DNA from: a virus
IMG/VR virus record: IMGVR_UViG_3300018432_000304
Span: 1-55,092 of that record
Strand: one strand, 5' to 3'
DNA: 55,092 nt
The position numbers were made by a program, and so were the translations under genes. The notes below the pieces were generated by a model. The model was not told where the DNA came from and searched no databases. It worked only from the letters and a program-made list of their open reading frames with translations. This document shows positions 1-55,092 of the stretch, piece after piece; position 1 is the stretch's first letter, and each line of letters starts with the position of its first letter.

Positions 1-1
1 C

Positions 2-214
2 CGCGACAACATCCGCGGCCTGTGGGAGTGGATCGACGGGAAGGCCTACTACGAGCCGGACATGTCCATCTCCGGGCTCACCGTCTTCACGCCCGGCGGC
101 CGGGTCAAGGCCAGCTTCGGGGACTGGATCATCCGAGGGCGCGAGGGCAGGTTCTACGCCTGCAAGCCCGAGGTGTTCGCCGCGCTGTACGGCAACCCGA
201 ATGGTGCGGCGTGA
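2..214 (+). CDS. Phage hypothetical protein, 5'-truncated
   Basis: The window opens inside this gene; the reading frame from base 2 runs to a TGA at 212-214. The C-terminal part carries FGDWIIRGREGRFYACKPEVF, a signature recurring in a small phage protein family found near replication and nuclease genes; no biochemical role is established to my knowledge. The stop overlaps the next ATG (TGATG), so it belongs to the left-end operon. The N-terminus lies outside the window. Confidence 0.7.
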   Translation, partial: RDNIRGLWEWIDGKAYYEPDMSISGLTVFTPGGRVKASFGDWIIRGREGRFYACKPEVFAALYGNPNGAA

Positions 215-390
215 TGGATTTCCTCTGCGACCGCTGCACCCGCCCCACCCACATCTGCCCCTGCACCGACACCGAGGCCGCCCGCCGCGAAGTGCAACGC
301 CGCCACCGCGACTCCGTCCGGTTGGCACGGGCACACGGTTGGGCTGGACACGCCCTCCCCGACCCGGCTGGCAGGAGGTGGGCAGCTTGA
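214..390 (+). CDS. Small Cys-rich hypothetical protein
   Basis: This 58-residue protein starts at the ATG overlapping the upstream stop. Cysteines and histidines cluster at the N-terminus (CDRCTRPTHICPC), suggesting a small zinc-binding knuckle, followed by a basic helix rich in Arg. The stop at 388-390 overlaps the next gene. Function unknown; reality rests on the compact overlaps and the Cys pattern. Confidence 0.55.
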   Translation: MDFLCDRCTRPTHICPCTDTEAARREVQRRHRDSVRLARAHGWAGHALPDPAGRRWAA

Positions 391-803
391 GCGCCGCCCG
401 CAGGTTCGCCGTCGTACTGCCGACCCTGCTCGTCGCGCACAACGTCGCCGACCACATCGTGCAGACCGACCACCAAGCCGCAACGAAGACCACCAGCTGG
501 GCCGCCATGGCCGGACACGTCGGCAGCTACCAGGCCACCCAGGCCGCCGCATTGGCTGCTGTCGCCGCGCTCACCGGTGAGCGGCTGTCCTGGCAGCGCG
601 TCCTGCTCGGCAGCGCGTTCTCGGCCGCCACTCATGCGTTCCTTGACCGCCGGTGGCCGGTGCGGAAGACGCTGGAGGCGACGAGGTCACCGAACTTCGC
701 GGACATGACCGCGCCGCTGCACGGCATGTACCTGGCCGACCAGGCGCTGCACCACGGCTGCCTGCTGGTGTCGGCCCTGCTGATCGCAGGGAGAGCCCGG
801 TGA
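387..803 (+). CDS. Integral membrane protein, DUF3307-like
   Basis: The 138-residue product has several hydrophobic segments (about residues 7-24, 46-65, 70-88 and the C-terminus) and the pattern AHNVADHIVQTDHQA near the first helix, resembling small actinobacterial membrane proteins of the DUF3307 kind. I chose TTG at 387 because AGGAGGTG lies six bases upstream (373-380). The only other nearby start, GTG 378, would sit inside that ribosome site. The role in the phage is unknown; the family assignment is from pattern only. Confidence 0.65.
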   Translation: MSAARRFAVVLPTLLVAHNVADHIVQTDHQAATKTTSWAAMAGHVGSYQATQAAALAAVAALTGERLSWQRVLLGSAFSAATHAFLDRRWPVRKTLEATRSPNFADMTAPLHGMYLADQALHHGCLLVSALLIAGRAR

Positions 804-1000
804 CTGACCCGCTTGTGGCCCGACTGGCCGAAGTCCTCGTCGCAGCCCAACGCAGGCACCGCACCCGACGCGGCTGGGGCGCCTACACCACGCTCGCCAT
901 CCCGGACGGCCTGATCGACGAAATCGCCGCCGGCATCGCACCCGTGTTGCGCGACCTGGTGCGGGAAACCGTCAACGAGCAGCAGGAGGCGAAGGCGTGA
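800..1000 (+). CDS. Small hypothetical protein
   Basis: A 66-residue protein starting at GTG 800, which overlaps the TGA of the membrane protein gene. It is mostly helical and charged (RLAEVLVAAQRRHRTRRGWG, then VRETVNEQQEAKA). Its stop overlaps the nuclease gene start at 997, so translation is probably coupled along the operon. No family recognised. Confidence 0.55.
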   Translation: MTDPLVARLAEVLVAAQRRHRTRRGWGAYTTLAIPDGLIDEIAAGIAPVLRDLVRETVNEQQEAKA

Positions 1001-1491
1001 CCGCCGCGAGGACCCCAGCCCAGCGGGGCGCCTGGTCCCGCAACAAGGGCGCCAAAGCCGAACGGAACCTCGTCGCCTACCTCCGCCAGGTCGGATTCGG
1101 CGGGGCGGAGCGGGCCGTGCGCACCGGATACCGCACCACGACGCGCACCTCGGCCGACCCGGGTGACCTGACCGGCACCCCCGGCATCGTCTGGTCGATC
1201 AAGGACGTAGCCGAGGCCGAGGCGCGCAAGCCCTCCGTACTGGCGGGCTGGTTCGTCGAGCTCGACGCGATGGAGGGCACCGACGTCGTCCGGCTGCTGG
1301 TGCACAAGCGCAGCGGCTGCGTCGACCCCGGCCGCTGGTGGTGCTGGATGCGTCTCCGGACGCTGCTCGCCCTCGACGGCCACGAGCGGCTGTCGACCCC
1401 CTACGAGGTGCCGGTGCGCATGGATCTGGGCGACGTCGTGCTGTTCCTGCACGCGGCCGGGTACGGCGACCAGGCCGAGGTGGCGTCGTGA
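997..1491 (+). CDS. Holliday junction resolvase-like nuclease
   Basis: The 164-residue protein has the layout of the archaeal-Hjc/VRR-type PD-(D/E)XK fold: Glu22 in NKGAKAERNLVAYLR, Asp57 in DPGDLTG, and WSIK with Lys69. A Ser occupies the usual second acidic site of the E-x-K pair, a variant I associate with phage members. It would act on branched DNA during replication or before packaging. It overlaps both neighbours' ends in the left operon. Fold assignment is by motif; activity is inference. Confidence 0.65.
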   Translation: MTAARTPAQRGAWSRNKGAKAERNLVAYLRQVGFGGAERAVRTGYRTTTRTSADPGDLTGTPGIVWSIKDVAEAEARKPSVLAGWFVELDAMEGTDVVRLLVHKRSGCVDPGRWWCWMRLRTLLALDGHERLSTPYEVPVRMDLGDVVLFLHAAGYGDQAEVAS

Positions 1492-1814
1492 ACGCCCTCA
1501 GGGGCCGTCAGAGCACCCACCCCCAGCCCCGTAACCCTCGGACGCCACCACAAACGCCCCACGACGCACTCAGACGGCAGCAATGCGCAACCAGAAGCAA
1601 CCTGGTTCGCCACCCTGCGCCAAACCCCACCCAAACCCGCGCCACGACGAGCAACCCTGCGCACCCGAGCCACCACCGAAACCCTCACCGGATGCGCCGG
1701 GATCGCCCTCCTCTGGCCCGGACTGCTCATGCCGTCCTGGTGGCTCGCCGCAGCAGGCATGACCGCCCTCGTCGCCTGGGCCGTCATGTACATCAACGAC
1801 GCCGGGAGAACCCC
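1492..1814 (+). other. Unresolved stretch, possible small membrane protein gene
   Basis: Roughly 320 bases between the nuclease and the next clear gene. The frame ending at TGA 1816-1818 encodes a convincing hydrophobic tail (CAGIALLWPGLLMPSWW, then MTALVAWAVMYIN) but has no ATG, GTG or TTG back to the nuclease stop except ATG 1729, which would give only 29 residues. GTG 1488 opens a different, Pro/Arg-rich frame. Either start is by CTG or frameshift, or the gene is decayed. I do not assign exact ends. Confidence 0.35.
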
Positions 1815-2105
1815 ATGACCGAGCGCTTCCCCTTCGACGACTACCCGCCCGCCGAGAAGCCCCAAGGCGCTGTGAACCCGCTGCACGGATGGAAGCGCTT
1901 CACGAGGTCGCTACCCCGCGTCCACGCCTACCAGCTGCCCGGTTACGGGGTGACCTACCGGTCGCTGCAGCGGTTCATTCACGCCCGCGGACGGTGTGTG
2001 CTCGCCCGCGGTCCGGTCATGGACGACGGCCGACGACTCTGGAAGTGCTCCTGGTGCGGTCACCGGATCGCCGAGCCAGCCCCGTTCCCGGTCGTGATCC
2101 CGTGA
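1815..2105 (+). CDS. Small hypothetical protein with C-terminal CxxC
   Basis: A 96-residue protein starting at an ATG that overlaps the preceding TGA. Near the end it has WKCSWCGHRI, a zinc-knuckle-like half site. The middle part (HAYQLPGYGVTYRSLQRFIHARG) is not from a family I recognise. The stop overlaps GTG 2102 of the next gene. Confidence 0.55.
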   Translation: MTERFPFDDYPPAEKPQGAVNPLHGWKRFTRSLPRVHAYQLPGYGVTYRSLQRFIHARGRCVLARGPVMDDGRRLWKCSWCGHRIAEPAPFPVVIP

Positions 2106-2224
2106 CCCGCCCCCTCCGCGTCACCCTCTACACCGCCGGAGCCCTCGGTGTCCTCGCCACCGCATGGCTCCTCATCGTCGGAGCAGCCGTCACCGCCCAA
2201 CTCATCTGGTGGTGGCTCACATGA
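2102..2224 (+). CDS. Single-span membrane peptide
   Basis: Only 40 residues: short basic N-terminus, then one long hydrophobic helix (LGVLATAWLLIVGAAVTAQLIWWWL). Start GTG overlaps the previous stop and its own TGA overlaps the next ATG (2221). Such mini membrane proteins are common in actinophages; function unknown. Confidence 0.5.
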   Translation: MTRPLRVTLYTAGALGVLATAWLLIVGAAVTAQLIWWWLT

Positions 2225-2688
2225 CCACCCCGAACGGAGACCCAGTGACCGACCACCTGGAGCAGGCCGCCGCCAAGAACATCGAGCTTGCCCACCGGCT
2301 GACATCGAGGAACGCGAACGAGGCCGTGACGGCGGAGGAGGCCGCGCAGCACATGACCTACCTCGCCGGTCTCATCCGCGGCGGAGCGGTGCGGGCGCTG
2401 CCGGGGCGCTGCGGAGCAGAGGGGATGGCCCTGCTCGTCGGAGAGGCCCCGTACTGCGCGCTCCGTGCCGGCCACGCGGGCTGGCACGAGGACGAGGACG
2501 GGTGCAGCTGGGGCGAGGTGGACGAACTGCGCGACCAAGCGAAGCTGAGCCAGGAGAAGGAACGCCTGATCATCGAGCAGCGCGACGCGCTCCTACGGGC
2601 AGCACGGGCGTTCCTCGACAACCCCAGCAGCGGTCTCGCGGTGCACGGCCTGCGCGAGGTCGTCGAGCGGGTCGAGGCCGAGAAGTGA
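2221..2688 (+). CDS. Hypothetical protein with His/Cys cluster and coiled coil
   Basis: This 155-residue protein has a Cys/His-rich middle (CGAEGMALLVGEAPYC, GHAGWHEDEDGC) that could bind a metal, then a charged coiled-coil segment (ELRDQAKLSQEKERLIIEQRD). It is the last gene before a strong hairpin at 2692-2727. No family recognised. Confidence 0.6.
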   Translation: MTTPNGDPVTDHLEQAAAKNIELAHRLTSRNANEAVTAEEAAQHMTYLAGLIRGGAVRALPGRCGAEGMALLVGEAPYCALRAGHAGWHEDEDGCSWGEVDELRDQAKLSQEKERLIIEQRDALLRAARAFLDNPSSGLAVHGLREVVERVEAEK

Positions 2689-2691
2689 GAA

Positions 2692-2727
2692 GGGCCCTCG
2701 CCGCGCTTGGCTTCGCGACGAGGGCCC
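2692..2727 (+). terminator. Hairpin terminator after the first operon
   Basis: GGGCCCTCG (2692-2700) pairs perfectly with CGAGGGCCC (2719-2727), and the inner CGCG/CGCG can extend the stem. It starts four bases after the 2221-2688 stop. There is no T-run, as is common in high-GC actinobacteria. Confidence 0.55.
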
Positions 2728-2802
2728 AGCTACGCGCAAATGACAGTGACGGGTCATCAGGGAGCGACGCAGCGAAGCGGATCGTACCCCCGGAGGCTGA
2801 TC

Positions 2803-3636
2803 TTGTCCGACATTGACACGCCACATCGGCCGGAATCGGCCTCAACCGACGGTTGCGCCGTCTGCTCCGCCCCAACCGGCGACGGCGCCCGCATCTGCCG
2901 CACGCACTCCGATGGCCTCCTCAGCGACCTCCAAGCCGTCCCCGACCTCGTCGCCGAACTGGAGGTCACCCGCACCCGCCAGTCCCGCATCACCGCCGGC
3001 AAACACGGCGGACGCAGCGCCGAGAGGCCGTTGCCGTGGAACGAGCACACCGCGCAGGTCGCCACCGACCTCAACACCACCGTCAACGCGTGGGCGTTGG
3101 ACACCAGCCGACTCGGGGAGGACGAGCGGGACCTCCTCGCCGAACACCACTACAGCGACACCGCAGCCGCCGCCTCCTGGCTCGCCCGCAACATCCGCAC
3201 CCTCCGACAGCACTCCGAGGCCGGGCAGGCGTGGGATGAGCTCACCAACGCCATCCGGGAGGCGCGGAGGGCCGTCGACCGGCCGTTAGAGCGCGTGTTC
3301 GCCGGACCATGCGGAGCCCCCGACGACGCCGGGTTCGCCTGCAAGGAAGACCTGTACGCCGCCCCCGGGAAGACCACCGTCACCTGCAAGAGCTGCGGCA
3401 ACCACCACGACATGGCCCAACGTCGCGAATGGATGCTGTCCATCATCGAAGACCAGGTCGCCTACAGCGGCCTCCTCGCCGGGCTCGTCTCAAACCTCGG
3501 CGTCCAGATCGGATCGTCGACCATCCGCCGGTATGCCTCCGCCGGGCGCATCAAGGTCATCTCCGTCGACGCCAAGCGCAGGCCGCTGTACCGCATCGGG
3601 GACGTGCTGGACGTGTTCCTCAAGCGAGCCGCATGA
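2803..3636 (+). CDS. Zinc-ribbon and HTH DNA-binding protein
   Basis: The 277-residue protein has N-terminal Cys pairs (CAVCSAPTGDGARIC), a central helical region, a second Cys set (CKSCGNHH) and a C-terminal MerR/excisionase-like helix-turn-helix (IGSSTIRRYASAGRIKVI followed by RRPLYRIGDVLDVF). TTG 2803 is preferred because GGAGG is at 2792-2796 with six bases spacing. The longer ATG 2707 frame would run through the terminator hairpin. Probably a regulator or replication-associated protein; target unknown. Confidence 0.65.
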   Translation: MSDIDTPHRPESASTDGCAVCSAPTGDGARICRTHSDGLLSDLQAVPDLVAELEVTRTRQSRITAGKHGGRSAERPLPWNEHTAQVATDLNTTVNAWALDTSRLGEDERDLLAEHHYSDTAAAASWLARNIRTLRQHSEAGQAWDELTNAIREARRAVDRPLERVFAGPCGAPDDAGFACKEDLYAAPGKTTVTCKSCGNHHDMAQRREWMLSIIEDQVAYSGLLAGLVSNLGVQIGSSTIRRYASAGRIKVISVDAKRRPLYRIGDVLDVFLKRAA

Positions 3637-3902
3637 TGTCCTGTGTGACCGAACCGAGCAGCGACCAGCCCTTGCTGATCGTGGCTGACAACTACCGGCT
3701 CGCCTGCCACTACGCCACCGAGCACGACCTCGGGCGCGAAGGGCGCAACTGGCGCTACGTGAGCCGAATCGAGCAGGTGCGCGGCATGCGTGGCGGCCGG
3801 TACGCGACCATCACGCTCGGATCCCGGGGCCACGCCACCGGCCGTGTGGCGATGTGGGAGCTCAGCCGCGAGCTGCGCAGGCGTGGGTTCGAGCCGGTGT
3901 AG
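3633..3902 (+). CDS. Small phage hypothetical protein
   Basis: 89 residues from ATG 3633, overlapping the previous stop. The sequence (LIVADNYRLACHYATEHDLG...WRYVSRIEQVRGMRGGRYA) resembles small phage proteins with a P-loop-NTPase-like beta-alpha start but with no Walker motif. Its Arg-rich C-terminus ends just before a short non-coding leader. Confidence 0.6.
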   Translation: MMSCVTEPSSDQPLLIVADNYRLACHYATEHDLGREGRNWRYVSRIEQVRGMRGGRYATITLGSRGHATGRVAMWELSRELRRRGFEPV

Positions 3903-3982
3903 CGCCCGGCGCCTACCACTGAACCCCTGACTTGACAAGAGCCGTAGGTGAACAGCAAGATCCCTATGATTACGCAAGAGCT

Positions 3983-4009
3983 GGCCCCGGAGACCACGGT
4001 CCCGGGGCC
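3983..4009 (+). terminator. GC-rich hairpin between small operons
   Basis: GGCCCCGG (3983-3990) and CCGGGGCC (4002-4009) form a stem that continues through GACC/GGTC with one bulged A. It lies 80 bases after the 3633-3902 gene and 23 bases before the next start, so it may be a terminator or an attenuator. Confidence 0.45.
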
Positions 4010-4031
4010 CTCTGCATGTCAGGGGGTCTGC

Positions 4032-4235
4032 GTGCCCGCACTCCACATCGTCGGAGCCGACGGCCACCGATACCCCACCCCCGACATCCCCACCATCGAC
4101 ACACACCTCACAAGCCTCGCCGCCCAACTGCGCCCCAACCAACCGATAGCGCCAGTACGGCGGCGAAACATCCAAGCAACAGTCGATCGGCTCCTCGAGG
4201 CCAGGTCGCTGCTGCAGCAACTGCAAGACGCGTGA
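4032..4235 (+). CDS. Small hypothetical protein
   Basis: 67 residues, PALHIVGADGHRYPTPDIPTI at the N-terminus then a helix with RRRNIQATVDRLLEARSLLQQL. GTG 4032 is favoured by AGGGGG at 4021-4026. The longer ATG 3948 reading would include the hairpin. Last codons overlap GTG 4232. Function unknown. Confidence 0.5.
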   Translation: MPALHIVGADGHRYPTPDIPTIDTHLTSLAAQLRPNQPIAPVRRRNIQATVDRLLEARSLLQQLQDA

Positions 4236-4321
4236 CCCTGCCGAAGTGGTGGGGGCTCGCGCTCACCCTCACCCTGCTCATCGCAGTGTGCGCATGGGTG
4301 ATGGTGCGGTTCTGGCCGTAG
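4232..4321 (+). CDS. Single-span membrane peptide
   Basis: 29 residues with one hydrophobic helix (WWGLALTLTLLIAVCAWVMVRFWP). GTG 4232 overlaps the preceding stop. Similar in type to the 2102-2224 peptide; role unknown. Confidence 0.4.
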   Translation: MTLPKWWGLALTLTLLIAVCAWVMVRFWP

Positions 4322-4337
4322 ATGGCAGGAGGCCGCC

Positions 4338-4526
4338 ATGGCCATCTGGCTCAAACGCTTCCACCTCACGATGATGATCGCGTGGGCCGCGCTGGCCATC
4401 CCCGGGATCCTGTGGTGGAAAGAGTCCATCCTGTTCGTGATCATCCTCAGCCTGTACGCCAACTTCGCCGGCGAGTTCGCCGCCTACCAGGCCAGCCGCG
4501 CCGAAGAGAAACAGGACGAGGACTGA
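4338..4526 (+). CDS. Two-span membrane protein
   Basis: 62 residues with two hydrophobic helices (about 10-27 and 29-48) and a charged tail AEEKQDED. The sequence MAIWLKRFHLTMMIAWAALAIPG resembles small membrane proteins scattered through actinophage genomes. An AGGAGG sequence lies just upstream. No known role. Confidence 0.6.
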   Translation: MAIWLKRFHLTMMIAWAALAIPGILWWKESILFVIILSLYANFAGEFAAYQASRAEEKQDED

Positions 4527-4536
4527 GGAGACCGCC

Positions 4537-4845
4537 GTGGGCAAGCTCGAGAAGGTCCCCGGCGTCCAGAACTGGATCGACAAGCTCCCAGCCGGCCTCA
4601 AGGCCCAATGGCACCGATCGATCATCTACCGCGCCGCGGTGCACATGCACCAGGAGCGTGGGATGCCAGTCGGCATGGCCATCGCCTCAGCGATCAACTG
4701 GTGCAAGCACATCGCCGCCACCGGGGACGTCAAGCAGTGGCCCGGACCCCAGAGCGTCAACCCGAAGTCCCGCGCGGAGTGCGTCGCAGCGCTCGCCACC
4801 TGGGAAGCCATGAAGGCGTCCGCGCGAGCCTCCCGGAAGAGCTGA
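4537..4845 (+). CDS. Phage hypothetical protein
   Basis: 102 residues from GTG 4537 with GAGGAG upstream. It contains the recurring phage pattern IIYRAAVHMHQERGMPVGMAIASAINWCK, seen in small proteins encoded near HNH and terminase genes. No enzyme motif is visible; probably a helical DNA- or capsid-associated accessory. Confidence 0.55.
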   Translation: MGKLEKVPGVQNWIDKLPAGLKAQWHRSIIYRAAVHMHQERGMPVGMAIASAINWCKHIAATGDVKQWPGPQSVNPKSRAECVAALATWEAMKASARASRKS

Positions 4846-4847
4846 GC

Positions 4848-5213
4848 GTGGCCTCTGGCCAATGGCAGGGCAGCACCCGCCGCCAGACGCTCGGCAAGGA
4901 CTACTTCCGCAACCGGGCCATCGTCATGCGCCGCGACCAGCGCCAGTGCCAGATCCGCGACCCTGGCTGCATCGGCACCGCGAACCAGTGCGACCACATC
5001 GGCGACCGACTCGACCACCGCCCGGAGAACATGCGGGCCGCCTGCGAGCCGTGCCACCAACGCCGCTCATCCGGGCAAGGCGGAGCAGCCGCCGGACGGG
5101 CCGCCCGCACACGGGCCGCCTCCCGCAACCGTCCACAAGAGTCACACCCCGGCCTCGTGCCACAACCCGCCGCGCCTGAGCGGCCAGCCGCTCCCGGAGG
5201 GAGAACACGATGA
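4848..5213 (+). CDS. HNH endonuclease
   Basis: 121 residues from GTG 4848. The core CQIRDPGCIG, CDHIGDRLDHRPENM and CEPCHQRR gives the Cys pairs, the DH dyad and the Asn of the HNH fold. An HNH protein near the terminase is typical of HK97-type phages, where some assist the large terminase in cos cleavage. Here it lies about one kilobase upstream of the terminase genes. The tail is disordered and Pro/Arg-rich. The role in packaging is inference. Confidence 0.75.
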   Translation: MASGQWQGSTRRQTLGKDYFRNRAIVMRRDQRQCQIRDPGCIGTANQCDHIGDRLDHRPENMRAACEPCHQRRSSGQGGAAAGRAARTRAASRNRPQESHPGLVPQPAAPERPAAPGGRTR

Positions 5214-5590
5214 AGGTCACGCTCACCCGCCGTTGGGGCCCGTACCGGGCCGGCAAGCAGGTCGACGTCGACGACGTCCAGGGTGCTTGGCTTGTCCAGC
5301 ACAACTACGCCGAGTCCACCCCCGAGGTCCAGGCGCCGGAGCAGCCAGCCGCCGCTGAGGGCGCCCATGGTGCGGACCCGCTCGCCGGTGGTGACGCGAC
5401 CCGCCGTCGCCCCCGCGTACCCCGCAAGGCGTACGACCCGGACGTGAACCGTGCCCTCGCCGGTGAGGGTGTCCCGCCCACCTACCGGGCTGGCCACTCG
5501 GGCCCGGGCAGCAAGCCTGCTGGTGACCCCGCCCTGGACCAGCCCGCCGACAAGAAGCCCGCCAGGCACCGGAGCAAGTCCGAGTCCTGA
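5210..5590 (+). CDS. Hypothetical protein with disordered tail
   Basis: 126 residues from ATG 5210, overlapping the HNH stop, with GGAGGG just before it. The N-terminus (MKVTLTRRWGPYRAGKQVDVDDVQGAWLVQHNYAE) looks like a small beta domain of the kind seen in phage head-associated proteins. The rest is low-complexity Pro/Lys/Ala. Last gene before the long non-coding gap. Confidence 0.55.
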   Translation: MKVTLTRRWGPYRAGKQVDVDDVQGAWLVQHNYAESTPEVQAPEQPAAAEGAHGADPLAGGDATRRRPRVPRKAYDPDVNRALAGEGVPPTYRAGHSGPGSKPAGDPALDQPADKKPARHRSKSES

Positions 5591-6191
5591 CGGGACCCAC
5601 CCGCCTGGCAGGGGTAGGCGGGCCATGGGTGGGTGGGTGCAGTACCACCACCTACCTAGCCCGCCCCTCCCAGGCCCTGCCACCCAGCCCGCACACCCAC
5701 AGCGGGACAGGCACACAGCCACCTCGACCATCACGAGGTCGAGCACCTCGAACACTGCACAGCGCATGCGCACACGCACACAGCTGCACACGTTGACGTA
5801 CGCGACGAGCTGCACGCAGGTACCGAAGTGGTAGCCGACGCAGGCACCAGCTCACCACGTTGCACAAGCAGCAACGCGCAGGTCGACAGCAACCACACGA
5901 CGTGAGTGCAGCACGTCGTGAAGCACACATGAGCAGCACGACGAGCTCGCGCACAACGCAGCAGCACAAGCACGCAGAGCACAACGAACAGCACGCACAT
6001 CACGACGACGTAGCCCCGCGCTCGAGCCCAGCGCACCAGGCCAGCCAGCCCGAGGTCACAGCCAGTGACGGAGGGTGGGGGAGGCCCCCGACACCGTCGG
6101 CCCCCTACCGGTTCGCCATAGCGCCTCCGGCTGTGCGTGCCTCTGATCGGCTTTCCAACTACCGACAGTGACATCCAGGCTGGAGGCCCTC
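5591..6191. other. Non-coding gap before terminase, candidate cos/pac region
   Basis: About 600 bases without a supported gene. The plus strand from about 5680 to 6060 is unusually rich in C and A (runs of CAGCACG/AGCACA-type words). It contains an inverted repeat CACGACGT...ACGTCGTG (5896-5903/5913-5920). Near the end there is a hairpin GGGGG/CCCCC (6077-6081/6085-6089) followed by CCGAC/GTCGG (6088-6092/6096-6100). Phage packaging sites often lie directly before the small terminase gene. A 103-residue open frame here (5860-6171) is low-complexity and not convincing. Confidence 0.4.
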
Positions 6192-6563
6192 GTGTCCACT
6201 CCGAAGGCCCCCGCCAAGCTCGGACCTCAGGGCCGCGCGCTCTGGAACTCGATCATCCCGCAGTACGAACTGCGCCCCGACGAGATGCGGGTGCTCGCTG
6301 ACGCGTGCCGCGAGGCTGACCTGATCGAGCGCCTGCACGACGAGCTGGCCGTCTCCGACCTCATCACCCGCGGGTCGATGGGCCAGGAGGTCGCGTCGCC
6401 ACACGTGAGCGAGATCCGGCAGCACCGCACCGTTCTGGCGAACCTGCTCAAGACCCTCAAGATCCCCGACACCCCCGCTGGTTCGGCGCGGAAGCGCGCC
6501 CAGACCTCGGAGGCCGCCCGCTCGGCCGCTCGCGCCCGGTGGGGCAGTGGCGCGGGTGCGTGA
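6192..6563 (+). CDS. terS: Terminase small subunit, P27 type
   Basis: The 123-residue protein begins VSTPKAPAKLGPQGRALWNSI, typical of P27-family small terminases, followed by a helical region (LADACREADLIERLHDEL) and a basic tail. It recognises packaging-site DNA and loads the large subunit. GTG 6192 has GGAGG at 6182-6186; the upstream GTG 6168 lacks a site. Its TGA overlaps the large subunit ATG (TGATG). Confidence 0.85.
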   Translation: MSTPKAPAKLGPQGRALWNSIIPQYELRPDEMRVLADACREADLIERLHDELAVSDLITRGSMGQEVASPHVSEIRQHRTVLANLLKTLKIPDTPAGSARKRAQTSEAARSAARARWGSGAGA

Positions 6564-8176
6564 TGCAGCGCCCTCCGCTCGCTGCTGACGGGCTCCCGGT
6601 CGGGATGCCTGACCAGTACGGCATCACGACGCTCGGCTGGGGTGTGCTGGCGTGGGCGGAGGAGTTCCTGGCCCAGCCGGACGGTGCGAACGCCGGCGAG
6701 GCGTGGCGGTGGACCGGCACGCAGGCGCGGATCGTGGCCTGGTGGTACGCCGTCGACGACCGCGGGAAATGGCTGTACCGCCGAGGTCAGGTGGTGCTGC
6801 CGAAGGGATCCGGGAAGTCGCCCCTGGCGGCAGCGTTGTGCTGCTGCGAGCTGGCCGGCGAGGTGCTGTTCGACGGGTTCGACGCCTCCGGTGAGGCAGT
6901 GGGGCGGCCGCACCCTTCGCCGCACGTGCAGCTGGCCGCGGTGTCCGAGCAGCAGACGGACAACACGATGTCGCTGGTGCTGGCGATGCTCCGCGAGGGC
7001 GCAGCGGCGAGCGAGATCCCCGGCCTGGACCTGGGTGTGACCCGCGTGCGGACCCGGAACGGGATCCTGATGCCTGTCACCGCCTCGGCGAGCTCGCGGG
7101 AGGGGCAGCGGCTCACGGCCGCGATCCTGGACGAGCCGCACCTGTGGACCGCCACCAACGGCGGGATCCGGTTGGCTGCGACGCTGCGACGCAACCTGGG
7201 CAAGATGAACGGCCGCTCGATCGAGACCACGAACGCCTGGGTACCCGGCGAGGACACCGTCGCCGAGCTCACCTCGGTGTACGCGGACAAGGTCGCAGAG
7301 CAGGCCGCGGACGGCCAGGCCCGGGTGCTTGAGGAGGGTGTACTCCGATTCCACCCGAAGGCGCACGTGCCGTCGCTCGCGGACGGTGACGCGTTGCGGG
7401 CGGGGCTGGAGAGCCTCTACCGGGACAGCCCGTGGATCGATATCGACCGCATCATGGCCGAGGTGCTCGACCCGGCCACGCACCCGTCCGACGCACGCCG
7501 CTTCTACCTCAACGCCGTGGTCAGTGCGGATGACGCGCTGGTCACCGCCGAGGAGTGGGAGGTCTGCTACCTCGACGACGTGCTCGAGCCGGGTGAGGAG
7601 ATCACGCTCGGGTTCGACGGGTCGAAGAGCGACGACTCGACGGTGCTGGTTGCGATGCGGGTGCATGACCGGTTCGCCACGGTCGTGGGCGCTTCGGAGA
7701 AGCCGGAGCGTTCGGTCGGCTGGGAGGTCGACCGGGAGTTCTTCGACGGCCTGGTGGCGTCGATGTTCGCGCAGTACCGCGTCGTCGGCTTCTACAGCGA
7801 CGTGGCGCATTTCGAGTCGTACGTGGATCGGTGGTCCGCGGAGTACGGGTCGGGGCTGCTCTCCGCGGCGACCCCGAAGTCGGCGGTCGGGTGGGACATG
7901 CGCGGGCGTCTGGCGCAGCTCACTGCGGCTACGGAGCGTTTGGTGGCCGGGATCCAGGACGGCAGCCTCCGCCACGACGGTGGTGGGTTGCTGCGCCGGC
8001 ATGTGCTCAACGCGCGGCGGCGCCCGAATCGGTGGGGCATCAGCTTCGGTAAGGAACGGCGCGACAGCCCCCGCAAGGTGGACGCGTTCGCGGCCCTGCA
8101 GCTCGCGGACATGGCCCGCGCCGACGTCATCGCAGTGACCAGCAAGCAGCGACAGCGATCCGGCCGGGTCTGGTAG
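6563..8176 (+). CDS. terL: Terminase large subunit
   Basis: 537 residues. The ATPase half has Walker A LPKGSGKS (79-86) and Walker B AAILDEPHLW (Asp190, Glu191). The nuclease half starts with the acidic strand LGFDGSKSDDST (Asp352) and contains FYSDVAHFESYV downstream. It pumps DNA into the procapsid and cuts the concatemer. ATG 6563 is used because it overlaps the small-subunit stop. Length is normal for the family and no key residue is missing. Confidence 0.95.
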   Translation: MQRPPLAADGLPVGMPDQYGITTLGWGVLAWAEEFLAQPDGANAGEAWRWTGTQARIVAWWYAVDDRGKWLYRRGQVVLPKGSGKSPLAAALCCCELAGEVLFDGFDASGEAVGRPHPSPHVQLAAVSEQQTDNTMSLVLAMLREGAAASEIPGLDLGVTRVRTRNGILMPVTASASSREGQRLTAAILDEPHLWTATNGGIRLAATLRRNLGKMNGRSIETTNAWVPGEDTVAELTSVYADKVAEQAADGQARVLEEGVLRFHPKAHVPSLADGDALRAGLESLYRDSPWIDIDRIMAEVLDPATHPSDARRFYLNAVVSADDALVTAEEWEVCYLDDVLEPGEEITLGFDGSKSDDSTVLVAMRVHDRFATVVGASEKPERSVGWEVDREFFDGLVASMFAQYRVVGFYSDVAHFESYVDRWSAEYGSGLLSAATPKSAVGWDMRGRLAQLTAATERLVAGIQDGSLRHDGGGLLRRHVLNARRRPNRWGISFGKERRDSPRKVDAFAALQLADMARADVIAVTSKQRQRSGRVW

Positions 8177-8185
8177 GAGGAACAC

Positions 8186-8497
8186 GTGGCTACGCACTCC
8201 GTGGCGGGCGCCCAGGTGGGCGTGCACAACCTGGCGCTGTCAGCAGGCGTAGAGGAGATCGTCCAGTTCTCCGAGGACGTCGAGCAGGTGGAGGTCACCC
8301 AGGTCACGGGCGCCGCGCCGGTGTACTTCTCCACGGACGGCTCGGCAGCCGAGGTGCCCACCGCGGGTGCCCCGTCGGCGTGCTACAGCACGCTCACGAC
8401 GCTGGCACCGGTGGCGTTGGACCCCCGCACGTGGCAGTCGACCAGCATCCGGCTGATCTGTTCGGCCTCCGCGACCGTCTCTGTTGTGAGGGCCTGA
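8186..8497 (+). CDS. Putative capsid-surface or decoration protein
   Basis: 103 residues, GTG start with AGGAGG ten bases upstream. Composed of short beta strands with Val/Thr alternation (VEVTQVTGAAPVYFSTDGSAA) and no catalytic motif. Position between terminase and portal and the beta-rich makeup suggest a small virion surface protein; inferred only. Confidence 0.5.
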   Translation: MATHSVAGAQVGVHNLALSAGVEEIVQFSEDVEQVEVTQVTGAAPVYFSTDGSAAEVPTAGAPSACYSTLTTLAPVALDPRTWQSTSIRLICSASATVSVVRA

Positions 8498-8498
8498 T

Positions 8499-8885
8499 AT
8501 GGGCATCTCGCGGCGTTACTCGCTCGGCGGTTCGTCCGGCTCGGTGGAGGTCGGGGTCGGGGACGTCGAGGGCTTGCAGGACGAGCTGGACGACAAGGCC
8601 GACACCGTGCACACGCACGCGGGAACCGACCTCACCTCCGACGTCGCCATCGCCAACATCCCGACGGGTACGAGTGGCACCACGGTCGCGCTCGGGAACC
8701 ACACGCACGCCATCGCCAATGTCGTCAACCTGCAGACCACTCTGAACGGGAAGCAGGACACGCTCGCGGCCGGGGTTGTCATGACCGGCACCGCGTCGGC
8801 GGTCGAGGACGTGGCGGCCGCGCCCACCATGGAGGAGTTCAACGGCCTCCTCGCCGCCCTCCGCGTCCGCGGTGTCATCTCCTGA
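8499..8885 (+). CDS. Head-fibre-like protein
   Basis: 128 residues with the fibre-type words DELDDKADTVHTHAG, GNHTHAIANV and LQTTLNGKQDTLAAG, which mark trimeric phage fibre shafts. The C-terminal PTMEEFNGLLAALRVRGVIS recalls the ends of phage head-fibre proteins. Located before the portal rather than with the tail genes, so a capsid fibre is a better guess than a tail fibre. Confidence 0.55.
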   Translation: MGISRRYSLGGSSGSVEVGVGDVEGLQDELDDKADTVHTHAGTDLTSDVAIANIPTGTSGTTVALGNHTHAIANVVNLQTTLNGKQDTLAAGVVMTGTASAVEDVAAAPTMEEFNGLLAALRVRGVIS

Positions 8886-8941
8886 TCAGCACCCCTTTCA
8901 CTGCGCCGACCGCCGATCATCTCGCCGAAGGGGGATGAGTG

Positions 8942-10414
8942 ATGCTTTCCCCCGAAGCCGCCCGCAAGCTCGTGAAGGACACCCTGTTCCCCGGGTGGGA
9001 GACGGAGCGCGAGCGGCTCGACCGGATCGACCGCTGGTACCGGTGGGAGCAGGACCGCATCCAGTTGCCCCGGAAGGCGACGTTGGAACACCGGCAGCTC
9101 GCGGAGCTGTCGAAGGTGCCGTGGCTGTCGCTGGTGGTCACCGCGACCGCCCAGGCGATGTATGTGGACGGGTACCGCTCGGAGCTGGATCCGGAGGGTT
9201 CCACGGACGACGCGGAGAACCCGTCGGAGCTGTCCCCGCCGTGGCGGTCGTGGCTGGCGAACGGGATGGACCGCCGTCAGGTTGCGGTGCACCGGGCGAT
9301 GCTGGCCTACGGCTACAGCTACGTGAAAGTGCTGCCGGGTGAGGACCCGATGACGGGTCGCGAGCAGTCAGTGATCCGCGGTGTGTCGCCTCGGAAGATG
9401 TTCTCGGTGTGGGAAGACGCCGCCGAGGACGACTGGCCGCAGTACGCGATGCAGGTCGTCGAGTCCACGAAGAACGGCGAGCACCTGGTGAAGGTGTTCG
9501 ACGACGAGGGCGTGCACTCGCTGCGGGTGGACACGACCGGCTCCGAGGTCGCTTACCTGGACGGCCCGGAGAGCCATGACGCCGGGGTGTGCCCGGTGGT
9601 TCGCTACGCGAACATGCTGGACCTGGACGGGCGCACGCCGGGGGAGATCGAGCCGCACATCCCGATCGCCGCGCGGATCAACAAAACCGCTTACGACCGG
9701 ATGCTCACCCAGCATTTCAACTCCTGGAAGGTCCGTACCATCGCGGGCTTGCAGGAACCGGAGACTCCCGAGGACGCGGAGCGCAAGCGGCTGCAGGTCC
9801 GCCAGGACGACATCCTGATCGCTGAGGACGCCGACACGAAGTTCGGGAGCCTGGACGAGACCCCGCTCGAAGGGTTCATCGCCGCGCACCGGGCTGACGT
9901 GGAGACCCTGGCGGCAGTGACGCAGACTCCGACGCACGAGCTGACCGGGCAGATGGCGAACCTGTCGGCGGAAGCGCTCGCCGCCGCGCGGGCGTCGCTG
10001 AACCAGAAGGTCACCGAGCGGCAGAAGTCGGCCGGCGCCTCGCACGCGCAGGTGCTGCGCCTGGCCGCGGCGCTCGAAGGCGACGAGGCCTACGCCGGGG
10101 ACGTGTCGGGCCGTGTGACGTGGCAGGACATGGAGATCCGGTCGATGTCCCAGGCGGCGGATGCGCTGGGCAAGATGGCAACCCAGCTCGGCGTTCCGCC
10201 TACGGCCCTCTGGGCGTTGGTGCCGGGTATCGAGAAGACCGACGTCGCCGAGTGGGTCCGCCTCGCGGAAGCAGGAGACCCCATCACGAAGATGCAGCAG
10301 CAGTTGGAGCGGCAACGCGTCACTTCGGAGATCGCAGCCCGCGCCGCTGCCCGCCCGGAACCCCCGCAGCAGCAGAACGGCCAGCGACCGGCTCGCGATG
10401 GCGTCGACGCCTGA
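8942..10414 (+). CDS. Portal protein, SPP1 gp6-like
   Basis: 490 residues. Typical portal features: N-terminal DRIDRWYRW, central WLSLVVTATAQAMYVDGYR, a clip/stem region around YDRMLTQHFNSWKVRTIAG, and helical AALAAARASLNQKVTERQ before a Gln-rich tail. It forms the dodecameric DNA channel at the head vertex. ATG 8942 follows AGGGGG with seven bases spacing. It overlaps the MuF-like gene by 17 bases. Confidence 0.88.
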   Translation: MLSPEAARKLVKDTLFPGWETERERLDRIDRWYRWEQDRIQLPRKATLEHRQLAELSKVPWLSLVVTATAQAMYVDGYRSELDPEGSTDDAENPSELSPPWRSWLANGMDRRQVAVHRAMLAYGYSYVKVLPGEDPMTGREQSVIRGVSPRKMFSVWEDAAEDDWPQYAMQVVESTKNGEHLVKVFDDEGVHSLRVDTTGSEVAYLDGPESHDAGVCPVVRYANMLDLDGRTPGEIEPHIPIAARINKTAYDRMLTQHFNSWKVRTIAGLQEPETPEDAERKRLQVRQDDILIAEDADTKFGSLDETPLEGFIAAHRADVETLAAVTQTPTHELTGQMANLSAEALAAARASLNQKVTERQKSAGASHAQVLRLAAALEGDEAYAGDVSGRVTWQDMEIRSMSQAADALGKMATQLGVPPTALWALVPGIEKTDVAEWVRLAEAGDPITKMQQQLERQRVTSEIAARAAARPEPPQQQNGQRPARDGVDA

Positions 10415-11396
10415 GGGCCGCCGCCTCACCGAGGCGCACCGGCTCGCACAACAGCAGGTGCGCGACGACTTCCTCGCGGAGTTCATCGCACTGTGGGCGC
10501 TGCTGGACTCCGCCCGCCTGGACGAGACCGGACCGGGCTGGATTCAGGCCGTGACCAGGGCGGTTCGTGGGTTCCGCCGGGAGTCCGCCGCAGTGGCCAC
10601 CCAGTACTTCTGGGAGTTCGACGCGGTCGAGGCTCCGAGCTCAACCCCCCAGCCGCGGGTGGACTGGGCCGAGGCGGAGCAGGGCACGTCTCGTCCGGGT
10701 GGTCCTGTCTCGCCCCCTTCGGCTCCGAACACGGGCCGCCCGCCGCGCCGCACCAACGGGGTACGGCGCCAGCGAACGTCCCGCGATCTGGATCGGGTGC
10801 TGGAGCGGTCCGGGATCCGCTTCGACCTCGACGAGCCCGCGTCCCGCCCTCGTGGCGAGCGGCGGACGCGCATTGAGTTCGAGGTGCCGGAGCTGGACGA
10901 GGACCGCCACGACCGGGCCACCGAGGTGTCCCTGATCGTTACCGGGCCTGTCGGGCAGAAGTCCAAGCGCGGCCGCGGGAAGACCGAGCAGGTCGCACGG
11001 GACGAGTCCTTCGTCGAGGCGTCCGGTGCTGCGTCGCGGCAGGTACTCACCGGTGGCCGTCAGAGCCTGCTGCGGCTGATCGATGAAGACACCCGCCTGC
11101 TCGGCTACATCCGAGTCTCTGACGGCGACCCGTGTGCGTTCTGCGCCATGTTGATCAGCCGGGGTCCGGTGTATCGAACGCCGAACCGGGCGTCCTTTCA
11201 GGCCCACGACCACTGCGCGTGCACCGCGGAGCCGGTCTACACCACCGACACGCTTTGGCCGGGTCGAGCTCGGGAGTTCCAGAAGCTGTGGAACGAGCAC
11301 ATCCGAAACCGCCACTCGGGTGCGGATGCCCGCCGTGAGTGGCGGCGGCTGTACGAACGCCTGCAGCGCGAGCAGCGGCGCCAGCAGATCGCTTAG
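10398..11396 (+). CDS. MuF-like head morphogenesis protein
   Basis: 332 residues from ATG 10398, overlapping the portal end. The C-terminal half contains the Mu gpF core DGDPCAFCAMLISRGPVYRT and AHDHCACTAEPVY, with the paired Cys and His of that fold. The N-terminal half is helical. MuF proteins are minor head proteins bound to the portal and sometimes carry toxins or proteases; no such extra domain is seen here. Its stop overlaps an antisense gene. Confidence 0.82.
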   Translation: MASTPEGRRLTEAHRLAQQQVRDDFLAEFIALWALLDSARLDETGPGWIQAVTRAVRGFRRESAAVATQYFWEFDAVEAPSSTPQPRVDWAEAEQGTSRPGGPVSPPSAPNTGRPPRRTNGVRRQRTSRDLDRVLERSGIRFDLDEPASRPRGERRTRIEFEVPELDEDRHDRATEVSLIVTGPVGQKSKRGRGKTEQVARDESFVEASGAASRQVLTGGRQSLLRLIDEDTRLLGYIRVSDGDPCAFCAMLISRGPVYRTPNRASFQAHDHCACTAEPVYTTDTLWPGRAREFQKLWNEHIRNRHSGADARREWRRLYERLQREQRRQQIA

Positions 11397-11680
11397 GTCG
11401 CCGGCGGTGGCGGTCCGCCGTAGGCCTGGTGGTAGCGGAACTGCCACGCGTCGTAGTCGCGGGCGTACTGCTCCTTCTCTGCCTCGTAGCGCTTGCGCTC
11501 CTGCTCGTTGGCGGCGGACGCGTTCATCCCAGCCATGCCCCAGATGAGCAGCCAGAACCCGAGCGTGATGACGCTCAGGAGCAGGTGCAGGACGTGCTGA
11601 GGCTGATGCACCCGTGGTTCGCGCGGTGGTGTCGGGGGCGGTCCGACGAACACCGGCTGGCTATGCGGCGGCTGCGTCAC
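11393..11680 (-). CDS. Antisense membrane protein inside the head operon
   Basis: 95 residues read against all surrounding genes. Pro-rich N-terminus (PPPTPPREPRVHQPQHV), one hydrophobic helix HLLLSVITLGFWLLIWGMAGM, then a charged helix NEQERKRYEAEKEQYARDYDAWQFRY and a PPPPAT end. This is the makeup of small actinobacterial/actinophage membrane proteins with an H-x-LLxxxTxGxW helix. GTG 11680 is the start; the ribosome site is weak. It could be a lysogenically expressed 'moron' gene; function unknown. Confidence 0.6.
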   Translation of the reverse strand: MTQPPHSQPVFVGPPPTPPREPRVHQPQHVLHLLLSVITLGFWLLIWGMAGMNASAANEQERKRYEAEKEQYARDYDAWQFRYHQAYGGPPPPAT

Positions 11681-11770
11681 GTGCCTCAGTTCGTCGCCGG
11701 CGTGCGCCTTGTTACGCCGCCCTCATGGCTTCCTCCTGACCAGGAGGTTTGCGCCCCGTCACCGCAACGG

Positions 11771-11795
11771 TGCGGGGTGTTCGCAGTGCCCCGCA
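11771..11795 (+). terminator. Hairpin before the scaffold gene
   Basis: TGCGGGG (11771-11777) pairs with CCCCGCA (11789-11795) across an 11-base loop, 25 bases before the scaffold start. It lies upstream of the antisense gene start and downstream of the MuF gene, so it may be a terminator, a processing site or a leader element. Confidence 0.35.
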
Positions 11796-11819
11796 ACGGG
11801 GCCATCGCAGGAGGCCGCA

Positions 11820-12392
11820 ATGGCTGACAAGCAGGACCAGAACGACGAGCTCGGCGACATCAGCAACGACGAGGCGGAGCAGCTGCTCGCCGACGCCGGG
11901 GATGCCGACGAGAAGAAGGACACCCGCGAGGCCGCAACGGACGAGCGGGATTGGAAGGCCGAGGCCGAGCGCTGGAAGAAGCTTTCCCGGCAGAACGAGA
12001 AGGCCGCGGCCGACCGTGCGGCGAAGCTCAAGCAGTACGAGGACGAGGGCAAGTCGGAGTCGCAGCGCCTGCAAGAGGAGCGCGACTCGCACAAGACCCG
12101 CGCCGAGAAGGCCGAGATCGCACTGCGTAAGCGTGAGATCGCCGAGGAGCACGCTCCGGAGCACGCCACGGTCGCGCAGATCAAAGCAGTCGCCCGCCGC
12201 CTGTCCGGCGACGACGACGACTCGCTCGAGGCCGACGCGAAGGAGCTGTTCGAGCTCATCGCGCCGGAGCCGAAGGCGCCGAAGACCCCGTCCCGCCCGA
12301 AGGAACGCCTCAAGGGCGGTTCTGAGCCGGACGAAGACCCGGAGCCCACGGACCCACGCAAGCTCGCCGACCTCATTCCGAGGCGGCGCTGA
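11820..12392 (+). CDS. Capsid scaffolding protein
   Basis: 190 residues, highly charged and helical: acidic N-terminus (MADKQDQNDELGDISNDEAEQLL), long coiled coil (residues about 40-110) and a basic C-terminus (PRKLADLIPRRR). This composition and position directly before the coat protein are the hallmarks of phage scaffolds, which guide coat assembly and are then expelled. AGGAGG is well placed before ATG 11820. Confidence 0.82.
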   Translation: MADKQDQNDELGDISNDEAEQLLADAGDADEKKDTREAATDERDWKAEAERWKKLSRQNEKAAADRAAKLKQYEDEGKSESQRLQEERDSHKTRAEKAEIALRKREIAEEHAPEHATVAQIKAVARRLSGDDDDSLEADAKELFELIAPEPKAPKTPSRPKERLKGGSEPDEDPEPTDPRKLADLIPRRR

Positions 12393-12400
12393 GAAACCCA

Positions 12401-12457
12401 CCGCACGGCTCGCCACGGGCCGCCTGCGGGCCGATCTACGACCTCTAGGAGGTTCCC
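12401..12457 (+). promoter_or_regulatory. Conserved hairpin leader of the coat gene
   Basis: A 29-base block (12401-12429) forms CCGCACGGC ... GCCG-CC-TGCGG hairpin. It is followed by CTAGGAGGTTCCCGTG, which contains the ribosome site and start. The same hairpin (27 of 29 identical) and nearly the same start block occur at 15198-15255 before the tail tube gene. It is likely a translation- or mRNA-stability element for the two most abundant virion proteins. Confidence 0.6.
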
Positions 12458-13639
12458 GTGGCGAACTCTTTCATCAAGGCGGAGAAGATCGCCGCCCAGT
12501 CCCTCGGCCTGTTGGAGCGGGAGATCATCCTCCCGGCTCTGGTGTGGCGCGACGCGGGCGGTTCGTTCCAGGGCGCGGCCGGTGACACCATCTCGATCCG
12601 GGTGCCGGCCCGCACCCAGGCCCGGACCCGTCAGCTGCGCGGCGCTCGGTCGGATTCCAACGGCGTCGCCGGCATCATCACGATGGACGAGCTGACCGAG
12701 ACCAAGGTCGACGTCACGCTCGACACCGCGGTCTACAACGCCGTGCCGATCACGGACGAGGAGCTGTCGCTCGACATCTCCGACTTCGGTTCGCAGATCG
12801 CCGAGCCGCAGGTGCGCGCGGTCGCGGAGGGCATCGAGAACGCGGTGGCCGCCGAGATGACTGGCGCGTCCTACGCGACCACGATCACGGTGTCCACCAC
12901 GGACCCCTACGACAGCGTGGTCGATGCCCGCGTGGCCCTGAACAAGGCCAACGTGCCCCAGAGCGAGCGTGTGCTCGTCGTGGGTGCCGACCTCGAGGGA
13001 ATCTTCCTCAAGTCGGACGAGCTGCACCAGGCCGACAAGGCCGGGTCGGACTCGGCCCTGCGCGACGCCGTCATCGGGCGGATCGCCGGGTTCAACCAGG
13101 TGGTCGTGTCCAACGCGCTGCCCAGCAACGTCGGCTTCGCGTTCCACCGCACCGCCTACGTGCTGGGCATGCGTGCCCCCTCGGTGCCGGACGGCGCCAC
13201 CTACGGTGCGTCGCGGTCGGCCTTCGGCCTGGCGATGCGTTGGATCCGGGACTACGACTTCCGGAACGTGCAGGACCGGTCGCTGTTCGACACCTACATC
13301 GGCACCAACGTCGTCGCCGATGGCGAGTCGTCCGCCGAGGTCCAGTCGGTGACCGTCACGGCCACCGAGGGCACCTTCACGCTGACCTACAAGGGTCAGA
13401 CCACCGCGGGCATCGCGTTCAACGCGGCAGCCTCCGCGGTGCAGTCGGCGATCACCGGACTGACCACGGTCGGCTCCGGAAACGCCACGGTGTCCGGCTC
13501 GACGGGCGGCCCGTACACGGTCACCTTCGGCGCCGGCCTGGGCAACGTCGATCAGATGCAGGCCAGCGGCGCCACGGTGGCCACCACCACCGGCGGTACG
13601 CCTTCGCTGGTCCGCGCGGTCAAGCTCGTTCTGGCCTGA
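12458..13639 (+). CDS. Major capsid protein, P22 coat type
   Basis: 393 residues. The N-terminus MANSFIKAEKIAAQSLGLLEREIILPALVWRD and the following GDTISIRVP are typical of the P22 gp5-like coat family with an HK97 fold. Residues from about 290 (VQSVTVTATEGTFTLTYKG...) form an added beta-sandwich-like C-terminal domain, probably surface exposed. GTG start has AGGAGG in the conserved leader. The gene after it starts four bases past the stop. Confidence 0.9.
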   Translation: MANSFIKAEKIAAQSLGLLEREIILPALVWRDAGGSFQGAAGDTISIRVPARTQARTRQLRGARSDSNGVAGIITMDELTETKVDVTLDTAVYNAVPITDEELSLDISDFGSQIAEPQVRAVAEGIENAVAAEMTGASYATTITVSTTDPYDSVVDARVALNKANVPQSERVLVVGADLEGIFLKSDELHQADKAGSDSALRDAVIGRIAGFNQVVVSNALPSNVGFAFHRTAYVLGMRAPSVPDGATYGASRSAFGLAMRWIRDYDFRNVQDRSLFDTYIGTNVVADGESSAEVQSVTVTATEGTFTLTYKGQTTAGIAFNAAASAVQSAITGLTTVGSGNATVSGSTGGPYTVTFGAGLGNVDQMQASGATVATTTGGTPSLVRAVKLVLA

Positions 13640-13642
13640 TCG

Positions 13643-14098
13643 ATGCGCCCGCTCGCGACGGTCCCTGAGCTCGAGGCCCGTCTCGGGCGGGGACTCGAAG
13701 CCGCCGAACTCGAACGCGGCATCGCGCTGCTCGACGACGCCTCCGCCCTCGTGCGGGACGTCGCCGGCCGCACCTGGATCGACCCCGACACCGGTCAACT
13801 CGACGCGGTGCCGGGGTCGATCCGGTGGGTGGTGCTCCGCGCCGCCGAGCGCGCCATGCGCAACCCGCAAGGGTTCTCCTCTGAGTCCGCAGGTGATTAC
13901 TCCTACCAGCGCACCGGCGTCGAACCGGGCGTCTACCTCACCGAAGGCGAGGAACGGGCGATCCGGCGGGCGCTGGGCAAGACCGGGCTGTGGACGCAGC
14001 CGGTCACCCGCGGCGACGCGCACCTGCACACCGTGTGGGGGGAGGACCAGTTCGGCGCGGAGCTGTTCCCCCTCGACGTCTACCGAGACACCTACTGA
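13643..14098 (+). CDS. Head-tail adaptor protein
   Basis: 151 residues. The N-terminal helices TVPELEARLGRGLEAAELERGIALLDDASALVRDVAG match the gp15/gp6-like head-tail connector pattern (a tally of short helices with WIDP and IRWVVLRAAERAMRNP). It would dock under the portal. Position directly after the coat gene supports this. Ends in DVYRDTY. Confidence 0.75.
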   Translation: MRPLATVPELEARLGRGLEAAELERGIALLDDASALVRDVAGRTWIDPDTGQLDAVPGSIRWVVLRAAERAMRNPQGFSSESAGDYSYQRTGVEPGVYLTEGEERAIRRALGKTGLWTQPVTRGDAHLHTVWGEDQFGAELFPLDVYRDTY

Positions 14099-14111
14099 GC
14101 GGCGGCGGGCC

Positions 14112-14462
14112 ATGTCGATTCTGCTGGATCACGGCCCGCACGCCGTGAAGATCTGGATCGAGGAGGAGGCCACCGACTCCCGCGGCAACAAGATCCGACG
14201 CCCCGCGGACGACCCGGTGACGGTGACCGGGTGCCTGGTACAACCGATCAGTTCAGCACGGGGCGCGTTCCCCGCGCTGGATGTCAGCCAGGGGCAGAAC
14301 GTGACCGCCGCCTGGCGCCTGATCGCCCGCGAGGCCCCGCTGGGCTGGTGGTCGAGGGTCGAGTTCGAGGGCAAGACGCTGACGGTCCTCGGCGGGCCGC
14401 TGGTCCACAACTCCTCTGCCGGTACCCGGCACATCTCCGCAACCCTGCAAGAGGAGCGCTGA
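14112..14462 (+). CDS. Head closure (stopper) protein
   Basis: 116 residues, beta-rich, with EGKTLTVLGGPLVHNSSAGTRHISATLQEE at the C-terminus, a pattern of phage stopper proteins (SPP1 gp16-like). It would plug the portal channel after packaging. Assigned by order (adaptor, stopper, completion, terminator) and beta content. Confidence 0.6.
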   Translation: MSILLDHGPHAVKIWIEEEATDSRGNKIRRPADDPVTVTGCLVQPISSARGAFPALDVSQGQNVTAAWRLIAREAPLGWWSRVEFEGKTLTVLGGPLVHNSSAGTRHISATLQEER

Positions 14463-14463
14463 G

Positions 14464-14757
14464 ATGGCCGAGATCTATGCCTTCGCCACTGACGAGTTCT
14501 TCGCCAAGCTCGACGGGGTCCGGGGTGAGCTGCGGCGCACGGCGCACGCTGGTGGTGCTCGCGCTGAGGCAGTTCTGAGTGCGCATCGTGCTGAGGGGCA
14601 TTCCCGGATCACTGTCACCGAGGGCGACAGCCTCGACTGGTTCGTCAACCTCGACGACTCTCGCGGCGACCGGGCTGCTGCTGCCATCGAGTACGGCCGC
14701 AGCGGTGGTAAGCGGGGGGTCACCTCCGGGGTTCACGCCCTGCGGTCGGCCTTCTAA
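14464..14757 (+). CDS. Tail completion protein, HK97 gp10-like
   Basis: 97 residues: N-terminal helices (FATDEFFAKLDGVRGELRRTAHAGGARAEAVLSAHR) followed by VTEGDSLDWFVNLDD and AIEYGRSGGKR, the end typical of gp10-like/DUF5403 completion proteins that link connector and tail. The stop overlaps the next ATG (TAATGA). Confidence 0.7.
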   Translation: MAEIYAFATDEFFAKLDGVRGELRRTAHAGGARAEAVLSAHRAEGHSRITVTEGDSLDWFVNLDDSRGDRAAAAIEYGRSGGKRGVTSGVHALRSAF

Positions 14758-15194
14758 TGACCGCCCCGGAGCGGTTCTCGGTCGACTACCTCGACGTGCT
14801 GTTGGAGCTGCTCCGCGCGGACCTGCCGGGCGTCGAGGTGATGACCCGCATCCCCGACCACCTTCCCAACTACCTGCCGCTGGTGGTGATCCGCCGCGTC
14901 GGTGGTGACAGCCCCGCACCGGAGTTCTACGACATTCCGTGGATCAACGTGCAGTGCTGGGCCGACGAGAACCGGGTGGCCGGTATCGACGCCTACCGGG
15001 CTGCGTTCAACCTCGCCGACGACGTGCGGCGTTCGCTCTGGACGGCTTACCGAACCCAGCGCGTCATCGACGGCAAGGGCTGGATCGGCGCGATCCGCGA
15101 GTCGTCGGCCCCGCAGGAGATCTCCGACGGGGACTTGCCGTTCCTCGGCCGTTACGCGGCCACCTACGAGCTCCGGATCCGATCCGCAGCTTGA
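14757..15194 (+). CDS. Tail terminator protein
   Basis: 145 residues with ERFSVDYLDVLLELLRADLPGVEVMTRIPDHLPNYLPLVVIRRVGG, WINVQCWAD and ATYELRIRSAA: alpha-beta layout of tail terminators (lambda gpU / HK97-like), which cap the tail tube. Immediately precedes the conserved leader and tail tube gene, as expected. Confidence 0.75.
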   Translation: MTAPERFSVDYLDVLLELLRADLPGVEVMTRIPDHLPNYLPLVVIRRVGGDSPAPEFYDIPWINVQCWADENRVAGIDAYRAAFNLADDVRRSLWTAYRTQRVIDGKGWIGAIRESSAPQEISDGDLPFLGRYAATYELRIRSAA

Positions 15195-15197
15195 TCC

Positions 15198-15252
15198 CCG
15201 CACGGCCTGCCACGGGCCGCCTGCGGTCGCTCCCTCACCCTAGGAGGTACCC
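15198..15252 (+). promoter_or_regulatory. Conserved hairpin leader of the tail tube gene
   Basis: Second copy of the 29-base hairpin block (15198-15226), followed by CTAGGAGGTACCCGTG at 15240-15255. It differs from the coat-gene copy in two adjacent loop bases, and the start block differs in one base. Confidence 0.6.
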
Positions 15253-15801
15253 GTGGCGCTGACTGACTCCGCTGTGCTCATTCCGGGCACCGGCGAACTG
15301 TGGATCGCCCCGGCTGAGACGGTGATGCCGGCCAGTCTCACCGCCCCTGCCACGCCGTGGGAGAACCTCGGGCATACCTCGCGCGAGGACGGCCTCACGA
15401 TCACTCGTGACGGCGGTGACTCCGAGGTCATCGGTACCTGGCAGAACCCGACGATGCGGGAGCGGCGCGAGCCGACCTCGTTTGCGATCACCGCGTTCCT
15501 GCACCAGGTCGACAACACTGTGCTGGAGATGTACTTCGGCCCCGGCGACATCTCCGAGGACGGGCAGTTCGGCGTCACCTCTTCAACGGCGACGACCGCG
15601 AAGGCGCTCTACGTCCGGATCATCGACGGCGAGAACGAGGCCGGGCTGTACGTGCCGCGCGTGTCGATCTCCTCGGAGGACGACATGGAGGTCGATGTCG
15701 AGGGCTTCCTGGCCTTCCCGGTCCGGATGACGGTCCTGCAGGTGTCGGGCTCCAACCTGATGACCTGGGTCGGGCCCGAGCTCGGCACCCCTGCCGGCTG
15801 A
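15253..15801 (+). CDS. Major tail tube protein
   Basis: 182 residues: ALTDSAVLIPGTGELWIAPAET at the N-terminus, EDGLTITRDGGDSEVIGTWQNPTMRERREPTSFAITAFLHQVDN in the middle, and a C-terminal beta region. This is the layout of actinophage tail tube proteins, which stack as hexamers. The conserved hairpin leader and a strong terminator after the gene both fit high expression. Confidence 0.85.
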   Translation: MALTDSAVLIPGTGELWIAPAETVMPASLTAPATPWENLGHTSREDGLTITRDGGDSEVIGTWQNPTMRERREPTSFAITAFLHQVDNTVLEMYFGPGDISEDGQFGVTSSTATTAKALYVRIIDGENEAGLYVPRVSISSEDDMEVDVEGFLAFPVRMTVLQVSGSNLMTWVGPELGTPAG

Positions 15802-15803
15802 TC

Positions 15804-15848
15804 GAACGGCGGGCGGCCTTCCCTCCCGGACCGGGCCGCCCGCCGTTC
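15804..15848 (+). terminator. Strong hairpin after the tail tube gene
   Basis: A perfect 15-bp stem, GAACGGCGGGCGGCC (15804-15818) with GGCCGCCCGCCGTTC (15834-15848), starts two bases after the stop. It has no T-run. It would reduce transcription into the chaperone and tape measure genes or protect the tube mRNA 3' end. Confidence 0.7.
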
Positions 15849-15889
15849 CCCTGTTCGCCAGGTCCGGGAGAGGAGAGGTCCGGGAGACC

Positions 15890-16318
15890 ATGACCACGAA
15901 GAAGGACGAGCCCTCGCTCGTCGACCAGCTCGCCGACGAGGTCAAGACCAAGACCGCGTTCCCGCCCGGCGCGCCGGAGCTCAAGGTGATGCTGGCGATC
16001 CAGCCGCGCAGCCGCCGGGCCGCGTTCAAGCGTCGTTACGCCGAGGTCGCCGAGGCCTCCACTGGGGTGCGCAAGCTCGAGTCCGAGACGAACAAGATCA
16101 AGGACACCGACGAGCGCAAGCCGGCCGCGCAGCTGCGACTGTGGGCCGAGGCCGACGACCTCTACCAGCACATCATCGACATGCTGCGGATCGCGGCCGT
16201 CGACGAGGAGAAGTTCGACGTCTGGGCCGACGAGGTGTCAGACGAGGATCTCAACGCCACGTTCGCCGCCTACCAGGAGCGCGCACAGCCGGGGGAAGCG
16301 CCCAGCTCGACGAGCTGA
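15890..16318 (+). CDS. Tail assembly chaperone, short form
   Basis: 142 residues, charged and helical (DQLADEVKTKTAFPPGAPELKVMLAIQPRSRRAAFKRRYAEVAEA). It is the G-like protein made when no frameshift occurs. It binds the tape measure during tail assembly. Ribosome site GGAGAGGAG lies upstream. Ends in APSSTS soon after the slippery site at 16291-16297. Confidence 0.8.
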   Translation: MTTKKDEPSLVDQLADEVKTKTAFPPGAPELKVMLAIQPRSRRAAFKRRYAEVAEASTGVRKLESETNKIKDTDERKPAAQLRLWAEADDLYQHIIDMLRIAAVDEEKFDVWADEVSDEDLNATFAAYQERAQPGEAPSSTS

Positions 16319-16677
16319 TCGAGGAGCACGGGCAGGCCCTGCTGTACGACCTGCAGCGCCTCGGAGTTGACCTCCGGGACCTGTTCCGGCCGGACAGCGG
16401 GGTCACCCCTCGATACGTGCTCTGGCTCGTCGGGCAACTGCCCCAGGACTCCGCGTTCGCCGCATCGGTGCGAGGTGGGGCCGAGTTCCGGCCCTGGACC
16501 TCGGAGATGTACGTGCTCACCGCTGTAGCGAACCTGCTCAATGCGGCCAACCGGCAGCGCGCGGGGAAGAAGACACGCGAGCCGCTGATCAAGCCGCCGG
16601 CGTCGAAGAAACGCAAGCCGCGGGTGCTGAGTGTCGCTCAGATCGCCGCACGCCAGCGGGCCGCCCGCAACAACTGA
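15890..16677 (+). CDS. Tail assembly chaperone, -1 frameshift fusion
   Basis: The downstream frame ending at 16677 lacks a credible own start and encodes the T-like part (LDELIEEHGQALLYDLQRLGVDLRDLFRPDSG...LTAVANLLNAANRQRAG). A -1 slip on G GGG GAA joins the frames as ...AQPG|GSAQLDELIE. The total is about 262 residues. The fusion is made in minor amounts in this phage class and links chaperone to tape measure. The frame offset and heptamer are seen directly; the slip rate is unknown. Confidence 0.8.
16291..16297 (+). promoter_or_regulatory. Programmed -1 slippery heptamer
   Basis: G GGG GAA in the zero frame; slipping back one base gives GGG GGA A. It lies 21 bases before the short-form stop, exactly where the second chaperone frame becomes open. 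Comparable G-run slippery sites are known in actinophage chaperone pairs. Confidence 0.75.
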
Positions 16678-16698
16678 TCACGAACCCGGGGGTGCCTT

Positions 16699-19600
16699 GT
16701 GTCGTCTCCGGGTGGTCGGGAAGTCGGCCGTGTCAGCGTAAGGGTCTTGCCGGACACGGCCGGATTCCGCAGGGACCTCAAGCGCGCCGTAGACGCGGCC
16801 GAGGCCGGCCTCAAGGTCGAGATTCCGGTCGAGTTCGACGTCGACACCGCCGGCCTGCGCGCGCAGCTCGAGGGCATCAAGGCCAAGGTCACCATTCCGG
16901 TCGACCTGGACCTGGACACTGCCGGCCTGCGTGCGCAGCTGGCCGCCCTGGACAACTCGCGGGTCAGCATCCCGGTCGACCTGAACCTGCAGGACGTCGG
17001 CCGGCTGGAGTCCACGCTCGCGCGCCTGCGCAGCAAGACCATCCGGCTCAACGTCAAGGCCAACGGCGTCAGCCAGGCGATCGCCCAGCTCACCGCCCTG
17101 GACGCGGTGATCCGCCGCGTCGACGGCCGCCGGATCAACGTGCACGTCGACGTCGACGCCGCCGCGGCTGCTGCACAGATCGCTGCGCTCGAGGCCGCGC
17201 TCGCAGGCCTGAGCGGCTCGATCGGCTCGATCGGCTCGTCCGGTGGCCAGGCGATGCAGGGCATGCAGCGAGGGGCACTACAGGCCGCAGGCGCGCTAGT
17301 CCTCATCCCACCTCTCGCCGCCGCGGTCGCGGTCGCGGGCGCGGGTATCACGGCGGCCTACGGCGCGGCCGCTACCGCGGTAGCGGCGATCCCGGCGGCG
17401 ATCGCGCTCATCGCCGGGCCGGTCGCGGCCGTGGCTACCGGTCTGGACGGGATCAAGCGGGCCGCCGCGACGATCAAGCCGGAGTTCGACGCGATGAAGG
17501 CCGCGGTCTCGGCGACCTTCGAGCAGGGCCTGATTCCGGTCTTCGATCGGTTGGCCGACACTTTCCCGCGGCTGACCAACGGGATGCAGGGCACCGCGGT
17601 CTCGCTGTCCGACATCGGGATGCGGCTGGCCGAGATGCTGGCCTCCGAGCCGGGTCTGGATCGCATCGATCTGCTCTTCGCCAACATCAACAAGACGCTT
17701 GGCGACATGTCGCCTGGCATCGCGGCGGCGGTCGACGGCTTCCTGATCATGGGCAGCCAGTCCGGCGCGTTCGACGTGCTGTCCAGCGCGGTCAACACCT
17801 TCGGGCAGGCGTTCCGCTCCTCGGTGATCGAGACCGTTAGCGACGGCACCCTCGCCGGGGCGATGAACGGGCTCGAGCAGCTGCTCGACAACCTAGCGCT
17901 GGCCTTCGTCGGCGCGGTCGAGAACGGCCTCGAGGTGTTCGCCGCCGCCGCGCCGGGCGTGAACGCCGCGCTCGAGTCGATCGGCGGGTTCCTTGACCGC
18001 TTCGACTGGACCAGCCTCGGCACTTCGGTCGGCGGCGTGTTCCAGGGCCTCGCGGACGGGATCAACTCCATCCCGCAGGGCACCATCGACGCGATCGAGC
18101 AGTCTTTCGCCGATCTGGCGACGACGTTCCAGTCGGCCGAGTTCGGGCAGGCCATCCAGGACATCGCCGTGTCGGTCCCCGAGGCGATCGACCTGCTGAA
18201 CTCGGCAGCGAAGGAGTTCGACACGATCGCCGAGGGCATCAAGCTCACCCTCGAGACCTTCAACGCGGTGGATCAGAGCTTCACCGGTGCGATCGACGGC
18301 ATCACCGGGAACATCGACCGTCTCCGCGAGGCGATGGCCAAGGAGAACAACCTCGACCCGAAGGACCCGTTCGGGCTGGCCACGGCCGATGACGCGATTG
18401 AGAACATCGTCCGTGGCTGGTTCGGGCTGCCCCCGGTGGTGTCCGACGCCGGCAACCAGACGACGGGCGCCGCCGAGGACTCGTTCGGCAAGGTTCCTCC
18501 GGCGGTCGATAGCGCGCTAGCCGGTGTCCCGCACGCTGTTGCGGGCCAGATGGACCAGGTCCCCGTCGGCGTCGAGCGGCCTCTGAACGAAGTCCCGCCG
18601 ATGGTCGACTCCGCGCTCGGGCCGGTGCCCGCGCACGTGGCGGCCGCGCTGGCGAACATGTCGCCCGAGGTCGCCGCCGCGCTGGTCACGGTCACTGACG
18701 CGTTCCAGACCGGGCTCACCGAGATGCCCGCGATCGTCGACGCGGCGTTCGCCGACCTGAACGCGCCGATCGCGGCGGGGATGACCTCGCTGGCCACTGG
18801 CATCACCACGGGCATGGTCGAGCTGCGCACGGCGCTGCAGACCGGGTTCGCCACGATGGGCGTCGAGGCCGCCACCGGCATGATGCAGGTCGAGATGGCG
18901 ATCAACTCGTCGACTCTGGAGTGGAACACCCGCATCCAGGCAGCGATGACGCTGATGCAGACCACGATGTCGGACGGCTTCGTACAGATCGGCGCCTCGG
19001 CATCGATCGGCCTGATGGCCGTCGAGATGGCGATCAACACCGCCACCTTGGAGTGGAACACCCGCATCCAGGCAGCGATGACGCTGATGCAGACCACGAT
19101 GTCGGACGGCTTCGTACAGATCGGGGCGGGCGCCTCCATCGGGTTGATGGCCGTCGAGATGGCGATCAACACCGCCACGATCGCGTGGAACACCCGCATC
19201 GCCGCCGCGATGATCCTGCTCCAGACCACGATGGCCACCGGCTGGACGGACCTGGGCGCGGGCGCCTCCATCGGCCTGATGGCCGTCGAGATGGCGATCA
19301 ACACCGCCGTGCTCGCGTGGAACACCCGCGTTCAGGTCGGCATGACAACGCTGCAGACCACCATGACCACCGGCTGGACGACGATCGCCGCGTCCACGTC
19401 GATCTCGATGATGGAAGTCGAGATGGCGATCAACACCGCCGTGCTGGCCTGGAACACCCGGCTGGCCGCGGGCCTGGTGGTGCTGCAGACGACCATGTCC
19501 ACCGGCTGGACGACGATCGCCGCGTCCACGTCGATCTCGATGATGGAAGTCGAGATGGCGATCAACACCGCCGTGCTGGCCTGGAACACCCGGATGCAGG

Positions 19601-20397
19601 TCGGCATGACGACGCTGCAGACCACGGTGACCACCGGGATGACCAACATCTCGACCGCGGTGACCGAGGGGATGGTCACCGTCCAGGACGCCTTCACGGT
19701 CAACTGGACTGCGATCGAGACGGCGGCGGCCACCGCCATGACCAACATCGAGACCTCCGTGTCCACCGGGATGACCAACATCTCGACGGCCGCGACTACT
19801 GGGATGACCGAGGTCAAGACCGCCGTATCCACCGGCATGACCGACGCGGTCACCGAGGTCGAGCGGGGCGTCACGGCGATGGTGGCGGCGCTCGAGGGCG
19901 CGGTGGGCCAGTTCCGGACGGCCGGCTCGAACATGGGCGCCGCGCTGGCCGAGGGCATCCGTTCGCAGATCGGGGCGGTACGGGCCGCGGCCGACGAGAT
20001 CGCCGCCGAGGCGGCGCGTGCGGTCGAGGCCCGCGCCCAGATCAACTCGCCGTCGCGGGTGTTCATCGGCTTCGGCGAGATGATGGGCGCCGGTCTCGCC
20101 GCAGGTTTGAACAGGGGTGAATCCGAGGTCGAGCGGGCCGCCCGGTCGATGACCGACACCGTCATCAGAGCGGCATCCGCCATGGAAAGTGTGTTCGCCG
20201 CCGACACCTGGGCCACCGACTTCAACGCCCGGGTGAACACCAGCATGGCCGACCTCGACAAGTCGAGCGCTACCCCGGTGGGCGCGGCCGCGGGTGTGCA
20301 GATCACGCAGAACTTCAATGTGCCCAGCGCGGAGCGAGCCTCCGACGTGGCGGCCGCACGGATGCGCCGGATCGGCGCGATGGGAATCCTCGGATGA
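16699..20397 (+). CDS. Tape measure protein with 44-residue repeats
   Basis: 1232 residues, the longest tail gene but one. N-terminal half has repeats such as DTAGLRAQL (about 48 and 75) and strongly hydrophobic helices about residues 190-255. The middle (about 730-995) has six 44-residue repeats around VEMAINTAxLxWNTR. The C-terminal region has QINSPSRVFIGFGEMMGAGLAAGL, the classic tape measure end. It sets tail length and helps DNA entry. GTG 16699 is the start. Length predicts a tail in the long siphovirus range. Confidence 0.92.
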   Translation: MSSPGGREVGRVSVRVLPDTAGFRRDLKRAVDAAEAGLKVEIPVEFDVDTAGLRAQLEGIKAKVTIPVDLDLDTAGLRAQLAALDNSRVSIPVDLNLQDVGRLESTLARLRSKTIRLNVKANGVSQAIAQLTALDAVIRRVDGRRINVHVDVDAAAAAAQIAALEAALAGLSGSIGSIGSSGGQAMQGMQRGALQAAGALVLIPPLAAAVAVAGAGITAAYGAAATAVAAIPAAIALIAGPVAAVATGLDGIKRAAATIKPEFDAMKAAVSATFEQGLIPVFDRLADTFPRLTNGMQGTAVSLSDIGMRLAEMLASEPGLDRIDLLFANINKTLGDMSPGIAAAVDGFLIMGSQSGAFDVLSSAVNTFGQAFRSSVIETVSDGTLAGAMNGLEQLLDNLALAFVGAVENGLEVFAAAAPGVNAALESIGGFLDRFDWTSLGTSVGGVFQGLADGINSIPQGTIDAIEQSFADLATTFQSAEFGQAIQDIAVSVPEAIDLLNSAAKEFDTIAEGIKLTLETFNAVDQSFTGAIDGITGNIDRLREAMAKENNLDPKDPFGLATADDAIENIVRGWFGLPPVVSDAGNQTTGAAEDSFGKVPPAVDSALAGVPHAVAGQMDQVPVGVERPLNEVPPMVDSALGPVPAHVAAALANMSPEVAAALVTVTDAFQTGLTEMPAIVDAAFADLNAPIAAGMTSLATGITTGMVELRTALQTGFATMGVEAATGMMQVEMAINSSTLEWNTRIQAAMTLMQTTMSDGFVQIGASASIGLMAVEMAINTATLEWNTRIQAAMTLMQTTMSDGFVQIGAGASIGLMAVEMAINTATIAWNTRIAAAMILLQTTMATGWTDLGAGASIGLMAVEMAINTAVLAWNTRVQVGMTTLQTTMTTGWTTIAASTSISMMEVEMAINTAVLAWNTRLAAGLVVLQTTMSTGWTTIAASTSISMMEVEMAINTAVLAWNTRMQVGMTTLQTTVTTGMTNISTAVTEGMVTVQDAFTVNWTAIETAAATAMTNIETSVSTGMTNISTAATTGMTEVKTAVSTGMTDAVTEVERGVTAMVAALEGAVGQFRTAGSNMGAALAEGIRSQIGAVRAAADEIAAEAARAVEARAQINSPSRVFIGFGEMMGAGLAAGLNRGESEVERAARSMTDTVIRAASAMESVFAADTWATDFNARVNTSMADLDKSSATPVGAAAGVQITQNFNVPSAERASDVAAARMRRIGAMGILG
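18889..19680 (+). repeat. Six tandem 132-bp repeats in the tape measure gene
   Basis: GTCGAGATGGCGATCAAC recurs at 18889, 19021, 19153, 19285, 19417 and 19549, each exactly 132 bases apart and in frame. The last copies are almost identical over about 90 bases, implying recent duplication; earlier copies have diverged. Each unit would add a fixed length to the tail. Confidence 0.9.
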
Positions 20398-21281
20398 GCT
20401 TGTACCCGCCGTTCTACCCACCCGCCTACCCGATGGCCAACCCGCCACCGCTGGTGGCCGAGCGGCTCCTGGTCAACGGCGTCGACCTGGGGTCCTACAC
20501 CTACATGACCACCGACGTGTCCAGCCTGCTGAGCGTGGCCGCCCGGCGCGGCGAGGACGTGGTCGTGGCCGGGCGGCACGGCCAGATCCGTCGGGGCGGG
20601 CGGTGCTTCGACGCCGGCGAGATCGTGCTGCCGATGTGGGTGGTCGGCGCCAACCCGGACGGCTCGATCCCCTCCGGCGGGATGGAGCAGGGGTTCTTCC
20701 GCCGCAAGGACCAGCTGCTGCAGCTGTTCTACGCCGACGAGGTGGTGCTCGCGTTCCGGCGCCCGGACGGGCTGGAGCTCTCCACGCGGGCCACGGTCGC
20801 CGAGGTCATGGACTTCACTCGCCGCCACGCCGAGCCGCTGGCGGCGGTCTCGGTGGCCCTGACGCTGCCGGATGCGTTCTGGACCGACACCCAGGACGTC
20901 TCGCAGTCCATCACCGGTGTCACCGGGACGAGCGCCGAGCTGACCGCGTTCGCCGGCAGCACGGCGCCGATCGCGGACGCCCGGATCACCTTCCACGGCC
21001 CGGTGTCCAACCCGCAGCTGACCATCGGCGACCGCTGGGTGCGGTTCAACGGCCTTGTCGCGGCCGGGCGGCAGCTGGTGCTCGAGTGCGGGCACTGGCG
21101 CGCCACCTCGGGCGCCGGGCCGGCCTGGGACCCGTCGGAGATCCAGGTCTACCGGGAGCCGGGCCCGGCCTGGCTGGAGATCCCGGCCTCGTACACCCCG
21201 CTGACCGCCCTGTTCAGCCACTCAGGCGGCGGCAGCGCGACTGTCGAGATCGCCGGCAACCGCAAATTCCTCGCAGCGTGA
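20394..21281 (+). CDS. Distal tail protein (Dit-like)
   Basis: 295 residues. N-terminal Pro/Tyr-rich lead (SLYPPFYPPAYP), then LVAERLLVNGVDLGSYTYMTTDVSSLLSVAARRGEDVVVAGRHG, the belt-domain pattern of siphovirus Dit proteins. The C-terminal galectin-like region carries PDAFWTDTQDV and LTIGDRWVRFNG. It forms the hub between tube and tip. ATG overlaps the tape measure stop. Confidence 0.8.
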   Translation: MSLYPPFYPPAYPMANPPPLVAERLLVNGVDLGSYTYMTTDVSSLLSVAARRGEDVVVAGRHGQIRRGGRCFDAGEIVLPMWVVGANPDGSIPSGGMEQGFFRRKDQLLQLFYADEVVLAFRRPDGLELSTRATVAEVMDFTRRHAEPLAAVSVALTLPDAFWTDTQDVSQSITGVTGTSAELTAFAGSTAPIADARITFHGPVSNPQLTIGDRWVRFNGLVAAGRQLVLECGHWRATSGAGPAWDPSEIQVYREPGPAWLEIPASYTPLTALFSHSGGGSATVEIAGNRKFLAA

Positions 21282-21293
21282 GCAGGAGCTGAA

Positions 21294-21725
21294 GTGTCAA
21301 ATTTCTACGACAGGGCCCGCGAGGGCTTCGTGGCCGGCGAGATCGTCTGGAGGGCCACCGGCGGCTCCGTGATCAAGGCCAGCGCGGTGCGTGGCTACAC
21401 GTTCAACATTGCGCACAAGTTCGTGTCCGAGGCGATCGGCGCCGGCGGCACTCTGGTGGCTACCGAGACGCTCAACTCGCTGACCAACACCAACGGCGTC
21501 CTGGACGCGGCCGACGGGGTGTGGGAGGCGATGCCCGAGGGTCCCGCGGTCCCGCACATCATCATCTACCAGGCCAGTGCGGTGACCGGCGGCGTCGACG
21601 TGCCCGCGTCGCAGCAGCGGCTGATCCTGTTCCTCGACCGGGGCGCCGGCATCCCCATCCTCCCGAACGGCCAGAACGCCAACCTGAACTGGTCGCCGGG
21701 CGCCGACCGGATCGGGAGGTTCTGA
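21294..21725 (+). CDS. Small virion-associated tail protein
   Basis: 143 residues beginning SNFYDRAREGFVAGEIVWRATGGSVIKASAVRGYTF, with HIIIYQASAVTGGVDVPASQQRLILFLDRG later. Beta-rich, no catalytic motif. Similar small proteins lie between Dit and fibres in tail modules. Role inferred from position. Confidence 0.55.
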   Translation: MSNFYDRAREGFVAGEIVWRATGGSVIKASAVRGYTFNIAHKFVSEAIGAGGTLVATETLNSLTNTNGVLDAADGVWEAMPEGPAVPHIIIYQASAVTGGVDVPASQQRLILFLDRGAGIPILPNGQNANLNWSPGADRIGRF

Positions 21726-21726
21726 C

Positions 21727-23034
21727 GTGACCGTCCCGTTTTCCAATCGGTACACCCCGCGGACCTGGCACGACGGCCCCGGCGGTGGCACGCCGCTGAC
21801 CGCGGCCGACGGCATGAACCGGTGGGAGCAGGGCCTCGAGGCCCTCGACGTCGGCCTGGACGCCGCCGAGGACCGCCTCGACGCGCTGCAGGCCGCGGTG
21901 GGGCAGATCTCCGTCGACCGGATCCCGGCCGGGCCCACCTCACAGCGTCCGCAACCGCTGGTCGGACGGATGTTCTTCGACACGACGATCGGTAAGCCGA
22001 TCATCGGCAACGGCACCCAGTGGCTGGAGTTCGGTGCCGGCGAGGTGGTCGAGGGCCCCGGCAGCTCGACCGCGCCGGCGAACTTCACGGCGATCGTGCA
22101 GACCGACAACAGCATCGTCTGCTCGTGGTCGCCGGTCTCCGGGGCCTCGCACTACAAGCTGTACGAGGTGCGTAGCCCGGACGGCGTGGACGGCGCTACC
22201 GAGCTCACCACGACCTCGTCGACGCGCACCCCGTCGAGTACGGGCTACTACGAGTACTGGGTGACCGCGTTCGTCGACGGCACCGAGTCCGCACAGTCCG
22301 AGCACGGCATTCTGTCGCTGCCCTACGGATCCGACCCGGAGCACCCGGGCGACCCGGGCAGCGGCACCGGTGGCACGCCGGCCGAGGTGCTCGCGCTCGG
22401 CGCCGGCGGCGGTGACTGGAACCTCGGGGTCGGTCGGCCGTCTGGGCACGTCGACATCTCGCCGTCCGACCTGGAGAACGGATGGAGCGAGGCGCCGTAC
22501 TTCTACACCACCGAGGACGGCGCGTGGGTCCACTTCCAGGTCCCGATGAACGGGAAGACCACGTCAAGTGGGACCAAGTACCCAAGGTCTGAGCTGCGCG
22601 AGTACATCAACGGCAGCAAGGCGTCGTGGAACGCCGCGTCTGGCACGCACGTCATGAGCTACCGGGCGAAGGTCATCCACATGGAGGACGAGAAGCCGGA
22701 GTGCGTCATCGGGCAGATGCACGACGGCGGCGATGACACCCTCCAGATCCGGTGTGAGGGCACCGAGTGGGTGTGCAACATCAATGGCGAGACACATTCG
22801 ACCAGCCTGGGCAACTTCTCGTGGGGGACCGAGGTCGCCGTCGAGATCCGGATCGTCAACGGGACGCTCACGTTGAAGATCAACGGATCGACGAAGATCA
22901 CAACCAAGCCAGGGTGGGGTGGATCACAGTACTGGAAGATCGGAATGTACGCCCAGCAAAACGCAGCGAACGGGAACCCGTCCAGCGGGTACGCCTCCTG
23001 CGAGGTCCGTGACCTCGTCGTGTCACACAGCTGA
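21727..23034 (+). CDS. Tail protein with FnIII and PL7 alginate-lyase-like domain
   Basis: 435 residues. Residues 1-105 form a virion anchor (helix VGLDAAEDRLDALQAAVGQ). Residues 115-200 are fibronectin-III-like (VCSWSPVSGASHYKLYEV). Residues 225-435 resemble polysaccharide lyase family 7: RSELRE at 287-292, Q-M-H at 330-332 and YWKIGMYAQ at 402-410 match its three conserved strands. It likely cleaves a uronic-acid-containing surface polysaccharide. Codon use is visibly more AT-rich towards the 3' end, suggesting recent gain. Confidence 0.72.
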   Translation: MTVPFSNRYTPRTWHDGPGGGTPLTAADGMNRWEQGLEALDVGLDAAEDRLDALQAAVGQISVDRIPAGPTSQRPQPLVGRMFFDTTIGKPIIGNGTQWLEFGAGEVVEGPGSSTAPANFTAIVQTDNSIVCSWSPVSGASHYKLYEVRSPDGVDGATELTTTSSTRTPSSTGYYEYWVTAFVDGTESAQSEHGILSLPYGSDPEHPGDPGSGTGGTPAEVLALGAGGGDWNLGVGRPSGHVDISPSDLENGWSEAPYFYTTEDGAWVHFQVPMNGKTTSSGTKYPRSELREYINGSKASWNAASGTHVMSYRAKVIHMEDEKPECVIGQMHDGGDDTLQIRCEGTEWVCNINGETHSTSLGNFSWGTEVAVEIRIVNGTLTLKINGSTKITTKPGWGGSQYWKIGMYAQQNAANGNPSSGYASCEVRDLVVSHS

Positions 23035-23051
23035 TAGAATCTTGAAAAAGG

Positions 23052-23084
23052 TGACCCCGGGGCGTTGGAGCGCCACCGGGGTCA
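23052..23084 (+). terminator. Hairpin before the HNH cargo gene
   Basis: TGACCCCGG (23052-23060) pairs with CCGGGGTCA (23076-23084), with inner GGCG/CGCC. It sits between the PL7 tail gene and the HNH gene and separates their transcription or travels with the HNH cargo. Confidence 0.55.
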
Positions 23085-23109
23085 TGTCAGTCCTGGTTGG
23101 AGGACCAAC

Positions 23110-24060
23110 GTGGCGGAGTCTACGCCTGCCCCTGTCGAGGGCAAGACGTGCACAGGCCCTTGTGCCGAGTTCAAGCTATTCGGCGAGTTCTACGCCACTC
23201 GCGGCGGTCGCAGCTTTAGCAGCAGATGCAAGGTGTGCACGCGGGCAGACAACAACAAGGCCTACCGGCAGCGGTCGGACCGTACGGGTAGACCATGTGC
23301 ACCAGAGCCGATCCCCGTCGTGGACGGCCGAAAGCTCTGCGGTGACTGCGGCGAGAACAAGCTCCTGACCGACTTCACCCCCCGCGGTAAGGGGAAGTAC
23401 CGGCGAGAGTGCAGGGTGTGCAAGTTGAAGGCCGAGCAAGCTCGGCGGGAGAGCCCGGAGCACCGGGGTGCGTGGCTTGCGCGAAGGAAGGCGCACTACC
23501 AAGGCAACCGCGAGGCGATCCGCGAGGCGTCTAACGCTTGGCGCCGTGAGCGAGACGCCGCCGACCCGGCAGCCGCGAAGGCGCGGCGGCGGGTGCACTA
23601 CCTCGCCAACCGCGAGAAGTGTTACGCGGACGCCGCGAAGTGGAGGGCCGCGAACGTCGAGCGGCACCGAGCCAACGCGCGCAGCTGGGCTGCGCGTCAC
23701 CGCGCGGAGAACCTCGATCACGTCCGTGAGGTAGGCCGCCGCGCGATGGGCCGCCGGAGGGCTCGCCTGCGCGGCCTCCCGTCCGAGCCGTACACCCTCG
23801 TGGAACTGCTGGAACGCGACGGGACGGACTGCGTCCTGTGTGGCAACCCGCTGAACCTGACCGCGTCGTACCCAGATCCGAACGCACCGACCGTGGAGCA
23901 CCTTGAGTGCCTGTCGTGGCCGGGCGCGACAGCGGGCGACACCCCTTCGAATTGCGGCGTCTCCCACTGGGGCTGCAACAACGCCCGTCGCGACAAGCCC
24001 CACCCGGCCGCCGCCCGCAAGCGCGCCGAACTCCTAGCCGCGGAGGCTGCCGCCTCCTGA
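23110..24060 (+). CDS. HNH homing-type endonuclease with zinc ribbons
   Basis: 316 residues. Two N-terminal Cys ribbons (CTGPCAEFKLFGEFYATRGG...CKVC and CGDCGENKLLTDFTPRGKGKYRRECRVC), a long basic helical spacer, then an HNH-like core (CVLCGNPLN, VEHLECLSW, HWGCNNARRDKPH). GTG 23110 has GGAGG at 23099-23103. It interrupts the tail fibre genes and has no virion role I can see, so it is probably a selfish insert. Confidence 0.75.
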   Translation: MAESTPAPVEGKTCTGPCAEFKLFGEFYATRGGRSFSSRCKVCTRADNNKAYRQRSDRTGRPCAPEPIPVVDGRKLCGDCGENKLLTDFTPRGKGKYRRECRVCKLKAEQARRESPEHRGAWLARRKAHYQGNREAIREASNAWRRERDAADPAAAKARRRVHYLANREKCYADAAKWRAANVERHRANARSWAARHRAENLDHVREVGRRAMGRRRARLRGLPSEPYTLVELLERDGTDCVLCGNPLNLTASYPDPNAPTVEHLECLSWPGATAGDTPSNCGVSHWGCNNARRDKPHPAAARKRAELLAAEAAAS

Positions 24061-24081
24061 CCTAACTACAGAGGGAGTCGC

Positions 24082-27072
24082 GTGCCCGTCATCGAGCCTG
24101 TGTTCCCAGACGGGACGCCCTACCCGGTGATCCCGCCCGGTACGAACACGGTCAACGTGTCGACCTCGTCGGAGCTGTCCGACGCGCTGTCGTCGGCGTC
24201 CGCGGGTGACCGGATCGTCCTCGCCGCCGGCACGTACACCGGCGACTTCTCGATGAGCAACCGCAGCGGCACCGTCGTGGCCGGGATCTCGGTCGAGGCG
24301 GAGAACGTCGGCGGCGCGAGCATCGGGGCGGGGTCGACCTGGCGGCTCACCAACTGCGCCTACGTCACCGTGTCCGGACTGCTGTGGAACTGGCAGGGCG
24401 CGGGCGAGACGCTCCAGGTCCGCGGCACCAGCCACCACTGCCGGATCACCCGCTGCACGTTCGGTCCGAGCTCGCACACCGAGTCGTCGGATGTGCAGAC
24501 CTGGGTGTTCGTCGGCGACGACGCCTACCACATCCGGGTCGACCACAACGAGATCCGGAACAAGGGCACGTCCGGCAACGGTGTGCGGGTCTACGGCAGC
24601 TTCGACAAGGTCGACAACGGCCAGGGTTCCTCGGCCGGTTGCCGGTGGGTGCGGATCGACCACAACATCTTCCGGGCGATCGGGCCGGAGGTGGGGAACG
24701 ACAAGGAGCCCGTCCGGTACGGCGTGAGCTCGATGAGCCGGACGATCGCCAACGGGGTGATCGAGCGCAACGTCTTCCACGACTGCATCTGCGAGCCCGA
24801 GCTGATCAGCGTGAAGATGGGCGGCATCCGGGTCTCCGGCAACACGATCCTGCAGTCCGCCGGTGGCCCGGTGCTCCGTCACGGCACCAACTCGATCATG
24901 AGCCACAACTACATCATCGACCGGGCCGACACGTTCGGCGACACGATCGGCTCCGGCGGGATCCGCTTCTACGACGCCGATCACACGATCGCCCACAACT
25001 ACATCGACGGGATCTTCGGCGGGAACTTCCAGGGCCCCTTGCTCCTCGATACCGGCGACGCCGAGGGCAGCTCGACGGACCTGTCCGCGCACTGGCGGGT
25101 GATCGGCGCCCAGGTCGAGCGCAACGTCATCGTGGGCGGGCCCGAGGGCATCCGGATCGGCGACAACTACTCGAGCGTGCCGCGGGACTGCACGATCCGC
25201 GACAACATCGTCGTGGACACCGACTCGGGGGCGGCGATCACGCAGCGAGTCGCTCCGGCGGCCACCGTGCTGACCAACAACCAGTTCTACCGCACGACCT
25301 CGGCGGCCGGGATGACGGTGGACGCGGACACGATCGCCCGCAAGCCGGGCTTCGGGCCGCGGCTGACCTACCTGGAGCTGGCCGACGTCGGTCCGTCCGG
25401 GGACCTCGGGGACACCGACGGCACTGGTCTCGAGGTCGGCGGCGGCACCGCGCCGGTCGCCGTGCCGGCCGACGTGTTGAACATCGGCGACGAGGACGGG
25501 CAGAACCACTTCCAGCTGCAGTGGGCGGCCGACGGCGCCGGCTCGATCACGATCACGCAGTTCGCGGACGTGGCCGCCGGGTTCGCCGTCGACCCGTACT
25601 TCATCGTCACCGACCACTCCGGCGACGAGCCGCCCGCCCCGGCAGCCGTGCAGTTCCGGGTGCGCGCCGACTCGGCCACCACATCCGGCTCGTCGGAGCC
25701 GCGCTCGGAGCTGCGGGAGACCCGCGCCGACGGCAGCGAGATGGCGTTCGACGCGCTGGCCGGTGAGCACAGCCTGCGCACGACGTGCCGGATCACGCAC
25801 CTGCCCGCCAGCGACCCCGAGGTGACGGTCGCCCAGCTGCACAACGGCGTGACCGGCGACCGGATCAGCGTCCGCACCCAGCTGGTGAGCGGCCAGGTCA
25901 AGCTGCTGGCCCGGATCAACGGCACCGAGGCGATCCGGTTCGCCGAGTCGTACGCGATCGGCAGCGAGTTCACGGTCGAGCTGCGGGTCCGCGACGGCGG
26001 CCTCGTGGAGATCTTCTACGGCGGGTCGTCCACGCCGATCGCGGCGGGCCAGCTCGAGCCCTCCGGCGCGGGCGCGTCGTGGTTCTTCAAGGTCGGCGCG
26101 CACGCCGCGTTCAACGAGACCACCACCTCGGCCACCGAGTACGTCAGCGTGGAGCACCGCGACCTGGTCGTCTCTCATGGCGGGTTCCGGGTGGACGCGG
26201 GCGCGGACACGCAGGCGGTCGCCGGGCAGGTGTTCTCCCGGGACGCGATCGAGGTCGGCCTGACTGGGGTCACGTCGCGCCGGTGGACGATCGTGTCCCG
26301 CCCGCCGGTCCCGGACGACGACGATGACGATCCGGATCCCGACCCGGTCGACATGACCCAGGCCGCGATCCGGCACGGCTGGGGCACCCCACTGCCCAGC
26401 TCGGACGAGTTCAACTACGTCGGTCCGCCGAACTCCACGAAGTGGAAGCTGCCGGGCGCGGACTGGGCCGGGCACGCCGGCAACGGCCGCCGCCGCCCGG
26501 AGCGCACGACCGTCGACGGGTCGAAGCTGGTCATGACCGGCCTGGCCAACGGTGATTCCGGATGGTGCCAGCACCGCCTCGATCAGCAGTACGTGCGCTG
26601 GGAGGCGCGGATCCGCTGCTACCAGGGCGCGCCCTCGGTCGGCGAGCCGGACGCCACCTCCAACGGCAACGACTACCACTGCTTGCTGCTCATCTGGCCG
26701 GAGTCCAACGACTGGCCCGAGGACGGGGAGTACGACTTCTACGAGCTCGGCGTGCCCGGGCAGAACAGCCTCGAGGCGTACATGCACTACCCGCACGACC
26801 CCGACGTGTCCGTGCAGCAACAGCACTTCGAGAAGGCCGGCGTCGACACGTCGCAGTGGCACAACATCGCGCTGGAGTGGACGAGCACGGGCACGCGCGG
26901 CTACCTCGACGGCGTCCAGTGGTTCTCGGCGAGCGGGGGAGCAAGCAGCGTGCGCCGCAACATGCAGGACATGCCCGCGGGCCACCTGGTGATCCAGTGT
27001 GACAACTTCGACGGCACCGATCAGACCCCGGCCACCATCGAAGTCGAGTGGATGCGGGTGTACAACGTATGA
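24082..27072 (+). CDS. Triple-domain tail depolymerase: PL6 + PL7 + GH16
   Basis: 996 residues. Residues about 20-430 are a right-handed beta-helix of the PL6/chondroitinase-B family: CEPELISVK with Glu240 and Lys245, and LRHG with Arg266 match its catalytic set. Residues about 520-700 are PL7-like (RSELRE 541-546, Q-L-H 585-587, WFFKVGAHAAF 667-677). After an Asp/Pro linker (744-756), residues about 760-996 are GH16, with GEYDFYE giving the E-x-D-x-x-E triad (Glu883, Asp885, Glu888). It would strip several polysaccharide linkages at the host surface. A substrate cannot be read from sequence. Confidence 0.8.
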   Translation: MPVIEPVFPDGTPYPVIPPGTNTVNVSTSSELSDALSSASAGDRIVLAAGTYTGDFSMSNRSGTVVAGISVEAENVGGASIGAGSTWRLTNCAYVTVSGLLWNWQGAGETLQVRGTSHHCRITRCTFGPSSHTESSDVQTWVFVGDDAYHIRVDHNEIRNKGTSGNGVRVYGSFDKVDNGQGSSAGCRWVRIDHNIFRAIGPEVGNDKEPVRYGVSSMSRTIANGVIERNVFHDCICEPELISVKMGGIRVSGNTILQSAGGPVLRHGTNSIMSHNYIIDRADTFGDTIGSGGIRFYDADHTIAHNYIDGIFGGNFQGPLLLDTGDAEGSSTDLSAHWRVIGAQVERNVIVGGPEGIRIGDNYSSVPRDCTIRDNIVVDTDSGAAITQRVAPAATVLTNNQFYRTTSAAGMTVDADTIARKPGFGPRLTYLELADVGPSGDLGDTDGTGLEVGGGTAPVAVPADVLNIGDEDGQNHFQLQWAADGAGSITITQFADVAAGFAVDPYFIVTDHSGDEPPAPAAVQFRVRADSATTSGSSEPRSELRETRADGSEMAFDALAGEHSLRTTCRITHLPASDPEVTVAQLHNGVTGDRISVRTQLVSGQVKLLARINGTEAIRFAESYAIGSEFTVELRVRDGGLVEIFYGGSSTPIAAGQLEPSGAGASWFFKVGAHAAFNETTTSATEYVSVEHRDLVVSHGGFRVDAGADTQAVAGQVFSRDAIEVGLTGVTSRRWTIVSRPPVPDDDDDDPDPDPVDMTQAAIRHGWGTPLPSSDEFNYVGPPNSTKWKLPGADWAGHAGNGRRRPERTTVDGSKLVMTGLANGDSGWCQHRLDQQYVRWEARIRCYQGAPSVGEPDATSNGNDYHCLLLIWPESNDWPEDGEYDFYELGVPGQNSLEAYMHYPHDPDVSVQQQHFEKAGVDTSQWHNIALEWTSTGTRGYLDGVQWFSASGGASSVRRNMQDMPAGHLVIQCDNFDGTDQTPATIEVEWMRVYNV

Positions 27073-30000
27073 CCGGTCCGATCGACTTCGACGCCGAACT
27101 CGACTGGACGACGCCATCCGTCGAGGGCGACTACGTCCTGCGCTACGAGGTCGTCTCGAACGAGGGCACGTTCTCCGACGACGTCACCGTGCAGGTGGTC
27201 GCCGCGCCGACCGGGCCGCAGACCGTCACCCCGACCTCGGTCCTCTCGCAGGCGCGCGTGGGCGAGCCGTCGGTCGTCGTCGAGCCGCCGCCGGACGTCG
27301 TGATCACCTACCCGGGTTCGGGCACGTTCCCCGGCGCGGACACCTGGCCCGGCTACGGCCCGGCGGTCGGCCCGGTCGAGCAGACCGTGGTGCCGGACTC
27401 GGTCCCGTCGCGGGCGATCGTCGGCCAGCCGACCGTCACGGTGGACGAGGTCCCGGTCGTGCGGGAGGTCTACCCGGACTCGGTTCCGTCGCGGGCGATC
27501 GTCGGCGCGCCGTCGGTCACCATCGGCGCGGCTCCGCCGGACCAGCCGGTCACCGATCTGTCGCTGTCGCTGTTCGCGATCACCCCGGATGGGGTGTTCG
27601 CGCTGCCGGACTTCACGCAGCTGACGTTGTCGCCGGTGCGGAACTCGGCTGGGTCGCTCACGTTGGAGTATCCGGTCACGGGCGTGAACTTCACCGTGCT
27701 GCGCGACGCCATCACCGGCGGCCGGGATGTCGAGGTGGAGGTGTGGACGTCCGGGACGTCGCAGGGCGCCCTGCGCGGGTATCTGCAGGAGGCGGCGGGC
27801 GACGACACCGCCGAGGGTGACACCTGGCAGTTCGGGGGCGGGTTCCTCGGGCTGCGGATGGACGAGGCTGTGGTGCTGCCGCAGGATCTGGGTCCGCTCG
27901 TCCCGGACGACGATGACGATCCGGACAACGACAAGCACGCGAACGAGAAGCGTGAACTGATCTTCAACGCGTCCACGCCGGGCACGGTGATGGCGACGGC
28001 GATGCAGATCGCGCAGGCGCACGGTTGGCTGGCCGATCTCACCTGGGACTTCACTGCCGCCGCCGACTCCGACGGTGTGCCCTGGCCGCAGGTGATGTCG
28101 AGCAAGTTCTCGCCCGGCGCCACGTACACGCAGCTGCTGGACCGGCTGGTCGCGCTCGGCCTGGCCGAGTGGGATGTGCAGTGGACCGGCGCGCACCGGG
28201 TGCTGCGGATGTGGGTGCCGGAGGGCCGAGGCTCCGACCTCACCGTGCTGGGCGTGCCGGTGGTGTTGCGGCACGGGCAGAACATCCTCGACGCACCCCG
28301 GAAGTGGAGCGTGCGCGAGGCCGGGACGGACGTGCTCGTCGCCGGCAGCGAAGGCCTGTACGACGAGGCCAGCGACGCGTCCGCGGTCGCGCGCCGGGGC
28401 CGGCGGATCGCTCGGTTCGTCTCGGCGAACAACCTCGCGGATGCCGATGCGGTCACCGCGTACGCGTTCAACCAGCTGCCGGTCATCACCTCCGGCCTGC
28501 ACGAGGTCACGCACGGCATCGGCCTGTTGAGCGGCTCGCCTCGCCCGATCGTCACGTACGACGTCGGCGACTGGGTGTTCTCGGAGTCCGGGAAGACTAT
28601 GGAGCGGTTCCGGGTCGTGCAGTGGACCTTGACCGTGGACGCCGACCAGCAGATGTCGGGCACGGTCACCCTGAACGACACGCACACCGACGCGCTCGTC
28701 CGGTTGATGGCTCGGCTGGATGCGATCGAGGCGGGCGAGACGGTCGTCGGCACGAGCACCCCGCCGTCCGGGTCGCTGGACGACATCACCCCGCCGGCCG
28801 CGCCCGAGGGCCTGGTCGTGTCGAGCATCGCCTACCAGGACCCGGCGCACACCAACACCTTGGCGTCGGTGACGGTCGGCTGGCTACCGGTGGTCACCAA
28901 CGCCGACGGCTCCAACCACCCGCTGGTCCAGGCCGCCCGGTACATCATCATCGCGCTGGGCAACATCAACCCGGAGCAGGAAGACACGGTCGTCCACGAG
29001 GACTGGACGTGGACGGACTGCCCGCAGGTCGTGGCCGACTACAACGACCCCCTCCTCGAGATCTACGAGGACGACGGGTCGCCGGGTGGTCTGCCCGGGC
29101 TGGGTGATGTGCCCGCGCAGATCGTGTGGCTGCAGGACTACGTCGACTCGTTCAGCGCCACCCCGACCGCGACCGACGACGTCGACGGGTATCAGATCCG
29201 CTACGCCTACCAGGGTCTTGATCAGGTCGGCGGCATCCCGTCCTCGGACCCGTTCCCGGACGACGACCGGGTGTACTACGAGGCCACGCCCTCGAACGGG
29301 ATCCGCGGCACCTCCTACACCTTCGGCGGCATCGAGGGCGGGGCGAACCTGCGGATCGAGGTCCGCGCGTTCGACCGGTCCGGCAACTTCGGGCCGTGGG
29401 CGGCGATCGGGCACGACACCGCGATCGACGACACCCCGCCGCCGCAGCCGTCGCTGCCGACGATCGAGTCCTGGTTCCGCACGGTCAACATCAGCTGGGA
29501 CGGGCTCGGCGCGATCGGTGAGCCGATGCCCGTCGACTTCGACCATGTCGAGGTGTGGGTCGGGCAGGGCGCGGACATGTCCCCGATCCCGTCCACGGCG
29601 GGGCTGGCGCAGGTGTTCGACCCGCTGAACCCGCTGCCGCAGCACGTTGCGAACCTCTACGCGGGCGGCACGCACAACCTGCCTGACCTGGTCTACGGGG
29701 TCGGCTACTTCGCGCTGCTGCGGGCGGTCGACCGGACCGGGAACCCGTCGAACACCTCGGCGGTGGCCGGGCCCGCGACCGCGGAGCAGCTGGTCTCTGA
29801 CGACCTGATCAACGGGATCATCAACGACCCGGACAAGATCGCGAAGCTGGTCATCCAGACTGGGCACATCGTGGACGGCGCGATCGTCAACGCGAAGATC
29901 GCCAACCTGGCGGTGAACAACGCGAAGATCGCTGACCTCGAGGTTGGCAAGCTCCGCTCCGGCACGATGATCGCGCAGGTAACGATCTCCGGCAAGTTCC

Positions 30001-30953
30001 GCACACACGCCTCCGACGCTGCGGACCGAGTGGAGATCGATCCGGCCGGGATTAGGCTCTACGCGGGCCCCACGGTGATCGGCAACTGGGACGTGGCGAA
30101 CCGGTCGATGCTGGTCACCGGCACCTACCAGAGCGCCCTGTCCGGTGAGCGGATCAACATCTTCCCGGACGGCACGCTGCGCTTCTACCCGACCTCCGGG
30201 ATCAACTACTCGCAGATCTCGAACGTCGGCAACGATGTCGTCTGGAGAGGACCGATCGACTCCAGCGGCCGGTCCGGGCGGATCAACGTCAACGCCCTGG
30301 GCGTCGGCCTGAACTTCTCGGCCGAGAGCGAGATCCCGAACAACCTGCGCGCAGAGGTCGCCGTGTTCGACCGGCGGGCCCGCATCACGTCGCCGTTCAT
30401 CGCGTTCGAGGTGAACGGGAAGCTCGCCCCGACTGATGGGTCGCAGCGGCGCGTGCAGTTCTACCAGACCTCCTCGTCCGGTACGGCGATGCCGTACTCC
30501 TACCTGAACTACGGCGTGTCCTCGTCGTCGGGCCGGGGCGGGATGTGGGGCAACGGCGCGGGCTGGAAGCTCGAGGCCGGCAGCCTGCTGGTCACCGATG
30601 ACAGTCTGAACAGCTTCGCCTCGGTCAAGGCGTCCGACTTCGTGCAGTCCTCCTCGCGCGAGGTGAAGCGCGACATCCGCCGGGGCGAGCACGGCCACGG
30701 GTTGGGCATCGACATCCGGCAGTTCTTCCGCGACGTGCAGGCGGTGACCTACAACTACCGCGACGACCGGCCCGACGCTCCGCCCCGGTTCGGTGTGATC
30801 GCCGAAGACCTCCCCCCGGCCCTGCAGCGGCTCGGCTCCGACGGCAAGGGCGGCGTGGTGCTCTCGGTCGAGCTCGGCTCCCAGCTCGGGCTGCACCACG
30901 CGATGTTGAACGACATCGTCTCCCGACTCGACGCACTGGAAGGCAGCACGTGA
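27069..30953 (+). CDS. Large tail-tip protein with S74-type C-terminal chaperone
   Basis: 1294 residues. N-terminal repeats ending SRAIVGQPTV/SRAIVGAPSV, then a Gp37/Tal-like baseplate region (LSLFAITPDGVFALPDFTQLTLSP...TLEYPVTG), fibronectin-like modules with Asp-rich loops, and a fibre stem (NAKIANLAVNNAKIADLEVGKLRSGTM). The last 110 residues match the peptidase S74 intramolecular chaperone: SSREVKRDI has the Ser1195/Lys1200 pair, followed by FGVIAEDLP and a terminal coiled coil. It trimerises and probably cleaves itself. ATG overlaps the depolymerase stop. Confidence 0.8.
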   Translation: MTGPIDFDAELDWTTPSVEGDYVLRYEVVSNEGTFSDDVTVQVVAAPTGPQTVTPTSVLSQARVGEPSVVVEPPPDVVITYPGSGTFPGADTWPGYGPAVGPVEQTVVPDSVPSRAIVGQPTVTVDEVPVVREVYPDSVPSRAIVGAPSVTIGAAPPDQPVTDLSLSLFAITPDGVFALPDFTQLTLSPVRNSAGSLTLEYPVTGVNFTVLRDAITGGRDVEVEVWTSGTSQGALRGYLQEAAGDDTAEGDTWQFGGGFLGLRMDEAVVLPQDLGPLVPDDDDDPDNDKHANEKRELIFNASTPGTVMATAMQIAQAHGWLADLTWDFTAAADSDGVPWPQVMSSKFSPGATYTQLLDRLVALGLAEWDVQWTGAHRVLRMWVPEGRGSDLTVLGVPVVLRHGQNILDAPRKWSVREAGTDVLVAGSEGLYDEASDASAVARRGRRIARFVSANNLADADAVTAYAFNQLPVITSGLHEVTHGIGLLSGSPRPIVTYDVGDWVFSESGKTMERFRVVQWTLTVDADQQMSGTVTLNDTHTDALVRLMARLDAIEAGETVVGTSTPPSGSLDDITPPAAPEGLVVSSIAYQDPAHTNTLASVTVGWLPVVTNADGSNHPLVQAARYIIIALGNINPEQEDTVVHEDWTWTDCPQVVADYNDPLLEIYEDDGSPGGLPGLGDVPAQIVWLQDYVDSFSATPTATDDVDGYQIRYAYQGLDQVGGIPSSDPFPDDDRVYYEATPSNGIRGTSYTFGGIEGGANLRIEVRAFDRSGNFGPWAAIGHDTAIDDTPPPQPSLPTIESWFRTVNISWDGLGAIGEPMPVDFDHVEVWVGQGADMSPIPSTAGLAQVFDPLNPLPQHVANLYAGGTHNLPDLVYGVGYFALLRAVDRTGNPSNTSAVAGPATAEQLVSDDLINGIINDPDKIAKLVIQTGHIVDGAIVNAKIANLAVNNAKIADLEVGKLRSGTMIAQVTISGKFRTHASDAADRVEIDPAGIRLYAGPTVIGNWDVANRSMLVTGTYQSALSGERINIFPDGTLRFYPTSGINYSQISNVGNDVVWRGPIDSSGRSGRINVNALGVGLNFSAESEIPNNLRAEVAVFDRRARITSPFIAFEVNGKLAPTDGSQRRVQFYQTSSSGTAMPYSYLNYGVSSSSGRGGMWGNGAGWKLEAGSLLVTDDSLNSFASVKASDFVQSSSREVKRDIRRGEHGHGLGIDIRQFFRDVQAVTYNYRDDRPDAPPRFGVIAEDLPPALQRLGSDGKGGVVLSVELGSQLGLHHAMLNDIVSRLDALEGST

Positions 30954-31117
30954 GCAACCCGGACGAGATCGACGTGGGCGAAGTGCTCAACGAGCTGGAC
31001 CCGCTCGGCAAGGCGCTGTTCGAGGGCGCCCTGGGCCGGGTCCGGCTGCGTAAGGCCGCGGCCCGCATCGAGCAGCTGGAGCAGCAGGTGGCCGCGGGCG
31101 GAGACGTGGCTTCGTGA
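30950..31117 (+). CDS. Small helical protein
   Basis: 55 residues from GTG 30950, overlapping the previous stop: NPDEIDVGEVLNELDPLGKALFEGALGRVRLRKAAARIEQLEQQV. Helical with a C-terminal coiled coil. Stop overlaps GTG 31114. Phage genomes often encode such a mini-protein after a fibre; possibly a fibre assembly aid. Confidence 0.6.
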   Translation: MSNPDEIDVGEVLNELDPLGKALFEGALGRVRLRKAAARIEQLEQQVAAGGDVAS

Positions 31118-31446
31118 CCGCGCTGAGCTACGACCTGATGATCGACCAGGGTGCCGACTTCGTGGTCAGCATCCCGATCCTGGACCCGGACGGCGCCCCG
31201 CAGAGTCTCGTGGGGTGGACGGCCCGGGGGCAGGTCCGACAGACCCACGGGGGCGCGGTCGTCCTGCACGATCTCGAGCCGGTGAGCTCCGCCGCGACGG
31301 TCACGGTCACCGTCGACGCGGCCAGCTCGGCGGCCTGGGACTGGCGTGTGGGTGTCTACGACATCGAGCTGGTCGACCCGAGCGAGAAGGTGATCCGCCT
31401 GGTCCAGGGCCGGGTGATCGTCTCCCCCGAGGTGACCCGTGCCTGA
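31114..31446 (+). CDS. Small virion structural protein
   Basis: 110 residues. YDLMIDQGADFVVSIPILDPDGAPQSLVGWTARGQVRQ and YDIELVDPSEKVIRLVQGRVIVSPEVTR are recurring words of a small beta-sandwich protein found next to fibre genes in diverse siphoviruses. Likely an accessory of the tail tip. Ends within the next gene's start. Confidence 0.65.
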   Translation: MTALSYDLMIDQGADFVVSIPILDPDGAPQSLVGWTARGQVRQTHGGAVVLHDLEPVSSAATVTVTVDAASSAAWDWRVGVYDIELVDPSEKVIRLVQGRVIVSPEVTRA

Positions 31447-32239
31447 GCAGGCCGTGCGGTTCGACGCCGCCGGCGAGGACTACGTCGGGCCCTTGGCTCT
31501 CGGTGCGACGTTCACGATCCTGTTGTGGGCGCGCGTCGCGGCTGACCGCGACACCTACAGCACGATCTTCGGGTTGGACAACAACGTGGGCACCCTCGGT
31601 GCGTGCACGATGCAGACGATCTTTGACGGCACCGCGCTGAACATGACCGCCCAGGGCGGCACCGATCAGAGCATTCACACGATGGCCGTGGGTACCTGGT
31701 ACTGCTACGCGGTCACCCGCACGGCGCAGAGCGGCCCCACGGCGCTGCGCGTCCACTGGGGGACGGCCCCGGACGCGCTCACCCTTGTGGAGGTCGCGGC
31801 GACCGGCGGCTGGGGTGCCGCCGGCTACAGCCAGCTGCGGCTCGGGGAGTCCGCGTGGAGCGGCGAGTGGCTCGACGGTGACCTGGCCTTCGTCAAGATC
31901 TACACCCGGCCGCTCGACGAGTCGGAGATCGAGACGGAGCTCAGCCAGTACGCCCCGGGCGTCACCACCGACCTGCACGCCGCCTACTCGTTCTGGGACG
32001 GCCCGAGCAACGCCGACCTCTCCGGGAACGGGCGGGACCTGGCCGGTGGTAGCGGTGCGGCAACGGACGCAGGCCCGGTCGGGATCCCCTACCTCTGGTC
32101 GACGACCGAAACCCACCCGTCTCCCCGGGCCGGCGCCCCGGTGGTGGGTGTGTCGGTGCGAGCTGGTGCACCTGAGCGCGCGCCGAGCGTGGCGGCCGGG
32201 ACCCCGTTCAACCCGTTCCTCTACCCGCAAGGAGCCTGA
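31439..32239 (+). CDS. LamG-like lectin tail protein
   Basis: 266 residues. EQAVRFDAAGEDYVGPLALGATFTILLWARVA, GTWYCYAVTRT, LRLGESAWSGEWLDGDLAFVKIYTRPLDESEIETEL form a concanavalin/laminin-G-like sandwich. The C-terminal 60 residues (PRAGAPVVGVSVRAGAPERAPSV) are a short linker-like tail. No catalytic residues are seen, so it is probably a sugar-binding protein that complements the neighbouring hydrolases. Confidence 0.7.
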   Translation: MPEQAVRFDAAGEDYVGPLALGATFTILLWARVAADRDTYSTIFGLDNNVGTLGACTMQTIFDGTALNMTAQGGTDQSIHTMAVGTWYCYAVTRTAQSGPTALRVHWGTAPDALTLVEVAATGGWGAAGYSQLRLGESAWSGEWLDGDLAFVKIYTRPLDESEIETELSQYAPGVTTDLHAAYSFWDGPSNADLSGNGRDLAGGSGAATDAGPVGIPYLWSTTETHPSPRAGAPVVGVSVRAGAPERAPSVAAGTPFNPFLYPQGA

Positions 32240-32241
32240 CC

Positions 32242-33288
32242 TTGGCGACCGAGTTCCCCACCTTCGTTGACGTCCCCGAAGGGGAGACCCCCGAGCCCGG
32301 CACCCCGCTGGTGAACGCCGCCTACCTGAATGCTCTGACCGGGGCGGTCAACATCGTCGAGAACCAGCTGCCCGCGAAGGCGAACAGCGCCAGCCTGGCC
32401 ACGGTCGCCACCACGGGCGCCTACACCGACCTGGTCGGCGCGCCGTTCATCCCGGCCGAGCCCGGCGACATCGGGGCGCAACCGGCCGGGGCCTACGCGA
32501 CCACCACGGACCTGGCCGACAAGGCCGACGCCGAGCACACCCACACCGTCGGCGACCTCGACGCGACCGGCACCGCAAGCGCAACCACCTACCTGCGCGG
32601 GGACGGCTCGTGGGCCATCCCGGCGGGTGGCTCCTCCTACACCGACGAGCAGGTCCGCGACGTCATCGGCACCGCGCTGGTGCCCGGCGCGAACGTCACG
32701 ATCACCCCGAACGACGCCGGCGACACGATCACCATCGCGGCCACCGGTGGCGGGGGCGGTGGCGCGGTCGACTCGGTCAACGGGCAGACGGGGGTCGTCG
32801 CCCTGGACGCGGCCGACGTGGGTGCGACCGCGGTCAGCGTGGACAGCGTCCTGGTCGCCGCCCTGGACATCGACTCCGCCGCGGTCACCGCCGCCGACGT
32901 CGGCGCGGCCGGGCTGGACGGCGACGGCCGGGTCTCCGCCGCGCAGATGCCGCGGGTGCCGACCACCGTCCGCACGGTCTCCTACGCCTCCTCGATCACG
33001 CTGACCCCGGCCACGGACGGCAACCGGATCAACGTCACCGCGACCGGCAACATCAGCTCGCTGGCGGCGTCCACCACCGGTGCCGTCGACGGGCAGGTGC
33101 TGCGGGTGGCCGTGCTCGCCTCCGGCGCCGCCCGCACGGTGACCATCGCATCGTCGGTGCGCACCTCGACCGCGCTGACCCGGGGGCCGCATTCGGTCCC
33201 GTCCGGGGAGGTCTGGACCGCGGCGTTCGAGTACTACTCGCTGGCCTCGGCGTGGGTGCTCACCGCCTACACCACCTCGGCGTCCTGA
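32242..33288 (+). CDS. Tail fibre protein
   Basis: 348 residues from TTG 32242 (AAGGAG upstream). Fibre shaft words: ADKADAEHTHTVGDLDATGTASATTYLRGDGSW, VDSVNGQTGVVALDAADVGA, GLDGDGRVSAAQMPR. The C-terminal beta domain (NRINVTATGNISSLAASTTGAVDGQ) is of the tip type. Probably trimeric. Stop overlaps the GH16 gene start (TGATG). Confidence 0.72.
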   Translation: MATEFPTFVDVPEGETPEPGTPLVNAAYLNALTGAVNIVENQLPAKANSASLATVATTGAYTDLVGAPFIPAEPGDIGAQPAGAYATTTDLADKADAEHTHTVGDLDATGTASATTYLRGDGSWAIPAGGSSYTDEQVRDVIGTALVPGANVTITPNDAGDTITIAATGGGGGGAVDSVNGQTGVVALDAADVGATAVSVDSVLVAALDIDSAAVTAADVGAAGLDGDGRVSAAQMPRVPTTVRTVSYASSITLTPATDGNRINVTATGNISSLAASTTGAVDGQVLRVAVLASGAARTVTIASSVRTSTALTRGPHSVPSGEVWTAAFEYYSLASAWVLTAYTTSAS

Positions 33289-34136
33289 TGGCGTCGCGAC
33301 TGGTCAAGGCCACGATCGGCGGGCAGCCCCGGGTTGTTGACCTGCTCGCCGGGTCGTACGAGGAGCCCGTGCCCGATCCCGACCCGGACCCCGTGCCCGG
33401 CCGCGCGGTGCTGTTCGAGGACAACTTCGACGGCACGCCGGGCACGATGGCCAGCCCGACGAAGTGGTACTACGAGACCGGGGGCCTCGGCTGGGGCGAG
33501 AACGAACTGCAGGCCTACCGGCGGACCGCCGACAACGCCCACATCACCGCCGATCACATGCTCGCGATCGTGGCCCGCGAGGAGCCCGGCGAGGGCGGCG
33601 CCAACTACACGTCCGCGCGGCTGCACACCCGGTGGGCCGACACGCCGTTCACCTTCGTCTACGGCCGGATCGAGGCCCGGATCAAGGTCCCGATGGGGCA
33701 GGGCATGTTCGCGGCGTTCTGGATCGCCGGGGACTACGACGAGTTCGGTTACCCCGGGTACGGCGAGATCGACGTGCTCGAGACGTTGAACAACGCCGAC
33801 GTCGCCCGGTTCCACTCGCACCAGCCCGAGTGGGTGTTCGGCGAGGACACACCGGTGCACGCGTCCGGGTCGTGGGGCAACGACTTCCACGTCTACGCCG
33901 TCGAGTGGACCGAGGACTCGGTCGAGTGGTTCGTCGACGACGTGTCCTACGCGCTGCAGGAACGCGCCGATCTGCCCGGCGGGGCGACGTGGGTGCTCGA
34001 CGAGACCCGCCCGCAGGGAATCTTGCTGAACCTCGCCATCGGCGGGGACTGGGCGGGCCCTCCGGATGGATCCACGGACTTCCCGGCGACCATGCTCATC
34101 GACTGGGTGCGGGTCCTCGCCCCCGAGGAGGCCTGA
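33288..34136 (+). CDS. GH16 glycoside hydrolase, virion-associated
   Basis: 282 residues. The N-terminal 40 residues end in a PDPDPDPVPG linker, suggesting a virion anchor. Residues 41-279 are GH16: LFEDNFDG, WYYETGGLGWGENELQAY, YGRIEARIKVPMGQGMFAAFWI, and the catalytic GEIDVLE (Glu160, Asp162, Glu165). The sequence looks like laminarinase/beta-1,3-glucanase members, which cut beta-glucans. It lacks a signal peptide, so it probably reaches the target on the virion. Confidence 0.85.
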   Translation: MASRLVKATIGGQPRVVDLLAGSYEEPVPDPDPDPVPGRAVLFEDNFDGTPGTMASPTKWYYETGGLGWGENELQAYRRTADNAHITADHMLAIVAREEPGEGGANYTSARLHTRWADTPFTFVYGRIEARIKVPMGQGMFAAFWIAGDYDEFGYPGYGEIDVLETLNNADVARFHSHQPEWVFGEDTPVHASGSWGNDFHVYAVEWTEDSVEWFVDDVSYALQERADLPGGATWVLDETRPQGILLNLAIGGDWAGPPDGSTDFPATMLIDWVRVLAPEEA

Positions 34137-34137
34137 C

Positions 34138-34839
34138 GTGGCCACGCCGGCGATCCGCGAAGTCCTGACCGGGACCGCCTACGACGGCAGCACCAGCACG
34201 GTCACCATCACCACCGACGGCGCGCAGGTCGGCGATCTGTTGGTGCTGTTCTACGGCACCGACTACACCTCGTCCGCCCTCGCGGATCACGTCACACCGA
34301 CCGGCACAGCGGGCACCTGGACGCGGCGCACCGCCGCGGTGGCCCGCACTGCGCAGATGCCGATCCTGTCGGTCTGGACGCGCCCGGTCACGGTCACCGG
34401 TACCCAGGTCACGATCACCTCGGCCGGCAACGACGCGGGGGTGTACGCGCACCTCTACGCCCTGGCCGGCGCAGACACCACCTCGCCGGTCACGGGCGGC
34501 CTCGCGAGCATCGTCACCACCCCGACGACCACCTGGGCCGCCCCGTCGGTCACGGTCAACTCCGGGGATCTGCTGCTGTGCGGCTGGCAGAGCCAGTACG
34601 AGAACGTCACCGCCCCCACGGTGCCCACCCCTGCCATGTCCGACCCGATCACCACGGTCAACAACGACAGTGCGGGTGCACTGCGCACCGCGCGTCAGAC
34701 CATCACCGCTGGTGGCGCCTCCGGCACCCGCGTGGCCACCGGCCCGAGCGACACGTACGCGGCCGCATCGATCGCGGTCAAGGGCGTGGGGGGCGCAGTC
34801 GGGCCCGAACCCGCCCGGATGTTCCTCGCCTACGGCTGA
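34138..34839 (+). CDS. Virion structural protein
   Basis: 233 residues from GTG 34138. Beta-rich (TVTITTDGAQVGDLLVLFYGTDY, TAGTWTRRTAAVARTAQMPILSVWTRPVT), of a type often placed at the end of tail modules. Ends PARMFLAYG. No enzyme motif. Confidence 0.6.
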   Translation: MATPAIREVLTGTAYDGSTSTVTITTDGAQVGDLLVLFYGTDYTSSALADHVTPTGTAGTWTRRTAAVARTAQMPILSVWTRPVTVTGTQVTITSAGNDAGVYAHLYALAGADTTSPVTGGLASIVTTPTTTWAAPSVTVNSGDLLLCGWQSQYENVTAPTVPTPAMSDPITTVNNDSAGALRTARQTITAGGASGTRVATGPSDTYAAASIAVKGVGGAVGPEPARMFLAYG

Positions 34840-34868
34840 CCCAGCACGAAACGAGGAGGCCCGCCTAG

Positions 34869-35207
34869 GTGGACGCGGTCATCACCACGCTCATCGGGGC
34901 AGCCCCACAACTCGGCGGCGCCGGGATCCTGATCGTCATCATCGGGTTGCTGCTCCGCCGCGAAACCCAGGACCGGGCGGACTACCGCACCAGCCTCACC
35001 GAGCTGTCCACCCGGCACGCCGCCGAGCTGGCGCGCATCAACGAAGCACACGACGCGGAGCTCGCCGAGCTGCGCCGTGAGCTGGCCGGGCTCCGTGGCC
35101 AGGTCACCGAACTGCACGACTTGTTGGATGCCGAAAGATCTCGGCGCCGCGCAGCGGAGGACAACCCCATGGGTGGGCGACACCGGCCGGACCAGCCATG
35201 GCAGTGA
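34869..35207 (+). CDS. Membrane-anchored coiled-coil protein
   Basis: 112 residues: one hydrophobic helix near the N-terminus (GAGILIVIIGLLLRRE) followed by a long coiled coil (ELSTRHAAELARINEAHDAELAELRRELAGLRGQ). GAGGAGG lies upstream. Such proteins next to lysis genes may act as holin/spanin-like accessories; not proven. Confidence 0.55.
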   Translation: MDAVITTLIGAAPQLGGAGILIVIIGLLLRRETQDRADYRTSLTELSTRHAAELARINEAHDAELAELRRELAGLRGQVTELHDLLDAERSRRRAAEDNPMGGRHRPDQPWQ

Positions 35208-36046
35208 ACCGGCACCGGTTGAAGGTGTGGCCCCGTTCCCGGCTGCTGATGTTGGTCATCGCCGCCGCCGCAGTGGTGTTCCTTGCCGGGAGTGTGTTGT
35301 GGGCGCAATCTGCCCAGCAGGAGGCCCAGATCGAGACTGGGGTGGTCACCGAGCAACGCGACCAGGTCGCCGAGCAGCGCGACGCCACCGCCGCCCAGGC
35401 CGCCTCCCTGGCTGAGCAGATCAAAGTCGCCTGCCGGGACGAGACGCTCGCCGGGCCGGTGTGCGAGCAGGCCGCCGCCGTGGCTGCGACTCCGGTGCCA
35501 CCGGTGCCCGGTCCGGTCGGTCCTGCCGGTCCGCCGCCGACAGCGGAGGAGATCAGTGCCGCCGTTGCCAGCTACCTCGAGACCAACCCCCCGCCGGCCG
35601 GGAGGGCCCCGACGGCCGCCGAGGTAGCCGCCGCGGTCGCAGGCTTCCTGACCGCCAACCCGCCGTCACCGGGTCGCCCCCCGACCGCCGCAGAGATCGC
35701 CGCCGCGGTCCAAACCTGGTACGACGCCCACCCGCCGGCACCGGGGGAGGACGGCAGCGACGGAGCGCCCGGCCGGCCACCCACCGACGCGGAGATTCAG
35801 GCCGCCGTCTCGGCTTGGCTCGCGGCGAATCCTCCGGCGGCCGGACCGAAGGGCGACAAGGGCGAGGACGGGGCGGACTCGACCGTGCCCGGTCCCGCTG
35901 GTCCGCCCGGACCGACCTGCCCGCCCGGGACGTCGCTCGCCGACGTCGAGTTCGCGAGCGGCGAGACCGGCCTCGGCTGCGTCGACACCCCGGCCGCACC
36001 TGACCCGCCGGCCGAAGACGAGGGCGGGCTACTCGACCCGCCCTGA
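35198..36046 (+). CDS. Membrane protein with collagen-like repeats
   Basis: 282 residues: transmembrane helix (LLMLVIAAAAVVFLAGSVLW), coiled coil, then four repeats of PTAxEI/VxAAVxxxLxxNPP spaced by Pro/Gly segments, and collagen-like PKGDKGEDGADSTVPGPAGPPGP. Proteins of this design are common in actinophages next to the lysis region. Function is not established. It overlaps the previous gene by 10 bases. Confidence 0.65.
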   Translation: MAVNRHRLKVWPRSRLLMLVIAAAAVVFLAGSVLWAQSAQQEAQIETGVVTEQRDQVAEQRDATAAQAASLAEQIKVACRDETLAGPVCEQAAAVAATPVPPVPGPVGPAGPPPTAEEISAAVASYLETNPPPAGRAPTAAEVAAAVAGFLTANPPSPGRPPTAAEIAAAVQTWYDAHPPAPGEDGSDGAPGRPPTDAEIQAAVSAWLAANPPAAGPKGDKGEDGADSTVPGPAGPPGPTCPPGTSLADVEFASGETGLGCVDTPAAPDPPAEDEGGLLDPP

Positions 36047-36069
36047 CACATCACCTCAAGGGGAGACCT

Positions 36070-36891
36070 GTGAAGAAGACTCTCGTGCCCGCCGCCGTGG
36101 CGGCCCTGTTCGTCGTTATGACAAGCTCGTCGCTCGCGTGGGCGCAGGAGACTGGCCCGGACACCGAGGCGTGTGCCGTGGCTCAGGCCAACCTCGACGC
36201 CGTTCCCGAGCCCGTCGGCGTGCCTTCGGACCTGGAGCAGAAGGACGCCCAGGCGCGCGAGGCGCACAATGAGGCGCGAGCTAAGTACTTCGCCCTGGGC
36301 GAGAACCTGCCTGAGCCGACGAACGAGGAAGGGCTGCGGCTGAACGACCGCCGCGACGACCCGGACGTCGTGGCCGACCTCGACCTGCTCGACAACATCC
36401 TCGACCGCCAGGACGCGATCGTCGAGGTGCTGGCGAAGAAGGCGCCCGCCGACGCGGCTGCCAAGGAACTCGCCGACGACCAGGCGCGCTTCGCTGCTGA
36501 GCAAGAGGCCGTCGAGGACGCCACGGAGGAGCGCGACGGCTCCTGTGCGCCGCCCACCACGGAGAACCCGGTCCCGCCCGTCGAGGACGACGACACCTCC
36601 GGCCTGAACCCGGAGTACGACTGCCGCGACTTCCCGCTGACCGACGGCACCACCGCCCAGGACATCCTGAACGGCGACCTGTCGGACCCGCACAAGCTGG
36701 ACCTCGACTCCGACAACATCGCTTGCGAGACCTCGGAGAACCACGCGGGCAGCGACTCCGACGGTGACGGTGTCATCGACAACCGCGGCGGCGTGGTCGA
36801 GGAGGACTCACTCGACGACACCAGCACTGGCACCTCGGGTGACGTCGTCGTCCCGCAGGGTGGCGTCGCGACCGGTGGCGGTCCGGCTTGA
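36070..36891 (+). CDS. Secreted excalibur-domain protein, likely sortase substrate
   Basis: 273 residues. Signal peptide MKKTLVPAAVAALFVVMTSSSLAWAQE. A helical charged middle is followed by an excalibur-type calcium motif (YDCRDF ... DPHKLDLDSDNIACE) with paired Cys, then a second Asp loop (DSDGDGVIDN). The tail reads VVPQGGVATGGGPA, resembling the short sorting tails of actinobacterial surface proteins that lie next to class F sortases. AAGGGGAG precedes GTG 36070. Overlaps the sortase gene. Confidence 0.7.
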   Translation: MKKTLVPAAVAALFVVMTSSSLAWAQETGPDTEACAVAQANLDAVPEPVGVPSDLEQKDAQAREAHNEARAKYFALGENLPEPTNEEGLRLNDRRDDPDVVADLDLLDNILDRQDAIVEVLAKKAPADAAAKELADDQARFAAEQEAVEDATEERDGSCAPPTTENPVPPVEDDDTSGLNPEYDCRDFPLTDGTTAQDILNGDLSDPHKLDLDSDNIACETSENHAGSDSDGDGVIDNRGGVVEEDSLDDTSTGTSGDVVVPQGGVATGGGPA

Positions 36892-37499
36892 TCCGGCTGC
36901 CCCCCCTGATCGTTGGGGTGCTGCTGCTCGCAGGATGTTCGGTGGTGGCGCCAGATGCGTCACCACCGGCTGGGGCATCCTCGGTCAGCAGCACTCCAGC
37001 CCCTGTCGCGGTGTCGGAGCCGTGGGCGATCACCATCCCGAAGATCGACGCATCGTCCACCCTGGTGCCGCTCGGGCTGACCGAGCGGCGCGAGCTTGAG
37101 GTGCCGCCCGTGGACCAACCGTTGCAGGCCGGCTACTACGCCGGCGAGAACACAGCGGACGTCGGCGACGAGGTCCTGCCGGGCGAACAAGGCTCGGCTG
37201 TCGTGGCCGGGCATGTCGACGGCACCGGCCCGGACGGCCGCAAGGGCTTCCCCGGCGTCTTCGCCCGCCTCGGCGAACTCGGGCCGGGTGATGACGTACT
37301 CATCGACCAGGCCGATGGCGGGCAGCTCCGCTTCGTCGTCGAACGGGTCGGTGAGTACGACAAGGACTCGTTCCCGTCCGCCGACGTCTACCAGGTAGCT
37401 GACCAGCCGCGCCTGAACTTGGTGACCTGCTCTGGGCCTTTCGACCGCAACGCCGGGCACTACGAGCGGAACACGGTGATCTTCGCGGTGTTGGCGTGA
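36888..37499 (+). CDS. Class F-like sortase, lipoprotein
   Basis: 203 residues. Lipobox LLLAGC (Cys17), Pro/Ser spacer, then a sortase barrel: VVAGHVDG (His109), LNLVTCSG (Cys181) and HYERN (Arg194) form the transpeptidase triad. IPKIDASSTLVPLGL and QAGYYAGENT are class F words. It probably anchors or processes the adjacent secreted protein at the host envelope. GTG overlaps that gene's stop. A sortase inside a phage late region is uncommon. Confidence 0.85.
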   Translation: MIRLPPLIVGVLLLAGCSVVAPDASPPAGASSVSSTPAPVAVSEPWAITIPKIDASSTLVPLGLTERRELEVPPVDQPLQAGYYAGENTADVGDEVLPGEQGSAVVAGHVDGTGPDGRKGFPGVFARLGELGPGDDVLIDQADGGQLRFVVERVGEYDKDSFPSADVYQVADQPRLNLVTCSGPFDRNAGHYERNTVIFAVLA

Positions 37500-38278
37500 A
37501 GTGCGCGTCGTGTCGGCATCGGCGCGGCGAGCACGACTACCCCCGCCCCGGACATGCCTGCCGGCGGTGCATGTGCCCGTCGTGGTTCGCCCCGATGTGG
37601 TGGCTCGGCCTCGCGGCCCTCAACGACCGGCTGGCCCGACGTGTGTGGAGGACTGATGCTGCGACGACCCCAACGCCTCCCCGGCCAGGCCCGTCTGGAC
37701 CGGTGCCGGGAGGAAGCCCGGTTTTGGAGGAATTACGCCCTGCTGTACCGCTTCGGGGTCCCAGTGGATCGGGTCGCGGAGCAGACAGCGCGGGTCGCCT
37801 CCCGGATCCCCACGCAGCGCCGCCCTGTCGACCTGCGCCCCGCACCGACCGGTATCCCAGCCCGCCCGAACACCCGGTGGGGGAGCAGGAGCGACAGGTG
37901 AGCTGGATTCTGGACCGTCTCGCGTGGCTGCACGCCCCATGGACGGACCTCTCCGACGTGCAGGCCGAACTGGCCCGGCACGAGATGGAACTACTAGCAC
38001 TGAGGAGTGCCATGTCTTCCGCAGAGAACCTCGCCTACGAGCGCGCAGCGCAGCTCGTCGGCCTCATCAAGGCCGAGTTCGTGTCCCTGCGCGAGCAGCT
38101 CGACGCGTCCGCCCAGGCCCTCGAAGGCGACGCACAGGCTGATGCCGACCGGCTGAACGGGCTGCTCGACGAGCTGGCCACCGTGGTTCCGGCCGAGGTG
38201 CCGGAGGTGCCGACGCCCGCCCCGGGTGAGCCGGCCGAGCTCCCTTCCGAGCCGGTCGACGGCGACCAGCCCGCCTGA
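37496..38278 (+). CDS. Zn-ribbon/coiled-coil open frame, possibly two fused genes
   Basis: The frame is open for 260 residues from GTG 37496. Residues 1-50 hold a zinc-ribbon-like start (MKCASCRHRRGEHDY...CRRCMCPSW). Residues 52-134 are Pro-rich and overlap a more gene-like frame (37656-37901). From GTG 37898 the frame gives a helical protein (SWILDRLAWLHAPWTDLSDVQAELARHEMELL...FVSLREQLDASAQALEG). I suspect two genes in the same frame, with the middle being read in the other frame. Which is real needs translation data. Confidence 0.45.
   Translation: MKCASCRHRRGEHDYPRPGHACRRCMCPSWFAPMWWLGLAALNDRLARRVWRTDAATTPTPPRPGPSGPVPGGSPVLEELRPAVPLRGPSGSGRGADSAGRLPDPHAAPPCRPAPRTDRYPSPPEHPVGEQERQVSWILDRLAWLHAPWTDLSDVQAELARHEMELLALRSAMSSAENLAYERAAQLVGLIKAEFVSLREQLDASAQALEGDAQADADRLNGLLDELATVVPAEVPEVPTPAPGEPAELPSEPVDGDQPA
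37656..37901 (+). CDS. Small basic helical protein
   Basis: 81 residues from ATG 37656 with GGAGG at 37646-37650. The part RLDRCREEARFWRNYALLYRFGVPVDRVAEQTARVASRI reads like a short DNA-binding helical bundle. Stop TGA overlaps GTG 37898 in the neighbouring frame. The overlap with the 37496 frame argues that one reading is non-coding in this interval; this one has the better ribosome site. Confidence 0.5.
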   Translation: MLRRPQRLPGQARLDRCREEARFWRNYALLYRFGVPVDRVAEQTARVASRIPTQRRPVDLRPAPTGIPARPNTRWGSRSDR

Positions 38279-38424
38279 TGGCCGTAGTCATCGCCCAGCC
38301 GGGCGACAAGACCGCCGCGCTCGCGGAGCTGTGGCAGCTGCGGGACGTGCTCGCCGACGTGGATGACACGGCGGCCGCGCAGGTCCACGCGCTGTACAAC
38401 CAGCTCGTCGTGGACGCGGCCTGA
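38278..38424 (+). CDS. Small hypothetical protein
   Basis: 48 residues from ATG 38278 (TGATG overlap): AVVIAQPGDKTAALAELWQLRDVLADVDDTAAAQVHALYNQLVVDAA. Acidic helical. Last plus-strand gene before a bidirectional terminator. Confidence 0.5.
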   Translation: MAVVIAQPGDKTAALAELWQLRDVLADVDDTAAAQVHALYNQLVVDAA

Positions 38425-38426
38425 TC

Positions 38427-38465
38427 GGAGCCGCCGAGCACTGCTCCCCGGTGCTCGGCGGCTCC
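38427..38465. terminator. Bidirectional terminator between convergent genes
   Basis: A perfect 15-bp stem GGAGCCGCCGAGCAC / GTGCTCGGCGGCTCC with a nine-base loop lies between the plus-strand late genes (stop 38424) and the minus-strand gene ending at 38472. It can stop transcription from both sides. Confidence 0.8.
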
Positions 38466-38471
38466 ACCACT

Positions 38472-38942
38472 TCAGCTGTCGGAAGAGGCCAGCGCGGCGG
38501 AGACGAGCCGTCGGACGGCCTCGGCCCGGGATACACCCTGCTCGGCCGCCCAGGCATCAAGCTTGGGGAGGACGTCGCCGAGCCGGAGCAGCACGGCGCC
38601 GCCGATCTCGGGGCGGCCAGGGCCGCGTTCCTCTTCGACCCGGCCAAAGTGCTCTTTGACGGCCTCGTCTTCCCCGTTGCGGGTCAGCCAGTCGCGGGCC
38701 TCGTCGGTGTCGGTGTAGTGGTAGCGGTCCTGCTCGTCGACCCACGAGGAGAAGTGCCGCAGTACCCATCGCCCCTGCGCGGTCCGGTAGAGGCCTTGGC
38801 CTGAGTTGCGGGTGCGGGTGTTGACGTCGACGCGCTGCTCGCCGTCCCAGTAGGTGTCCGCCTTCCAGTAGGTGGCCTTGGCCTCGTCGAACCAGCCGTC
38901 GTTCTCGGCGGTCTCGGGGTTGGTGACGTAGATGCGGGTCAT
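38472..38942 (-). CDS. Hypothetical protein with C-terminal RHH-like domain
   Basis: 156 residues. N-terminal beta region (RIYVTNPETAENDGWFDEAKATYWKADTYWDG...WVLRHFSSWVDEQDRYHY) and C-terminal ribbon-helix-helix-like segment (IGGAVLLRLGDVLPKLDAWAAEQGVSRAEAVRRLV, residues 113-147). ATG 38942 is chosen for AAGGAG upstream. Probably a DNA-binding regulator of the divergent promoter at 39341-39377, second gene of a two-gene minus-strand unit. Confidence 0.6.
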   Translation of the reverse strand: MTRIYVTNPETAENDGWFDEAKATYWKADTYWDGEQRVDVNTRTRNSGQGLYRTAQGRWVLRHFSSWVDEQDRYHYTDTDEARDWLTRNGEDEAVKEHFGRVEEERGPGRPEIGGAVLLRLGDVLPKLDAWAAEQGVSRAEAVRRLVSAALASSDS

Positions 38943-38956
38943 CGTGTGCTCCTTGC

Positions 38957-39307
38957 TCAGAACCAGGGGCTGGTGGTCGCGCGGCTGGGCTGCTGAATCC
39001 ACTTGGCCATCAGGGCCTTGTCGGCGAGGTCAGCGGCGATGCCGCGGGCGATTCGGGCGGCGGGCTTCTCGGTGCCGTCGGTCTTGACGTCGGTGATGGT
39101 GCCGTCGGCCTCGAACCGCTGGTGCGCGCCGCTCGGGTGCTCGGTGGAGGGGGCGGAAGGGCCCTGGCCCGGCGCCAAGTTAGCCATGTAGTAGGTGCGC
39201 TGCTCGCGGACTGCGGCCTGCAGGGCCGCGACCTGGGCGGCGAGTGGGTCGGCGTGGTCGAGGGGGAGCTGCGTGGCGGCCTGGGCGACGGCGGCGAGGT
39301 CGTTCAT
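38957..39307 (-). CDS. Hypothetical protein
   Basis: 116 residues, ATG 39307 with GGAGG nearby. Helical Ala-rich N-terminus, middle disordered (GQGPSAPSTEHPSGAHQRFEADG), C-terminal helix IARGIAADLADKALMAKWIQQ. First gene transcribed from the minus-strand promoter at 39341-39369. Confidence 0.55.
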   Translation of the reverse strand: MNDLAAVAQAATQLPLDHADPLAAQVAALQAAVREQRTYYMANLAPGQGPSAPSTEHPSGAHQRFEADGTITDVKTDGTEKPAARIARGIAADLADKALMAKWIQQPSRATTSPWF

Positions 39308-39340
39308 GTTGTCCTCCTAGTGCCTTACTCGATATCGGCA

Positions 39341-39377
39341 ATCTACTGCTACATGCGCCAGGTCGTCAATAGACGAC
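39341..39377 (-). promoter_or_regulatory. Minus-strand promoter with palindromic operator
   Basis: On the minus strand, TTGACG (39364-39369) is 17 bases from TAGATT (39341-39346), a good sigma70-type promoter for the 39307 gene. GTCGTC-AATA-GACGAC (39362-39377) is a palindrome overlapping the -35, a natural operator. The plus-strand gene starts at 39401, so the same site could control both directions. Confidence 0.6.
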
Positions 39378-39400
39378 ATCGCTTATCCTGAGGAGGCCGC

Positions 39401-39676
39401 GTGCCCTGGGTTGAAGACCCGATCGGCGAGCACGTCCCGGACCCCCTGAGCCCGTCGGGCTGGCGGTGGCGGCGCTACGACGAGCAGCCACCCACTTCGA
39501 TGCTGCCGATCGTCACCCCCGCCGAGGGGCGCACCGTCCGCTACGGCGACCACGAAGACCACGTCCTGCCCGTGCAGCCGCCCGAGCACCCGGGCGGGGA
39601 CTGGGCCAACCCCAACGCCTACCTGTCGTACGACGACGTCGACTCCCGCGGCATCATCGACACCGGAGCGCCCTGA
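39401..39676 (+). CDS. Hypothetical protein before the endolysin
   Basis: 91 residues from GTG 39401 with AGGAGG upstream. WVEDPIGEHVPDPLSPSGWRWRRYDEQPP and HPGGDWANPNAYLSYDDVDSRG: acidic, loop-rich, no family recognised. One base separates it from the endolysin gene, so they are co-expressed. Confidence 0.55.
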   Translation: MPWVEDPIGEHVPDPLSPSGWRWRRYDEQPPTSMLPIVTPAEGRTVRYGDHEDHVLPVQPPEHPGGDWANPNAYLSYDDVDSRGIIDTGAP

Positions 39677-39677
39677 C

Positions 39678-40439
39678 GTGGCCGTCACAAGCCAGAACGG
39701 CTGGCAGGCGAACGACCGCTCCTGCATCGCCTCCTACCAGCTGCCCGGTGGGAAGGTCGCGCTCCGCAAAGGCGACGTGTCCGTCGTGCTGCTGTGGGTC
39801 GCGAACCGCTTCCACGCGACCGTGGAGCCGCTCGTCTGGCCCGGGAACTGGGGCTACGCGGAGCGGCCAATCCGCGGCTCGTCCACGACGCTGTCCAACC
39901 ACGCGTCCGGGACCGCCCTCGACTTCAACGCCCCCGAACACCCCCTCGGGAAACGCGGCACCTTCACCGCCGACCAGGTGGCCGCCATCCGCACGATCCT
40001 CGCGTTCTGCGAAGGCGTCGTCCGCTGGGGCGGCGACTACACCAGCCGCGCCGACGAGATGCACTTCGAGGTCAACGCCGGAGCAGCAGACGTCCGCCGC
40101 GTTGCCGACAAGATCCGAGGCGGAACGTCCGCCGCCCCCCAGGAGGACGAATTGAGCCAACAGCAGGTCGACCACATCATCAGCGTGTTCCGCCGCGATC
40201 TCGGCTTCGCGAGAGACCAGATCCTCACGAGGCTGGGTGTGCACAACCCGCCCAACGCGCCCGCGAAGCTCGCCCCCGAGCAGCTCGCCGGCATCGACCC
40301 CGCCCGCCGCGTAGACGTCGGCTGGGCCCGCGACCAGCTCATCCAAGAGCTCGCCGAGCAGCGCGTCCTCATCGAGGCCATCGCCGAAAAGGTCGGCCTC
40401 CAGTTCGAGGACACCCCGAACACCCCCGGAACGCCGTGA
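39678..40439 (+). CDS. Endolysin, M15 peptidase (VanY-like)
   Basis: 253 residues. LSNHASGTALDFNAPEHPLG provides the zinc ligands His75 and Asp82. RADEMHFEV provides His129 and a nearby acid. This is the D-Ala-D-Ala carboxypeptidase/endopeptidase fold of many actinophage lysins, cutting peptidoglycan cross-links. The C-terminal 95 residues (LSQQQVDHIISVFRRDLGFARDQILTRL...) are helical and may bind the wall. No signal peptide; export would use the holin-like proteins downstream. Confidence 0.88.
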   Translation: MAVTSQNGWQANDRSCIASYQLPGGKVALRKGDVSVVLLWVANRFHATVEPLVWPGNWGYAERPIRGSSTTLSNHASGTALDFNAPEHPLGKRGTFTADQVAAIRTILAFCEGVVRWGGDYTSRADEMHFEVNAGAADVRRVADKIRGGTSAAPQEDELSQQQVDHIISVFRRDLGFARDQILTRLGVHNPPNAPAKLAPEQLAGIDPARRVDVGWARDQLIQELAEQRVLIEAIAEKVGLQFEDTPNTPGTP

Positions 40440-40446
40440 TGGGGAG

Positions 40447-41064
40447 CTACGCGACAGTGGTCTGCTGCACTGATACGGTCCTCCTGCGGGTCAGCATCTT
40501 GCTGATGTGGGATTGACTGATCCCTAGCTGACGGGCGATCCCCCGCTGGGACATGCCCCGGTCGGCAAGCAGGAAGACCGACTCCGTCCACTTGGAATCG
40601 TAGAGGCGATTCGCGTCGGCGACCGCCCGGATTTTTTCACACTCCCGGCAAAGCCGGATTTGGCCGCCGTGACCTCGACGGGATCGCTTCCAGCGGGTGT
40701 TCTCTGAGGTCCATCGGTGGCCACGCTGGCACGTCCGGCGCTCTCGTGCGGACCGACGAACGTTGGCCGAACTGGTAGTTGGCGCCAGGTGCATCGGGTT
40801 GACGCATCTCCGGTGAGGGCACGAGTCCCCGCCGCGGCACTCGTCAGCTCGGTGGCAGAGGTGGTCAAGCACCTCGCTAGGGTCCAAGGACCGAACCATC
40901 GCTGCGTATACCAGGCGATGCGCGAGGTTTGTCGTCCCGTTCCTTCGCTGGCCAGGTGCGTGGCCGTACCCGGCCTTAGTGACGCCCCCTGGCCACACCC
41001 AGCACCTGGATAGATCGCTGGTGTCGATCAGCGCGAACAACTCGTCGAAGGTACGCTTACCCAC
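40447..41064 (-). CDS. HNH endonuclease with C-terminal HTH, antisense
   Basis: 205 residues on the opposite strand to the lysis genes. CWVWPGGVTKAGYGHAP, then VLDHLCHRADECRGGDSC and CVNPMHLAPTTSSANVRR form the HNH core of the phage homing type. CQRGHRWTSENTRW is a further Cys motif. The C-terminus (ESVFLLADRGMSQRGIARQLGISQSHISKMLTR) is a helix-turn-helix. It separates endolysin from holin and is likely a mobile insert with its own expression. Confidence 0.82.
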   Translation of the reverse strand: MGKRTFDELFALIDTSDLSRCWVWPGGVTKAGYGHAPGQRRNGTTNLAHRLVYAAMVRSLDPSEVLDHLCHRADECRGGDSCPHRRCVNPMHLAPTTSSANVRRSARERRTCQRGHRWTSENTRWKRSRRGHGGQIRLCRECEKIRAVADANRLYDSKWTESVFLLADRGMSQRGIARQLGISQSHISKMLTRRRTVSVQQTTVA

Positions 41065-41087
41065 GTCGACCCCTCCCGGTCGGCCAC

Positions 41088-41127
41088 GCCCCGAACCTGT
41101 TCCCGCAGGTGTCGGGGCTTCTTTATT
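41088..41127 (+). terminator. Rho-independent terminator
   Basis: GCCCCGA-ACCTG pairs with CAGGT-GTCGGGGC across a six-base loop and is followed by TTCTTTATT. It is read in the plus direction and stops transcripts coming from the endolysin side just before the holin gene, whose transcription must then start downstream. Confidence 0.75.
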
Positions 41128-41219
41128 GCCCTCGTAAGCATATCAAGAGGGGATCACAAATGGGTGACCATAGTCGGGTCGTCGACCCGGACCCGAGTAA
41201 CCACGAAGGGGAGAACCAC

Positions 41220-41486
41220 ATGTCCGAGCCCAACGGCTTCGCCGACCACGCCGAACCCGCGGCCCCGGTCGAGTCGAAGGTGAAGTGGGGTGCGCTCGCC
41301 GCCTACCTCGGCGGTGTCGCCGCCCTCGCGGTCGTCAACGCCGTCACCGGCAACGACAACCAGCTCCTCATCGCCGCCCTGCCCGACGCGATCGAGCCGT
41401 TCGTGTTGCCGGCCATCCCGGCGGTCCTGTCGGCGATCGGCGGGTTCTTCGCGAAGCACACCCCCCGCCCGGACCTGGGGGTCTGA
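41220..41486 (+). CDS. Holin-like protein
   Basis: 88 residues. An acidic N-terminus, then hydrophobic helices VKWGALAAYLGGVAALAVVNAV and FVLPAIPAVLSAIGGFFAKH, and a short charged tail, as in small actinophage holins. ATG 41220 has GAAGGGGAG upstream; ATG 41161 is an alternative giving 20 more residues. A palindrome CGGGTCG-T-CGACCCG (41175-41189) lies in the leader. It would open the membrane for the endolysin. Confidence 0.75.
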   Translation: MSEPNGFADHAEPAAPVESKVKWGALAAYLGGVAALAVVNAVTGNDNQLLIAALPDAIEPFVLPAIPAVLSAIGGFFAKHTPRPDLGV

Positions 41487-41632
41487 TGTTCCCGATCCTG
41501 GCGATCGTGTGCTTCCTGCTCGTGGTGTTGCGCGCACCCATCGACCTGGACTTGACGAACCTCGGGCTCGTGTTCGTGGCCGCGTGGTGCCTGGTCGGTA
41601 ACTGGCCCATCGGAGGCCGCCTACCCCGATAG
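41486..41632 (+). CDS. Small membrane protein, possible second holin
   Basis: 48 residues from ATG 41486 (TGATG overlap with the holin): two short hydrophobic stretches, FPILAIVCFLLVVL and LGLVFVAAWCLVGNW. Pairing with a holin suggests an antiholin or second holin. Confidence 0.6.
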   Translation: MFPILAIVCFLLVVLRAPIDLDLTNLGLVFVAAWCLVGNWPIGGRLPR

Positions 41633-41674
41633 CTCGCCCGGCCCCAGGTTCCCCGTCTTGGGCTGGGCAGCGAG

Positions 41675-41716
41675 ACGCCCCCCGTTCCAGCCTCGTGCTG
41701 GGGCGGGGGGCGTTTT
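41675..41716. terminator. Strong terminator after the lysis genes
   Basis: ACGCCCCCCGTTCCAGC (41675-41691) pairs with GCTGGGGCGGGGGGCGT (41697-41713) across a five-base loop, with T residues following. It separates the plus-strand lysis genes from the minus-strand accessory genes and can act in both directions. Confidence 0.85.
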
Positions 41717-41737
41717 CGCGTTGGGTTAGAAGACCGG

Positions 41738-42052
41738 TCAACCGCCCTTCAGCGCGGCACGGAAATCGGCGGCCCACTTGTCGACCGGCAGCGGGAGCGG
41801 CTCTTCTCGCCCCACGTCGCGGGCTCCCCAGCACGGATGCTCCGGAGCGTGCGGGGACAAGACGCACAGGTCGTCCGCGTTCCCGTCGACCGGCTTCAAG
41901 CAGCGGCCAGGGTTGCGGACCGCGCTGAGGAGCACAGCCCACGTCCCGTCCAGGCCGTTGCGCTCCAAGTAACCGGCGAACTCCCGGACCGGGCAGCCGA
42001 CCGCCTGCCAGAGATCCAAGGTCAGGTACTGAAAGCCCCCACCCTCAGTCAT
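41738..42052 (-). CDS. Small hypothetical protein
   Basis: 104 residues. TEGGGFQYLTLDLWQAVGCPVREFAGYLERNGLDGTWAVLLSAVRNPGRCLKPVDGNADDLCVLSPHAPEHPCWG: several Cys and a small mixed fold, no family recognised. ATG 42052 has GAGGAG six bases upstream; ATG 42058 is an alternative. Last gene of the minus-strand accessory group. Confidence 0.6.
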   Translation of the reverse strand: MTEGGGFQYLTLDLWQAVGCPVREFAGYLERNGLDGTWAVLLSAVRNPGRCLKPVDGNADDLCVLSPHAPEHPCWGARDVGREEPLPLPVDKWAADFRAALKGG

Positions 42053-42068
42053 GGTCATCTCCTCTACC

Positions 42069-42341
42069 TCACCAGTCGAAGTACTTGTCGTAGCTGCCTT
42101 CGCCGCCGGTCGGCGCCGGCTCCTCCCAACTCACGGGGTGACCCACCCAGTAGAAGGGCGCGGGCGCGGTCCGCTCACCGTTCGGGTCCAGCACATCCCG
42201 GATTTCGACGCACACGGCGGCCGGGATCACCTCATCATGCAAATCCAGGCCGAGGTGCTCCGACAGCAGCCACTGCACGTCGTCGGGCTGCAGCATGCCC
42301 AGATCCTCGGCCAAGTCCTGCGCGGTCATCCCCTCAGCCAC
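42069..42341 (-). CDS. Small hypothetical protein
   Basis: 90 residues from GTG 42341, starting VAEGMTAQDLAEDLGMLQPDDVQWLLSEHLGLDL and ending in SYDKYFDW. The start region is an exact 28-base duplicate of 42731-42758. ATG 42329 is an alternative start. Function unknown. Confidence 0.55.
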   Translation of the reverse strand: MAEGMTAQDLAEDLGMLQPDDVQWLLSEHLGLDLHDEVIPAAVCVEIRDVLDPNGERTAPAPFYWVGHPVSWEEPAPTGGEGSYDKYFDW

Positions 42342-42690
42342 GGGAGGTCCCCCGCAAGCGTCGGTAGTCGAAGGCCGCCCACAGCAGCGCCACCGCCGCC
42401 ACCAGGACGGACCCGAAGACGATCCAAGCAGCTGACCAGTCGCTCCCACTCTGGATGGCGTTGATCCCCACGCCGATCAGGCCTGCCGTGTAGCCGACGG
42501 GCGCCATCACAGCACCGATGAACTCGCCGGGGTGGGGGACCCAGCCCTTGAACGCCAGAGCGTGGAGGCCGATGAGCGTCATCGCTGCGGGCCCGGCGAG
42601 GAGCAGGAGCGGCACCCACAGGGGTGAAAGCAGTACGGCTGCGGCCACCAGGGCAATGTCTCGGGCCCTGGAGCCCCCGTCCACGGTCAC
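42334..42690 (-). CDS. Small membrane protein
   Basis: 118 residues from GTG 42690 with GGAGGAG close upstream. Three hydrophobic helices: DIALVAAAVLLSPLWVPLLLLAG, FIGAVMAPVGYTAGLIGVG and WIVFGSVLVAAVALLWAAF. Its end overlaps the next gene start. The preceding 40 bases are a scar of duplicated gene ends. Confidence 0.6.
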   Translation of the reverse strand: MTVDGGSRARDIALVAAAVLLSPLWVPLLLLAGPAAMTLIGLHALAFKGWVPHPGEFIGAVMAPVGYTAGLIGVGINAIQSGSDWSAAWIVFGSVLVAAVALLWAAFDYRRLRGTSRG

Positions 42691-42740
42691 GGCGTCTCCT
42701 CCTCGTCCGGTGCCCACTCCGACCGCCATATCCTGCGCGG

Positions 42741-43031
42741 TCATCCCCTCAGCCACGGCCAGTACCACCGATCCCACTTCCCGGCCTTGCTGTGCTGGGT
42801 GTCCAGCGTGAGGGTGAGCCGGTATCGACGTCCACAGTCGCAGCGCCAGATCGCGCCGTGCCCGACGTCCATCCTCGGCATCTCGCAGTAGTGCGTGGTC
42901 TGGCGTCCAGCTCGTACGAGACGTCCTCCGCCCTGCTTCCAGCCGTGCTCGTGCAGCCAACGTCGGTCTGTATCGGCGAGCGCGCGGATGAAGACCTCGG
43001 CCTCTTCGGCGGTCATCTTCTCGTCAGCCAC
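42741..43031 (-). CDS. Small Zn-ribbon-like hypothetical protein
   Basis: 96 residues from GTG 43031 with GGAGGAG upstream: ADEKMTAEEAEVFIRALADTDRRWLHEHGWKQGGG..., then THYCEMPRMDVGHGAIWRCDCGRRYRL, a Cys set typical of small zinc ribbons. Ends WYWPWLRG. Overlaps the DUF6221 gene end. Confidence 0.6.
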   Translation of the reverse strand: MADEKMTAEEAEVFIRALADTDRRWLHEHGWKQGGGRLVRAGRQTTHYCEMPRMDVGHGAIWRCDCGRRYRLTLTLDTQHSKAGKWDRWYWPWLRG

Positions 43032-43488
43032 GGTTCTCCTCCTCGTCCGGCGCCCACTCCGACCGCCAACCCGGCCTCCCGCGGTACACGGACGCGAGCA
43101 GACGCACCGTCGGGCACGGCCACGCGACACCGATGTGGCCGCTGCTGTTGATGGGGTAGCCGACGCAAGTCGAGCAGTACCTGCCGTCGTCGTTCTGCTC
43201 GCCAGTCCACGGCAGGTGCAGTTCGAGGATGCGGCGTTTCGCGGCCACCTCGGCGAGCACCCGCGCCGGATCATGACGGGCGATGTGGGCGGCCTGCTCC
43301 TCGCTGCGGACACCTCCACCCTCATAGCCAGGGCCGGCCACTTCAACGCCAGCTTGATCCTCAATGACGAAGGACCCCGTCCACCCACTGTCCTCACCAC
43401 GGATCCAGCGAAGCCCCCCGGCGGCCTGCGCCACCCGCTCGTCCTCGGCCACCTGCTCGCGCAGCCAGGCCACCAGCTCGTCGGTCAC
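43024..43488 (-). CDS. DUF6221 family protein
   Basis: 154 residues. VTDELVAWLREQVAEDERVAQAAGGLRWI, EEQAAHIARHDPARVLAEVAAKRRILELH are the hallmark words of the actinobacterial DUF6221 family, common on Streptomyces chromosomes, phages and plasmids; function unknown. A C-terminal RYCSTCVGY/WPCPTVRLLASVY segment may bind zinc. GTG 43488. Confidence 0.8.
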   Translation of the reverse strand: MTDELVAWLREQVAEDERVAQAAGGLRWIRGEDSGWTGSFVIEDQAGVEVAGPGYEGGGVRSEEQAAHIARHDPARVLAEVAAKRRILELHLPWTGEQNDDGRYCSTCVGYPINSSGHIGVAWPCPTVRLLASVYRGRPGWRSEWAPDEEENRG

Positions 43489-43679
43489 GTCTTCGATCCT
43501 TCCGCACGCAGCTTCAACGTGGCCAGCGCGGCAGCGTAAAGCGTGCATCCAATGGACCGACACCGCGCACACCGACCTTTCCCGTCCGGCCGGTGCTCCC
43601 GCAGCAGCTTCTCCGGGTCACCCTGCCTGTCGATGAGGCGCACCAGGTCACCTGACACCCTCGCCTCTGGTTCCGCCAT
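43485..43679 (-). CDS. Small hypothetical protein with CxxC
   Basis: 64 residues from ATG 43679 with GGAAGG upstream. AEPEARVSGDLVRLIDRQGDPEKLLREHRPDGKGRCARCRSIGCTLYAAALATLKL: helical with a Cys triad. First gene of the minus-strand accessory group; overlaps the DUF6221 start. Confidence 0.55.
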   Translation of the reverse strand: MAEPEARVSGDLVRLIDRQGDPEKLLREHRPDGKGRCARCRSIGCTLYAAALATLKLRAEGSKT

Positions 43680-43725
43680 GACGGTCCTTCCCATTGCGTT
43701 GAGCAGGTGATTCCTGCGGATCGGG

Positions 43726-43755
43726 TTGGCCGCTGTCGGACCGCGGCCGCATACT
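43726..43755 (+). promoter_or_regulatory. Probable leaderless promoter
   Basis: TTGGCC (43726-43731), 18 bases, CATACT (43750-43755), then seven bases to ATG 43763. This distance fits a transcript starting at or next to the start codon. No ribosome site is seen before that ATG, supporting leaderless translation. Confidence 0.45.
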
Positions 43756-43762
43756 CGGTGTT

Positions 43763-44182
43763 ATGGCGGAGACGGCACTCATCCCGGCCTGGGTCGCGCC
43801 GGCGGCCCGGGAGGTCGCCGACTGCCTGTGGATCGCCCACGCCTGCGCCGAAGAGGCCGGCCCCGGGTCGCGGTGGGCGCAGATCGTCGCGGTCATGCAG
43901 TGGGCCACCGACGGCGACGCAACCCGCGACGACGCGGTCGACATGCTCCTGGCCTCCGACGGCGCCGCCTACACCACCGTGGTGTGGCTCCTCGGCCGCG
44001 GCCCAGCCCCGTTGCGGCTGCCGCGCCGCAACCCCGACGGCACCACCCTCACCGAAACCCAGCTGTACGCCGAGTACATGCACGGTCTGACCGGGCTGCC
44101 GGAGCAGCGGCGTGACGCCGAGACGCGGGCTAGGAAGGACGCCGGCCACTACCGGCGTCTGGCTGCGCTGGTGCCGCACTAG
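43763..44182 (+). CDS. Hypothetical protein, isolated plus-strand gene
   Basis: 139 residues. AETALIPAWVAPAAREVADCLWIAHACAEEAGPGSRWAQIVAVMQWATDGD...: mostly helical, ends GHYRRLAALVPH. It is the only plus-strand gene between the accessory and transfer modules, driven by its own probable leaderless promoter. Its end overlaps the end of the minus-strand gene at 44179. No family recognised. Confidence 0.6.
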   Translation: MAETALIPAWVAPAAREVADCLWIAHACAEEAGPGSRWAQIVAVMQWATDGDATRDDAVDMLLASDGAAYTTVVWLLGRGPAPLRLPRRNPDGTTLTETQLYAEYMHGLTGLPEQRRDAETRARKDAGHYRRLAALVPH

Positions 44183-44556
44183 CGTCCCCTCACACGCGCG
44201 GCACCAGCATCTTCATCGGCGGCTGGGATCCACGCTGGCGGCTCATCCCGCTGTGAAGGGATCAACAGACCCGGTACAGATCGTCGCCGCTCGAGCTCAT
44301 CCCGGGGGACGCGAGAGTTCCCGTACCCACGGCCGCCGTCGTACCTCTGCCAAATCGGGTCTGCGGCGATCTCCTTCCCGGAGTCTCGCATCTGCTCCTG
44401 ATGCTCTCGCCGCGCCCGAGAGATCTCCGCACCCAGGCGGGCTGCCACCACGTACTGGTCGTTCGGCGGCAGTTTCGACAGCTCCGCCGCCAGCTCAGCT
44501 GGATCCATGTCGAGCACCGCCCGCCGCAGCGGTGCCGGGATGTGGCGTGGCTTCAC
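44179..44556 (-). CDS. Small protein after the relaxase
   Basis: 125 residues from GTG 44556, overlapping the relaxase stop. KPRHIPAPLRRAVLDMDPAELAAELSKLPPNDQYVVAARLGAEISRARREHQEQM: helical and basic, then a disordered tail. Position suggests a partner of the relaxase or the last gene of the transfer operon. Confidence 0.55.
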   Translation of the reverse strand: MKPRHIPAPLRRAVLDMDPAELAAELSKLPPNDQYVVAARLGAEISRARREHQEQMRDSGKEIAADPIWQRYDGGRGYGNSRVPRDELERRRSVPGLLIPSQRDEPPAWIPAADEDAGAARVRGR

Positions 44557-47500
44557 GACCGCTCCCTCACCATCGCCAGCTCGTCGGCCTGCTCAGGTGC
44601 GGCGAGCCACTGCTGCTGCCGCACCCCGGCCTCTTCGTCCTCGCGGAGCTGGTCCGCCTGTTCGCGGGCCTCGATCTCCAGCAGCGTCTCCCTGGCGCGG
44701 GCCACCGCCTCCGCTGTGGTGTCGGCGTCGGGGACCTCGCGGCGCACACGGGGGTCGTGCTCCGTCGGGTCCGCCACGGCGACGTCGCGGAGGTCGGGCA
44801 CGTTCGTCTCCGGCGACACCGCAGCAACCGGCTCGTCGGTGTTCTCGTCGACCAGGTCGACCTCTGCGATCGGCCGCACCTCATCGCCGGCGACACGGTC
44901 CTGCGCTTCGGCGGCCAGCCACTCCGCCGCTGTCGTCTTGTCCGCCGGGTTCACCAGATCCACACCCCGCCGGCCCAGCTCGGCCTTCGACCGCTCCCCG
45001 CGGTCCCGGGTGCCCGCCGTGTGTAGATACCACCGGGTGCGGGCCTTGTCGGCTTCGTCGAGGTCGAGGGCGCGCTGCTCAAGCTCGTCGGCTTCCCGCT
45101 CCGCCTTCTCCGCCGCGCCGAGGAGGTCGACCTTCTCGTCGCCGTCGAGGGTGTCGGCGCGTGCCTTCCACAGCCCGGAGTCGGTGCGCTTCGCGGCGAC
45201 CGTCTCACTGGTGGTGGCGAGCTCGTCGGCGACGAACCGCGGAGCCAACGTCTGCTCCCGATCCCACGCAGCGGCGCGCACCAGCAGCTGACCGGTGGTG
45301 AGCATCGCCTCCTCCGGCCCCACATCCGGCAGGTCGAGGGCTGCGTGCGCGGTCGCCCACACGGCGTGCTTCTCCGCCAGACCCGCCGGGGGAGCAGCCC
45401 CGAGGGGGTCCTGCTCGTCGGTGTGCTCCATGTTCTCGCGGTGCGCGGCAGCCCAGCTGGCCCGGGATTCCCACTCGGCGCGGCGCAGCGGATCCTCCGG
45501 CACCGGCCCGAGCGTCTCCAGGGCCCACTTCGGCTGTTCCTCCGCGGTGCGCGCACCCAGCTCATGGCGGCGCTCATCGGCTGCGTCGGCCCGGGCCTCC
45601 AACCAGCCCTGCCACCGCTCCGACACCCCAGCCGGGATGAGGTCCCGGTACGAGGAGATCTGCGGGACCTTCTCGTTGAGGGTGTTGCGGATCCGGGCGT
45701 GCAGTACCCGCCCCACCGACGTCGCCCCCGTCAGAGACTTTCCGTCCAACGCCTCGTGCAGCACCTGCTCGGGGTTGCGGCCGGACACCTCGACGTAGCG
45801 GAGCAGCCGATCCACCGACCCCATCGCCTGATCCGCTGCGAGGGCCTCCCGCTGCTCCACAGTGATCGCACCGGTGGCCGCCAGCCGGTCCAGGGCCCGC
45901 GAGGTGGAGCCGGCGCGGACCTCGGCGATCCCCGCCAACAGGCGGTCCACCTGCCGCAGCGTTGACACCTCGTCTTCGCCGGCCTGGGCCTGCTCGGCGA
46001 GCGCCCCCCGCTCGGCCTCGACCCGCTCCAACCGGTCCGCCAGGACAGCCTTCGCCGTGCGCGCCTCCACGTCCTGCGCCTCACCCACCGGCGCATCCGA
46101 GGCAAGCGGCTGGGTCGTCACCCACGCGGTGTTCGCTTCACGGCCGCGGGTCATGCCGACGTAGCTGCCGGTCAGGTCATGCCCGGTGTCGACGGTGCGG
46201 CCCTGCGCCGCGTGCAGCGTGGACGCGTAGGCGAGGGACAGGTGCTCGGCCACATACGAGGCCGGCAAGGTGACCTCGACGCCCTTCCCGGTCTCCACCC
46301 GCAGCCCACCATCCGGGAGCGCGTCGAGGACCCGGTACGTCTGCCGGTTCACCACCGGCACCTCGAGACCCCAGTTGTTGCGCCGCGCCTGCACAAGGTC
46401 CCCGACCCCGGCGAGGTTGCCATCCCGACCGAGCGCCACACCGTCCTCGGCGACCCGCCCGAGGCGGACGAGCTCAGCGCGCATGGCCCCGGACAGGCGA
46501 CCGGCCTGCTCGTTCGAGGACACCATCAACAGCGACTGCTTCCCCGCGAGGGTGTCGGCCAGCCACGCCCTACCGGCGTCCGCTTCCGCCTCCTCCGCGG
46601 TCCCGCACGAGCGGAGCCGGCCGTGCTTGTCGTAGTCGTCCAGCACCGACACGTCCCCGTCACGCAGCCGCAGCGACGCCTCCCGTTCCCACTCCTGCTG
46701 GAACCGGCGAACCTCCGTCAGCTCATACCGGCGTGCGGCCGCGCCGACGTCGGCGAGCGCTCCACCCGGCCCGACCGCGGCCAACTGCAATGGATCCCCG
46801 ACGAGCAGCAACTTCGCGTTAGCTGCCTCGCAGCGGCGGGCGATGTCGGCGACGTCCTGGGTGGATGCCATCCCCGCCTCGTCCACCACGACGAGGTCAC
46901 CGTCACGCAGCTGCCACGTCGGCGACGTCTCCACGCTGGCGCGCCACTTCTCGAAGTTGAACGCCGTCACACCCTCATCGACCATCACATCGGCCGCGGT
47001 CTGGGAGGCGGTCAGGCCGATGGTGCGTCGCCCGTACTGCGCCCACACCTCGGCCAGCGTCCCGACAGTGAACGACTTCCCCGTCCCCGCCGCCGCGTCG
47101 AGCACCTCAACGCACGCACCAGAGGTCGCCACCCCACGCACCGCGGCGGCCTGGTCGACGCCCAGCTCGACACCAGCCGCCGCGAACCGCCGGGTGACCA
47201 GCGCAACCTGCGCGTCGGTCAGCTGCGCCGCACCTGTACGCACGGCGGCCCGCTCGAGGAGGCGGTCGTCGACCATCTGCCCGGAGGTGGCGTACTTCGC
47301 GGACCCCGGACGTTGGAACGCCGACAGGCCGTTCCGGAGCTGGAACTCCGACGGCAACCCGGCCGCATCCTCAGCCGCCACCACAACCGTCGCCTCGGCG
47401 AGAGCTTTGTCGGCGAGCCCCTCCAACAAGGGACGGATCCGGCCGGCAGGCAGGTCGAGGTTCGCCGGCAACGCCGACGACACCGCGAAGATCAGATCGG

Positions 47501-48755
47501 AACGGGTCCACGTCGCCTGGTTCTCACCCACCGCGTCCAGCGCGCGGGCGACCACCTGCGACGGCGACCACTCGTCAGCCGGGCCAGCGTCACGGGCGGC
47601 CAGGAAGTCGTGGGCGACCTTCTCCAGCCCCCCAGCGATCGCACCGCGGGCCTCACGTTCCCACCTGTCCAGCCGCTCCTCGTTCGTCTCCCCGTCATGA
47701 GACTTCGCCTTCCTGGTGAGCAGGGTGGCCTGCTCCCGCAGGTACTTCTGCTCATGCACCGACGCCTCACGGCCGTGGCGCTGCTCGTACTCGGCGATCA
47801 ACTCAGCGGCCTTCGCCGTCACCGCCCGCCGCCGTGACGAGAACAGGTCCCGTACGTCGCGGTCGACCCCGACGATCTCGCGGGACTTTCCGTCCGCGCT
47901 GGCCTCGAAGCGCGCGGAGAACGTGGCGGCCAGCTCCGCCTCAACAACCCGCTCGCCCACGGCGGCGGCGGACATGCGATGCAGCTTCAAGGCGCGTTCG
48001 TCGACACCGACCCACTCGCCGTCGGCGCGCCGGATCTTGTTGAGGATGGCCTGGTGCACGTGCAGCTGCGGGTCCCGGTCACGGGAGTCGTGCTGCAGGA
48101 ACTGGGCCACCACGAACTGGTTGGCGTCGCCCCACCGGTTCGCGCCGCCGCCGTGCTTCCCAACCCGGGCGTACCCGGCGACCTCCTCCAGGTAGTCGAT
48201 GCTGGCGCGGGCACCGGCCATGACGGCCTGTTCGACGGCCTTGTTCATGGCCGCCCACGACTCGGCTTCCTCGAGCTTGCCGGCGGCCCGGGCTTCGTTG
48301 GCGGCCCGTTCGAACGCCACCGACAGCACGGTGATGCTCTTGCTGGGGGAGAACGTCATGTCGAAGAACGCGACCGGCTGACGGGCCTCCCGCTCCGCGT
48401 ACGCCAGGAGCTCCGCCCGCCGTTCCGGTGTGGCGTCGGGTTCCCGCTCGACCGCCGCCCGGTACAGCTCGTCGGAGGTCTTGTAGTGCTTGTGTGGGCG
48501 ACCCAGGGTGCGGGCGTCCACCCACCGCTCCCGGGTGTGGGTGGCCTCGTCGCGGGGGTCGAGCAGGCGGGCGTAGACGGCCTCCATCAGGTCGGAGTCG
48601 ACTACACCCGCCAGCCCGAGCGCGTGGGCGCCCTGCCCGTACCAGAGGCCGGGTGGCTCACCCGCCGCGACGGCGCCGGAGTAGTAGCCCTCCCGACCAC
48701 CCGCCACCGGGCCGGTCAAGTACGAAACGGAGTAACCCTTCGCGAAACCCAGCAT
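44553..48755 (-). CDS. MobF conjugative relaxase-helicase (TraA/TrwC-like)
   Basis: 1400 residues. N-terminal relaxase: Tyr24-Tyr25 (REGYYSG), Asp132 in FFDMTFSPSKS, and the three-His metal site (His222 in LQHDSRDRDPQLHVHQ, His232, His234). Helicase: Walker A AAAGTGKS (554-561), Walker B VVVDEAGM (622-629) and GDPLQL (653-658). A long helical C-terminus (about 880-1400) resembles actinobacterial TraA tails. It would nick oriT, stay bound to the strand and unwind it for transfer. All catalytic residues are present and the length is full. Confidence 0.93.
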   Translation of the reverse strand: MLGFAKGYSVSYLTGPVAGGREGYYSGAVAAGEPPGLWYGQGAHALGLAGVVDSDLMEAVYARLLDPRDEATHTRERWVDARTLGRPHKHYKTSDELYRAAVEREPDATPERRAELLAYAEREARQPVAFFDMTFSPSKSITVLSVAFERAANEARAAGKLEEAESWAAMNKAVEQAVMAGARASIDYLEEVAGYARVGKHGGGANRWGDANQFVVAQFLQHDSRDRDPQLHVHQAILNKIRRADGEWVGVDERALKLHRMSAAAVGERVVEAELAATFSARFEASADGKSREIVGVDRDVRDLFSSRRRAVTAKAAELIAEYEQRHGREASVHEQKYLREQATLLTRKAKSHDGETNEERLDRWEREARGAIAGGLEKVAHDFLAARDAGPADEWSPSQVVARALDAVGENQATWTRSDLIFAVSSALPANLDLPAGRIRPLLEGLADKALAEATVVVAAEDAAGLPSEFQLRNGLSAFQRPGSAKYATSGQMVDDRLLERAAVRTGAAQLTDAQVALVTRRFAAAGVELGVDQAAAVRGVATSGACVEVLDAAAGTGKSFTVGTLAEVWAQYGRRTIGLTASQTAADVMVDEGVTAFNFEKWRASVETSPTWQLRDGDLVVVDEAGMASTQDVADIARRCEAANAKLLLVGDPLQLAAVGPGGALADVGAAARRYELTEVRRFQQEWEREASLRLRDGDVSVLDDYDKHGRLRSCGTAEEAEADAGRAWLADTLAGKQSLLMVSSNEQAGRLSGAMRAELVRLGRVAEDGVALGRDGNLAGVGDLVQARRNNWGLEVPVVNRQTYRVLDALPDGGLRVETGKGVEVTLPASYVAEHLSLAYASTLHAAQGRTVDTGHDLTGSYVGMTRGREANTAWVTTQPLASDAPVGEAQDVEARTAKAVLADRLERVEAERGALAEQAQAGEDEVSTLRQVDRLLAGIAEVRAGSTSRALDRLAATGAITVEQREALAADQAMGSVDRLLRYVEVSGRNPEQVLHEALDGKSLTGATSVGRVLHARIRNTLNEKVPQISSYRDLIPAGVSERWQGWLEARADAADERRHELGARTAEEQPKWALETLGPVPEDPLRRAEWESRASWAAAHRENMEHTDEQDPLGAAPPAGLAEKHAVWATAHAALDLPDVGPEEAMLTTGQLLVRAAAWDREQTLAPRFVADELATTSETVAAKRTDSGLWKARADTLDGDEKVDLLGAAEKAEREADELEQRALDLDEADKARTRWYLHTAGTRDRGERSKAELGRRGVDLVNPADKTTAAEWLAAEAQDRVAGDEVRPIAEVDLVDENTDEPVAAVSPETNVPDLRDVAVADPTEHDPRVRREVPDADTTAEAVARARETLLEIEAREQADQLREDEEAGVRQQQWLAAPEQADELAMVRERS

Positions 48756-48759
48756 CGGC

Positions 48760-48954
48760 TCAGCGACCCCTGGCGCGGGCGGCCATCCGCTCCGGGGCGG
48801 GCGCCACCCACTCCCATGGCGTCACCGCCGACATCAACCCGGCGAACGCCTCCCGGGCGAGCTGCACCGCCTTATCGGTGCGCGCACCCACCGGGGCGGT
48901 CATCGCCCCCCACGTCCCCGACTGCGGGATGCCATGGTGCTTGTAGTCGCTCAC
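48760..48954 (-). CDS. Small hypothetical protein
   Basis: 64 residues from GTG 48954 (GTGA overlap): SDYKHHGIPQSGTWGAMTAPVGARTDKAVQLAREAFAGLMSAVTPWEWVAPAPERMAARARGR. Directly upstream of the relaxase in the operon, four bases apart. The start lies in the repeated junction motif. Function unknown. Confidence 0.6.
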   Translation of the reverse strand: MSDYKHHGIPQSGTWGAMTAPVGARTDKAVQLAREAFAGLMSAVTPWEWVAPAPERMAARARGR

Positions 48955-49199
48955 CGGGCCCACCCGTCGTCCTGGCTGGTCCTGTAGGCGCCGTCCCAAA
49001 CGGTGACGTCCCGGAGCCTGCTGGCGTGGTCCTTCATCTCTTCGGCCTTCTGCAGCCAGCGTTCGGCCTCGTCGGTTCCCCGGTCGTGCCGGCCTGCGAG
49101 GTTCCGGTAGAACGCGGAGGCTTCGGTGAACTCGTCCATCTGCCCGCCATACAGTTCCTCCCGGGAAGGGACGAACGGTCGTGGCTCCTTCTCGCTCAT
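48951..49199 (-). CDS. Small helical protein ending GWAR
   Basis: 82 residues: SEKEPRPFVPSREELYGGQMDEFTEASAFYRNLAGRHDRGTDEAERWLQKAEEMKDHAS...SQDDGWAR. Highly charged. ATG 49199 overlaps the preceding stop through the repeated junction motif. Confidence 0.6.
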   Translation of the reverse strand: MSEKEPRPFVPSREELYGGQMDEFTEASAFYRNLAGRHDRGTDEAERWLQKAEEMKDHASRLRDVTVWDGAYRTSQDDGWAR

Positions 49200-49495
49200 C
49201 GGGCCCACCCCTGTGCCTGCTCCCGCGTGTCCTGCGTCGCGTCCCAGGCCCGGTCGGTCTCGTCGAAGTGGGCTTCGAGCTCGGCGACGCGGAGGATGTT
49301 CTGCATGGCCTGCTCCTGCCGCTCGGTGCGCTCAGGGAGGCTGGTGAGCCGGTCGAACGTCCGGCGGTCGCGTGAGGCCTGCGCGTCTCGTTCGGCGTAG
49401 GCCTGCTCAACCTCGGCCTGGATCCGCGCCCGGTCGCTCTTCTCCTGGGGGGCGCGCCAGATCTGGTTGAGGGAGTGCTCGTTCGCGCTGCTCAT
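49196..49495 (-). CDS. Coiled-coil protein ending GWAR
   Basis: 99 residues: SSANEHSLNQIWRAPQEKSDRARIQAEVEQAYAERDAQASRDRRTFDRLTSLPERTERQEQAMQNILRVAELEAHFDETDRAWDATQ. Strong coiled coil. ATG 49495 overlaps the upstream stop. It may be an accessory of the relaxosome; inference from position only. Confidence 0.6.
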   Translation of the reverse strand: MSSANEHSLNQIWRAPQEKSDRARIQAEVEQAYAERDAQASRDRRTFDRLTSLPERTERQEQAMQNILRVAELEAHFDETDRAWDATQDTREQAQGWAR

Positions 49496-49743
49496 CGGGC
49501 CCACCCGTCGTTCCTGGCGGCCGACTGCTGTGCGCCGTCCCACACCCAGACCTCAGGAGAGTCGATGAAGGCGGCGCACAGGTAGCCGTAGTCGCTCATG
49601 GGCGCGAGCTGCTCCACAGGAACCTCCTGCGCCCCGGCTCGGTGCGAGTCAACGGCGGCCCTGACCTCGTCCATGTCGGCGCCGTGGTCGAAGGTGGTGT
49701 CTCCGCCGCTCCGTGCGGCGACGGCCTCGTCGTACTGGGTCAT
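49492..49743 (-). CDS. Small protein ending GWAR
   Basis: 83 residues from ATG 49743 (GGAAG upstream): TQYDEAVAARSGGDTTFDHGADMDEVRAAVDSHRAGAQEVPVEQLAPMSDYGYLCAAFIDSPEVWVWDGAQQSAARNDGWAR. The part SPEVWVWDGA matches TVWDGA of the 48951 gene, so they may be distant paralogues. First gene downstream of the non-coding 49744-49899 region. Confidence 0.6.
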   Translation of the reverse strand: MTQYDEAVAARSGGDTTFDHGADMDEVRAAVDSHRAGAQEVPVEQLAPMSDYGYLCAAFIDSPEVWVWDGAQQSAARNDGWAR

Positions 49744-49903
49744 TTGATCTTCCTTCGCTGCTGTTCACACCATCGGATCGGAGGATGCTTACGGTGTGGA
49801 CTGCTTGATTCGGGCTTGTGGTGATCTTGTGTGAGTGGTGATCGTGCTGAGATGTGGATCTAGATAGGACTGAATGGACTAGCTGAACTCGGAAATGGAC
49901 TAG
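49744..49903. promoter_or_regulatory. Repeat-rich AT-leaning gap, candidate oriT or promoter
   Basis: About 155 non-coding bases, more AT-rich than the surroundings. GTGGTGATC occurs at 49818-49826 and 49835-49843, AATGGACTAG at 49873-49882 and 49894-49903 (21 bases apart), and the palindrome ATCTAGAT at 49858-49865. It lies between the coupling-protein/DUF4913 genes and the genes leading to the relaxase, a usual place for an oriT or an internal operon promoter. Confidence 0.4.
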
Positions 49904-50550
49904 TGCACAGGGGGGTGGAGCTTCGCGTCGTCGTACGCCTGCGCATCCGCGATCTGCTCAGCTGACGGCTCCGGCGGAAGACCCTGCGACGTCCACGCAG
50001 CCGCGACAGCGCGCATGTGCCCTGCCAGCGGCGCAGCCACCGGAGAACAAGCCGCCGCGCCACCAGGCCGGTGCTTGCCCAGGTCACACGAGCCCAACGC
50101 CTTCTGGATGCGCTCCACGACACGAGGCCGCTGCTGGTCGTGCCACATACCGGCGTGCGCCCCCCACACGCGGGCCGCGTAGGCGTCGGCGTGCGCGGTC
50201 CGCAGCCACCACAGCTCCTCGATCACCCAGGGATGCCACGCCCAGCACGGCGGGAGCTGCACCCCCGGGTAGCGCAGGTAGACGGCGTCCAACCACTGCA
50301 CGAGGTCTTCGAGGAGCGCCTCGGCCTTGTCGGGGTCGGACAGCAGCAGCCACGACGCGGCCGGGCGGGTGTCGTCGATCCCCCGGAGGCGGTCGATCAC
50401 CCGCCCCAACGTTTCCCCGAGATCCCCGACGGCCTGGTCGAGTTCGCCCACCCGCTCCACCGTGGGCTCCCACTCGCCCACCCGGTGGGTGAGGCGGTCG
50501 ATCTCCCGGGCGAGCGCACCAACGTCGGGTGTCGGGTCAGTGGGCGACAT
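49900..50550 (-). CDS. DUF4913-like transfer-region protein
   Basis: 216 residues. N-terminal coiled coil (ALAREIDRLTHRVGEWEPTVERVGELDQAVGDLGETL), then LEDLVQWLDAVYLRYPGVQLPPCWAWHPWVIEELWWLRTAHADAYA, the DUF4913 signature found in actinobacterial mobile elements next to TraG-like ATPases. Function unknown. Overlaps the coupling protein end by 14 bases. Confidence 0.72.
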   Translation of the reverse strand: MSPTDPTPDVGALAREIDRLTHRVGEWEPTVERVGELDQAVGDLGETLGRVIDRLRGIDDTRPAASWLLLSDPDKAEALLEDLVQWLDAVYLRYPGVQLPPCWAWHPWVIEELWWLRTAHADAYAARVWGAHAGMWHDQQRPRVVERIQKALGSCDLGKHRPGGAAACSPVAAPLAGHMRAVAAAWTSQGLPPEPSAEQIADAQAYDDAKLHPPVH

Positions 50551-52300
50551 CGGTCAGCTCCCGTGGGTGGGCGAGCACCGGGTGGGTGGGCGCGGTGGGT
50601 GTGGGTGCCGGGTGGGCGACCACGTGGGTGGGCGACAGAGCGGGCGCCCAGGGGGTGAACCCGCGGCGCTTCCACACCGGGTGCACCCACCCGACGGCGG
50701 GTGGCATGTCGGAGAACACGACCACCCGGAACGGTGGGAGGCTCGCGATCTGGGCGGGCGCCAGGACGGGTGTCTTCCGCACCGAGGTGGAGGTGACCTT
50801 GCCGTCGCCGCCGCGGGTCTTCACGACCTCGTCACGGTCACCGGCGAGGGAGGCCCACGCGTTGAGGTCGTCGGGGTCCTTCGTGCCGCCGTAGAGCATG
50901 ACCGAGCCCGCGTTGTTGAGGATCTTGGAGGCCCCGGTGCGTCCCCAGCGATCCACCAGGTCCGCTCGGGACTGGAACGCGCAGATCAGCTGAATCCCGG
51001 AGCCGCCGGAGTCACCGGACCAGTCGGGCAGCGGCACCGGCGACACCCGCGCGGCCTCGTCGAGCGCAAGCATGAGGGGCGGGTCAAGCCGCCCAGCCGG
51101 CTGCAGCGCCGCCAACCGGCGGGCCTCCCGCGCCACATACCCGGTGAACGCAGCCAGCAGCGGCGCTGTGTGCGCCTCATGCCGCCCCAGCAGGTACACC
51201 GTGCCGCGGTCGCGCAGCAGCGTGGCCACGTCGAACGGGGCCCCACCCTCGGTGGCGGCGACCGCGTCCGGGGAGGTCAGCCACCCCAACGCCGGCGTGA
51301 TGGCGTTCGTGATCGACGACTGCGTTTTGTCGGTCAGCGCAACGAACTGGTTAACGTCCTCGAGGAACGCCGTCGGGTCCGGTGACCGCTTCAGCAGGGC
51401 GTTGAGCTCCGCCGAGGCGGCCGCCGGGTTCGCCACCCACCGCTGCACATCGCGCATGCTCCGACGACCGGACGGGTCGAGAGCGGCGGCGTGCAGGAAC
51501 GACGCGAAGTGCCGGCGGGCCTGACCATCCCAGAACTCCCGCTCGTCCCCTTCGGCCTCGGGGATCATGTCGGCGGCCCGGGCGGTGGCAGTGGTGGGGT
51601 CCTGGCAGCCGGTGAGCGGGTTGAACGTGACGGTCGACTCCAGCTCACCGAGCCCACCCGGGTTGAACACCCACACCTCACGCCCGCCGGTCTCCCGGGC
51701 GGTGCGGGTGAGCCCGATGATTTCGGTGCGGGTGGAGGTGGTGAGGACCGCGCCGGGTGCGTCGGAGATGGCCCCGGCGAGCCACGCCGTCTTCCCCTTC
51801 CTTGGCCCGCCGATGGCGAGCACGACGTCTTCGCACGACGCCCACAGCCACATCCCACCGGAGCGGCACAGCTTCACACCGAGCTCGGTGGTGGGTGTCC
51901 GCCACCTCGCCCACCAGCCGACGTCGCGGAGGTGTGGGCGGACAGCGGCGGCCTTGCGGTGCATCGCCCACCAGGACCCGTGCCAGGCGACCTGCCACAG
52001 GGTGGCTACCCCGGAACGTCGGCGGGCGCGTTCCCCGGCGCGGGTGACGGTGCGGGCGTTCCCGGAGCGGAGCCATGCCACCCACCCGGTGACGACCCCG
52101 CCGCCCACGAGGAGGGCGGCCAGGAACGCGGTCGTGCCGTGGGCGAGGTACACCCACACGGCGAGACCCATCCCGAGCCCGGCGAGGGCGGTGACGATGA
52201 GCCTGCGGTCGACCTGGCGGGAAAGCGAACGAACTACAGCGGTGACGGCGACGGTGGCGACGACCCCGCCGGCGGCGAGCAGCAGCAGGGTGGGGTTCAT
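50537..52300 (-). CDS. Type IV coupling protein (TraG/TraD-like ATPase)
   Basis: 587 residues. N-terminal membrane helices (residues 2-22, 35-53, 57-76), Walker A AIGGPRKGKTAWL (Lys170, Thr171), TTSTRTEIIGLTR, VFNPGG, and Walker B LMLALDEAARVSP (409-421), with IQLICAFQSRADLVDRWG later. This is the VirD4-type motor that brings the relaxase-DNA complex to a membrane channel. The C-terminus is Pro/His-rich. ATG 52300 overlaps the upstream gene. Confidence 0.88.
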   Translation of the reverse strand: MNPTLLLLAAGGVVATVAVTAVVRSLSRQVDRRLIVTALAGLGMGLAVWVYLAHGTTAFLAALLVGGGVVTGWVAWLRSGNARTVTRAGERARRRSGVATLWQVAWHGSWWAMHRKAAAVRPHLRDVGWWARWRTPTTELGVKLCRSGGMWLWASCEDVVLAIGGPRKGKTAWLAGAISDAPGAVLTTSTRTEIIGLTRTARETGGREVWVFNPGGLGELESTVTFNPLTGCQDPTTATARAADMIPEAEGDEREFWDGQARRHFASFLHAAALDPSGRRSMRDVQRWVANPAAASAELNALLKRSPDPTAFLEDVNQFVALTDKTQSSITNAITPALGWLTSPDAVAATEGGAPFDVATLLRDRGTVYLLGRHEAHTAPLLAAFTGYVAREARRLAALQPAGRLDPPLMLALDEAARVSPVPLPDWSGDSGGSGIQLICAFQSRADLVDRWGRTGASKILNNAGSVMLYGGTKDPDDLNAWASLAGDRDEVVKTRGGDGKVTSTSVRKTPVLAPAQIASLPPFRVVVFSDMPPAVGWVHPVWKRRGFTPWAPALSPTHVVAHPAPTPTAPTHPVLAHPRELTDVAH

Positions 52301-52557
52301 GACGTCACTACCCGGAGGCTGACGAGCAGGATCGCAACCAAGCCGATAGCCATCACGACGGGCCACACTGCGAAGCCACTGAGAACGGCGGCCACGAGGC
52401 CGCCGGCAGCAGCTGCCACGTCGAGGGCGAGCGTTATGCGGCTCATCGGCCGGTGCCTGGTGAGCCGGCGCCGGTCGACGAGGTTCCCTGCTACGAGACA
52501 GACGCCCGCGGCGATTAGGGCGATGGCCGCGGGATCGGCTACGACAGAGAGGTTCAT
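52297..52557 (-). CDS. Membrane protein of the transfer operon
   Basis: 86 residues from ATG 52557: hydrophobic helices NLSVVADPAAIALIAAGVCLVAGNLV, ITLALDVAAAAGGLVAAVLSGFAVW and VVMAIGLVAILLVSL. Start overlaps the DUF2637 gene's stop. Could be a spread (Spd)-type protein; inference. Confidence 0.6.
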   Translation of the reverse strand: MNLSVVADPAAIALIAAGVCLVAGNLVDRRRLTRHRPMSRITLALDVAAAAGGLVAAVLSGFAVWPVVMAIGLVAILLVSLRVVTS

Positions 52558-53228
52558 GACGCGTGTCCGTTCGTGGAGTAGGTGCGGATGAGCTGCTTCG
52601 CCTTGTGCTCGGTGACGCCCAGCTCCCGCTGCAGGCGGACCTTCCCGAGGCCCTGGTGGACGAGCTGGCGGGCCTTGTCGTGGTCGACGTCCTGCGGACG
52701 CGGGTTGGGGGTGGGCCTGCGTGGCGGCTCGGCAACAGGCACGAGCGCGACGGTGGGTGCGCTGCGCCACTGCACGGACATGCCGTTGTCCTCGAGCGCC
52801 GGCAGCTCCTCGCCGGGCTCCTCCTCGACTACCGGTGCTGGCACGTCGGCGCGACCGACGAGGACGAGCAGGTGGACCGTGCCGCCGACCACTGCCGGTG
52901 CAATGGCGCCGACGATGACGGCGGCCCACCACGGCGGTGTCACCTCGAGGGCGTGCCAGCCGGTGGCGGCGGCGTTCGCGGCCACAGTGAGGGCGAGCAG
53001 CGCCCAGGTGAGCCACCGCGCGAACCGGCGTGCGTCCTCACGGCCCCCCGGGGACAGCCACACCGCGCACGACACGGCCGCGCCGGCATCTACCGCGAGA
53101 GGGAGGAGCGGCGCCAAGCTCTCGTTGATCCGGACAGCGACTGCGAGGCTCCGCAGCGCGTCGAACGACAACACGGCAGCGGCGCCGAGGACGACCGCGA
53201 GACCGAGCATGGACAGCCAGCGGCTCAT
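52554..53228 (-). CDS. DUF2637-like membrane protein with HTH tail
   Basis: 224 residues. Four hydrophobic helices (about 6-22, 38-58, 71-90, 100-125) with SFDALRSLAV...LLPLAVDAGAAVS, the layout of actinobacterial plasmid DUF2637/Spd proteins. A C-terminal helix-turn-helix is at 184-217 (ARQLVHQGLGKVRLQRELGVTEHKAKQLIRTY). Probably a membrane component of transfer or spread, with a DNA-binding tail. ATG 53228 is preferred over much longer open frames. Confidence 0.68.
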   Translation of the reverse strand: MSRWLSMLGLAVVLGAAAVLSFDALRSLAVAVRINESLAPLLPLAVDAGAAVSCAVWLSPGGREDARRFARWLTWALLALTVAANAAATGWHALEVTPPWWAAVIVGAIAPAVVGGTVHLLVLVGRADVPAPVVEEEPGEELPALEDNGMSVQWRSAPTVALVPVAEPPRRPTPNPRPQDVDHDKARQLVHQGLGKVRLQRELGVTEHKAKQLIRTYSTNGHAS

Positions 53229-53482
53229 CGGTCGATCACCCGCGAGTACAGGAGCGCCCCGCCGGCGACGGCGAGCAGGACGACGAGCCCGATGACGGCG
53301 ATGTGGAACCGGCCGTCGGTGTCGAGGTAGACGCGGATGACCGCGCCGGAGGCAATGGCTGCGAGCACGGTGAGCGGTACGAGCCACACCCCGGACTCGG
53401 CGGACCGGCAGCCCGCGGGGGGGAGGGGCACCGCGAGGGGCTGCGTGGCCTGCTCGGCTGGGGCCTTGGTGGGGGCGCTCAC
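53225..53482 (-). CDS. Two-span membrane protein
   Basis: 85 residues from GTG 53482. Disordered N-terminus (SAPTKAPAEQATQPLAVPLPP), then VWLVPLTVLAAIASGAVIRVYL and HIAVIGLVVLLAVAGGALLY. Overlaps neighbours on both sides, so part of the same operon. Function unknown. Confidence 0.6.
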   Translation of the reverse strand: MSAPTKAPAEQATQPLAVPLPPAGCRSAESGVWLVPLTVLAAIASGAVIRVYLDTDGRFHIAVIGLVVLLAVAGGALLYSRVIDR

Positions 53483-53790
53483 CGTGCCCGCCCCTCGTCG
53501 CCATGCTGGTCCAGCAAGCTCGACCAGTCGACCGTGTCGGATCGACGCACGGCCTCGTCTGCTGCGAGGAGCTCGGCTTGGGTGCTCCTGCGGACTTCCG
53601 CCCAGTACGCCGCGTGCGTTCGGTCGAAGTCCTGTGTCGGGCTCTGTGGGTTGTCGGGGTCGAGTTCCCGCTCGCCGGCGTCCCGCTCGGCCAGATGCAG
53701 GTTGAGCAGCCGCATGACCTGGTCATGGCGGACGGGCGGGACGGCTTCGTTGCCGCGGCCGACCCGCAGGATGCCGCGGAGGCCCTTCAT
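53479..53790 (-). CDS. Small acidic hypothetical protein
   Basis: 103 residues from ATG 53790: KGLRGILRVGRGNEAVPPVRHDQVMRLLNLHLAERDAGERELDPDNPQSPTQDFDRTHAAYWAEVRRSTQAELLAADEAVRR. Helical, no family recognised. Overlaps genes on both sides. Confidence 0.55.
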   Translation of the reverse strand: MKGLRGILRVGRGNEAVPPVRHDQVMRLLNLHLAERDAGERELDPDNPQSPTQDFDRTHAAYWAEVRRSTQAELLAADEAVRRSDTVDWSSLLDQHGDEGRAR

Positions 53791-53999
53791 CGGGTCCGCC
53801 CCTCGGCGTCGCTGTCGTGGGCTGCGAGCCAGGTGGTGAGGCCGTCGCGGATCGCTTCTGCCTCGTCGACACGCCAGTCCACCCACTGGTTGCCGTCGGG
53901 GTGTCCCAGCGTGAGGCGGACGCGGTCACCCGAGGCGCTGAGGGTGGTGGTGCCGTGGTCGGTGGTGTCGGTGCTGGGTGGGCTGACAGGATGCTGCAC
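53787..53999 (-). CDS. First gene of the transfer operon
   Basis: 70 residues from GTG 53999 with AGGAGGGG upstream: QHPVSPPSTDTTDHGTTTLSASGDRVRLTLGHPDGNQWVDWRVDEAEAIRDGLTTWLAAHDS. Small beta-alpha protein. It starts about 100 bases after the predicted minus-strand transcription start near 54099. Confidence 0.6.
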   Translation of the reverse strand: MQHPVSPPSTDTTDHGTTTLSASGDRVRLTLGHPDGNQWVDWRVDEAEAIRDGLTTWLAAHDSDAEGRTR

Positions 54000-54092
54000 A
54001 GCCCCTCCTTCCTGCTGGTTCAGGGGGTGGGGTAGGCCCGGCTGGGAGGTGCGAACTCCTGGTCGGGCCGTCTTCGTGTGGACGCCTAGCCC

Positions 54093-54144
54093 TGTCCACA
54101 TCTGGACAGTAGCGCGGATCCTCAGTACTGTCCAGATGTGGACA
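54093..54144. promoter_or_regulatory. Symmetric divergent promoter/operator
   Basis: TGTCCACATCTGGACAGTA (54093-54111) and its exact reverse complement (54126-54144) flank a 14-base spacer. Each arm contains TGTCCA-N4-TGGACA, an operator half pair. On the plus strand TGGACA (54103-54108), 17 bases, TACTGT (54126-54131) forms a promoter; by symmetry the minus strand has the same. One regulator could thus control both directions equally. Confidence 0.75.
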
Positions 54145-54168
54145 ACCACATGGATAACCTGATCAACC

Positions 54169-54420
54169 ATGACGAGCCGCGAGGAGCGCAACGCGTTGAA
54201 GAACTTGAGCCGGCTCCTCGCCAGCGACCTTGCGACGATCGACCAGGAGGAGCTCCTGGCAGGCGTCCGCGACGCCGAGGTGGCCTTCGACAGGTCGCCG
54301 GAGTGGAGCGGTCAGCTCCTGGCGGAACTGAAGCGGAGAGGCTGGTCGTGGCCACGTCTCGCTGCGATGACCGGGATGAAGAAGACGACCGTCATTCGTC
54401 GAGCGCAGCCGTACCGATAG
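54169..54420 (+). CDS. Small HTH protein, candidate regulator
   Basis: 83 residues from ATG 54169. N-terminal helices (REERNALKNLSRLLASDLATIDQEELLAGVRDAE), then a C-terminal helix-turn-helix (LLAELKRRGWSWPRLAAMTGMKKTTVIRRA). It lies just right of the symmetric operator, so it is the best local candidate to bind it. No strong ribosome site precedes it. The downstream GIY-YIG frame overlaps its end. Confidence 0.65.
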   Translation: MTSREERNALKNLSRLLASDLATIDQEELLAGVRDAEVAFDRSPEWSGQLLAELKRRGWSWPRLAAMTGMKKTTVIRRAQPYR

Positions 54421-54851
54421 ACCGCCCGCACACGTACATCCGACCGCTTGCGCCGGACAGAGGCGTCGTCTACCGCCACCACGACGCGGCCGGTGTCCTG
54501 CTCTACGTCGGCTCAACGACGGTCTTGGCGATGCGCCGCCGTCAGCTCTGTCACGGGAGTTCCGCCCGCTGGTGGCGGTTCGTGGTGCGAGTCGAGCACG
54601 AGGAGCACGAGAATCGGCGCGCTGCTCTGGACGCCGAGCGAGCGGAGATCCACGCCGCGACGCCGATCTTCAACCGCAACCGGCCAGGGGGAATCGAGGA
54701 GCACGAGGCGCGGGAATTCGCGTACCTCGCGGCACACTCATGCGTCCCGGACTGGTGGGGGCCGAAGCTGCGTTCGCTCCGGAAGCTCGATCCCGTGACT
54801 CGACGAGCGCACGTGGACGTGCTGCTGTCTGGGATCGGCGTACCTGTTTGA
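54348..54851 (+). CDS. GIY-YIG nuclease-domain protein
   Basis: 167 residues from GTG 54348, which has GGAGAG at 54335-54340. The domain shows RGVVYRHHDAAGVLLYVGST (the GIY and YIG strands), Arg63, Glu100 in ERAEIHAATPIFN and Asn109, so the catalytic set seems complete. The C-terminus is helical. A longer reading from GTG 54138 is open but would overlap the whole HTH gene. Next to the attachment region; it might be a homing or accessory nuclease. Confidence 0.7.
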   Translation: MATSRCDDRDEEDDRHSSSAAVPIDRPHTYIRPLAPDRGVVYRHHDAAGVLLYVGSTTVLAMRRRQLCHGSSARWWRFVVRVEHEEHENRRAALDAERAEIHAATPIFNRNRPGGIEEHEAREFAYLAAHSCVPDWWGPKLRSLRKLDPVTRRAHVDVLLSGIGVPV

Positions 54852-54888
54852 ACCGCTGGCAAGCGCCCGAGCCGAAGAGTGATCCACA

Positions 54889-54907
54889 TACTCCACGGGT
54901 ACTCCAC
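54889..54907 (+). repeat. Paired TACTCCAC repeats near the attachment site
   Basis: TACTCCAC occurs at 54889-54896 and 54900-54907, 11 bases apart (one helical turn), with a weaker ATCCACA just upstream. Such short spaced repeats close to a tRNA end resemble integrase arm-binding sites. The rest of 54852-55050 shows no gene. Confidence 0.4.
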
Positions 54908-55056
54908 AGATTCGGGATCGCAGCGCCACTCGCGGGCGCTCACTCGGGCTCGTTCCGGCCGAGCTCTGAGTAGGCGGCCCTGCAGGTCAGCCCGCTAATC
55001 AGCGCGTCCCGACGCGCACCCACGCTCACTACGGCTCATCGCCCGCCGAGCACTCG

Positions 55057-55090
55057 CAGGGTTACTGGTTCGAGTCCAGTCGGAGGAGCA
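55057..55090 (+). other. 3' part of tRNA-Asn, attachment-site core
   Basis: The end of the window reads as the 3' third of an actinobacterial tRNA-Asn: variable loop, T-arm ACTGG-TTCGAGT-CCAGT (55064-55080), acceptor strand CGGAGGA (55081-55087), discriminator G. No matching 5' acceptor (TCCTCCG), D-arm or anticodon arm lies upstream, so this is not a full tRNA. It is what remains at an att site when an element uses the tRNA 3' end for integration. Confidence 0.75.
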
Positions 55091-55092
55091 TA

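Follow-up and report, generated by a model that had tools for sequence, protein, structure and literature searches.

A tail-module protein combining PL6, PL7 and GH16 domains in an uncultured, probably plasmid-like phage

The window analyzed here, a 55,092-nucleotide stretch that comprises positions 1 to 55,092 of the IMG/VR virus record IMGVR_UViG_3300018432_000304, encodes a 996-residue protein (24082–27072, + strand) in which PL6, PL7 and GH16 domains follow one another on a single chain. Its gene is situated inside the structural operon, between the genes for the distal tail protein and the central tail fiber. In total the tail region encodes five carbohydrate-active domains (PL6, PL7a, PL7b, GH16a, and GH16b) plus a lectin, as claimed in the initial annotation of this DNA, all of the ORFs being where it had placed them. 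On balance, we think it likely that the triple protein and the neighboring PL7a protein are tail-tip depolymerases that cut a matrix of uronate polymer and beta-glucan.

Results

The tail locus

All of the tail genes are on the + strand. Upstream are the tape measure protein (16699–20397; PHROG 305, E 1.1e-91) and the distal tail protein, Dit (20394–21281; PHROG 33, E 2e-7). Downstream is a central tail fiber or Tal-like protein (27069–30953; PHROG 31, central tail fiber J, E 1.4e-9), whose S74-like C-terminus has a sub-threshold match to Peptidase_S74. The ATG of this fiber gene and the stop of the triple gene lie within a 4-base overlap, and the ORF list has an upstream GTG at 27048. The triple protein had no match among the PHROG profiles, and its N-terminus has no recognizable virion anchor and no signal peptide that could be discerned by eye. 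Its full-length structure prediction (pTM 0.31) was too poor for fold search.

The PL6 domain

The beta-helix domain (24157–25401, + strand) matched PF14592, a Pfam family of PL6 type, over residues 26–325 of the triple protein (E 2.7e-38). It was initially described as chondroitinase-B-like; the PL6 assignment holds, but chondroitinase B (1dbg) was matched far more weakly (E 1.3e-8) than the solved PL6 lyases 7o84 (E 4.1e-24) and 5gkd (E 1.6e-23), both of which were aligned to the domain. By sequence, therefore, it looks more like the alginate lyases. All seven of the key residues checked, located via the 5gkd alignment (N206, E238, E240, K245, R266, H267, and R295), are kept in the window and in the three related phages described below. 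We take N206, E238 and E240 to be Ca2+ ligands and R295 to be the substrate-binding Arg, after AlyGC/BcelPL6. Roles for Lys, Arg and His in catalysis by these PL6 enzymes are described in the excerpted text of PMC6879350.

The two PL7 domains

The PL7a protein (435 residues; 21727–23034, + strand) consists of a virion-anchor-like N-terminus, an fn3-like part and a lyase domain at residues 231–434 (PF08787, E 3.4e-32), which bears out the earlier report of a second PL7-like domain here. The N-terminus matches PHROG virion structural and head fiber families, along with Gordonia phage genes. PL7 lyases have the motifs RxELR, QxH and YxKxGxYxQ, and in alignments to 5zqi and 1uai those of PL7a are intact (R287/E289/R291, Q330-x-H332, and Y408-x-Q410).

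The PL7b domain of the triple protein (25504–26178, + strand; PF08787 at residues 475–699, E 1e-20) has no internal stop and retains R541, R545, Q585 and H587. However, the alignment and codons indicated that the catalytic Tyr of its FKxGxYxQ strand is His674 (codon CAC) in the window and the Gln is Ala676; the Tyr is retained in the related records G001 and G002 and the Gln in G002 only. The initial annotation, while correct that PL6, PL7 and GH16 are combined in this protein, had credited each domain with its key residues, and this does not apply to PL7b. On these residues, we regard PL7b as a PL7-fold domain, unproven as a lyase, that in the window is probably only binding or weak.

The GH16 domains and the lectin

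The profile searches proposed alongside the initial annotation recovered the PL6 (PF14592) and PL7 (PF08787) families as well as GH16b (PF00722), but the third domain of the triple protein, GH16a (26350–27069, + strand), yielded only a sub-threshold match to Laminin_G_3 (E 5.2e-4), there being no PF00722 match in this protein. We assign GH16a on the basis of its E883-x-D885-x-x-E888 motif, its relatives and a low-confidence predicted fold. The motif (883–888) is invariant in all four aligned sequences and is also present in record G008; the triad is kept in each of the four phages. The G008 domain, 60.8% identical to GH16a, scored above the PF00722 cut-off (41.3 bits), and the G002 counterpart scored below it (17.0 bits). 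Although confidence in the GH16a model is low (pLDDT 55, pTM 0.61), the structure prediction and fold search that had been suggested as a check returned GH16 proteins as the best PDB matches, both with Foldseek (6xof, E 4.3e-8) and in VIA (top match Z 15.6, rmsd 3.0 Å, 205 aligned). A BFVD search with the same model found ConA-like viral proteins of 7–15% identity, mostly without names; those with names include a laminarinase-like siphovirus protein and a Pithovirus GH16.

GH16b, by comparison, is a laminarinase-like protein of 282 residues (33288–34136, + strand) that scored 62.8 bits against a PF00722 cut-off of 22 (E 3.7e-17) and matched the beta-1,3-glucanase 2hyk with a phmmer E of 8e-47; its motif, E160-x-D162-x-x-E165, lies in GEIDVLE. 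Both this second GH16 and the nearby LamG/ConA-like lectin (31439–32239, + strand; Laminin_G_3, PF13385, E 3.5e-8) are thus as first annotated. No counterpart of GH16b is present in G001 or G002.

The loss of the catalytic-strand Tyr and Gln from the window PL7b, together with the lack of a PHROG match for the triple protein, would be expected if these were degenerate domains that act as adhesins by binding only. We consider this very unlikely given the complete set of PL6 residues and the GH16a triad in four of four phages, and the intact motifs of PL7a and GH16b.

Rearranged relatives

The module is common to four IMG/VR records: the window, G001, G002 and G008. This number is a lower bound, as the scans missed known relatives (one missed G002 and three missed G008). 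In two more records, G003 and G004, the sequence breaks off within PL7a, which left the triple gene unscored. In the viral profile scans the candidate stretches confirmed were 1/67, 0/39, 1/33, 0/6, 2/65, 6/36, 3/65, and 2/88. The tail modules of G001 and G002 have 64–80% identity to that of the window. The search for the same architecture in other phages, another check suggested initially, succeeded with G002, which has a full-length homolog (74% identity), but not in INPHARED, where a tblastn search of 50,697 phage records detected no relative of the triple protein. The latter result agrees with the earlier remark that no described phage protein with this triple order was known to its author.

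Each relative differs from the window. The G002 protein has an additional N-terminal beta-helix, for which a PDB sequence search had no match. In G001 and G008 the PL6 domain is interrupted at the same codon by a homologous beta-helix insert of ~250 residues, the G001 copy of which also had no match in a PDB sequence search. We set aside a group I or II intron as an explanation for the G001 insert, because the inserted reading frame extends as far as the 3' junction and G008 has a homologous insert; Rfam had no hits in the window or in L003. An assembly artefact was dropped as well, based on the fact that the insert and its site are common to two records from different samples. G008 is without PL7b, and a single ORF of 1715 residues comprises the C-terminal half of PL6, GH16a and the tail fiber.

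This natural fusion is the strongest sign that the enzyme is part of the tail, and it bears on whether the triple protein might instead be a soluble enzyme, outside the virion, that is freed at lysis and clears matrix for the spreading progeny. Such a role would suit a protein without recognizable anchor or signal peptide, and the late structural-operon position fits it as well; nevertheless, we think it unlikely in view of the fusion, the 4-base overlap with the fiber gene and the anchor-like N-terminus of PL7a.

Between the window and G002 dN/dS is 0.30–0.41 across the three domains, values that are inflated by GC3 bias. Most pairs with G008 have values near or above 0.65, up to 1.0, which are not evidence of purifying selection and which we attribute to GC3 bias combined with divergence. 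The G008 values, the anchor-free triple protein and His674 in PL7b are the observations that run against a tail-depolymerase reading.

Phage-plasmid traits and host

Phage structural genes co-occur in these records with a MobF/TrwC relaxase-helicase (44553–48755 in the window, - strand; PF08751, E 1.2e-45) and a TraG/TraD-type coupling protein (50537–52735, - strand; PF12696, E 1e-18); a sortase was also seen. The coupling protein is present in three of the four records (that of G001 ends near the relaxase) and PF13614 (ParA-type partition) in none. Based on the MobF relaxase in all four, the records look like mobilizable phage-plasmids of Actinomycetota. The window phage itself is uncultured and, on our preferred reading, temperate and probably plasmid-like, with a high-GC actinobacterium as the probable host, and the phage matches to its portal protein are actinophages. 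Scans of genome contigs confirmed 0/93 candidates with alignment A1, a poor alignment that included an out-of-frame L003 stretch, and 0/99 with the relaxase alignment A7, so that neither pointed to a host. Given how common relaxases are in Actinomycetota, the empty A7 scan reflects insensitivity rather than absence.

In a comparison of plasmid and phage collections the closest plasmid homologs of GH16a (33–36%) were on Pseudonocardia plasmids (8 records). The two that we inspected are both MOBF plasmids on which the homolog adjoins a transglycosylase-family gene and a MinD/ParA gene, as if it served in crossing the host's own wall during DNA transfer. Together with the actinophage matches of the portal, this raises the possibility, which we rate as real if on the improbable side, that the enzymes act on the envelope of the actinobacterium (a cell-wall glycopolymer that contains uronate, plus a glucan) rather than on an external matrix. 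Against it, we know of no actinobacterial wall polymer that is cut by PL6 or PL7 enzymes.

The relaxase, coupling protein and sortase suggest a plasmid-like phase, in which the enzymes could be secreted cargo, expressed in lysogeny, that feeds the host; similar multimodular enzymes serve alginate-degrading Actinomycetes, according to the excerpted text of PMC13235733. We give this very little credence, as no signal peptide was evident, the gene lies inside the tail operon and part of it is fused to the fiber in G008.

Discussion

Our preferred reading of the triple protein and PL7a as tail-tip depolymerases presupposes the virion location, catalysis, substrates and host that we infer for the window phage. 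PL6 and the neighboring PL7a would act by beta-elimination on a 1,4-linked uronate polymer, the former via Lys245/Arg266/His267 and Ca2+, the latter via His332/Tyr408. GH16a and GH16b, as retaining hydrolases (E-x-D-x-x-E), would break down beta-glucan in the matrix that holds this polymer. With the enzymes on one chain beside the tail fiber, a virion could cut two interleaved polymers en route to the cell. Family membership does not settle the substrates, since several specificities occur within both GH16 and PL7. The mixed uronate and beta-glucan target that was first proposed is still the most economical reading, since cellular CBM32-PL7-GH16-CBM32-PL6 enzymes, with the same families, act on alginate, beta-1,3/1,4-glucan and CMC (Xu et al., 2026; PMC13235733, excerpted text).

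A broader proposal, about which we are doubtful, is that the four records belong to a clade of mobilizable actinobacterial phage-plasmids with a tail-tip degradosome of modular build, the parts of which are reshuffled from species to species, PL6 being a two-chain enzyme in two of the four. Chain one would carry the catalytic Lys/Arg/His and chain two the substrate-binding Arg. Reassembly on the tail would explain the conservation of both halves, chain two being fused to the fiber in G008.

If the tail-depolymerase reading is true, lyases and glucanases are brought to one spot by a single virion, and one could then test if composite polysaccharide layers have to be dissolved by phages whose actinobacterial hosts are embedded in a matrix. 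The natural variants seen in the four records (triple; with added beta-helix; split; split without PL7 and fiber-fused) form a series on how depolymerases are built and swapped, and with conjugation genes on the same elements, penetrating the matrix and moving in a plasmid-like way may go together. Degradation of alginate and mixed-linkage glucan is a further use for which the enzymes are candidates.

Comparison with known systems

Phage tail spike and tail fiber depolymerases likewise are virion-linked lyases or hydrolases of the tail module, although for the window the virion link is deduced from the genes. To our knowledge classical spikes have one catalytic domain, whereas the window phage has PL6, PL7 and GH16 on one chain and two more enzymes nearby. 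In Mycobacterium phage Adler, an actinophage, a related relaxase-helicase is present (25% identity, with 37% of the protein covered), but, as with all phage records searched, there was no match to the triple enzyme. The GH16-type beta-glucanases of the Sinorhizobium/Rhizobium phages phiM9, phiM12 and RHph_X3_15 are 28–31% identical to GH16b but are stand-alone annotated genes of proteobacterial phages. In Pseudomonas phage PT-6 and an Azotobacter phage, an alginate lyase enables the crossing of mucoid exopolysaccharide; these lyases, as described in the excerpted text of PMC5380687, differ in being about 30–37 kDa, without GH16, and from phages of proteobacterial hosts.

The closest likeness in composition is to the cellular PL7+GH16+PL6 enzymes, which have the identical three catalytic families on one chain and, in the excerpted text of PMC13235733, belong to the non-GH5+PL31 types whose carriers are primarily Actinomycetes. 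Compared by description only, those bacterial enzymes differ in their cyclically permuted order, their secretion and their CBM32 domains (PMC13235733, excerpted text). The PL6/PL7/GH16 trio is thus already known in biology; what is new is the order in which the three occur and their location in a phage tail.

Domains and key residues of the tail-region enzymes

The window (55,092 bases, G+C ~70%) encodes terminase, portal, protease, capsid and tail genes, as identified with PHROGs, and all of the ORFs named in the initial annotation are present where it had placed them. The triple protein (24082-27072, + strand; 996 aa) matches PF14592, of PL6 type (E 2.7e-38), and PF08787, of PL7 (1e-20). PF08787 also matches the second PL7 protein, PL7a (21727-23034, +; 435 aa; E 3.4e-32), while PF00722 (GH16) matches the second GH16 protein, GH16b (33288-34136, +; 282 aa; E 3.7e-17), and Laminin_G_3 the LamG protein (31439-32239, +; E 3.5e-8). 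The E-values of these Pfam matches exclude chance, and PL6, PL7 (in both proteins) and GH16b are placed in the families claimed for them.

The C-terminal domain of the triple protein, GH16a, had likewise been called a GH16 hydrolase. In the window it has only a sub-threshold Laminin_G_3 match in Pfam, and phmmer against the PDB retrieved GH16 weakly (E 0.048). Nevertheless, we consider its identity as GH16 settled, based on three findings: E-x-D-x-x-E is invariant in all four aligned relatives, one of them just 38% identical; the homolog in the related IMG/VR record G008 scores above the PF00722 cut-off (41.3 versus 22 bits); and an AlphaFold2 model of low confidence (pLDDT 54.9, pTM 0.61) has GH16 enzymes as its top matches in both Foldseek (6xof, E 4.3e-8) and VIA-align (9xl7, Z 15.6, rmsd 3.0 Å, 205 residues aligned).

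The claim that each domain of the triple protein has its key residues holds for PL6 and GH16a, but not for its PL7 domain, PL7b, whose tyrosine strand is altered. Seven PL6 residues (N206, E238, E240, K245, R266, H267 and R295) are conserved in 4/4 relatives. We take N206, E238 and E240 to be Ca2+ ligands, by their roles in AlyGC, and would place R295 as the conserved substrate-binding Arg of BcelPL6, its position being taken from the AlyGC alignment. K245, R266 and H267, present in the alignment with AlyGC (5gkd) and 7o84, are the counterparts of the catalytic Lys and Arg and the essential His of BcelPL6, as described in PMC6879350. The PL7a motifs are intact (PRSELRE at 286, QMH at 330 and WKIGMYAQ at 403), and GH16b has GEIDVLE at 159. 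PL7b has intact PRSELRE and QLH motifs and a catalytic strand that reads FKVGAHAAF. The strand Tyr is kept in the related phages G001 and G002 (codon TAC, versus CAC in the window), and the strand Gln in G002 only. Because these catalytic-strand residues are lost in the window, PL7b of this phage may be a binding domain or a weak one.

Probable association with the tail

The triple gene sits between the Dit (PHROG 33) and central fiber (PHROG 31) genes, overlapping the latter by four bases (ATGA). The strongest evidence that the enzyme would be a tail component is a natural fusion in G008, in which a single ORF of 1715 aa comprises the second PL6 chain, GH16a (60.8% identical to that of the window) and the tail fiber (34%). 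In addition, the N-terminal stretch of PL7a matches PHROG virion structural families and is also found in other tail proteins of G001.

Related phages and the split PL6 gene

G001 (41 kb) and G002 (72 kb) were retrieved from IMG/VR with PL6, PL7 and GH16a alignments, and G008 (69 kb) via its relaxase. G002 shares synteny with the window along most of its length; its triple protein (1329 aa in total) is 74% identical across the whole 996 residues and bears an additional N-terminal beta-helix-like domain. The G001 tail module is 64-80% identical from PL7a through the N-terminal half of PL6, and 67% in the fiber; the window terminase and portal have no detectable match in G001. Between PL7a and the triple gene, the window has an ORF (23065-24060, +) that contains Cys and His motifs in pairs, resembles an HNH endonuclease by eye and has no significant Pfam match; at the counterpart place there is no such ORF in G001 and the extra beta-helix domain in G002.

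Other IMG/VR records match individual domains: PL7a in two that stop within it (G003, G004), a stand-alone PL7 in G005 and G006 (31% identity), and a GH16a homolog (34%) within a secreted-type protein in G007. The G005 PL7 (L015 5842-6603, 71.6% GC; 253 aa) follows a large tail-like protein, and from this high-GC record, phage PL7 is not limited to the window's clade.

In G001 (L003 8838-9634) the PL6 gene is interrupted after the codon matching residue 281 by an in-frame ORF part encoding ~265 residues of another beta-helix, the stop of which overlaps the ATG of a second ORF where PL6 sequence resumes. In the divergent phage G008 (L047) the gene is broken at this codon too, and the inserted sequence is homologous to that of G001 (49% identity across 254 aa); here the second ORF begins at GTG with a Shine-Dalgarno-like GTAGGAG upstream. 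All catalytic residues lie on chain one and the substrate Arg on chain two. Between G001 and G002, dN/dS is 0.23 for each PL6 half, and the downstream half is therefore not undergoing decay in G001; values for G008 pairs (0.42-1.0) are raised by codon bias and cannot be interpreted.

Variable cassette downstream of the fiber

The contents of a cassette 3' of the fiber differ in each phage; the number of enzymes is high in every one of these phages, and their composition shifts. The window has LamG and GH16b; G001 a pectate-lyase-like beta-helix protein (PF12708, E 6.9e-16); and G002 a PF12708-like protein slightly under the cut-off (1.3e-5) and, after it, a LamG-like protein that shares 29% identity with its counterpart in the window. 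The G001 cassette also has an ORF (L007 4848-5912) that is TIM-barrel-like (glycoside hydrolase-like) by eye and has no Pfam match. The window further encodes a sortase (36888-37499, +; PF04203, E 4.7e-18), with homologs in G001 (48%) and G002 (58%), adjoining a collagen-like GPP-rich protein (35198-36046, +) and a secreted-looking protein (36070-36891, +).

Host relationships and mobilization genes

The window portal matches 845 records, the listed groups being nearly all actinophages, and among the matches listed is nearest to Gordonia phages (49-53%). A MobF/TrwC relaxase-helicase (window 44553-48755, -) is encoded by all four of the window, G001, G002 and G008, and a TraG/TraD-type coupling protein (window 50537-52735, -) by three of them. 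The nearest matches to the relaxase are MobF proteins of actinobacterial plasmids (up to 37%), and in INPHARED it matched only Mycobacterium phage Adler (two records) and a single fecal phage fragment without annotation. Tyrosine recombinase matches were found in G002 (short) and G008, and ParA-type PF13614 in none of the four. We regard these phages as a putative phage-plasmid lineage with a mobilization module. Two Pseudonocardia MOBF plasmids (L027 7536-8843; L028 4536-5849) encode GH16 proteins 33-36% identical to GH16a, adjoining a transglycosylase-family gene and a MinD/ParA gene; these are possibly glucanases of the conjugation apparatus.

Comparison with known enzymes

The triple protein had no tblastn match (1e-5) among 50,697 phage records, nor had its PL6 part alone at a threshold of 0.1, and the literature retrieved in our searches held no phage protein combining PL6, PL7 and GH16. 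PL7a matches 42 phage records; among the best 20 of these, the best-covered align to its N-terminus only (14% of the query). GH16b matches 15, mainly Sinorhizobium and Rhizobium phages. The initial observation is confirmed, and its interpretation was partly right. We would rate the triple protein as an unusual modular tail enzyme of the virion-borne depolymerase class, with informative natural variants. PMC13235733 reports cellular PL7+GH16+PL6 enzymes, of types carried primarily by Actinomycetes, that show alginate lyase and beta-1,3/1,4-glucanase activity; phages are not mentioned there (0 occurrences of "phage" or "virus"). The trio is already known, since such cellular enzymes have been reported; the order, tail location and shuffling of the domains are new within the searches made.
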